Source: a virus
DNA length: 33,234 nt
IMG/VR virus record: IMGVR_UViG_3300032299_000164
Coordinates: 1 to 33,234 of that record
Reading direction: 5' to 3' (one strand)
Shown: in pieces, positions 1 through 33,234 of the stretch
How the letters are laid out: every line of letters begins with the position of its first letter
Numbering within the stretch: the first letter of the stretch is position 1
The notes under the pieces: model-generated
Database searches by the model: none
What the model was told of the DNA's origin: nothing
Seen by the model: the letters and a program-made list of their open reading frames with translations, nothing else
Program-made: the position numbers and the translations under genes

Positions 1-90
1 CCAGTCAAGCGCCCCGCTAAAGCCGAGCCGAAGCCCACTGTCAAGAAAGACCTTGACTCTGTGGTGAAAGCTTGGAGTGACGAGGATTAA
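1..90 (+). CDS. 3' end of an unknown phage protein (partial)
   Basis: The frame is open from the first base and ends at TAA 88-90, leaving the last 29 residues of a gene that begins outside the window. The tail is Lys/Pro/Ala-rich and then turns acidic, ending VVKAWSDED. A flexible basic linker with a short acidic tip resembles the C-termini of phage single-strand-binding or recombination proteins, and the next genes concern replication. That function is only an inference from context, because no domain is visible. The next gene starts 2 bases after the stop, so both are probably in one operon. Confidence 0.6.
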   Translation, partial: PVKRPAKAEPKPTVKKDLDSVVKAWSDED

Positions 91-92
91 AT

Positions 93-341
93 ATGCCCTA
101 CGGTTACAGCCAAAGCTTGGTGTACGCAAATAAAAAAGCAAGCATTAAGTCTTTGGGTGTGGCCTTGGGTCGTGTTTGTATTCGTGCAGACATTAGCGTT
201 AGCGAAGTTGCAGAAGCCTTCGGGGTATCTCGAATGACTATTTACAATTGGTTCAAGGGAGATTCTGTCCCCTACCATAGCTACGACGAAGCCATCAACG
301 ACTACATAACTCACACCCAAGCCACCAATAAAATAAAGTAA
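93..341 (+). CDS. Small helix-turn-helix DNA-binding protein
   Basis: This 82-aa protein has a helix-turn-helix at about residues 34-56: VSEVAEAF, a GVS turn, then the recognition helix RMTIYNWF, with a Trp-Phe-Lys-Gly ending typical of Cro/XRE-like phage regulators. The N-terminal 30 residues are not recognised. It starts 2 bases after the preceding stop and ends 3 bases before the primase gene, so it is cotranscribed with replication genes. It could be a regulator of the early operon or an accessory origin-binding factor; the sequence does not decide between these. The fold is fairly secure and the target is unknown. Confidence 0.8.
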   Translation: MPYGYSQSLVYANKKASIKSLGVALGRVCIRADISVSEVAEAFGVSRMTIYNWFKGDSVPYHSYDEAINDYITHTQATNKIK

Positions 342-344
342 AAC

Positions 345-3197
345 ATGTCATCTTTCGATCTACTCGATACGGTACTGCCACCGGAAGGGCGCTACTGTGT
401 GATGGGGATTGGTAAGTATCCTGACCAGAATTTTGTAGATACTAAGGAAGAGGTTGAAGAGCTAGCGCAGCGGTTTGTTTCACGGAAGATTGACGTATTC
501 TTTGGATGCGCCAAGTATGGTTCGTTAGATAACCGCACTCATGAAAATGCAAAATACTTCCGTGCTCTGTGGATGGACATTGACTGTGGCCCAACCAAAG
601 GTGTACCTGACAAAAAAGGCATTATCAAAGGCTATCTCGATCAGCAAATCGGACTCGATGAGTTCAAGAAGTTCTGCATTGCGGTCGGCTTACCAAGGCC
701 AATACTAGTAAGTTCCGGTTACGGCATACATGCGTACTGGCTACTAGAAGAAACAGTGTCTCGCCGAGAGTGGGAGCCACTAGCCAATCGGCTTCGTGAG
801 TTGTGCGTTGAGCAAGGGTTAATTGTGGACTCCTCAGTCTTTGAGGCTTCACGTATCCTGCGCGTCCCCGGCACATTCAATTTCAAGCAGAAAGAGCCCA
901 AAGAGGTAACAGTACTAAATGAACTGACACCTCGCATGACATACCAAGAAGTTAAAGACTTGCTTGGTGCGCCTGAACCAAAGGACGATGTACCCGATTT
1001 CATTCCGCGCTCAATGAGCCCGATGATGGAAGCACTCATGGGTAACAAAGTTAAGCGGTTTAAGACGATCATGATGAAGGGTGAAGGTGGGTGCGCCCAA
1101 CTTAACCACTGCTTTGAAAACCAAAACGATATCGAAGAACCACTGTGGCGCTCCGCTCTTTCTATTGCAGCTTTCTGCGTAGATGGAGACAAGGCCGCAC
1201 ATAAACTGTCGAACAAGCATGAAGGCTACGACCCCGTACAAGTTGACAGCAAAGTTAACAACTTACGTAGTAAGGGTGGCCCGCATCACTGTGCGACATT
1301 TGCAAAACTCAATCCGCAAGGTTGTGAGGGTTGCATCCATAGAGGCAAAATTAAATCGCCCATCATGCTCGGTGTTGAGATTGAAGAAGCCGACGCAGAA
1401 GATAACGAATATGCCGTCGAAGTTTCAGACGGTGAGGTTGAGATACAGCACATACCAGAGTACCCATTTCCGTTCTTCCGTGGCAAAAAGGGTGGTGTTT
1501 ACATTCGCCCCGAAAGCGAAGATGACGAAGCCGAGCCCAAACTTGTGTACGAGCATGACTTGTACGTGGTCAAGCGTATGCGTGACCCTGAGCTTGGAGA
1601 GATAGCTTTGTTTCGTTTGCACTTACCGCACGACGGTGTTCGAGAGTTCAGCATCCCTACGATGGGTATCTCGTCACCCGATGAGTTGCGCAAACAGTTG
1701 GCACACAACGGAGTTGTAGCCCATAAGTCACAGTACGAATTGCTTGCAAGGTATGTTGTTTTCTTTATTAAAAATTTGCAATACATTAAAAAGGCAGAAA
1801 CCATGAGAACTCAGTTTGGTTGGGTCGAGGGGAACAGTAAGTTCATCCTCGGCGATAGAGAGATTACAAAAGATGGAGTGTTTTATAGCCCGCCGTCAAG
1901 CGTTACGAAAGATATTGCCGGAAAGTTAATTACCAAAGGCTCTATGGAGAAGTGGAAAGAAGCGTTCAACATGTACGCTAGGCCGGGGCTTGAACCCCAT
2001 GCGTTTGCCGCACTCACGGCATTTGGCTCACCACTGTTGAAATTTACAGGTCTCGAAGGTGCAATCATTAACGTGATCCACCCTGAGTCTGGTTCAGGTA
2101 AGTCGACAGCGTTGTTTATGTGCAACAGTGTGTATGGTGAACCCAAGGGGTTGACCTCTATGTACAAGGATACATTCAACGCAAAGATGCACCAGCTTGG
2201 CGTGATGAACAATCTGCCCAATACCATTGACGAGATCACCAACCTTAGTGGCATGGAGTTCTCTGACTTGGCGTACAGCATCAGCCAAGGCCGAGGCAAA
2301 AACAAAATGAACGGGCAGACCAATACGTTGCGTGTTAACAACACTAGCTGGCAGGGTATGACTTTGTGCTCGGCAAACGCTAGCTTCTATGAGAAGTTAG
2401 GTGTGGCAAAGAATACGCCCGATGGCGAGTCCATGCGTCTGCTTGAGTACAAGATCGAACCTAACGGCATCATCGAGGTGCAAGAAGGTAAACAGATGTT
2501 TGACCACCAACTGCGTGAGAACTTTGGGCATGCGGGTGAAATCTACATCCAGTGGCTTGTCAATAACTTGGAAGAGGCAATAGCCTTGGTGCGTAAGATT
2601 CAGGCTCGGCTTGATAGGGAAGTACAGTTTAATCAGAAGGAGCGTTTCTGGTCAGGTGTATCGGCGTGTAACATAGCTGGTGGCTTAATTGCTTCTCAGT
2701 TGGAACTGCACAACTACGACATGAAAGCGGTGTACGACTGGCTCAAGGGCATGCTTGGTGAGATGCGGTTTGAGATACAAGCACCAAACTCAACACCCGT
2801 AACAATCCTTGGTGAGTTTGTTAACGCTCACATTATTAATGCTTTAGTTGTAAACGGTGAAGTCGATGCCCGTAGTAACCTGCAGTCTATGCCTATGCTC
2901 GAGCCCCGTGGAGAGCTGCTCATACGCTACGAGCCAGATACTAAGGAACTCTTCATCGCGGCCAAACAATTTAAAGACTTCTGCGTCAAACAACAAATCA
3001 ATTACAAGACTACCTTGAAAGAGTTGGGTAACGCCAAGATTTATTTAGAGGGTGTGAACAAGCGAATGTCCAAGGGCATGAAGGTTGTATCCCCCGCAGT
3101 ACGGGTGCTGAAGTTTGACGCATCTGCCGCCGAGTTCTTACAGATGGACGCCTTTGTAGCTACAGATGAAAATAGAAACGGTGTCGTACCAAATTGA
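345..3197 (+). CDS. Primase-helicase: AEP-type primase fused to DUF927-type helicase
   Basis: This 950-aa protein should prime and unwind DNA at the phage replication fork. The N-terminal third looks like an archaeo-eukaryotic-type primase: metal-binding MDID at 77-80, the SSGYGIHAYW segment with His129, and a third acidic site near VDSSVFEASRILRVPGT (Asp162 onward). Residues 265-345 resemble a PriCT-type linker with a possible zinc site (Cys316, Cys327, Cys330 and nearby His). The C-terminal half is DUF927-like: Walker A SGSGKST at 582-588 and Walker B NTIDE at 626-630, followed by a sensor-like SANAS. All key residues are present, so the enzyme looks intact. It is the main gene of the plus-strand operon. 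Its 3' end overlaps the next ORF by 32 bases. Confidence 0.9.
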   Translation: MSSFDLLDTVLPPEGRYCVMGIGKYPDQNFVDTKEEVEELAQRFVSRKIDVFFGCAKYGSLDNRTHENAKYFRALWMDIDCGPTKGVPDKKGIIKGYLDQQIGLDEFKKFCIAVGLPRPILVSSGYGIHAYWLLEETVSRREWEPLANRLRELCVEQGLIVDSSVFEASRILRVPGTFNFKQKEPKEVTVLNELTPRMTYQEVKDLLGAPEPKDDVPDFIPRSMSPMMEALMGNKVKRFKTIMMKGEGGCAQLNHCFENQNDIEEPLWRSALSIAAFCVDGDKAAHKLSNKHEGYDPVQVDSKVNNLRSKGGPHHCATFAKLNPQGCEGCIHRGKIKSPIMLGVEIEEADAEDNEYAVEVSDGEVEIQHIPEYPFPFFRGKKGGVYIRPESEDDEAEPKLVYEHDLYVVKRMRDPELGEIALFRLHLPHDGVREFSIPTMGISSPDELRKQLAHNGVVAHKSQYELLARYVVFFIKNLQYIKKAETMRTQFGWVEGNSKFILGDREITKDGVFYSPPSSVTKDIAGKLITKGSMEKWKEAFNMYARPGLEPHAFAALTAFGSPLLKFTGLEGAIINVIHPESGSGKSTALFMCNSVYGEPKGLTSMYKDTFNAKMHQLGVMNNLPNTIDEITNLSGMEFSDLAYSISQGRGKNKMNGQTNTLRVNNTSWQGMTLCSANASFYEKLGVAKNTPDGESMRLLEYKIEPNGIIEVQEGKQMFDHQLRENFGHAGEIYIQWLVNNLEEAIALVRKIQARLDREVQFNQKERFWSGVSACNIAGGLIASQLELHNYDMKAVYDWLKGMLGEMRFEIQAPNSTPVTILGEFVNAHIINALVVNGEVDARSNLQSMPMLEPRGELLIRYEPDTKELFIAAKQFKDFCVKQQINYKTTLKELGNAKIYLEGVNKRMSKGMKVVSPAVRVLKFDASAAEFLQMDAFVATDENRNGVVPN

Positions 3198-3360
3198 TTG
3201 GTCTAAGTTCCGGCGCGGTTATTCTTTCTTTGTACCCTGCATTGACGAGAAAGCCGCCCGGGAAACAATTACGGCAATAAGTAAACGGCTAAAGATGACT
3301 ATTGTTACAAAAGTAGTTATAGAAGAAGGCATTAAGGGCTTGCGCATATGGCGAGTCTGA
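3166..3360 (+). CDS. Small conserved-looking protein of unknown function
   Basis: This 64-aa protein starts inside the last codons of the primase-helicase in another frame and continues 163 bases beyond it, so translation is probably coupled. It reads as a compact alpha/beta domain: a WSKFRRGYSFFVP strand, a helix with DEKAARETITAISKRL, then strands ending LRIWRV. That composition, together with its place as the last gene before a terminator, argues that it is real. No strong Shine-Dalgarno is seen before its ATG. I do not recognise the family. A small replication or DNA-binding accessory role would fit the neighbourhood but is a guess. Confidence 0.7.
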   Translation: MKIETVSYQIDWSKFRRGYSFFVPCIDEKAARETITAISKRLKMTIVTKVVIEEGIKGLRIWRV

Positions 3361-3409
3361 GCTACACTTAACCCTGAGATTTTCCTGAGTCAGTTGCTAC
3401 TCTCCTTTT

Positions 3410-3438
3410 ATCCCCGGCTAATCACCGGGGATTTTTTT
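3410..3438 (+). terminator. Intrinsic terminator of the plus-strand replication operon
   Basis: A perfect 8-bp stem (ATCCCCGG at 3410-3417 with CCGGGGAT at 3425-3432) has a 7-base loop and is followed by a run of T to 3438. This is a classical Rho-independent terminator for plus-strand transcription, 49 bases after the 64-aa gene. On the minus strand the hairpin is not followed by T residues, so it should act mainly in one direction. Its loop and right arm overlap the stop codon (3422-3424) of the converging giant gene. Confidence 0.85.
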
Positions 3439-6400
3439 CGGCCAGACCTCTAAGTTCAATATAGCGCCGTTCTTCCATTTCTTTTTCCCTGCGCTCGAGC
3501 TTTTTCTCAAGGTTGCTAATAGCTTCATCACCAACTCCGTAGAACTTTTTAGTTGTAGTCACACCGGCTGGTGATCTTTGGCGTTGATCTTCTTTGGTCT
3601 TCAAAGATTTTTTAACGTCTGCAATTTTTAGCGTGTAGTCAGGGTAGCGCTTGTTAAAGTCCTCGACTTCTTTATCCATGATCTTCTCAAACTTAGCATT
3701 ACCCTCGTCCGTACCCTTACGGTTTTGAATATCCAACCTGCGCAATATCTTACTGCGTTCATTCAAAATATCCTGCTCTTTAGACAGCATTTTGAAACCA
3801 GCTTCTTTAACACTAGCAGTAAGTGCAGGGGCAAAACCAATTATTTGACCAACTTTTTCAGACGTCTTGACGTTCTCGGGCGCAACTAGCTCCACACCTG
3901 TTGCCGACTTAATACCCTCAACGTCGTATTTTTGCGCAAGTAAAAAGTCTCTAATTGGTTTAGGCATCATTTTCTCGTTGCCTTTTTCATAGTCCCCAAG
4001 CATGTACTGTTCAACAGCATCAAGCATACTAGTTGCTACGCTTAAAGTGGGGCCACCAAAATACGCAGCCAAGAAACCTGCTGCGGCTTCTTTAACATCC
4101 TTAGTAGACTTACCGTCTTTTGCCCAAATATCATTGAGACCAATCCTTGAGGATATGCTCCAACCTGTAATAGCATTTATAGGGCCGTCCATAATCCATT
4201 CATCAAGGGGCACCCCACCGACTGAATACTCACCAAACTTTTGCGGCATGTAAACTTCTCTGAGCCACATCTCTGGATCCATGTCTTTAAGTTCTTCAGG
4301 TAAGTCTTCCTCATCCACCTTGTCTTTAAGTCCAGCCACAATACCGTGAATCAATATGGAGTAAGCAGGGATGCCCGCTAAACCTGCTATAGACCCAGCA
4401 GTCATGTAAATACCAATGAATTTAGCCAACGCTTCTTTTTTGCCCTCTTTGTTGAAGAAGGGGATCATCTTTAAGAAGTTACCAACTAATTGCTGGATCA
4501 TAACCACGGGGTACATCTTCATTGCAAACGCAACGCGCCCCACGCCACGTTGCATCCAACGTGGTTTGTTTGTAGTTTCGTAATCGCCGAGCGCCTCACG
4601 AGTGTCATCAGCAGCTTGTTTAATTGCGTCGGCTTCGGACAGTCCACGTTGTTTGCCCAAACGATACGAAGCTAGATACACCACCTCGCGAGTTAGGCGC
4701 TCCATGTTGTGCATCAATGCACCAGTTATAAGATACGCAGCTTCTTTGCCCCTACCTCTGACACTTTCCAAATCGGATACAGGGGTCTGAGAGTAATCGT
4801 ACACTTGTGCAACGTAGGTAGACTGTGCCACATTCATGCGGGTCATAGCTTGAATAGCCCGCTTCTCATCTGCGGGTAAGTTCTTAGCGTTAGCAATACT
4901 AGGGGCAACGTAGCGGTGCGTGCCGTCTACATTCTCTTTAATAACACCGTACTGGTTTAAGTACGTTATCATTTTTCCAAGTTCTTTAGCCGTCCTAATA
5001 GGCGAGAAGCCATGGTTAGCCGCCAAGATAGGCAGGGCGGAGACATATATAGATATAGGCTGAATTAACGCAGTCGACGCACTAGTAAGTGTCCATAAGT
5101 ACGTAACTCTGTTGGCTACTCCGGCAACTGCATCCCAAACGTCCTGTGGTCTTGGTGACAACACAGTTGCTACACGCCGCTCCAACTCTTTTACATACGG
5201 TAGTAAGTATTCTCTACCTACGATACTATCCCTTGCGGCAGAAGTAACGTTACGCATCTTTTGCGCATATTTGAGGCGAGCCAACTGCACAGACATTTTT
5301 GCGGCTGTCTTAGCTGTATTTTGGATCAGGTCAGTTCTATAACCACCACGGCCTTTACGATGACGGAACATCAAGCGGAAGCTTTGCTCAGGCATTGTGT
5401 TTAAGAACACTTGATACACAGAGTCTTTTAAGTTCTCTTTGTAAGCGTTTGTTGTGCCTTCTGTATCCCCAGCAGGAAGCTTAATAGCATCAATTGCTCT
5501 AAAGATAGAAGTTAGTAGTTGACTAGAATCCCTTGCAGTGTTACGCAAAGCATCAAGGTCGTCGCCTAATTCCATCTCTCCTGAGTCACGCATCTCCTCA
5601 ATGGATTGTCTTTTCTCTCCGGCAATACGTGCGGCATCTTCGTCACGTTCTGTTGCGGATTCATAAATATAAAACGCCCTAGTAGGAGAGCTTGATTTAC
5701 CAACGGCTAACCAGAAGTCGCCTTCGTCACGCACAAATGGGAAGAAGGGTTTGATCCGATCTTTGGTCTCGTACGTCTGGCGAATAACAGCGGCCAGATT
5801 ACTCTTAACTTCGTCAGTTAAACCAGAGATACCACGCACCTGCTCATCTAATAGCTCAATAAATAAGTCACCCATGTCGACGTAGTAGTCACGCCACATC
5901 TTGTACAACTCTTGACCTTTTGCGCCGAGTGCTTTGTAACCGTTGTCAAAGACTTTATCCCGCACTTTTTGCGTTGTATCCGACGGATCGTACTGAGCGT
6001 CTGTTGTCTCGTAGACCATCTTTTCAAGCTTTGCTTCCAAAGTCTTGTCGGCTTTAAAAGCATTACGCGTTACACGGATGCGTTCTTCTGCGGCCTCAAG
6101 AAGTGCCTTGGTCATACCCTTCATGTCATTGTGCAAATCCAATGCTTGTTGAACTTGCGGCAGATCGTTTTTAACCCAGTCGGCCAAAAAGTCCCAAGTT
6201 GGGAGTTGCACTGCTACTGCACGCTGACCTCTACTCATTTTCTTCCAAGCACCCTTGAACAGTATTTTGGCTTTCTCTGGGTCTCTAAGCTTTTGCAACA
6301 ACCCAGCGTTCTTAACTTTTTGAGAGTCTGCAGATTGTTGGTATGTGATCTCAGCTTTTACGCGAGCCTTAGTAAGTTCTTTAGCGGTGCGCAGTTCTTT

Positions 6401-9400
6401 TTGCTCGCCCTTATCCGCGTCTTCATCAAACTCAGGAGGGGTGTAGTTAATCTTTTGTGGGAGTGCGCCACCCTTTGTATCAACTTTGGTCAGCCTTGTG
6501 CCAAGCATCTTGTCAGTAATGTCGATCAAATCAGAGAACGCAGTAGCTTCACCCGCCTTGATACCAAACAAGTCACGAATGCTATTGGTAAATTTAGAGA
6601 ATATGCTTGTTTCTTTACGAGTGCCTTGTACACGCATCAGAAACTTTTGGAACTCAGGGCTAGACATGCCATAAGCTAAAAACTCATGGGGGTTCGTAAA
6701 TATGTCGTAGCTGTCTGTCTTAGGGTTGTAAGTCTTACCCACTATATCGAGAACGTCTTCGCTAACCATATCAAGATACGTTAGCTCTTTATATTCCTGA
6801 TCGGCACGTTTCATTATGCCTTCCATCTCACGCATAAACTTCTGCAAGCTGGCGTTCTTAAAGCCTTTTAATAGACCTGCGTCAATACGACTAGCCGTTG
6901 CTGCGTGCAGCAATTCGTGCAACACAGTTATAACGTTTATACCTTGTTGGTCTCCGAAGCTAGCACCACGCACGTACACAGTACGATCTTTTGAGCCGGG
7001 GGTATAAACAAATAAACCACGCGCACCTTTTAGCTCTTCAAGAATCTTAGCTGGAGTTGCATCACCCTTTTCAACAACTACAAACTTAACGCCGACCATA
7101 AAGTTGCGGATGCGCTCAGCAACAAAGCGCTGAAACATATTACCGGTCTTAACGATGTGCGTAATTGCTTGCGAACCAGTAGTCAGCTTGCTAAACCCTG
7201 TGTCGGGCTTGGCTACCTTTGCTTCAGAAGAACGTAGCTTTTTGGGGATATCCTTTGGATCGACATCGTCCTCAAGCATTTGCTTGGCGCGTTCACGCAC
7301 GGCTTTTGGCGCAGTAGGATCATTTGCAACTTCGCTAATATACATTGCTGAATTAGCTACACTGTCTTTCCCTACGGGTGAGTTGTACGTTTCAAGCGCC
7401 GCTTCCAAAGCATCAAGTTCTACTTTGTCTTCTCGGCTTAGTTCAGCAGTGCCATCTTCTGACGTAGCCTTAGCTGGTCGGCCTCGGCCTGTAGACGTAA
7501 GTGCCTTATCAAGTTCGGCTTGGTACTGAGCAACACGAGCAGTATCGCCTCTGTCTTTTGCTTTAGCCAAATTAACAGCCGCAATAGCCTGCTTTTTATT
7601 TTTGTATGTTGCAGTTACCTCGCCATCCGTAACGTGGTCAAACCCACCTTCGGAGTTTTCTGTAACTACATGCCGTTGTTGAACAGATGGCCGACCGCGC
7701 TTACCCTTACCTGCTCCGGCTCCTGATGCCGCTTGTCCTTCTTGCGTTGTTTTGACGGTTTTAGAGGTTTCAATGCCACCTGTGGTTCCTTTAGTTTTTG
7801 TGGGGGATTTAGTCTTATCAAGTCCAGTGTCAAACAGGCCGACTGATGAATGTTGGTCGTCGGAAAAACGAATGCCGTCGTAGCCTAAAGCTTTGAGCGG
7901 GCCGATGATGTCTTTCTTAAGCTGGTCGCCGTATGTGGAGCTAAACTTCGTGATGCCCCAAAAGCCACTGTTAAGTTGAGTGGTGCTATCAGGGTCGGTT
8001 TTATCTCGTGCGTCAAACTTAGCCGCATCCACAAGGTCACTGCCAACTCTAGTGGTTGGTGTTAAGCCCGCAATTACATCTCGTCCTTCTGGAGTAGAAA
8101 TGTCTAGTAGCTTCAACCCACTAAAGTCTTGTGTGATGATGCGCGAAGTCTTAGGCACAACCCCAGCCGTACCGCTGTCTGGGTTAGTCATCTCTTCCGC
8201 TTCGGCTTGACTCAGACTTGGGTATGCTTTATCAAGAGGTTGGATTGTGTCTTGGTTAATTAACCCCTCTTCAGGAGCAACGCCGACCGCTTTCCATGTT
8301 TCGCCGTCAAGCTCATAGACAACGCCTCTATCAGTGACTATGTACTTTTGCGTGTTATCAAGCCTTGCACGCCCACCACCGCCATTTTGCGCATAACGTT
8401 GCGCAGTAGATAAGTCTTCACCAAAAAATATCATGCCCCCGCTTTTCTCTGGGTCAAGAGTGTCGTACTGCGTGTTTGTACCGTGGTACAGGGTGGTAGC
8501 TTTTTCTGGTGTAGCTTTTGGCGCTGCTTTTTCTTGGCGTTGGGTTATTTCTGTTTTTACAAGGTCGTATTCAGCATCGCTAAGACTAGTATTAGTAAGT
8601 TCTGTGTCAAGCTGCTCATCCGATAACGTACGTACTGCTTCAGGTGTAACTGCTCCACGAGTTAGGGTAAATGGCGATGGCTTTGTTTCTGTAGGTGTTC
8701 CTTTTGACGCTTCTCTAGCGGCGTCAAGTTCGTCGATTTGTTTGGCGATAGCATTAAATTTATCCCTGCCCTCTTGAAGCCTAGCTTCTGTAGCTGCCTT
8801 TGCAGCATCACGTTTATCAGCATCAAATTGGCCTTTCTCATCTAAAACCAACGGCTTGCCGTCATCGCCCAAAACACTTGCCGCACGGCCACTACCCAAC
8901 TCAGTTAATTGGTCTACGGCAGCATTTGTTTCGTTATTAACTTCTTCAAGTTGTTTAAGAAGCACGTCCCTTTTTTCAAGGAAAGTTAATAGGTCGGATA
9001 CGTCCTTACTTTGTCCTTTTAATGCAAACGGCTCGACTGTTTCTCCAGCAGTAACTCCTGCAACATCCTGTCCAGTAGGTACCACTCCACTTGGCTCAGC
9101 GACTCCAACTCCTGCGGCGGGGGGCTCTGCACTGGACTGTCCAACCACGCTAACGCTCTCTCCACTTGGTGTACTGATAGGTTCAACAATATTTGTTGTT
9201 CCTCCTGTTTCGTCCTTCGCAAGCTCATCTGCTTGTGCCTCCTCTTGGGCTAGTTGTTGTGCGTCAAGCTTTGCCTGTTGTGGTGGAACCCCAGCCGCAA
9301 TCAGTTCTTGTGTAATCTGCTCTTCACGACTTTCGGGTATCTTAATAGCCGCAGTTTTATTTTCGGCTTTTATGGCATCGGCAACTCTACGTGCTGCCAT

Positions 9401-10861
9401 ATTTTTAGCAGTATCAGGAGGCGTGCCTAATGCAACCAATCGTTCGTATTCTTGTTGAACACGAGCTTCACGAACTGCATCGGGTGTTGTCTTTGGTATG
9501 GGTGGAGGTGGTGGAGGTGTCTCTTTTAAGTCATCGCTTGGACGCACTTCCCCAAGTTCACCTAAGTCCATATTTACAGGTTCTTTTTGCGCAGCAAGTT
9601 CAGCGTTGATTGCGGCTTCTTGCTCAGCCATCCTAGCGTTACGTAAATTAGAACGCGCTTCTAGTGGAGCAGTAACGACCCCGGCCAAAGCTTCAAGCAA
9701 CACATCGGCGGGTTTGTCATCACCTGTGGCTTTTTGTGCTATAAATTCACCGCCAGCACCGCCAGCCGTTTGGGTTGCCAGCTCTTTACCCCATGCCGCC
9801 ATCGTAGCTTTTTTAGCCGCAGTACCAGCAAGTTTACCTTCAGCAATAAGAGCCTGCGCAGGTTTTAGGAATTTACCAGCTACGCCCAGAGACAAGCCGT
9901 CAATTACACCAATAATCAAACCGCGTTTAGCGGCTTTATCGCGCATCTCTGCAATAATTTTTGGGTTGGACAACGCTTTAGATATTGCGTTTGCATCCAA
10001 CATATTGACGCCTTTGTCTTGCAAAACGTCAGCCATAACCGAACCATACTCAGTAGCACCTGATGTAGAGCCGCCAACAACAGACCTAGTTACAACTCCA
10101 GCGGGGCCGAGCACTAAAGCAGGAACCATACCGGGCAAAGATACCGCCACGGACTCCACCAACATGGTAAACGTTGCACGTGGGTTAGAAGCCAGAGCGG
10201 AGATAGCTTCGCCGTAGGTTTTGGAGTTGCCGATTGCTTCCATACCCGCACGGATATCTTGAGATGGGGCAGCGGCTGCTCTTTGTTTTGCATTGCGTGC
10301 CAATAAACGCCCTGCAGCATCGGCGTCGGCTACACCAGTCTGAAATAGGTAGCTTGTAGCAATATCGCCTAAACTTGCATCTACGCGCTTAAACATGTTG
10401 CCCGTTGCTTCTGCGGCATACTTTACGGGGGATTCAGTAAATTTAGTTTCAGGTGTGGCTTTAACCGTACCAGTGGGTTCAGCCCTAGCGCGAGGCGGCG
10501 CAGGTACAGCCATTGGCGCTTGCTGTTTAAAGTAGTCACTACCCCGTTGCTGCCCGTGCTTAATTACGTCCTCAAAATTAACACCCATGCTTTGGAGAGA
10601 CTGTTTTAATTTTGCTTGGTCAGCGCCCTCTTCAAGAAGGTTGACGGCATCGTCAAGCATTTCAATTCGATTTTTATACGGGGCGCGTTTAGGCGGCTCG
10701 GATACTTTTTCTACTATGGGAGTAGACGGGGCAGGCTTTGGCGCAGGAGGCTGCTTACTTTCTGCAAGTAAGTTTTGGACGGTAGAATCAATAACGTCTG
10801 GGTTTGTGCCGTCGGGAAACCTTAGAACTCTTCCATCCGCGAGTTTTGCCTCGATTGCCAT
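3422..10861 (-). CDS. Giant polyvalent virion protein: ART-like domain, AT-hooks, HExxH metallopeptidase, PLxRFG-like region
   Basis: This 2479-aa protein is the last gene of the virion operon. The N-terminus (ADGRVLRFPDGT) matches a motif I know from phage internal proteins. Residues 150-430 hold Gly/Ala-rich, membrane-like stretches, and a poly-Pro linker follows. An ADP-ribosyltransferase-like domain starts at YHGT 792-795, with FFGEDLSTAQRYA and, near residue 1000, LGYDGIRFSDD. Two AT-hook cores follow, KRGRP at 1054-1058 and GRGRP at 1125-1129. A zinc metallopeptidase shows HELLH at 1315-1319 and a candidate third ligand Glu1393 in NPHEFLAYG. FFPFVRDEGDFW near 1705 resembles the PLxRFG motif. 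Hydrophobic segments lie near 1920-1950 and 2145-2177. A basic, charged helix closes the protein. An ejected effector and channel protein is inferred. The start has AAAGGGG before ATG. Confidence 0.85.
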   Translation of the reverse strand: MAIEAKLADGRVLRFPDGTNPDVIDSTVQNLLAESKQPPAPKPAPSTPIVEKVSEPPKRAPYKNRIEMLDDAVNLLEEGADQAKLKQSLQSMGVNFEDVIKHGQQRGSDYFKQQAPMAVPAPPRARAEPTGTVKATPETKFTESPVKYAAEATGNMFKRVDASLGDIATSYLFQTGVADADAAGRLLARNAKQRAAAAPSQDIRAGMEAIGNSKTYGEAISALASNPRATFTMLVESVAVSLPGMVPALVLGPAGVVTRSVVGGSTSGATEYGSVMADVLQDKGVNMLDANAISKALSNPKIIAEMRDKAAKRGLIIGVIDGLSLGVAGKFLKPAQALIAEGKLAGTAAKKATMAAWGKELATQTAGGAGGEFIAQKATGDDKPADVLLEALAGVVTAPLEARSNLRNARMAEQEAAINAELAAQKEPVNMDLGELGEVRPSDDLKETPPPPPPIPKTTPDAVREARVQQEYERLVALGTPPDTAKNMAARRVADAIKAENKTAAIKIPESREEQITQELIAAGVPPQQAKLDAQQLAQEEAQADELAKDETGGTTNIVEPISTPSGESVSVVGQSSAEPPAAGVGVAEPSGVVPTGQDVAGVTAGETVEPFALKGQSKDVSDLLTFLEKRDVLLKQLEEVNNETNAAVDQLTELGSGRAASVLGDDGKPLVLDEKGQFDADKRDAAKAATEARLQEGRDKFNAIAKQIDELDAAREASKGTPTETKPSPFTLTRGAVTPEAVRTLSDEQLDTELTNTSLSDAEYDLVKTEITQRQEKAAPKATPEKATTLYHGTNTQYDTLDPEKSGGMIFFGEDLSTAQRYAQNGGGGRARLDNTQKYIVTDRGVVYELDGETWKAVGVAPEEGLINQDTIQPLDKAYPSLSQAEAEEMTNPDSGTAGVVPKTSRIITQDFSGLKLLDISTPEGRDVIAGLTPTTRVGSDLVDAAKFDARDKTDPDSTTQLNSGFWGITKFSSTYGDQLKKDIIGPLKALGYDGIRFSDDQHSSVGLFDTGLDKTKSPTKTKGTTGGIETSKTVKTTQEGQAASGAGAGKGKRGRPSVQQRHVVTENSEGGFDHVTDGEVTATYKNKKQAIAAVNLAKAKDRGDTARVAQYQAELDKALTSTGRGRPAKATSEDGTAELSREDKVELDALEAALETYNSPVGKDSVANSAMYISEVANDPTAPKAVRERAKQMLEDDVDPKDIPKKLRSSEAKVAKPDTGFSKLTTGSQAITHIVKTGNMFQRFVAERIRNFMVGVKFVVVEKGDATPAKILEELKGARGLFVYTPGSKDRTVYVRGASFGDQQGINVITVLHELLHAATASRIDAGLLKGFKNASLQKFMREMEGIMKRADQEYKELTYLDMVSEDVLDIVGKTYNPKTDSYDIFTNPHEFLAYGMSSPEFQKFLMRVQGTRKETSIFSKFTNSIRDLFGIKAGEATAFSDLIDITDKMLGTRLTKVDTKGGALPQKINYTPPEFDEDADKGEQKELRTAKELTKARVKAEITYQQSADSQKVKNAGLLQKLRDPEKAKILFKGAWKKMSRGQRAVAVQLPTWDFLADWVKNDLPQVQQALDLHNDMKGMTKALLEAAEERIRVTRNAFKADKTLEAKLEKMVYETTDAQYDPSDTTQKVRDKVFDNGYKALGAKGQELYKMWRDYYVDMGDLFIELLDEQVRGISGLTDEVKSNLAAVIRQTYETKDRIKPFFPFVRDEGDFWLAVGKSSSPTRAFYIYESATERDEDAARIAGEKRQSIEEMRDSGEMELGDDLDALRNTARDSSQLLTSIFRAIDAIKLPAGDTEGTTNAYKENLKDSVYQVFLNTMPEQSFRLMFRHRKGRGGYRTDLIQNTAKTAAKMSVQLARLKYAQKMRNVTSAARDSIVGREYLLPYVKELERRVATVLSPRPQDVWDAVAGVANRVTYLWTLTSASTALIQPISIYVSALPILAANHGFSPIRTAKELGKMITYLNQYGVIKENVDGTHRYVAPSIANAKNLPADEKRAIQAMTRMNVAQSTYVAQVYDYSQTPVSDLESVRGRGKEAAYLITGALMHNMERLTREVVYLASYRLGKQRGLSEADAIKQAADDTREALGDYETTNKPRWMQRGVGRVAFAMKMYPVVMIQQLVGNFLKMIPFFNKEGKKEALAKFIGIYMTAGSIAGLAGIPAYSILIHGIVAGLKDKVDEEDLPEELKDMDPEMWLREVYMPQKFGEYSVGGVPLDEWIMDGPINAITGWSISSRIGLNDIWAKDGKSTKDVKEAAAGFLAAYFGGPTLSVATSMLDAVEQYMLGDYEKGNEKMMPKPIRDFLLAQKYDVEGIKSATGVELVAPENVKTSEKVGQIIGFAPALTASVKEAGFKMLSKEQDILNERSKILRRLDIQNRKGTDEGNAKFEKIMDKEVEDFNKRYPDYTLKIADVKKSLKTKEDQRQRSPAGVTTTKKFYGVGDEAISNLEKKLERREKEMEERRYIELRGLAEKNPR

Positions 10862-10870
10862 AAAACCCCT

Positions 10871-12436
10871 TTAATTGATTCGCTTACCGTTTGCATCGTA
10901 GTTTAATACAGTCCCGGGTTTAGCGGAAGAGGTTGCAGCGGGGGCAGCGGCTGGGATGTAGTCTACCGCCTTATTGGGGTCAAAGTCATCAGCACCAGCG
11001 TTAGGGTTCTTTGTCATCCAACCACTCTTATACGCTGCTTCAGCGGCTTTTTCATCCCCACCATTAGCCTCAACGTATTTTTTCCAAGCAGTTTTTTTGT
11101 ACTGTTTAAAGTCAGCAAGAGCGGTTTGCGCGGCAGTATTTTCTTTAGATTTAATTATATCTGCTGCTCTAGTACCCGCAGTTGGCCCTTCTTTGCCCAG
11201 ACCAAGAATTTCTTTACGACCTTTGATCTTGGCTTCCAGAATTGGAATTTGTGGGTCGTTAGGATCCTTAGCCTTCATCTCAATGAGCCTGTCCTGCATA
11301 GCACCCGTAGTACGATCTAATGGCTGTTCTTTATCTGTACCCGTACCAGCGCCTTTACCAGCGGGGCGCAAAGATTGCAGTGCTTTAGAGTCTAAAGTAC
11401 CCAGAGCAACGGCTTTATTAAGTTTAAATCTGTTGGCATCAGACTTAGCTTTGCGTGCGGTTTCTATAGCAGCTTGCGCACCACGAATATCACCCATGCG
11501 CTCTTTACGTTGCGCGTCGGCCAAAGCAAACTGCATTTGCTCAATAGAGCGCTGTTCATTTATGTCGGCACGTTGCACTTCACCCATCTCTTTTGCAAAC
11601 GCAGGGAATGCTTTTGCTGCACCTCGGGCTAAAGTATTACCCTCAAGAACAGCGCCAGCGGCGGCTAACAAAGCCAAACCTTCTCCTTGGCTCTTGCTCT
11701 TACTCCGTGCTTCTTCACGCTCTTTAAGTCGTTTATTAGCTGGCGCATAAATATCTGGCCCGGCGTTTTTCTGGGAAAAATCAAAAAAATCTTGACGAAT
11801 CTTTTTAGCTTCATCCAACGTAAAGTCGTCGTCTTTGAGTCCTTGAATTTCTCTACGGGACTCTAAATAGTTTTGGAACGCTTCATCCCGCATAGCCGGA
11901 TTGCCTTCAGTTGTCGTATCGTCTGCGGTAGGCTGAGTGACTCCGGCTTCGGCTAACAACCTAGATAAAGGATCGTCTGTAGTTGCATTGGCTACCATTC
12001 CCTCACCGCTATTCAAACCACCCGATTGAAACGCAACAATACCGCCTTCGGCGTAGTCTTCTTCGGGTGTGTACATACCAGCCAAACCACCGGAAGCGGC
12101 TTGCATAGTAGGTTGTGGCATCGGAGCACGTTGTTGCGGGGGCATACCTTGTGGCGGCATACCCTGACCACCCATTGCGCCGGGCACCATTGCACCTAAA
12201 CCTTGCTGCATAGGATTAGGGGCTAAATTTTGAGCAACAATAGAAGGAGATGAAGTTGGCTGTTGTGCCTGACCTGCCATGGCCATCATGTCGGCTTCTT
12301 TGACTAACTTCAGTGCGTTAAGCGCTGTATAAGAATCTAAACTTCTGTCAGGACTTTGGCCCATTACTGCGGCACGTAGCACATCAGGAGTTTTTCTGTA
12401 CTTTGCGGCATAGACAGATGCCATATCAATTGCCAT
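10871..12436 (-). CDS. Putative internal virion protein (coiled-coil, Gly/Pro/Met-rich)
   Basis: This 521-aa protein lies 9 bases upstream of the giant gene in the same operon. A helical N-terminal 60 residues is followed by a Pro/Gln/Met-rich linker, then the conserved-looking segment GGLAGMYTPEEDYAEGGIVAF at about 113-133. Next come a long charged helical stretch (about 200-440, with repeated Ala/Arg/Glu/Gln heptad-like pattern) and a short tail, VLNYDANGKRIN. The size and place before a giant protein resemble T7 gp15 before gp16, which suggests an ejected or inner-core protein. That is an analogy of position, not a sequence match. The ATG is preceded by AAGGAAAT. The YAEGGIVAF motif recurs in altered form in neighbouring virion proteins. 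Confidence 0.65.
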   Translation of the reverse strand: MAIDMASVYAAKYRKTPDVLRAAVMGQSPDRSLDSYTALNALKLVKEADMMAMAGQAQQPTSSPSIVAQNLAPNPMQQGLGAMVPGAMGGQGMPPQGMPPQQRAPMPQPTMQAASGGLAGMYTPEEDYAEGGIVAFQSGGLNSGEGMVANATTDDPLSRLLAEAGVTQPTADDTTTEGNPAMRDEAFQNYLESRREIQGLKDDDFTLDEAKKIRQDFFDFSQKNAGPDIYAPANKRLKEREEARSKSKSQGEGLALLAAAGAVLEGNTLARGAAKAFPAFAKEMGEVQRADINEQRSIEQMQFALADAQRKERMGDIRGAQAAIETARKAKSDANRFKLNKAVALGTLDSKALQSLRPAGKGAGTGTDKEQPLDRTTGAMQDRLIEMKAKDPNDPQIPILEAKIKGRKEILGLGKEGPTAGTRAADIIKSKENTAAQTALADFKQYKKTAWKKYVEANGGDEKAAEAAYKSGWMTKNPNAGADDFDPNKAVDYIPAAAPAATSSAKPGTVLNYDANGKRIN

Positions 12437-12445
12437 GATATTTCC

Positions 12446-13471
12446 TTAGACCAAGTTGTTCAAAGCAAGTGCGCCGAGACCGCCGCCATTAGACATAGCC
12501 ACACCGCCGTTAGCCATACCAGCAAGCTTGCTAATACCAGCCGCACCAAGACCTAAAGCAGTAATGTTTTGCGCTGTAGAAGGGGGAGCTTGATACAAAG
12601 CCGAGCCAGTCTGAGTTAGTGGTGCGCCACGGAGAATATCCGACATAAAGCCTATTTGCTTGTATGGGTAGTTCTGGAAGTTTAAGTAATCCTGATACTT
12701 GGTATCAAGGTCTTTTTGCACCTGCGCTTGTTGTTGCAAGCCATACTGATTCTGCAGTGCATTAATACCCATACCTTGCTGATATTGGGTGTTACCTAAA
12801 TTACCAAGCGTGTTTGCGCCAGTCAGTGCTGTCTGTAAACCTTGAAGGCCAAGACCCGCACCAAACTGACCTTGTTGTGCATTTAGTTGAGCAGCGTTTG
12901 CAGTCGCGGCTTGCTCGGCATTAAACTGTCCCATGCCTTGTTGGTAAGCGGCTTGCTGACCTTGGGCCATGATATCGCCTTGTTGACGAGCTAAGTTACC
13001 TGCGGCTTGAGCACGCATTAAATAATCACCACTACCACCAAATGCACCTGAACGGGCAGCTTGGGCACCTTGCGCTTGTTGGGCGATAGCTGCTTGGCGT
13101 ACGGCGTCTTGTTGTTGACGTGCCACCACATTGTTCATGTACGGAGACATGTAGCTCTCAGCCATCTGAGGGCTGGTAAACGATTTAGTTTGGTACGGGT
13201 TGTATGTGTAGCTAGTATTAAGTGCGCCCAAACCAGCCGAGCCAGCCATAGCAGTCGCATCTTGCAACTGACCTTGAGGTGTCATCACCGCCGCATTTTC
13301 ATACGACAACTGTTGTAACGGAGTGAACTGTGCAACCCGCTCGGGCTGGTACTGCATGTACGGTTCGTCAAACAAAGACTCTGCTCGGCCTAACAGTCTT
13401 TCTGCGTACGGTGCAACTTGGGGTGCAAAGCCTATTTGCTGTTGCGTTACTTGTGTTGGAGTATCAGCCAT
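12446..13471 (-). CDS. Putative internal virion protein, Gln/Ala-rich
   Basis: This 341-aa protein is strongly enriched in Gln, Ala and Gly. Residues 110-200 are a helical QQQDAVRQAAIAQQAQ-type stretch carrying the element AARSGAFGGSG, which I know from internal proteins of many environmental podoviruses. The C-terminus is hydrophobic and Gly-rich (LGLGAAGISKLAGMANGGVAMSNGGG), so it could insert in or lie against a membrane. The gene is 11 bases from the 958-aa gene and 9 bases from the 521-aa gene, with a strong AAGGAG ribosome site. By order and composition it is a candidate counterpart of T7 gp14, the outer-membrane part of the ejection channel. Function is inferred only. Confidence 0.65.
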   Translation of the reverse strand: MADTPTQVTQQQIGFAPQVAPYAERLLGRAESLFDEPYMQYQPERVAQFTPLQQLSYENAAVMTPQGQLQDATAMAGSAGLGALNTSYTYNPYQTKSFTSPQMAESYMSPYMNNVVARQQQDAVRQAAIAQQAQGAQAARSGAFGGSGDYLMRAQAAGNLARQQGDIMAQGQQAAYQQGMGQFNAEQAATANAAQLNAQQGQFGAGLGLQGLQTALTGANTLGNLGNTQYQQGMGINALQNQYGLQQQAQVQKDLDTKYQDYLNFQNYPYKQIGFMSDILRGAPLTQTGSALYQAPPSTAQNITALGLGAAGISKLAGMANGGVAMSNGGGLGALALNNLV

Positions 13472-13482
13472 TTATTGGCTCC

Positions 13483-16359
13483 TTATGCGGGAAGATGTTT
13501 ATCAGAACGGCTGTTCTTAGCCACTCGACCTTTGCCGACTGTGCCTCGGCGAGCTCTTTGTACACGATCCATCATTGCATATAGTTTACGTGCACCGGCT
13601 TCGGTTGAGCCGTTACCCAACTCAGACACAATACGTGCAGGTACTACAAATTCACCGTCGGCGAGTCTAGCGGGGCGCTTATTGCCAATCGTTGCAGGGA
13701 TGGAGTCAGACACACCATCGCCGGGGCCGCGAAGCAAGCGACCACCATCTGAGTAATCGCCAAGGTCAAACTGCTGAGACATACCTCCGCGAGCCATAGT
13801 TAAAGCAGCTAAGCCGCCTCTAGCCAATAAACCACCCGCAGCTTTAAGTGGGCGTTTTTGAGCTTTACCATAACGTTGATAATGTTCATAAGCGGCGGCA
13901 GCAAGGTCATCCTTAGTACCAAAATTAGCTTTGCCAGCATCTAATTCAGCTTGTACGTCTGGGTTGGCTTTTAAGTACGCAGCATAGTCAAAGTTTGTTT
14001 TAAAGTCTGCTTCCGTTTTCTCGTCTACTTTAGTCTGGTCAATCTTACCGTCTTCACCGACCAAGTCTTTAGCGCCCGTAAACAGCTTACTGATCTCGTT
14101 AATTGGTCTACCAGATGCTAGAGCAATTTGTTCAGGCGACAAGTTGTTTGTAGTTGCCCAAGTGTAGAACGCATCTGTAGACGGCTTATTATCCATGAAC
14201 GTTTTAACGTCGGCAACTGTTAAGTTTGAAGACTTTTTACCATCTTTGTCGTACGTTGGAATAGCGTACTCAGGGTTAACTTCGTACTTGCCGTTTTTAA
14301 AGATATACATTTTGCTAGATGAAGCAACCGGCATTTTCATAACCGACTCGGCGTAAGACTTGGCAATCTGACCGTCTTCTGTATAAGGTACGGGGCTGTA
14401 TTTTGTTTTACCTGTAAGGTAATCCATAGCTTGCTTAGAACCGCCCGTAAGTTTGAAACGGTCTTCAAGTTCTTTATACGTCTTAGGTACAAAAATGGCT
14501 TTGTTAACACCTAAGCTACCGCCACCTTTTTCATACACATCACGTAAGTTGGCCATACCAGTGAAGCCACCCTCTGGGATACCGGGAATGTCAGGGCGGG
14601 TTGTAATCGTGCCGTTAGGATTGATTGTGGTTATACCTGCACCACTTACGCCAACAGGAAGCGCTGTACTGGCTGCTGTAGAAATATCAGTTGGCGTAGT
14701 TACGTTAGTCGTAGTAGTCTGTGTTGCGCCGATGTTTGGAACACACTGTCTTACTGTTGGATCGTAGTGGTATCCAGTTGGGCAAGTAGGAAATGTTTCA
14801 GTTACACCTATAGGCACACAAGTTTTGCCATCTATACTTTTCTTGTACCCGGGGCCGCACACTACGTCATTTTCTACTACCGCTTTAGGTTTAAACAGGT
14901 TAGCAAAGTCAACGCCCGTTGCGTTTTTAATATCTCTTTGATTGATTCCAAGACGATCCATCTCAGCAAGTGACATGTTTTGTGCCTGCGCTACAGTTAT
15001 TTTTCCTGCATTGATTTGGTCTTGTAGACTGCCTGCAACTTGGTTAATGTTGGTATACATCCCTGCCAAGCCGCCCACGTCTCCTTTTAAGTCGCCTGCT
15101 TGATACCCAAATGTATTGTAAAAGTCTTGTGCTGCTTTAGGGGCTGTTGTTATACCTGCCGTATCATCTAATCTATGCGTAAGCGCGTATTGTGCGGATT
15201 GAGATAATCCAGAATTTTGAAGAGCGGTTGCTAGATTTTGACCCGTTAAACCAACGTCCGCAGTATATGCGTTAAATTGGTCTGCGGTTATGTTAGGCGT
15301 TACAACTGCATTTACAAAACGTTTTTCAAAGTCACCTTGGTTAGCTTGCGTTCCTGTAGCCCGTCCTATGTCGGCAGCAGACACATCATACTTTTGCATG
15401 TCAGCGGCAATCTGTGCGTCAAGTGCCCCAGATTTTAATTTGCTTTGGTCAAGCCCTTTGAAATAATCAAAAATTATTTGGTCATTTACCAACGGGCCAC
15501 CACCAGCATAACCAGCGATACCACCTTCAGCCATACGCACAACAGGCTCACTCTTCTGCGTAAAATCTAATTGGCCGGGGTTGTAGCCACCGTCGTTCAT
15601 ACCCATAAGGCCACCACCCGCTGCTCTAGTCGGCGATGCTTGATATGGGGCTCCAGCAACGTACTGACCGCCAAAATAAGAGTAAGGCGTAATCATGCCG
15701 GGTTTAGTGACAGTCTGAGGCATGTTAGATTTAACATTTGCGCCAGCAAGAATAGCTGGGCCAGCGGCCATCATTAAGGGGGTTGCTAAAGACTTAGCCA
15801 TACCCATTGGGTTATTTTTAAACGCATCCGCCCCATACGATAGTTTCTCAAAGGGCGTAGCCGCAGCCATCCGGTCTGCAACCTGCTGTTGTAGTAAAGC
15901 GTCTTTTGCTCCTGCCCCAGCAATATCTAATTCAGCCAATAATTCGGGGGTCATTGTTAAACCCCTTGCTGCTTCTGCAGCACCAATAGTAGAAGCCCCC
16001 GCTTCTGTGAGACCGGCAGTCAGATTTGCGCCACCATAGGCACCAAGACCCGCACTAATACCCTTACCGAGATCGCCTGTACGCGCAGTTTCAACACCAC
16101 CTACTATCATGGCAGCGGTTGCTGGATCGATCGTACCGCCAGAGATATAGCTAATACCTGCGCCAATAATACTTGGCAATAACTTCTCTAAAAAGTTAGC
16201 TTCGGGTAGTCCCGTCTCAGGATTAATCGTAAGCGTGCCGCCATGATGTTCAGCCAAAGCTTGTAGTCCCTGCACTTCACGTGGGGACATGTGGATAAGC
16301 ATCGAGTCAGGGCCGCGACCCTTGGATGCCATGTGGTCGGCTAGTACAGCAAGGCTCAT
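13483..16359 (-). CDS. Large mosaic virion protein with SDSIPA/GEFVVPA C-terminal domain
   Basis: This 958-aa protein begins with GRGPDSMLIHMSPREVQGL, followed by a Gly/Ala-rich, partly hydrophobic region (about 60-250). Several short M/YAxGG-type motifs occur. Residues about 497-541 hold two tandem modules with Cys, Gly-Tyr and CVP (CGPGYKKSIDGKTCVP and CPTGYHYDPTVRQCVP). Around 790-835 there is a DYAAYLKANPDV...HYQRYG element like the NPDV repeats of bacterial surface proteins. Residues 873-927 contain GDGVSDSIPATIG and ADGEFVVPA, a motif shared with tape-measure-type and other phage structural proteins. The tail is basic. It probably belongs to the internal or tail core set; an exact role is not visible. 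A GAGAGG-like site precedes the ATG. Confidence 0.65.
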   Translation of the reverse strand: MSLAVLADHMASKGRGPDSMLIHMSPREVQGLQALAEHHGGTLTINPETGLPEANFLEKLLPSIIGAGISYISGGTIDPATAAMIVGGVETARTGDLGKGISAGLGAYGGANLTAGLTEAGASTIGAAEAARGLTMTPELLAELDIAGAGAKDALLQQQVADRMAAATPFEKLSYGADAFKNNPMGMAKSLATPLMMAAGPAILAGANVKSNMPQTVTKPGMITPYSYFGGQYVAGAPYQASPTRAAGGGLMGMNDGGYNPGQLDFTQKSEPVVRMAEGGIAGYAGGGPLVNDQIIFDYFKGLDQSKLKSGALDAQIAADMQKYDVSAADIGRATGTQANQGDFEKRFVNAVVTPNITADQFNAYTADVGLTGQNLATALQNSGLSQSAQYALTHRLDDTAGITTAPKAAQDFYNTFGYQAGDLKGDVGGLAGMYTNINQVAGSLQDQINAGKITVAQAQNMSLAEMDRLGINQRDIKNATGVDFANLFKPKAVVENDVVCGPGYKKSIDGKTCVPIGVTETFPTCPTGYHYDPTVRQCVPNIGATQTTTTNVTTPTDISTAASTALPVGVSGAGITTINPNGTITTRPDIPGIPEGGFTGMANLRDVYEKGGGSLGVNKAIFVPKTYKELEDRFKLTGGSKQAMDYLTGKTKYSPVPYTEDGQIAKSYAESVMKMPVASSSKMYIFKNGKYEVNPEYAIPTYDKDGKKSSNLTVADVKTFMDNKPSTDAFYTWATTNNLSPEQIALASGRPINEISKLFTGAKDLVGEDGKIDQTKVDEKTEADFKTNFDYAAYLKANPDVQAELDAGKANFGTKDDLAAAAYEHYQRYGKAQKRPLKAAGGLLARGGLAALTMARGGMSQQFDLGDYSDGGRLLRGPGDGVSDSIPATIGNKRPARLADGEFVVPARIVSELGNGSTEAGARKLYAMMDRVQRARRGTVGKGRVAKNSRSDKHLPA

Positions 16360-16393
16360 AGTTGCCTCTCAAAATGGGGGTTGTTTGATAATA

Positions 16394-16657
16394 TCATGCT
16401 TTAATTCTTAGGGGGTAACTTGTTGCAGTTCCGCCCGAAATGTCGCGGTACACATCGCCTGATCTAAGAGCGTCAAAGTCAGCGCTTGTTGGTAGTGTTT
16501 CAATGTTTAAATTCAGCGACGCGCCGCCCATGTCGCCGGGGTTGTTTAACTGATTAAAGTACAGGCGCAAGACGTTGTTTAGCTGACTAAAATAGCGGCT
16601 TTCATACTGCTCTGGAGCCAGCGGCAGGCTTGGTGGGACTGCGTTTAGTTCAGCCAT
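16394..16657 (-). CDS. Small conserved phage protein
   Basis: This 87-aa protein starts with its ATG overlapping the stop of the gp10-like gene by one base (TAATG), so translation is coupled. It has a Pro-rich N-terminus, a helical FSQLNNVLRLYFNQLNN segment, then LNLNIETLPTSADFDALRSGDVYRD and a short C-terminal strand. This layout is familiar to me from small proteins encoded beside tail genes of environmental phages, but I know no function. Its position between the tail hub candidate and the internal proteins suggests a tail or core accessory role. Confidence 0.7.
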   Translation of the reverse strand: MAELNAVPPSLPLAPEQYESRYFSQLNNVLRLYFNQLNNPGDMGGASLNLNIETLPTSADFDALRSGDVYRDISGGTATSYPLRIKA

Positions 16658-18780
16658 TAGCGTCGTCCGTCCGGTCTAATATCAATACGTGGTGCGCCCA
16701 ACTGCCAGCAAGTGTTAATTTGATTTGAGCTAATCTTAAAAATCATCTGGCGACCGCGCATGCGTGTAAATATCTGCCCTGTAAACTGCTCTGTGATAAC
16801 GTATGTATTACTTTTAGCCACAGGTTGTGAAGCTGTACTTGTAACGCCAGAGCCTGAGTTAGACAAACCGTACAAAGTCATAGCCACTGAAGGTAATGCG
16901 CCAGCGGGGGTGCTTGTGGCGTTTTCAAAGGTTAAGTCAGGAAGGACACGCCACACAAAACCAAAGTTATGGCCGTCACCAATATCAAACTCAGACGAGC
17001 TAATGTAAGCATCAATCGCAATAGGGGTGCCGGTCGTATTGTCATTTAGACCCGTCTCGTGGTTAATCAGGTTACCTGTAAGCGTATTGGGGAAGTAGTT
17101 GGCTGCAATTGGGTATGGCTGCAAGCCAGAATCCAGCCACGCTGTTCGTGCCATCGTGCCGTAGTACCAGATTTTTTCAAGGTAGTTATAGATAACGTAC
17201 CTGTCAATGTTCGTGCTGTTAGCCGAGCAGTAGAACCACCAGACCTCATTGAAGCCCTCGTTTGTGCCCGAGAATACTTGCAGGGATTGCTCTTGGTTAA
17301 TATCACCAAATATGTAGCGGCGCAGGTCACAGTTAAGCGTTTGCACACGGCCATCGTATTGGTAGAACTTGTCTACGCCCATCCAATACACAACACCCGA
17401 AGCAATCACAGCCGAGTTAGGGCTCATGATAGAGATGTTGTCACCAAGCAACTGCGATGCCCAAACGAATGGGGGGCCAAGGTACTGGAGCGAGTAGATA
17501 CTAACGTCGGTAAATACAATTATCTCTTGACGAGTCTGAACCGTTGTAATGATCTCAGAGCCGTGGGATAGTCGGGTAAACCCTGCCTGATTAGTGGGGT
17601 CAGGCGTCCAGTTATAAATGTCATCCTGCGCCGACCATCGGATCAACATGGGGTCAAGCACGCTTGAGTTGTAGTCGTTACATCCAAAAGCAAGTAGGAA
17701 GCGAGAAGCATCCGACACCGTCATGTTGTTTTGAACGGTAGGGCAGTCAACAATCAGAGACACATACACCCCCGTGCCCGTGGAGGAAGTATTAACTATG
17801 TTACCAGCTTGGTCAAGCAAATTAAATGTTAAACCATTGACGTTAAATGCGTAATACGTAGTTGCCGCACTGATGCCTGTAGGTAAAGATGTAGTGGCCG
17901 CAAACTGAAGCGCAGCGCCCTCGGTATAAAGTATGGTGGAGGTCACCACAGTCGGCGAAGCGCTGGTAAACGATACGGTGCCGCCTAAAGAGTTTAGCAG
18001 TACACCACGGGTGGAAACTCCGCTTGATGCTTCCCAATAGTAGATACCGCCACCGCGTGGGCCGAAAACTAAATCTTCGCCGTAGTTAATCTCGTTCCAT
18101 AAGCGCAGGGCAGAGGTAGATGTGCCGCCGTTACCCCATGTTGTACCTGTCTCACCCCAAGTACCAGCGCCCCAGCCGGTTAGTGGAACAACAATTGAAG
18201 GGCCAACATTGACTTGATATGCGGCTACAACAGCTGAGCCGCCGCCGGGAGAACCTGCAATAGCAGTAGCATTGGGTGTTACAGAGATTACAATTGTGTA
18301 AGTGTTAGCTGTTAGAACTGTAACTTGAAACTGTTGATTAAGCACCGTAGCCGTAACGTTTGTACCACCACCGCCAATAGCTACAGCACCGCTAAAGGTT
18401 ACAAAATCCCCAGTAACGCAGCCGTGGTTTGTGTCTGTTACTGTTACTGTAGTAGAAGCTGTTAATGCAAACGGATTGTTGTTGATTGTTGACGTTGCAC
18501 GGATGGGCGTGATGTCGTTGTACAGCCCGCCCAGTTCAATATAAAACTTAAGGTTTGTGCCAACACCAATCAGATTGTCACCAGCAAGCGTTACCCAATT
18601 CCACAATGAACGGCATACGCCTAAGAACGAAGCAGCAGACAGTGGCTCCCAGCCACCAATTACTTCGGGATTACCCTGACGAAAGCGTACCTTGTCGGCC
18701 TCGTACCAACCGCCTTCCGTGGTGTAGCGGGTGTTTTCTTTATTCACCCCCGGCTTAAACAGAATCTTTTGTAATGGCAT
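16657..18780 (-). CDS. Tail hub/nozzle candidate (P22 gp10-like packaged-DNA stabilisation protein)
   Basis: This 707-aa protein has repeated beta-strand patterns through its second half, including FTDVSIYSLQYLG, SGVVYWMGVDKFYQYDG and NEGFNEVWWFYCS. They resemble the propeller-like P22 gp10 / T7 gp12 nozzle proteins, which close the portal and hold packaged DNA. A Thr/Ser-rich strand region (about 100-190) looks like an inserted domain. The start chosen is ATG 18780 (MPLQKILFKPGV), 2 bases after the lysozyme stop. An in-frame GTG 21 bases upstream would overlap the lysozyme gene, and relatives I recall begin at MPLQK. Assignment to the gp10 type is by pattern and context, so it is moderately sure. 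Confidence 0.65.
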   Translation of the reverse strand: MPLQKILFKPGVNKENTRYTTEGGWYEADKVRFRQGNPEVIGGWEPLSAASFLGVCRSLWNWVTLAGDNLIGVGTNLKFYIELGGLYNDITPIRATSTINNNPFALTASTTVTVTDTNHGCVTGDFVTFSGAVAIGGGGTNVTATVLNQQFQVTVLTANTYTIVISVTPNATAIAGSPGGGSAVVAAYQVNVGPSIVVPLTGWGAGTWGETGTTWGNGGTSTSALRLWNEINYGEDLVFGPRGGGIYYWEASSGVSTRGVLLNSLGGTVSFTSASPTVVTSTILYTEGAALQFAATTSLPTGISAATTYYAFNVNGLTFNLLDQAGNIVNTSSTGTGVYVSLIVDCPTVQNNMTVSDASRFLLAFGCNDYNSSVLDPMLIRWSAQDDIYNWTPDPTNQAGFTRLSHGSEIITTVQTRQEIIVFTDVSIYSLQYLGPPFVWASQLLGDNISIMSPNSAVIASGVVYWMGVDKFYQYDGRVQTLNCDLRRYIFGDINQEQSLQVFSGTNEGFNEVWWFYCSANSTNIDRYVIYNYLEKIWYYGTMARTAWLDSGLQPYPIAANYFPNTLTGNLINHETGLNDNTTGTPIAIDAYISSSEFDIGDGHNFGFVWRVLPDLTFENATSTPAGALPSVAMTLYGLSNSGSGVTSTASQPVAKSNTYVITEQFTGQIFTRMRGRQMIFKISSNQINTCWQLGAPRIDIRPDGRR

Positions 18781-18782
18781 TT

Positions 18783-19226
18783 TTAGTCCAGCAGTGCGCA
18801 CTCAGCAGTGCGCCGTTTAAGCAAGCCCGGCAACACCTTGCCGCCGCCTTTAGTCCAGAGCATTAGTTGTTCTTTTGCGCCTTCCCAATCATTGGCGTTG
18901 ATTTTCCTCTTTAACGTAGATGTTTGCAAGCGTCCCGTGCCCAAATTGTAGGCAAAATCCACGATGGCGTTGCACTTACGTACGTCTGTAATCAAACCGG
19001 GGCAGTTACGCAGAACACCGGGCAGGTACGTATGTTCTAACTCAATCATCAAAAGCGCCCTTGCCGTGGGTTCATCCATCGGCGGGTCTTCCAAAGTTAC
19101 CTTGCGTTTGTCTGCGTAGTAGGTAGAGCCATAGCCAATCGTTGCCACATTAGCCGGACAAAGGTAGGGCTTGGCCCGATACCCCTCAAACCGGCGGCAC
19201 AGTTCAGCAGCAAGCTCCAAATTCAT
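18783..19226 (-). CDS. Endolysin, GH24 T4-type lysozyme
   Basis: This 147-aa muramidase should cleave peptidoglycan at the end of infection. The active-site segment is FEGYRAKPYLCPANVATIGYG: Glu14 is the acid catalyst and Thr29 the conserved Thr. The residue that is Asp20 in T4 lysozyme is Cys23, with spacing (9 and 6) exactly as in T4. A Cys at that site is known to keep T4 lysozyme active, so the enzyme is probably functional. The GxR/NLGTGRL region near 95-100 is also typical. There is no signal peptide or hydrophobic N-terminus, so export depends on the holin encoded just upstream. Its ATG overlaps the holin stop (ATGA). Confidence 0.92.
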   Translation of the reverse strand: MNLELAAELCRRFEGYRAKPYLCPANVATIGYGSTYYADKRKVTLEDPPMDEPTARALLMIELEHTYLPGVLRNCPGLITDVRKCNAIVDFAYNLGTGRLQTSTLKRKINANDWEGAKEQLMLWTKGGGKVLPGLLKRRTAECALLD

Positions 19227-19717
19227 AGCCCGCGCTGCTTCAGAGTACGGTCAAGGAACCAATAGTTAATTGTTCCAGACAACAAGGCTGAGAAGTCAGG
19301 AGTCATCATGGTTTTGAACACTTCTACGGCTGGCGCACCGGCAAGCCATGCGTTCCATGCAAACCATACGTGGATAAATGACCAGACAAACAACACCCAG
19401 TAAGTTACGACTGGACGCACAGAAGCTGACAAACTAGCAACCCAACCGCCTGCGGCTTTGACCATCTCAGCTTGCTGAACGATGGCGTTGTTAAACGCAT
19501 CCATAACACCTACGTCAATAGCGGCTTCCCGCTGTGCGCCAATCTCGGCTAACTTCTGCTGACCACGCAGAGTTTCTAACTCACACTGACGGGCAAACAT
19601 ATTGAGTTCGTGCTGGCGCTCATTCTTCCTGTCAAAAAACTTTAGGACTTCAGGCGCAAGGCGGAACAGCCCACCAAAGATAGAGCCAAGTAAACCACCA
19701 GATAGGATGTCAAACAT
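19223..19717 (-). CDS. Holin, 3-TM type
   Basis: This 164-aa membrane protein should form the lysis pore. Hydrophobic segments lie at about 3-20, 103-125 and 141-155, around a charged helical region, and the SVRPVVTYW element before the second segment is typical of the 3-TM holin superfamily. The start at ATG 19717 is preferred over one 15 bases upstream: it has GGAG 9 bases before it and overlaps the stop of the 30-aa gene as TAATG. Its own stop overlaps the lysozyme start. The holin-lysozyme order and tight coupling support the call. Confidence 0.85.
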   Translation of the reverse strand: MFDILSGGLLGSIFGGLFRLAPEVLKFFDRKNERQHELNMFARQCELETLRGQQKLAEIGAQREAAIDVGVMDAFNNAIVQQAEMVKAAGGWVASLSASVRPVVTYWVLFVWSFIHVWFAWNAWLAGAPAVEVFKTMMTPDFSALLSGTINYWFLDRTLKQRGL

Positions 19718-19809
19718 TACACCATACTCCATGCAATTATGTACGTGCCAAAAATAACAAAGGCCACAAGAAGGACTGCGGCAATCAATGCTTCAGCCCA
19801 GTCCCACAT
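19717..19809 (-). CDS. 30-aa single-span membrane protein of the lysis cassette
   Basis: This short ORF fills the gap before the holin. It encodes MWDWAEALIAAVLLVAFVIF followed by GTYIIAWSMV: an acidic N-terminal face and one hydrophobic helix at about residues 7-26. It has GGAG at 19816-19819, 6 bases before ATG, and its TAA overlaps the holin ATG. That signal and the coupling make it likely to be translated. Its place suggests a holin partner such as an antiholin or a pinholin-like peptide. No family is recognised. Confidence 0.7.
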   Translation of the reverse strand: MWDWAEALIAAVLLVAFVIFGTYIIAWSMV

Positions 19810-19815
19810 GGTTAG

Positions 19816-19819
19816 CTCC
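19816..19819 (-). promoter_or_regulatory. Shine-Dalgarno GGAG of the 30-aa lysis-cassette gene
   Basis: GGAG on the minus strand lies 6 bases before ATG 19809. It is the main evidence that the 30-aa frame is a gene, since the frame is too short to judge by length. Confidence 0.65.
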
Positions 19820-19841
19820 ACTTAATAATTACCATACAACA

Positions 19842-21458
19842 TCAGGCGGTGTAACTACCGCTTGCCGTAAATGTCAAAATAGTATTTGACCCAGATGTTG
19901 TTACCGCAGGTGAACCCGTAGTTGTACCTGTGTAACTTGCAGTTGCAATGGACAAGATTACTACGCCTGCATAACCGTTACCGCCAGTTGCAGAAGCACC
20001 CCCGCCACCGCCACCGCCACCATAGAATGTTGCATTACCGCCCGTAGAAGTTAGTGTGCCGTTTCCACCGCCTCCAGTACCTCCAGTACCTGCGGTCGTG
20101 CCGTTTGTACCACCACCGCCACCGCCAGCGTAAGTCACAGACGATCCAGTAATTGAATTAGCTAAACCATTACCACCATTACCAGCAACAGTTCCTGATG
20201 TTGCATTACTACCTACGGCTCCTGCTCCACCGCCTCCACCGCCAGCGTAGTTTGAAAAGCCAGTCCCGCCAGCATTACCTTGACCAGTTATTCCCAAACC
20301 GCCAGTTGTGAAGTTGTAGTTACCGCCACCGCCAGAGCCACCCTGAGTAGCGCCTGCTTGTGAAAGCGTATTGTCCGTGGAACCTCTACCGCCACCGTAT
20401 GCCAATATGCCGTTAAAAGAAGAAGTGCCTCCTTGAAGTCCAGCACCTCCTCCTGCCGCACCACCAACACCAGCGCCGCCTACCGTGATTGGGTAAACAA
20501 CACCAGACACAAGGGCAGATGATCCTGTTAGTAATCCACCAGCACCGCCACCTCCGCCACCAGCTTGTGAGCCTGCACCAGCGCCGCCACCGATAACCAA
20601 GTAAGACGCAGAATAAGCAGTTACAGAAGGTGTAGTAGGAGCCAGTGTGCCTGAAGATGTAAAAGTGTGAATGACACAGTTGTCAGCCATACTGACTGTG
20701 CCACCAGTGAAATATTGAATTGAGCCGGGGTAGCGAACAATGACAACGCCTGAACCGCCATTCCCACCAAACCAATTTTGACCACCACCACCACCACCAC
20801 CTGTGTTTGCGGTTCCAGCGCCACCTTGAGTAGGTGCGTTTGTTCCATTTCCACCGCCACCTACACCGCCAACACCCAATGTTGTTGCGTAACCACCTCC
20901 GCCTCCGCCAGCATAAGCAGTTAAAGTTCCGCTTATGGCGCTAGTAATACCAGCGCCACCATTACCGCTTAACAAGTTAAGACCTTGAAGTCCAACAGTT
21001 CCAGCACCACCACCACCGCCAGAGCGATCATTACTAAAACCAACTCCGCCAGCGTTTCCTTGTCCTGATATTCCAGAGCCAACAAGTGTGGTACTGCCGC
21101 CAGCCCAGCCACCGCCGCCTGAGCCACCGCTTCCAACGGTGCTGTCATTTCTCATGCCGTATCCGCCACCTGTAGCGGAAATAGAACCAAAAACAGAAGC
21201 GGCTCCATTTGTAGCGGTGTTACCACCAGAAGCATTTCCAGTGCCACCTGCGCCAATAGTGACTGTATAAGATGAGCCAGATGTAATTCCTGCATATCCA
21301 GCAAGCAATCCACCAGCACCGCCGCCAGCCGCACCTCCACCACCTCCTCCAGCAACAACCAAATACTCAACAACAGCGGGGGGTAAACCCGTCCAAGTCT
21401 GGTTTTTAACCGCTTGACTGACTTGACTTAGCGTCCACATTCCACTGTATTGAGCCAT
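19842..21458 (-). CDS. Polyglycine-rich tail/adhesin protein, two-module type (copy A1)
   Basis: This 538-aa protein opens with MAQYSGMWTLSQVSQAVKNQ, a short attachment-like region shared with copy A2, then EYLVVAGGGGGG, the hallmark of the glycine-rich domain found in phage tail fibres. Two modules follow, about 30-260 and 283-538, each with SYTVTIGAGGTG, a YAGGGGGG block and a GGSGVVIVRYPG end; they are joined by STGTLAPTTPS. The C-terminus TTGSP...TFTASGSYTA matches the B-type copies. Polyglycine-II sandwiches form the receptor-binding tip of phage S16 gp38, so host adhesion is a reasonable inference. AGGA precedes the ATG. The low-complexity DNA makes recombination with the paralogues likely. 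Confidence 0.75.
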   Translation of the reverse strand: MAQYSGMWTLSQVSQAVKNQTWTGLPPAVVEYLVVAGGGGGGAAGGGAGGLLAGYAGITSGSSYTVTIGAGGTGNASGGNTATNGAASVFGSISATGGGYGMRNDSTVGSGGSGGGGWAGGSTTLVGSGISGQGNAGGVGFSNDRSGGGGGAGTVGLQGLNLLSGNGGAGITSAISGTLTAYAGGGGGGYATTLGVGGVGGGGNGTNAPTQGGAGTANTGGGGGGGQNWFGGNGGSGVVIVRYPGSIQYFTGGTVSMADNCVIHTFTSSGTLAPTTPSVTAYSASYLVIGGGAGAGSQAGGGGGGAGGLLTGSSALVSGVVYPITVGGAGVGGAAGGGAGLQGGTSSFNGILAYGGGRGSTDNTLSQAGATQGGSGGGGNYNFTTGGLGITGQGNAGGTGFSNYAGGGGGGAGAVGSNATSGTVAGNGGNGLANSITGSSVTYAGGGGGGTNGTTAGTGGTGGGGNGTLTSTGGNATFYGGGGGGGGASATGGNGYAGVVILSIATASYTGTTTGSPAVTTSGSNTILTFTASGSYTA

Positions 21459-21469
21459 GATTATTCCTA

Positions 21470-21826
21470 TTAGGCGGGTACTACGACTTCAACCCAAGAG
21501 GTTGTGGGTTCGTCCCATGTGTATCTCTTGTCGTCTGTAGGCATGGGCGTAGGTGCGCCCCACTGACAAGTATCTTCATTCAGCAACCAAGACGCAAATG
21601 GCTTGGGAGGAATGAACGCATCACGGCCTGCATCGTATGTATAACCGATGCCAGCGTAGTTTTTACGCAGCGGCGTACCACCTTGTGAGTGAACTCCACC
21701 AGAAGTGTTGTAACTTGTCTGAATCCAAGATGCTGGGTCGCCCCAGTGACCAAGGTTTAAAACGTCCTGCTCGATGACGATGACTTGCGTCACTACACCG
21801 TTTTCTACTTTAGCGAAATGTGCCAT
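21470..21826 (-). CDS. Conserved 118-aa tail-associated phage protein
   Basis: This protein begins MAHFAKVENGVVTQVIVIEQ, continues with WIQTSYNTSGGVH, then PLRKNYAGIGYTYD..RDAFIPPKPFASW and a WGAPTPMP...YTWDEPTTSWVEV end. I recognise this pattern as a small protein widespread in cyanophages and other marine or freshwater phages, usually beside tail-fibre genes, without an agreed function. Here it sits between glycine-rich copies B1 and A1, with 9 and 11 bases to its neighbours, and has AAGGAG 5 bases before its ATG. It may be a fibre cap, assembly factor or minor tail protein. Confidence 0.75.
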   Translation of the reverse strand: MAHFAKVENGVVTQVIVIEQDVLNLGHWGDPASWIQTSYNTSGGVHSQGGTPLRKNYAGIGYTYDAGRDAFIPPKPFASWLLNEDTCQWGAPTPMPTDDKRYTWDEPTTSWVEVVVPA

Positions 21827-21835
21827 TTTTGCTCC

Positions 21836-22711
21836 TTAAAAAGTGATTGTCCCAGAGGACGTGAAAGTATAAATCTGATACCCATCAGAGTAGTTTATCT
21901 GAGGGCTTCCTGTTGTGGAAGTGGGTGGTAATAAAGATGAGGGGTAACGAATGATGACGATTCCAGAGCCGCCAGTGCCGCCGCTTCCTTGATACTCTCC
22001 ACCACCGCCCCCACCACCCGTATTTGCCGTAGCGGGAAAACCAGCCCCATTTAAATTTAATGCACCTTGTCCTCCACCGCCAGCACCGCCAAGACCGCCC
22101 GTTGTTATAGCGGTTGAATCAGTAGAAGCACCGCCACCGCCACCACCAGCATAAAAAACTCTTGCACCTGTAATAGTTGAGCAAAGTCCAGTGCCGCCTT
22201 GACCGCCTGCCGCTAAAGAACCAGCGGAAATAGCAAATGCATTTCCACCAGCGGAACCAGCACCGCCGCCGCCAGCACCCGCACCAAAAAAAGTTGCTTG
22301 GGAGACACCGCCGTTATTACCTTGACCTGCTGTGCCAGAACCAAATCCAGTTGTGTTATCGTGTCCAGCACCGCCGCCAGAACCCCCAGACAAGGCGCTC
22401 CCACCCGCCGCACCGCCTCCGCCTCCACCCGTAGATGTAATTGAACTAAAGACAGAGTTAGTACCGCTTGTGCCAATTTGAACGCCATTACCAACCAAAA
22501 CACCGCCTGCGCCCCCAGCCCCTACAGTCACGGTTAAAGCAGAACCAGACGCAACAGCAAAGCCAGCCGCAGTCAAAAGACCACCTGCTCCACCTCCGCC
22601 ACCGCCTGCGCCGCCACCACCAGCGACTACCAGATATTCAACTTCGGTAGTTGTACCAGACAGTGGATTAAAGGTTGCGGAAAGGAATCCACCTAATAAA
22701 GTTTGACTCAT
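21836..22711 (-). CDS. Polyglycine-rich tail/adhesin protein, single-module type (copy B1)
   Basis: This 291-aa protein begins MSQTLLGGFLSATFNP, then EVEYLVVAGGGGAGG and one glycine-rich module with GGLLTAAGFAVASG, LTVTVGAGGAGG, FYAGGGGGG, ANTGGGGGG and GGSGIVIIRYPS. It ends TSTTGSP...YTFTSSGTITF. The N-terminus and C-terminus are shared with copy B2 and differ from the A-type copies. Its ribosome site GGAG lies inside the last codons of copy A2, whose stop is one base before this ATG. A role as receptor-binding or fibre protein is inferred from the family. Confidence 0.75.
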   Translation of the reverse strand: MSQTLLGGFLSATFNPLSGTTTEVEYLVVAGGGGAGGGGGGAGGLLTAAGFAVASGSALTVTVGAGGAGGVLVGNGVQIGTSGTNSVFSSITSTGGGGGGAAGGSALSGGSGGGAGHDNTTGFGSGTAGQGNNGGVSQATFFGAGAGGGGAGSAGGNAFAISAGSLAAGGQGGTGLCSTITGARVFYAGGGGGGASTDSTAITTGGLGGAGGGGQGALNLNGAGFPATANTGGGGGGGEYQGSGGTGGSGIVIIRYPSSLLPPTSTTGSPQINYSDGYQIYTFTSSGTITF

Positions 22712-22712
22712 T

Positions 22713-24374
22713 TCAACTCCATTTAATAATCACAATACCAGAGCCGCCGGAATTTCCTACTGCGTTTGAATTACCATTTCCACCTGCGCCTCCACCTGTG
22801 TTTTCTCTACCGGCAGTTCCAAAACCAGAATTGATATTTCCATTACCTCCTCCGCCTACACCGCCTGTACCACCTGTATTTGAAGTGCCTTCTACGCCAC
22901 CACCGCCACCGCCCGCATAAGTTATAGAAGCACCTGTAATAGATGATGCCGTACCAGCACCGCCATTACCACCAGCACCGCCACTGGCATTAGCCCCAAC
23001 TGCACTAGCTCCACCGCCGCCGCCGCCAAAATAGGGAGAACCAACAGTACCATCACCACCATTATTTCCTTGTCCAACAGTCCCCGTACCACCAAAGGCC
23101 GGGCCACTGGGAAATGAACCCGCACCGCCACCACCAGAACCGCCACTTAAACCAGTATAAGCGCCGCCAGAACCCGCACCACCGCCACCGCCTCCTAATG
23201 ATGTAATGCTAGAAAATACAGAATCAGACCCATTGAACCCTCTTATGTTTGAACTTGTGCCGGGTGCGCCCCCAGCACCTACAGTTACAGTGTAAGAAGT
23301 GCCAGAAGAAACAGAAAATCCAGACGCTGTTCTAAAACCGCCTGCGCCGCCACCACCTCCGCGATCACCACCAGAACCACCACCACCAGCAACAACTAAG
23401 TATTCAACCGATGTCACACCAGCGGGTGCAGTCCAAATACCAGACTGAGTAAATATTACAAAACCACCTGTTAAAACTGTTGGAGTTGTTGGAGCCAGAG
23501 TTCCAGATGCAATAAATTTGTGAATGATATAACCACCATAAGCAAGCACAGTCCCACCAGTGTAAAACTGCACAGAGCCGGGGTATCTGACTACTACGAT
23601 GCCTGAACCGCCTGCGCCGCCAGCAAAACTTGAAGCACCATTACCGCTTGATCCACCGCCCCCACCGCCTGTGTTTGTAGTACCTGCAGTGCCTGCTTGA
23701 CTACCGCCAGTGCCGCCATTACCGCCGCCACCTACGCCACCTATTCCTTTTACACTATCGCCAGCACCACCGCCACCACCAGCATAAACAGTAACAGCTC
23801 CTGAAATTGCACTTGCAATCCCTGCGCCTCCGTTACCACCAGTAGCCGATCCACTAATACCGTTTAAACCAACAGTGCCTGCACCGCCACCACCGCCCAT
23901 TGTGGTTCCGTAATTAGAGGTTGTTAATGATGCACCGCCGCCATTACCTTGACCTGATATACCTGAACTTGTAGATGTGTTTCCTGATCCACCACCAGAA
24001 CCGCCAGAACCACCAACTACACCAGCGGCTCCACCCGCGCCTGAATAAGCACCAAAGCCACCACCTGTAGCCGTGATAGGGCCAAATACAGAACTAACGC
24101 CTTGCACACCGTTATTTTGTCCAGCCGCTCCGCCTGCACCGCCAGCACCAACTGTTACTGTGTAAGAAGAACCGGCTGTAACAGGAATCATGCCAGTTAG
24201 CAGTCCCCCTGCTCCTCCACCAGCACCCGCCGTAACATTTCCAGAATCTCCTGCACCACCACCACCACCAGCAACGCAAAGGTACTCTACAAATTGAGGT
24301 GGATTAAATGCTGACCATGCGCCTTGACGAATGGCTTGGTTAACTTGTCTGAGTGTAAAAAGACCTTGTGCCAT
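22713..24374 (-). CDS. Polyglycine-rich tail/adhesin protein, two-module type (copy A2)
   Basis: This 553-aa protein starts MAQGLFTLRQVNQAIRQGAW, alignable with copy A1, then EYLCVAGGGGGAG. The first module ends GGSGIVVVRYPG near residue 265. A linker containing ASGTLAPTTP and FTQSGIWTAPAGVTSVEYLVV leads to the second module, which ends abruptly at GGSGIVIIKWS without the TTGSP tail seen in the other three copies. The missing tail suggests the copy was shortened by recombination. GAGG stands 4 bases before the ATG, just after the B2 stop. Inferred role: tail-tip or fibre adhesin, as for the paralogues. Confidence 0.75.
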   Translation of the reverse strand: MAQGLFTLRQVNQAIRQGAWSAFNPPQFVEYLCVAGGGGGAGDSGNVTAGAGGGAGGLLTGMIPVTAGSSYTVTVGAGGAGGAAGQNNGVQGVSSVFGPITATGGGFGAYSGAGGAAGVVGGSGGSGGGSGNTSTSSGISGQGNGGGASLTTSNYGTTMGGGGGAGTVGLNGISGSATGGNGGAGIASAISGAVTVYAGGGGGAGDSVKGIGGVGGGGNGGTGGSQAGTAGTTNTGGGGGGSSGNGASSFAGGAGGSGIVVVRYPGSVQFYTGGTVLAYGGYIIHKFIASGTLAPTTPTVLTGGFVIFTQSGIWTAPAGVTSVEYLVVAGGGGSGGDRGGGGGAGGFRTASGFSVSSGTSYTVTVGAGGAPGTSSNIRGFNGSDSVFSSITSLGGGGGGAGSGGAYTGLSGGSGGGGAGSFPSGPAFGGTGTVGQGNNGGDGTVGSPYFGGGGGGASAVGANASGGAGGNGGAGTASSITGASITYAGGGGGGVEGTSNTGGTGGVGGGGNGNINSGFGTAGRENTGGGAGGNGNSNAVGNSGGSGIVIIKWS

Positions 24375-24380
24375 ATATCC

Positions 24381-25265
24381 TCAGAATGTAATTGTTCCAG
24401 ATGCAACAAATGTGTACACGCGCCATGCGCCAGATACAACCATTTCAGGAGAACCTGTGGTTGATGTAGCAGGGGCTAAGTAAGATGGGTAGCGAATGAT
24501 TACGATGCCAGAGCCGCCAGCGCCGCCCACACCAAGATCGCCGCCTGATGACCCACCGCCACCACCAGTGTTGGCAAAACCAGAACCGCCAGTACCGTCA
24601 CCGGCAAACGCATTACCGCCACCACCAGCCCCACCAATACCCGGTAAATTGGTTGAAGCATACGGCGCTCCGCCACCACCACCAGCGTAAAAAATTTGTG
24701 CGCCACTAATAGACGAAACAAATCCTGTGCCACCGCTTGTACCGTTTTGAATTCCTGATACTGCGTTTACGCCTGCCGAACCTGCACCGCCTCCACCCGC
24801 ACCTGCGCTATATGGACTAACGCCAATTGCGTTGCCACCTGCGTTACCCTGTCCTACTGTACCTGCCCCGCCAAAACTTCCCTCAACAGTGAATGAAGTT
24901 GGAGCACCGCCACCGCCAGAGCCGCCAGATGCGCCAACGTTTGTTACTATACTATTGTTGTTTGAACCGCCACCGCCACCACCAGTGGAAGTAATAGAAG
25001 AAAAAACAGAATTTGCACCGTTTGTTCCTTTTACTGTTGAGTTAATTGCGCCTGCTCCACCAGCACCAATAGTCACAGTGTAAGAAGTGCCGACTACTAC
25101 CGCAAGGCCTGCAGCAGTTAATAAACCACCAGCACCGCCCCCACCGCCACCCCTAGTGCCACCGCCACCACCGCCAGCCACACATAAGTATTCCACCGCT
25201 GTGACAGGGTAGTTAATGCCGTTTAAACCGGCTGAGAGAATCCCGCCAACTTTACTAAGAGACAT
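24381..25265 (-). CDS. Polyglycine-rich tail/adhesin protein, single-module type (copy B2)
   Basis: This 294-aa protein is the first of the four glycine-rich copies in transcription order. It begins MSLSKVGGILSAGLNG, then AVEYLCVAGGGGGG, with GGLLTAAGLAVVVG, SYTVTIGAGGAG, FYAGGGGGA and GGSGIVIIRYPS, and ends TSTTGSP...YTFVASGTITF. It is clearly the closest relative of copy B1. GGAGG lies 5 bases before the ATG. As in the other copies, the glycine-rich runs probably form a stiff sandwich of polyglycine helices at a fibre tip, and loops between them would vary host specificity. Confidence 0.75.
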   Translation of the reverse strand: MSLSKVGGILSAGLNGINYPVTAVEYLCVAGGGGGGTRGGGGGGAGGLLTAAGLAVVVGTSYTVTIGAGGAGAINSTVKGTNGANSVFSSITSTGGGGGGSNNNSIVTNVGASGGSGGGGAPTSFTVEGSFGGAGTVGQGNAGGNAIGVSPYSAGAGGGGAGSAGVNAVSGIQNGTSGGTGFVSSISGAQIFYAGGGGGAPYASTNLPGIGGAGGGGNAFAGDGTGGSGFANTGGGGGSSGGDLGVGGAGGSGIVIIRYPSYLAPATSTTGSPEMVVSGAWRVYTFVASGTITF

Positions 25266-25277
25266 GATTGCCTCCGA

Positions 25278-25676
25278 TCAAGAAATGACTTCGTAGCTGA
25301 TTGTGTAAGTGATGCCGCTGGCTGTACCTGATGTCACGGAAATTAACTGATTTTCCATCAAATAAATAGCTGTTGTTTTATCTACAACAATCAATGAAGC
25401 ATCAGGAGGAACAGACACCGTAGAAGCAATTGGGTAGGCTGTACCGCTTGCGGGGGCAGAGCCTTGCGTGGTAACAGATGACCCGACATAGATAGAAACC
25501 GTAGTATCCACAGCCGCAGAACCGTTTACGTTGGCCGCAACGATCTGGTTGATCTTAAAGACCTGACCGCTTGTAGAGGTGTTAGCCACCAAGATTACCG
25601 CAGTTGTAGCGCTGGGTGTGAGATACGTTGTTGTGCCTGACGCTGTGGTCGCGGCGAAAAGATTTGGATTTGCCAT
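25278..25676 (-). CDS. Small structural/tail protein of unknown family
   Basis: This 132-aa protein begins MANPNLFAATTASGTTTYLTP and is rich in Thr, Ser, Val and Ala, with alternating strands and the segment DASLIVVDKTTAIYLMENQLISV, consistent with a beta-sandwich decoration or tail protein. The start at ATG 25676 is chosen because AAGGAG lies 6 bases upstream. A longer in-frame reading to 25778 would add a spurious hydrophobic stretch translated from inside the neighbouring gene. It sits between the fibre-like protein and the glycine-rich adhesins. Confidence 0.75.
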   Translation of the reverse strand: MANPNLFAATTASGTTTYLTPSATTAVILVANTSTSGQVFKINQIVAANVNGSAAVDTTVSIYVGSSVTTQGSAPASGTAYPIASTVSVPPDASLIVVDKTTAIYLMENQLISVTSGTASGITYTISYEVIS

Positions 25677-25682
25677 GTTTAA

Positions 25683-25688
25683 CTCCTT
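25683..25688 (-). promoter_or_regulatory. Shine-Dalgarno AAGGAG deciding the start of the 132-aa protein
   Basis: AAGGAG on the minus strand lies 6 bases before ATG 25676. It overlaps the stop region of the upstream 268-aa gene. It rules for the short start and against the longer frame that runs to 25778. Confidence 0.75.
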
Positions 25689-26493
25689 AGAATCCGAAGA
25701 CCATTGCGATTGCGGTAACTCTAGCTTGAGAAACGCCAGCACTACCAAAAGAAAGATTACCAGAACCATCTGTAACAATGGCCTGACCAGCTGCGCCGTC
25801 TACACCGGGTAGTGTAAACGTTACATTAGTAGCAACCGTGCTGGGAGCTTGAAGCGCTACATACTGACCGCCTGTTGTATCTTCAAAGCGAACATCGCCT
25901 TGTGCGGTAACGTTGACCTGCGTGGCTACAACTGTGCTTGGGGTCGCCGCACCAAGAGGGCCAGATAAACCAGCCGCAGCCAGCGTTGTGCCATTAAAGG
26001 TTAGGTTGGCAGAGCCCGCCAAGTTACCAGAACTGTTGAACTGAACCTGTGTATCAGAGCCGCCAGCCGATGCGCCTACGCGCACGTAGTCTGAACCGTT
26101 GAACGCCACCAAAGCTTTATCGCCTACGGCAATCGTGACACCTGTTTGGCCACTTGCTTTGATTGTGACTGAGCCACCTGTAGCGTTGTTAAGAACCACA
26201 TAGGTTTTGCTGTAACTTGCGCCACTTGGAGCCGTGATAACTTTTGTTGTGGTTAATGTGCCAGTAACCTTTAGGATCGCGTACTGTGCGGTGGTAGCGC
26301 CAATATTTGTAGCGGAGGCACTACCAATGGTATTTACCAGATTAACCGCCCCGTCGCCATTGAGTGTCAATGTACCGGCAATAGCAATATCCGTGTATTC
26401 AGTAATACCGTTATTAACAGTGTTGCCCCACGTACCCGAGAGCGTGCCTTGCGTTGGGGTTACTAGGCTTAGATTACTTGTTTCTGCTGCCAT
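25687..26493 (-). CDS. Tail fibre-like protein
   Basis: This 268-aa protein begins MAAETSNLSLVTPTQGTLSG and TWGNTVNNGITEYTD, an N-terminal pattern I know from tail proteins of marine and freshwater phages. Its middle is Gly/Thr/Ser-rich beta structure. DTQVQFNSSGNLAGSANLTFNGTTL is a common element of phage fibre shafts and of fibre proteins with chaperone-type tails. The C-terminus is short and hydrophobic (VTAIAMVFGF), with no visible intramolecular chaperone. AGGAG precedes the ATG. It probably forms part of the fibre or its attachment, upstream of the adhesin genes. Confidence 0.7.
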   Translation of the reverse strand: MAAETSNLSLVTPTQGTLSGTWGNTVNNGITEYTDIAIAGTLTLNGDGAVNLVNTIGSASATNIGATTAQYAILKVTGTLTTTKVITAPSGASYSKTYVVLNNATGGSVTIKASGQTGVTIAVGDKALVAFNGSDYVRVGASAGGSDTQVQFNSSGNLAGSANLTFNGTTLAAAGLSGPLGAATPSTVVATQVNVTAQGDVRFEDTTGGQYVALQAPSTVATNVTFTLPGVDGAAGQAIVTDGSGNLSFGSAGVSQARVTAIAMVFGF

Positions 26494-26503
26494 TTAAATG
26501 CTC

Positions 26504-27322
26504 CTAGGGTGTGGTTGCAATATTCGTCCAACCAGCAGTTTGGGTATTTCCGATATTTTGCCAGTTTGCGTTCTGTGTGTCATCAATTATTTCCCATGTT
26601 TTTCTTACCGACTCGCTTGAGGTAATAGCCGCTGTCTCCAGAACACTTGGCCTGTAAGTCGTAGCCGCTGATTCCGTAGACGTAGCCGCCCCAATTAACT
26701 CATCCAAGAACTTGGCAAATGTCGCTGCGCCTGTCTCAACTGTCGAGGTTGCCGTTGTCTCGTTTACAACAAGCCCAAAGTATGCCGTTGCCGCTGTCTC
26801 TGATGTTGAGCTTACTGTAGTTTCATTAACATCCGCGTTAAAGAACGTTCCAACAATCTGATCCGTCGAGGTAGCCGCTGACTCATCTACAGTCCTTGCA
26901 AAAATTGCCGCTATAAACTCTGCCGTTGCCGTAGCCGCTGACTCGCTAACCGACTGCGCAAAAGTTGCCGCCACCACCTCTGCCGTACTCGTAGCCGTTG
27001 TATCACTTACATTGGCCGTATATCCTGTAATCGCCTCGTTTGTCTCACTGATTGCAACATTCTCAGCAACCGTAAACGCAAAACCAGCCTCAACTGACTG
27101 GGAATCGGATATTGAACCAATCCCGCCCCAACTTAAATCCCCCCAAGCCCCTTCGCCCCAAGCGCTGACTGAAGTAATCGACTCTGCAACGCTAACGGAA
27201 ATTACATGATTAGGTACTTCAGAAGTATCTGTGGCAACGGACTCGGAAACGCTGTCGGTAAAGGCAGTTATACCTCCCCAGCCAGCATCACCCCAAGCGC
27301 CGTCGCCCCATGCGTAAGCCAT
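26504..27322 (-). CDS. Repetitive Ser/Thr/Ala-rich virion protein
   Basis: This 272-aa protein has two tryptophan-rich elements, WGDGAWGDAGWGG at residues 5-17 and WGEGAWGDLSWGG at 55-67. After residue 105 come seven degenerate 20-21 residue repeats of the form V-x-E-S/T-x-A-T-S-T-x-E, beginning at 105, 125, 145, 165, 186, 206 and 227. It ends with two short WxNI units. Such regular repeats suggest an extended fibre or solenoid on the virion surface. The ATG lies one base after the stop of the previous gene and has no clear ribosome site, so reinitiation is likely. The family is unknown. Confidence 0.7.
   Translation of the reverse strand: MAYAWGDGAWGDAGWGGITAFTDSVSESVATDTSEVPNHVISVSVAESITSVSAWGEGAWGDLSWGGIGSISDSQSVEAGFAFTVAENVAISETNEAITGYTANVSDTTATSTAEVVAATFAQSVSESAATATAEFIAAIFARTVDESAATSTDQIVGTFFNADVNETTVSSTSETAATAYFGLVVNETTATSTVETGAATFAKFLDELIGAATSTESAATTYRPSVLETAAITSSESVRKTWEIIDDTQNANWQNIGNTQTAGWTNIATTP
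26603..27010 (-). repeat. Seven degenerate 20-21 codon repeats
   Basis: Within the 272-aa protein, units start at residues 105, 125, 145, 165, 186, 206 and 227 with the consensus V-x-E-S/T-x-A-T-S-T-x-E. The units were found at protein level; their DNA has diverged. Confidence 0.7.
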
Positions 27323-27323
27323 T

Positions 27324-27902
27324 TTACGTCAGTGAGCAAGAGTACGAAACCGCGATAGTGTCGCCTGAAACAACTGCTTTAGGGCTGCTAAAGTCACCGG
27401 CAGAGAACAGTGTTCCTGTGGTGTTGTCAATCGTTGCAGAACCACCAATGTTGATAAAGCATCCCGCCACAGTGCCAGTCGATGTAATCGAGAAACTGGA
27501 AGCTGAAGAAGTTGACTTTGTGCAAGTCGTGCCGCTTACAAACGCCGCAGCACTAAAGACTGGAGTTTTGCGGTTACCAGAGTATGTAGGAGCGTTAGCC
27601 AAACCAACTTCCAACCAGCCTGCGTGTGATGCTTGCGTATCAGTAATAGCGGCTGAGCCTGTGCCTTTAAGACCCATAACCACTGCACCGGCGGCTGAGT
27701 TACCAAGGATGGTGTCCAGCGTTAGGTTCTTGCCCACAGTTGTGACCAAGTTCTCAATAGCGTCTTCCCACTTCACGTTACCATCTTTGTCATAGCAAAC
27801 GGCAACGTAGCGGCCTTCAATGGTCGCTGTATCAGCAGGGGCGGTGTTGTAGCTGCAAGATGCTTCGCATTTATCTGCGGCTGAAATTTTATCAAAAGAC
27901 AT
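27324..27902 (-). CDS. Structural virion protein of unknown family
   Basis: This 192-aa protein begins MSFDKISAADKCEASCSYNT and has six cysteines spread along it, with the segments VTTVGKNLTLDTILG, AGWLEVGLANAPTYSG and TGTLFSAGDFSSPKAVVSGD. The strand-rich, Ser/Thr-rich composition and place among tail genes suggest a virion decoration or tail protein; similar proteins occur in environmental podoviruses as I recall. AGGAG is 5 bases before the ATG. No catalytic motif is seen. Confidence 0.7.
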   Translation of the reverse strand: MSFDKISAADKCEASCSYNTAPADTATIEGRYVAVCYDKDGNVKWEDAIENLVTTVGKNLTLDTILGNSAAGAVVMGLKGTGSAAITDTQASHAGWLEVGLANAPTYSGNRKTPVFSAAAFVSGTTCTKSTSSASSFSITSTGTVAGCFINIGGSATIDNTTGTLFSAGDFSSPKAVVSGDTIAVSYSCSLT

Positions 27903-27910
27903 GTTAGCTC

Positions 27911-28330
27911 CTAGTTGGAAGAACGTATTAACGAAGTGGTTGGGCCATTTACCGGCATGGTAATTGTAAATGTGGTGGTAGAAGTTTTGTCAGACCCAAA
28001 GTCCAGCACAGCAATCGACTTGTTACCTTGGGTAACGTTGTAAATCAACGCACATCTTGCGGTAATTGCGCCTGTCCACGAAATGTTTGGGAAGCCCACG
28101 TAGGCTGTGTACCCAGAGGACGACACCGTGATGGGTGTTAACTGCGCCCCACCAAGCGAATATGTACCTGTAGCGGGCACTTCATTGGTCGAACTGTACA
28201 CAGTTGTATTCTCATTTAAATCAGCAGAAGCTGTGTACAGAGCAATCTTAATCACGTCGGTTGTCAGGTCATGAATACCTTGATACAACTGCGCTTTAAA
28301 CGATGTAGTCTGGGTTTGAACAATAGCCAT
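27911..28330 (-). CDS. Conserved small structural phage protein
   Basis: This 139-aa protein contains QTTSFKAQLYQGIHDL, DVIKIALYTASADLNENTTVY, TYSLGGAQLTPI, FPNISWTGAITARCALIYN and AVLDFGSDKTSTTTFTITMP. This pattern of an early ALYTA and a late ALIYN...LDFG is common in small virion proteins of environmental phages. The fold should be all-beta. Its ATG overlaps the stop of the adaptor gene (TGATG), and an AGGCGG ribosome site lies within that gene. A tail or decoration role is likely but unproved. Confidence 0.75.
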   Translation of the reverse strand: MAIVQTQTTSFKAQLYQGIHDLTTDVIKIALYTASADLNENTTVYSSTNEVPATGTYSLGGAQLTPITVSSSGYTAYVGFPNISWTGAITARCALIYNVTQGNKSIAVLDFGSDKTSTTTFTITMPVNGPTTSLIRSSN

Positions 28331-29001
28331 CAGGTCACCGCCTGTCTATATTGACCAGAACGATAAGCATCCTGACGCTCCATACCATCGCCCAGACGTT
28401 TAGCCAATGCAAGCGCTTCTTGGTATTTACCGTTGTAGAGCGCCATCATGTCTTGCTCACCCTTCATGTAGGTGTAAGCCTCAACCAAAGAGCCGTACAA
28501 AAGCACAGAGTCAAAGTTATCACCTAGCCATGTCTGACCATCTGCGGCCACCGTAATGGACTCAGGGTAGAAGTAGTAATGCAGTTCTACGCTGTATGAT
28601 GTATCTGGCGTAGGGCCAAGAATAAACGACAACTCGTCTGAAATGGTGCTACCCGATACAGCGGGGCCAAACAGAGCGTAGTACTTTGGAGTATCAGTAT
28701 CTGTTGGCTGTGGGTACGCTTGGCGAATAAAGTTAACGTCTTTGTTTAGCAGATACTCATACGAACCATCTGCTTTTATAATCGCCATTGAATACACAGC
28801 TAAGAAGTCCAGTGGGCACTGCAAATACTTATTATTTACCGTGGTCACACCTGTCACGTTCTTGCGAATAGACGGGAACTGCACCGAGTTATAAATACGC
28901 TGCTCAGCCTGCGTAACGAACACAGGGATATTAGCCACGAAATCTGCTTCCGTGTTCTCCGTGTACGCTTGAATAGCAGCGCTGAGTGCGGCGTAATTCA
29001 T
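28330..29001 (-). CDS. Head-tail adaptor (SU10-type)
   Basis: This 223-aa protein begins MNYAALSAAIQAYTEN, continues with FVTQAEQRIYNSVQFPSIRKN and has a middle beta part ending SVELHYYFYPESI. A helical C-terminus follows: DSVLLYGSLVEAYTYMKGEQDMMALYNGKYQEAL. This helix-sheet-helix layout matches the adaptor proteins that form the ring below the portal in SU10-like podoviruses. The start overlaps the stop of the upstream 86-aa gene (ATGA). It connects the capsid genes outside the window with the tail genes that follow. Confidence 0.75.
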   Translation of the reverse strand: MNYAALSAAIQAYTENTEADFVANIPVFVTQAEQRIYNSVQFPSIRKNVTGVTTVNNKYLQCPLDFLAVYSMAIIKADGSYEYLLNKDVNFIRQAYPQPTDTDTPKYYALFGPAVSGSTISDELSFILGPTPDTSYSVELHYYFYPESITVAADGQTWLGDNFDSVLLYGSLVEAYTYMKGEQDMMALYNGKYQEALALAKRLGDGMERQDAYRSGQYRQAVT

Positions 29002-29258
29002 GCCATTGGGCCTCGTGCCATCAAGCCTTTAGTTGCTGCACCTGTACCGCGAACTTTGATGCCTGAAGTTTTAGTTTCATTCTGGCCGTTATTGTAGTTA
29101 CCAACACTCATTTTCATGGTGCTAAGGCTACTGATGCTGGAATCTTTGCCGGGGTTAGTCGACATTACCAAAGGCTTGCCATTCATTTTGTGCGGTGCAG
29201 CATAAGTAGCGGCATCGCCAACTTCTTTACCCATCATCTTTTTGCTAAATTTGGCCAT
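28998..29258 (-). CDS. Small basic protein with KGxxARGPMA tail
   Basis: This 86-aa protein is rich in Lys, Met, Ser and Gly. It begins MAKFSKKMMGKEVGDAATYA and ends GIKVRGTGAATKGLMARGPMA. The tail loosely resembles the ADGxxxKGKT(R/K)G tails of the genes nearer the right edge. AGGGGA precedes the ATG, within the end of the 58-aa gene, and the stop overlaps the adaptor start. It is probably a minor virion or nucleic-acid-associated protein; no known domain is seen. Confidence 0.75.
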   Translation of the reverse strand: MAKFSKKMMGKEVGDAATYAAPHKMNGKPLVMSTNPGKDSSISSLSTMKMSVGNYNNGQNETKTSGIKVRGTGAATKGLMARGPMA

Positions 29259-29259
29259 G

Positions 29260-29436
29260 TTATTTCCCCTGATTTGCGGCGCGAGACAAGTTACGTCCTA
29301 AGCGCATGCGGTCATCGGTTGTAGGGCCACCAGCTTTAAGCTTTGTAGGCTTCTTGCCGGGGTGCATATTTTTCTCGTGCTTACCGACAGCAGACTTAAT
29401 CATCTTTTTGTCTTGAGCTAAATCTTTCTTGTCCAT
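29260..29436 (-). CDS. 58-aa Lys-rich phage protein
   Basis: This short gene fills the gap between the 86-aa gene and the zinc-ribbon gene. It encodes MDKKDLAQDKKMIKSAVGKH, then EKNMHPGKKPTKLKAGGP and a tail with DDRMRLGRNLSRAANQGK. The protein is strongly basic and likely helical at both ends. A perfect AAGGAG lies 6 bases before the ATG and overlaps the previous stop. Only one base separates it from the next start. I recall similar HPGK-containing small proteins in environmental phages, with unknown function. Confidence 0.8.
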   Translation of the reverse strand: MDKKDLAQDKKMIKSAVGKHEKNMHPGKKPTKLKAGGPTTDDRMRLGRNLSRAANQGK

Positions 29437-29442
29437 ACTAGA

Positions 29443-29448
29443 CTCCTT
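29443..29448 (-). promoter_or_regulatory. Shine-Dalgarno AAGGAG of the 58-aa gene
   Basis: AAGGAG on the minus strand lies 6 bases before ATG 29436 and overlaps the TAA of the zinc-ribbon gene, supporting translation of the short gene. Confidence 0.75.
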
Positions 29449-29836
29449 AATTTACTGTTACCGTAACTGTACCAACAAATGTCGTTGCCACCAAGTAGTT
29501 TGGTGTTAACTCTGTATCAAAATTACTGGCTCCGCCTACCGGTGCCCAGCCCCACTGAATATCTCGAGAACCACCAGTCGGGTTGCCATTAGTGTTTATG
29601 CCCGCTGCAATGTAGGTTGAATCGTTACGAGGATTACGCACGGCTTGCGGGTCATCCACTGGATACATACCTAACTGCAACTGCGGCTGATCGGGATCCC
29701 AGCACTCGGGGCAAACCAACAAGTCGTAATTCTTTGTCTTGATAATTTCTTTACGAAGCAATTTTAATTTGTATTGCTGGCCACAGCGATCGCACATGGC
29801 GATACTGTTCTTACCAGAAGCAAACCTATTGCCCAT
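29447..29836 (-). CDS. Zinc-ribbon phage protein
   Basis: This 129-aa protein has a clear four-cysteine zinc ribbon: Cys15-x2-Cys18 (CDRC) and Cys42-x2-Cys45 (CPEC). The segment DPDQPQLQLGMYPVDDPQAVRNPRND follows. The second half is strand-rich, with WGWAPVGGA and a TFVGTVTVTVN end. The zinc part would stabilise or bind nucleic acid or protein; the rest looks structural. The ATG overlaps the stop of the connector-like gene (TAATG). Similar proteins are common beside head-tail genes of environmental phages, but I know no proven role. Confidence 0.8.
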   Translation of the reverse strand: MGNRFASGKNSIAMCDRCGQQYKLKLLRKEIIKTKNYDLLVCPECWDPDQPQLQLGMYPVDDPQAVRNPRNDSTYIAAGINTNGNPTGGSRDIQWGWAPVGGASNFDTELTPNYLVATTFVGTVTVTVN

Positions 29837-30786
29837 TAAGTGCCACCACCAATAAACTGTTGTCTAGGTACAAAGCGAATAGCCGCCTTCTCGCGGTCTT
29901 CGGTTGCAGCCAATTCCCAAGCATCGTCATACTGCTGTTTCAATACCGGCAAACGCTCAGCACCACCAGCGATCTTCAACGCCAAATAGTACGCAAGGCC
30001 AGCGGCCAAGCATGGGATAAATCTAAACGGCACGTCCATTACGTTCACACCACCACCAGCGTCTTGCGTGCGGCGTAAGCGCCAGTAAACAAATGTGTAT
30101 TGCTGTGAGCCATCAGGAGTTGGCCAAACTGTAATAGCTGGAACCTGTGCCCAGTACACGGCAGCGGCAGCGGTATGACCCACAGCAATGGTTTCTTGCT
30201 GACCACGGGAGCAATTAAACAGCGTGCCGGACTTGGCGTTTGTATTCTGCGTGATGTAGCCATAGTTGATGATCTCGTCATCAATCTTAACGAAGCCGGT
30301 TGCTGGTAAGCCTGTTACATCGTTTAACACAATTGATGTGCTAGTAGCCGTAATCGTTGTTGTGAGCGTAGCGGCAATTGGGGTATTTTGGCCGTTATAT
30401 CGTTGAATCCAGACTTGGATTGGTCTGGCTTGCTGAATCTTGTTGGGGATCGTAGCGTACGTAGAAACACTAATACGTGTGATTGTTAAGTCAGCCTGTG
30501 TATTAGCTGCGTTAGGCTGCGTACGGATAACGTGCTCAATTAGATCAACCGTGTTGTCTGGTAGGGCGTATGTATTCTGGCCCTGAACAAGAGTGATCTC
30601 ACCCTGCTCTATAGTCCACATATTGATACCGCGATTGGCCCAATCTGCAAACATAATGTTCAAACTACGACGAGCAGTGCGCAAGTCATAGCCAGTGCGC
30701 AGCTCACCACCAGCGCGTTCAAACGCCTCCTCGACCAATTCGTCGAGTTGGAGATTAAAACCTGATGCGCCAGAAGTGGTTGCCAT
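29836..30786 (-). CDS. Connector/tail-ring protein with inserted beta domain
   Basis: This 316-aa protein has a helical N-terminus: LDELVEEAFERAGGELRTGYD, then LRTARRSLNIMFADWANRGINMWTIEQ. A beta part, TYALPDNTVDLIEHVIR, follows. An insertion of about 70 residues contains VTGLPATGFVKIDDEIINYG and CSRGQQETIAVGHTAAA, an element seen in many tail proteins. The C-terminal helix bundle includes FRFIPCLAAGLAYYLALK. This resembles the head-completion or tail-tube ring proteins (P22 gp4 / T7 gp11 type) of podoviruses. It is the first of two adaptor-type genes in the window. The ATG overlaps the previous stop (TAATG). Confidence 0.65.
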   Translation of the reverse strand: MATTSGASGFNLQLDELVEEAFERAGGELRTGYDLRTARRSLNIMFADWANRGINMWTIEQGEITLVQGQNTYALPDNTVDLIEHVIRTQPNAANTQADLTITRISVSTYATIPNKIQQARPIQVWIQRYNGQNTPIAATLTTTITATSTSIVLNDVTGLPATGFVKIDDEIINYGYITQNTNAKSGTLFNCSRGQQETIAVGHTAAAAVYWAQVPAITVWPTPDGSQQYTFVYWRLRRTQDAGGGVNVMDVPFRFIPCLAAGLAYYLALKIAGGAERLPVLKQQYDDAWELAATEDREKAAIRFVPRQQFIGGGT

Positions 30787-31127
30787 TATCTAAATCCTGC
30801 AGTTTTCTTCGCAATTGTTTTTGGTTGTGCTACGAATTGTTTTCCGGCTTTTTTGCCAGCACGTTTCGCACGTGTTGTCGCAGCATACTCACTTGAACTG
30901 AGACTTTTAATCGCAGCAGAAGGAAGGTATCTTTCACCTGTGTCAGAAGATTTTTTACCACTTTTGGTTCTCCATTTTTGGTCGCCCCAATCCTTTAAAG
31001 ACTGTTGCGGTTTAGCCAACCCACCACCGGCCATTTTTTTCTTACCAGCACAATGCGCCTTCTCTGAGAAACCTTTTGGGGCATCACAGTCTACGGCTTT
31101 CTTGCGCTTGTCAGACCACTTAGTCAC
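30786..31127 (-). CDS. Small basic phage protein (DUF5872-like)
   Basis: This protein has two parts. The first is TKWSDKRKKAVDCDAPKGFS followed by EKAHCAGKKKM. The second is SLKDWGDQKWRTKSGKKS followed by RYLPSAAIKSLSSSEYAATT, ending in Lys-rich KQFVAQPKTIAKKTAGFR. I recognise both parts from a small protein family of cyanophages and other environmental phages. No ATG is available: GTG 31127 is chosen, with AGGTGG 8 bases before it, giving 113 aa and an 8-base overlap with the upstream gene. In-frame TTG 31163 gives 125 aa but has no ribosome site. A DNA-associated role is plausible from the charge. Confidence 0.75.
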   Translation of the reverse strand: MTKWSDKRKKAVDCDAPKGFSEKAHCAGKKKMAGGGLAKPQQSLKDWGDQKWRTKSGKKSSDTGERYLPSAAIKSLSSSEYAATTRAKRAGKKAGKQFVAQPKTIAKKTAGFR

Positions 31128-31395
31128 GATACCCACCACCTGCAGCTTTGTACTTCTTGGCAACTAGCTGAGCTTTACGTGCTGACCACTGACCTGCGCC
31201 AGTACCCTGCGTTGCTGCGGCTTTTACTTGAGACACAATCCTCTTGCGAAGACTAGGTTTTGTGTAATTACCAGCCGCATTCACTTTGCCGCCTTCGGCG
31301 TATTGCGTGAAGTCAGTATTATCCCGACGAGCCTTACGCTTGCCTTTGGGCATTTTACTGGGGGAGATGGCTCCCATGCCACGGCTGGCTATCAT
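31120..31395 (-). CDS. Small basic conserved phage protein
   Basis: This 91-aa protein begins MIASRGMGAISPSKMPKGKR and contains FTQYAEGGKVNAAGNYTKP, LRKRIVSQVKAAATQG and the C-terminal AGQWSARKAQLVAKKYKAAGGGYRD. The last element recurs in many environmental phages as I recall. The protein is strongly basic and has the same YAEGG motif as the 521-aa virion protein. It sits in the cluster of small Lys/Gly-rich genes before the connector. Its function is unknown; a minor capsid or nucleic-acid-binding role would fit. Confidence 0.75.
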   Translation of the reverse strand: MIASRGMGAISPSKMPKGKRKARRDNTDFTQYAEGGKVNAAGNYTKPSLRKRIVSQVKAAATQGTGAGQWSARKAQLVAKKYKAAGGGYRD

Positions 31396-31398
31396 GAT

Positions 31399-32016
31399 TT
31401 AGCACATCTTTCCGCGTGTTTTACCTTTGGTAGCAATACCGTCAGCACGTTTAGAAGCTGAAGAAGAAGTCATGCCACCAGAAGCCATCTTTTTAACACG
31501 GCCACCACGCTTCATGCCATCGCCTTTGTAAGATTCTTCGTCTTTACCAGAATAAGCTTTACGTGCTTTATCCTCGGCTTCAATCTCACGTCGATAGTTA
31601 TCAACTTCTTCTTCATCTAAACGAGCCTTAGCATCTCTAGACAGCTCAACTTTATCGCGTCGGTTTGCTGCTTTTTCAGCGGCGCTACCAAGGCCAGATT
31701 TATCAACTATTTTTTTACCGACGCCGGTTTCTTCATCTAGTTTTTTGCCAACCGCATAGCCAGCTTCAGCGGCAAGTCCAGCAAGCCCCGCGCGGCCAGC
31801 AGTACGTGTAATTGCTCTGCCCGCAGCATTTTGGACTTGTGATCGATTTTGTGCCCTAGTTCCAGAAGTGTCTAAGCCTCGTTTAATACGCTCATTATCG
31901 GCACTCTGTGACGCCGCTACATCCTCGCGCAAATTAGGCGCTACGTCTTTTGCGTTTGTTTGCCCGGGAGAACGGTACGTATACCCTTCGCGTGCTGGTT
32001 TATTAAGGCGTCCCAT
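31399..32016 (-). CDS. Charged helical protein with C-terminal KGKTRGKMC tag
   Basis: This 205-aa protein starts MGRLNKPAREGYTYRSPGQT. A Gly/Ala-rich, weakly hydrophobic stretch (about 70-95) follows, then a long charged helix (about 110-160, rich in Asp, Glu, Lys and Arg). After a Gly/Met region (KRGGRVKKMASGG) it ends RADGIATKGKTRGKMC. The end shares sequence and DNA with the next gene downstream in the sequence (32019-32318). It may be a minor virion protein carrying a shared targeting or binding tail. The ribosome site is weak. No family is recognised. Confidence 0.7.
   Translation of the reverse strand: MGRLNKPAREGYTYRSPGQTNAKDVAPNLREDVAASQSADNERIKRGLDTSGTRAQNRSQVQNAAGRAITRTAGRAGLAGLAAEAGYAVGKKLDEETGVGKKIVDKSGLGSAAEKAANRRDKVELSRDAKARLDEEEVDNYRREIEAEDKARKAYSGKDEESYKGDGMKRGGRVKKMASGGMTSSSASKRADGIATKGKTRGKMC
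31405..31462 (-). repeat. 58-bp direct repeat, copy 1 (tag-encoding)
   Basis: Ungapped alignment with 32025-32082 gives 49 identities in 58 positions. The repeat encodes the shared ASxRADG...KGKTRGKM tail of two neighbouring proteins. Confidence 0.8.
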
Positions 32017-32018
32017 AG

Positions 32019-32318
32019 TTACACCATCTTTCCGCGAGTTTTACCTTTGGTACAGCAACCATCAGCACGGCTAGAAGCTGAACCACCCTTGGCCATCTTT
32101 GTCATGCCACCATTAGCCTTTTTTTCAAGCAGATCACTCATACTTACGCGTGAAGAAAGGTCATAAGCAGCTTCGTTATCTGCAGTGGCTTTACGATCCG
32201 CAACTTCGGCTTTAGCCGCTTCCATCTTTGCGCGAGTCTCAGGGTAGATAACTTCGTTTTGAGACTCAGGTGTGCGCCTAGGCTTGTATTTTTTAGCTGC
32301 TGCTGGTGTCATTGGCAT
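32019..32318 (-). CDS. Small basic protein with C-terminal KGKTRGKMV tag
   Basis: This 99-aa protein begins MPMTPAAAKKYKPRRTPES. It has a helical ETRAKMEAAKAEVADRKATAD segment, then SSRVSMSDLLEKKANGGMTK and MAKGGSASSRADGCCTKG, ending KTRGKMV. The tail is nearly the same as that of the 205-aa protein, including adjacent ANGG and AKGG motifs. AAGGAAA lies before the ATG. It is probably a minor virion or DNA-associated protein. Two adjacent cysteines in the tail (CC) are unusual among the copies. Confidence 0.7.
   Translation of the reverse strand: MPMTPAAAKKYKPRRTPESQNEVIYPETRAKMEAAKAEVADRKATADNEAAYDLSSRVSMSDLLEKKANGGMTKMAKGGSASSRADGCCTKGKTRGKMV
32025..32082 (-). repeat. 58-bp direct repeat, copy 2 (tag-encoding)
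   Basis: This is the partner of 31405-31462, exactly 620 bases away. Nine differences in 58 positions cluster in the codons between ADG and KGKT, which are the variable residues of the tag. Confidence 0.8.
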
Positions 32319-32327
32319 GATGTTTCC

Positions 32328-32798
32328 TTAGCAGGCTTTGCCACCCATGTTCATCTTAACCATCTTGCCTTTGGTTTTACCCTTAGACTCAACGCCGCCG
32401 CCTTTAGCGTAACCCGTGCCGCCCATGTTCATCTTCTTGGCTTTAGTCGCGCCGCCTTTTTTCATACCCATCATGGATGTATCAGCCATAGGCGTAGGAC
32501 GCTTCATGCCGTCTTTAGCCGTACTCATACCTTTTTTCATCACAGGTTTACCCATCTTAGTAGCCATAGTATCACCGCCTTCTTTCATGATTGACATCTT
32601 CCCATGAAGTGTCTTAGGTTTGTTAATTTTTTGAAGATCAGGTCGGGACGTATTAGTGTCCTTGCCAAACTTCATCCCCTTGCTCGCGCTGCTAAATTCT
32701 TTAGCAACCGATACCGGTACACCCGCAGCCTTTGCAAACTTCGGATTGTGTGCAGCAGCATCCATGAACTGCTTTTGTTTTTCACTCTTGGCTGGCAT
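32328..32798 (-). CDS. Small Lys/Met/Gly-rich protein, DUF3008-like N-terminus
   Basis: This 156-aa protein begins MPAKSEKQKQFMDAAAHNPK and FAKAAGVPVSVAKEFSSASKG, a start like the PAKS-x-Q small protein family (DUF3008 type) that is common in phages. The second half is low-complexity, with repeated MKKGG, MNMGG and AKGGG blocks. It ends ESKGKTKGKMVKMNMGGKAC, so the KGKT(R/K)G tag is followed by an extra 11-residue tail. The start overlaps the end of the 66-aa membrane gene by 17 bases and has AGGAAAA before it. Function unknown. Confidence 0.75.
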   Translation of the reverse strand: MPAKSEKQKQFMDAAAHNPKFAKAAGVPVSVAKEFSSASKGMKFGKDTNTSRPDLQKINKPKTLHGKMSIMKEGGDTMATKMGKPVMKKGMSTAKDGMKRPTPMADTSMMGMKKGGATKAKKMNMGGTGYAKGGGVESKGKTKGKMVKMNMGGKAC

Positions 32799-32982
32799 CT
32801 TTTTTCCTGCGAATTAACTCAGAGAAGGGTTTACCTGCAATCATTTCAGTAATACGCATCACTGTCCAGATTGCACCAATAAGACCAAATACCGGAGTAA
32901 GCATCTCTAAGAAAGCTCCCACGGTTGCAAATAAAGAAACAATATCCAGTGCATTCTTAACTGTATCGGATTGTGTAGTCAT
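32782..32982 (-). CDS. Small membrane protein, holin-like
   Basis: This 66-aa protein begins MTTQSDTVKNALDIVSLFAT and is hydrophobic from about 12 to 45 (VGAFLEMLTPVFGLIGAIWTVMRI), probably one or two membrane spans. A charged tail, FSELIRRKKDASQE, follows. The shape is like class II holins of podoviruses, but a recognised holin sits with the lysozyme at 19.2 kb, so this could be a second holin or another membrane factor. ATG 32982 is chosen: it overlaps the upstream stop as ATGA. A TTG reading 36 bases upstream lies inside the neighbouring gene. Confidence 0.7.
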   Translation of the reverse strand: MTTQSDTVKNALDIVSLFATVGAFLEMLTPVFGLIGAIWTVMRITEMIAGKPFSELIRRKKDASQE

Positions 32983-33234
32983 ATATACCGCCCTTTTGTC
33001 TTGCCTTTTACAGCGCAACCATCAGCCTCAGTTACATAGCCACCATCCGCGCAGTTCCAAGCCCTTAGAGACTTATTGATGCGTGAGTTCGGATCGTTGG
33101 CTGTCTTTGCGCTGGTCAGTTTCTTTTTCATGCCACTCATCCTTGCACAGAAGGAGTCGCGCCGTGAGCCGCCTTCCGGCTGGGGACGTTTCAAGTTCAT
33201 GCCTTGCGCTTTGGCGGAGGCTCGCCCCTTGGCG
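32979..33234 (-). CDS. Conserved phage protein with KGKTKGRYI tag (5' end open, DUF6321-like)
   Basis: The frame is open to the window edge, so the gene probably starts outside. Translation from the edge reads AKGRASAKAQG, then MNLKRPQPEGGSRRDSFCARM, SGMKKKLTSAKTANDPNSRI and NKSLRAWNC, a strongly conserved block I recognise from many phages. The C-terminus is EADGCAVKGKTKGRYI, the same tag as in genes further left. An ATG at 33200 would give 73 aa, but it has no properly spaced ribosome site. The stop overlaps the 66-aa membrane gene start. Function unknown; the basic character suggests nucleic-acid or virion association. Confidence 0.75.
   Translation of the reverse strand, partial: AKGRASAKAQGMNLKRPQPEGGSRRDSFCARMSGMKKKLTSAKTANDPNSRINKSLRAWNCADGGYVTEADGCAVKGKTKGRYI

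Follow-up and report, generated by a model that had tools for sequence, protein, structure and literature searches.

A probable exchangeable cassette of four glycine-rich adhesin genes in a podovirus and its environmental relatives

The analysed DNA is a 33,234-base IMG/VR virus record, classed as linear (the window), and the region at positions 19,842–25,265 is probably an exchangeable four-position receptor-binding (adhesin) cassette of a podovirus. Glycine-lattice adhesins are known from other phages; here four of them occupy locked positions in a conserved cassette whose tips are exchangeable, an arrangement of which a literature search, limited in extent, yielded no description. The evidence consists of the gene order, slot-specific anchors, the pairing of the genes in a module tree, hypervariable loops, mosaic genes, other fibre genes occupying this site in relatives, and the resemblance of the predicted fold to Pam3 gp24. 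From the same data we infer location in the virion, receptor binding, the oligomeric state, simultaneous display of the four proteins and a chaperone role of a small fifth protein.

As the preliminary description had it, the region contains four glycine-rich genes and one small gene, transcribed from the minus strand in the order B2, A2, B1, the 118-aa gene and A1, with open reading frames of 294, 553, 291, 118 and 538 aa. The motifs GGxLSA, TSTTGSP...SGTITF, MAQ...LxQVxQA and GTLAPTTP named there are likewise all found. Slot 1 (B2; 24381..25265) encodes a candidate adhesin with a single glycine-rich module (PF21722, E=1.3e-22), consisting of an anchor (aa 1–24; 25194–25265), a Gly core and a conserved C-tail (aa 260–294; 24384–24488). 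Slot 2 (A2; 22713..24374), supported by its ORF, Pfam match and slot-2 orthologues, contains an anchor (aa 1–29; 24288–24374), module 1 (aa 30–264; 23583–24287), the GTLAPTTP linker and module 2 (aa 321–553), which terminates in IVIIKWS. Slot 3 (B1; 21836..22711), recognised by its ORF, Pfam match and tree partnership with slot 1, is again a single module, with an anchor (aa 1–24; 22640–22711) and a conserved C-tail (aa 257–291). The 118-aa protein (21470..21826; PHROG 7759, E=2.1e-35) is situated between slots 3 and 4. Slot 4 (A1; 19842..21458), a mosaic two-module gene defined by its ORF and Pfam match, is composed of an anchor (aa 1–30; 21369–21458), module 1 (aa 31–243; 20730–21368), a linker and module 2 from aa 282 (19845–20615).

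All four large proteins contain 32–36% glycine and match Pfam Gly_rich_2 (PF21722) with E-values from 6e-21 to 1.5e-49 and scores of 76–170 bits, against a curated cut-off of 24.3 bits; it is the sole Pfam family found in them. Since one Gly_rich_2 stretch lies in each of B2 and B1 and two lie in each of A2 and A1, six modules are counted. All four also match PHROG 2295. Both families are without an assigned function, and the four-slot cassette forms no part of the definition of the families to which these proteins belong.

Directly upstream of slot 1 lies a 132-aa protein (25278..25675, minus strand, ATG at 25675), whose counterpart stands beside another fibre cassette in locus L101. The upstream border of the exchangeable region is a 268-aa protein (25687..26493, minus strand), inside which, at ~26084, homology to relatives with other cassettes ends. 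The downstream border is a 169-aa lysis-region protein (19223..19732, minus strand; PHROG 6637), followed by a lysozyme, and homology restarts at ~19675–19718. Also downstream of the cassette is a virion structural protein of 714 aa, for which homologues often bear the annotation stabilization protein. The interval between slot 4 and the 169-aa gene holds a 30-aa peptide with a single membrane span (MWDWAEALIAAVLLVAFVIFGTYIIAWSMV; 19717–19809, minus strand), by its sequence a possible small lysis protein. Elsewhere in the window, a 2479-aa polyvalent protein (3422–10861, minus strand) shows a DarB-like antirestriction match (PHROG 10089) in its C-terminal part and a sub-threshold ADP-ribosyltransferase-like stretch, and a 950-aa DUF927/primase-helicase-like protein is encoded at 345–3197 on the plus strand, opposite to the structural genes.

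The cassette is a fixed set of five genes common to dozens of environmental phages. Relatives were gathered by IMG/VR scans with B2, A2 and A1 as queries, and duplicates were removed. The order Gly-Gly-Gly-118-Gly, with the 118-aa gene between slots 3 and 4, recurs in 45 loci besides the window and the window's own fragment; the anchors are divergent in one or two of these (L093, L057), and analysable orthologues come from 39–41 loci per slot (39 for slot 1). Among 16 loci with both flanking markers, 13 show the full order, two are short of one Gly gene and the last has just one Gly gene. Since most of the loci were reached by way of these proteins, such counts are no measure of frequency among all phages. 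Given this order in so many loci, and same-slot orthologues as the nearest relatives of the window genes, four genes are normal for the group, and the impression that four such genes in one phage are unusual does not hold. Among more distant arrays, L086 has the 118-aa gene after a run of seven Gly-rich genes, and L089 and L091 encode proteins with four modules (1067 and 1119 aa). Seven loci on genome contigs fall in scattered MAGs and indicate no clear host. A tblastn search of isolate phages with A2 returned no match, probably owing to low-complexity masking.

In every slot, the protein starts with a conserved anchor specific to that slot and ends in a conserved tail, and the intervening glycine scaffold bears about nine hypervariable loops. 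Examples of the anchors are MSLSKVGGILSAGLNGINYPV for slot 1, MAQGLFTLRQVNQAIRQGAWSAFNPP for slot 2, MSQTLLGGFLSATFNPLSG for slot 3 and MAQYSGMWTLSQVSQAVKNQTWTGLPP for slot 4. Median anchor identity is 69–83% within a slot and 25–48% between slots, and the corresponding core identities are 62–64% and 57–61%. In orthologue pairs whose anchors and C-tails are up to 100% identical, the cores are still only 57–65% identical. In slots 1 and 3, column conservation reveals invariant glycine motifs alternating with the roughly nine variable stretches, and the core varies between 213 and 251 aa in length across loci. The loops differ in length, which makes substitution-only hypermutation of the DGR type unlikely; the scan of proteins from this window, which may be incomplete, brought no reverse transcriptase to notice. 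T-even gp38 (T2, S16, PP01; PMC12892980, PMC12529663) likewise combines an N-terminal attachment part and a conserved C-terminal end with glycine motifs that alternate with hypervariable receptor loops, a role that is putative here. Unlike gp38, the present proteins have no Pfam gp38 match, the S16 structure 6F45 is absent from their fold matches, no gp37 partner is seen, and four copies are present.

The A-type anchor (GVWTxxQ...W) is also located at the N-termini of non-glycine fibres (L101:2056-4320, L174:5220-7121 and L124:3465-4418). In the L101 and L174 fibres, it is preceded in the same chain by a B-like GAIL/GGLI stretch, the B part being recognised by eye. Because non-glycine fibres carry them, the anchors seem, from sequence, to be general docking peptides; a search with anchor models found few non-glycine proteins.

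Strict anchors in a fixed order are to be expected if every anchor has its own partner, and the probability is not far short of even that the four proteins build one hetero-assembly, a branched or stacked fibre with a fixed docking order as in the Ackermannviridae, rather than serving as four alternative adhesins. In the Ackermannviridae, four tail spikes are linked by conserved N-terminal parts and their C-termini vary (PMC11414711); the present locus resembles that complex in its four position-specific genes, conserved N-terminal parts, variable C-terminal parts and diversification by exchange. The tight spacing of the genes and the tandem B-like stretch and A-type anchor in the same-site fibres of L101 and L174 also favour such an assembly. 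However, the XD/TD linking domains of the Ackermannviridae were not found by Pfam, short peptides and glycine lattices standing in their place, and some relatives are short of slots, L105 and L167 having GGhG and L113 having Gh. More tentatively, the locus may be a four-position array, in which the four anchor peptides dock in fixed order at their own sites or on a neighbouring protein, many lineages plug in glycine-lattice or lectin tips, and one small protein serves all four. In such an array, the sister-phage fibres that combine the two anchor types in tandem on a single chain would be a fused form, either ancestral or alternative.

The predicted structure of B2 points to a known tail-fibre fold. 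The AlphaFold2 model, built from 46 sequences, reached a pLDDT of 89.2 and a pTM of 0.86, and the uncertainty lies mainly in the anchor (pLDDT 49–57). In a Foldseek search of the PDB, the Pam3 fibre ranked first (7ypx_A, E=1.4e-4, prob 1.00), followed by a Bxb1 tail-tip chain (E=4.1e-4) and, without significance, the ALK glycine-rich ectodomain. TM-scores to the Pam3 fibre are moderate (0.41–0.47, rmsd 10.6) and thus support a fold of the same type, although the two structures do not superpose. A phmmer search of the PDB identified no relative, and a profile search reached the Pam3 fibre at only E=0.05. Pam3 gp24 bears a TNF-like and glycine-rich tip assigned to host recognition and requires the chaperone gp25 (PMC9608196). 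The B2 model shares the TNF-like plus glycine-rich fold at the TM-scores above, and the locus resembles gp24/gp25 (PDB 7YPX/7YFW) in the glycine-rich lattice on a β base, the glycine stem with variable loops and the small gene alongside. The difference is that Pam3 relies on a single fibre gene, whose product has a long helical shaft, whereas four short-anchor genes are present here; the helical N-terminal shaft is absent from the B2 model, whose anchor comprises ~24 residues.

The 118-aa protein is a candidate chaperone that most likely helps the adhesins to assemble or caps them. Its model (pLDDT 82, pTM 0.66) is nearly all-β, and its first PDB match is Pam3 gp25, a weak one (E=0.25, prob 0.54, TM 0.31). 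That independent fold searches with B2 and with the 118-aa protein lead to one solved Pam3 complex is suggestive. It is a quite conceivable alternative, if not the one to be expected, that the protein belongs to the tail as a structural or glycan-binding component, given a model that, unlike gp25, has no helical trimerisation domain, together with numerous conserved Trp residues and chaperone profiles that do not match: no Pfam family was found, and a test for sequence homology to Tfa / Phage_tail_APC found none (hhalign probability 0.2%). The chaperone or cap role is favoured by the identity of the best fold match, weak as it is, namely the chaperone of the very fibre matched by the adhesins, and by a relative in which a tail chaperone replaces the 118-aa gene at the same site. 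It is also favoured by the neighbourhoods of the isolate homologues, which adjoin Gly-rich or tail-fibre genes. PHROG 7759 has homologues in 37 records of isolates or named phages; they are flanked by Gly_rich_2 genes in Roseobacter phage CRP-143 and Manatee Spring podovirus, adjoin a Gly_rich_2 gene in Pelagibacter phage HTVC025P, and in Melnitz-3 and CRP-207 are found within the tail region, close to genes annotated as tail assembly chaperones. At L117:6437-7825, a Gly_rich_2 protein is followed by a Phage_tail_APC chaperone with no 118-aa protein, an arrangement like the Pam3 gp24-gp25 pair.

The A-type proteins exchange their tips. A1 is a mosaic of an L002-like module 1 and an L181-like module 2, and a 100-nt identity profile places the probable site of recombination around the GTLAPTTP linker (20620..20760, minus strand). 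From the gene start to ~20760, identity to the L002 slot 4 gene is 76–95% per 100 nt and then falls to 43–67%; from ~20760 to the end, identity to the L181 slot 4 gene is 86–97%, ending at 100%, having been ~52–74% before the junction. Over the first 200 nt, the shared anchor keeps both genes similar; past that point, whichever of the two is not the match stands at 43–68% or lower, except for an 84% overlap near the junction. Distal modules also cross between slots 2 and 4, as seen from the 93% identity of the L181 slot 2 and L190 slot 4 modules. In other phages, the distal module of the A slots is missing or its place is taken by Laminin-G or by SPRY together with DUF7483 domains (Pfam). A-slot proteins of ~1050–1100 aa are encoded in L083 (slots 2 and 4), L185 (slot 4), L186 and L198 (slot 2); in both L083 proteins, the Gly module is followed by SPRY and DUF7483 (Pfam), and the 860–950 nt beyond the Gly module are 86–90% identical between slot 2 and slot 4 genes across phages.

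Furthermore, the whole cassette is replaced in close relatives. The flanks of L107 and L112 retain 72–85% DNA identity to the window, up to ~26084 and from ~19675–19717, and between them lie other fibre-like genes, followed in each by a gene alignable with the L101 chaperone. In L101, whose flanks are 90% and 83% identical, the site is occupied by DUF7483 fibres and a Phage_tail_APC chaperone. With tips exchanged and other fibre genes at the same site in near relatives, the locus behaves as a receptor-binding region, and the earlier proposal of several receptor-binding variants is plausible in view of the fold, the hypervariable loops, the tip exchange and the replacement by other fibre genes. 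The host-recognition modules of Alteromonas phages A5/V22 (PMC10579305) similarly comprise a fibre-plus-chaperone cassette moved between distant phages; those fibres are lectin-tipped, and glycine-rich tips are not mentioned in that text. It is improbable that the proteins are instead virion decoration or structural proteins whose loops bind a non-receptor partner, as families annotated without a function might allow, in the face of hypervariable loops, tips exchanged with lectin domains, fibre-plus-chaperone cassettes replacing the site and the Pam3 fibre fold.

The relationships among the modules point to an old duplication. Within the window, core identity is 66% for B1–B2 and 61% between A1 and A2 in module 1; module 2 of A1 stands apart as an outlier, with ~50% identity to every other module. 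Core alignments score 14–28 SD above shuffled-sequence alignments and non-glycine identity is 48% (B1–B2) and 41% (A1–A2 first modules), so the likeness goes beyond composition. As the preliminary description would have it, an IQ-TREE tree of 68 modules unites slots 1 and 3 (99/92) and the first modules of slots 2 and 4 (98/94); the second modules of slots 2 and 4 form a mixed group (87/83). A FastTree tree of 192 modules agrees, with 22 slot-label changes against 119 with shuffled labels. Because the two slot pairings are supported groups, duplication of a B-A unit is a likely origin, as proposed earlier, although it is not particular to this phage; the A1/A2 pairing stands for the first modules, but the second modules are not direct partners and belong to a pool shared across slots and phages. 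Judged from sequence, the duplication is likely to be older than the divergence of the sampled phages. A recent duplication in this phage, yielding extra receptor variants, would also give the two slot pairings of the tree, but is very improbable and was rejected on the orthologue pattern: paralogue DNA identity is only ~64–66% (B1–B2 ~64%), the same gene order recurs in the other loci, each first module of the window has a same-slot orthologue in another phage, not its paralogue, as its closest relative, and same-phage paralogues are barely more alike than those of different phages (60.7% vs 59.8% for slots 1-3, a value as high in 30/2000 permutations). Strong within-phage gene conversion was likewise rejected, given this small difference and no clear same-phage excess for slots 2-4 or the second modules in the permutation comparison.

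In the proposed mechanism, the four glycine-rich proteins would hold four fixed positions, each joined to the tail by a short docking peptide of its own at the N-terminus. Strands from the N- and C-terminal ends would build a β-rich base, on which the glycine-rich lattice displays the loops that contact the host surface, and the 118-aa protein would help to fold or cap these repetitive fibres. The cassette would have arisen from the old duplication of a B-A pair, after which the anchors, tails and linkers were kept and recombination swapped cores, distal modules or the whole cassette. The conserved anchors, tails and linkers may supply the homology for recombination, such that tips are exchanged and docking is undisturbed.

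Glycine-lattice adhesins have so far been known as single tips, as in gp38 and Pam3 gp24. If the present reading is true, a four-socket cassette would explain variation in host recognition among small-genome environmental phages, and it would provide an annotation rule for "hypothetical" glycine-rich phage genes, in which the anchor denotes the slot and the loops denote the specificity. The cassette also bears on whether small podoviruses show several receptor-binding proteins simultaneously.
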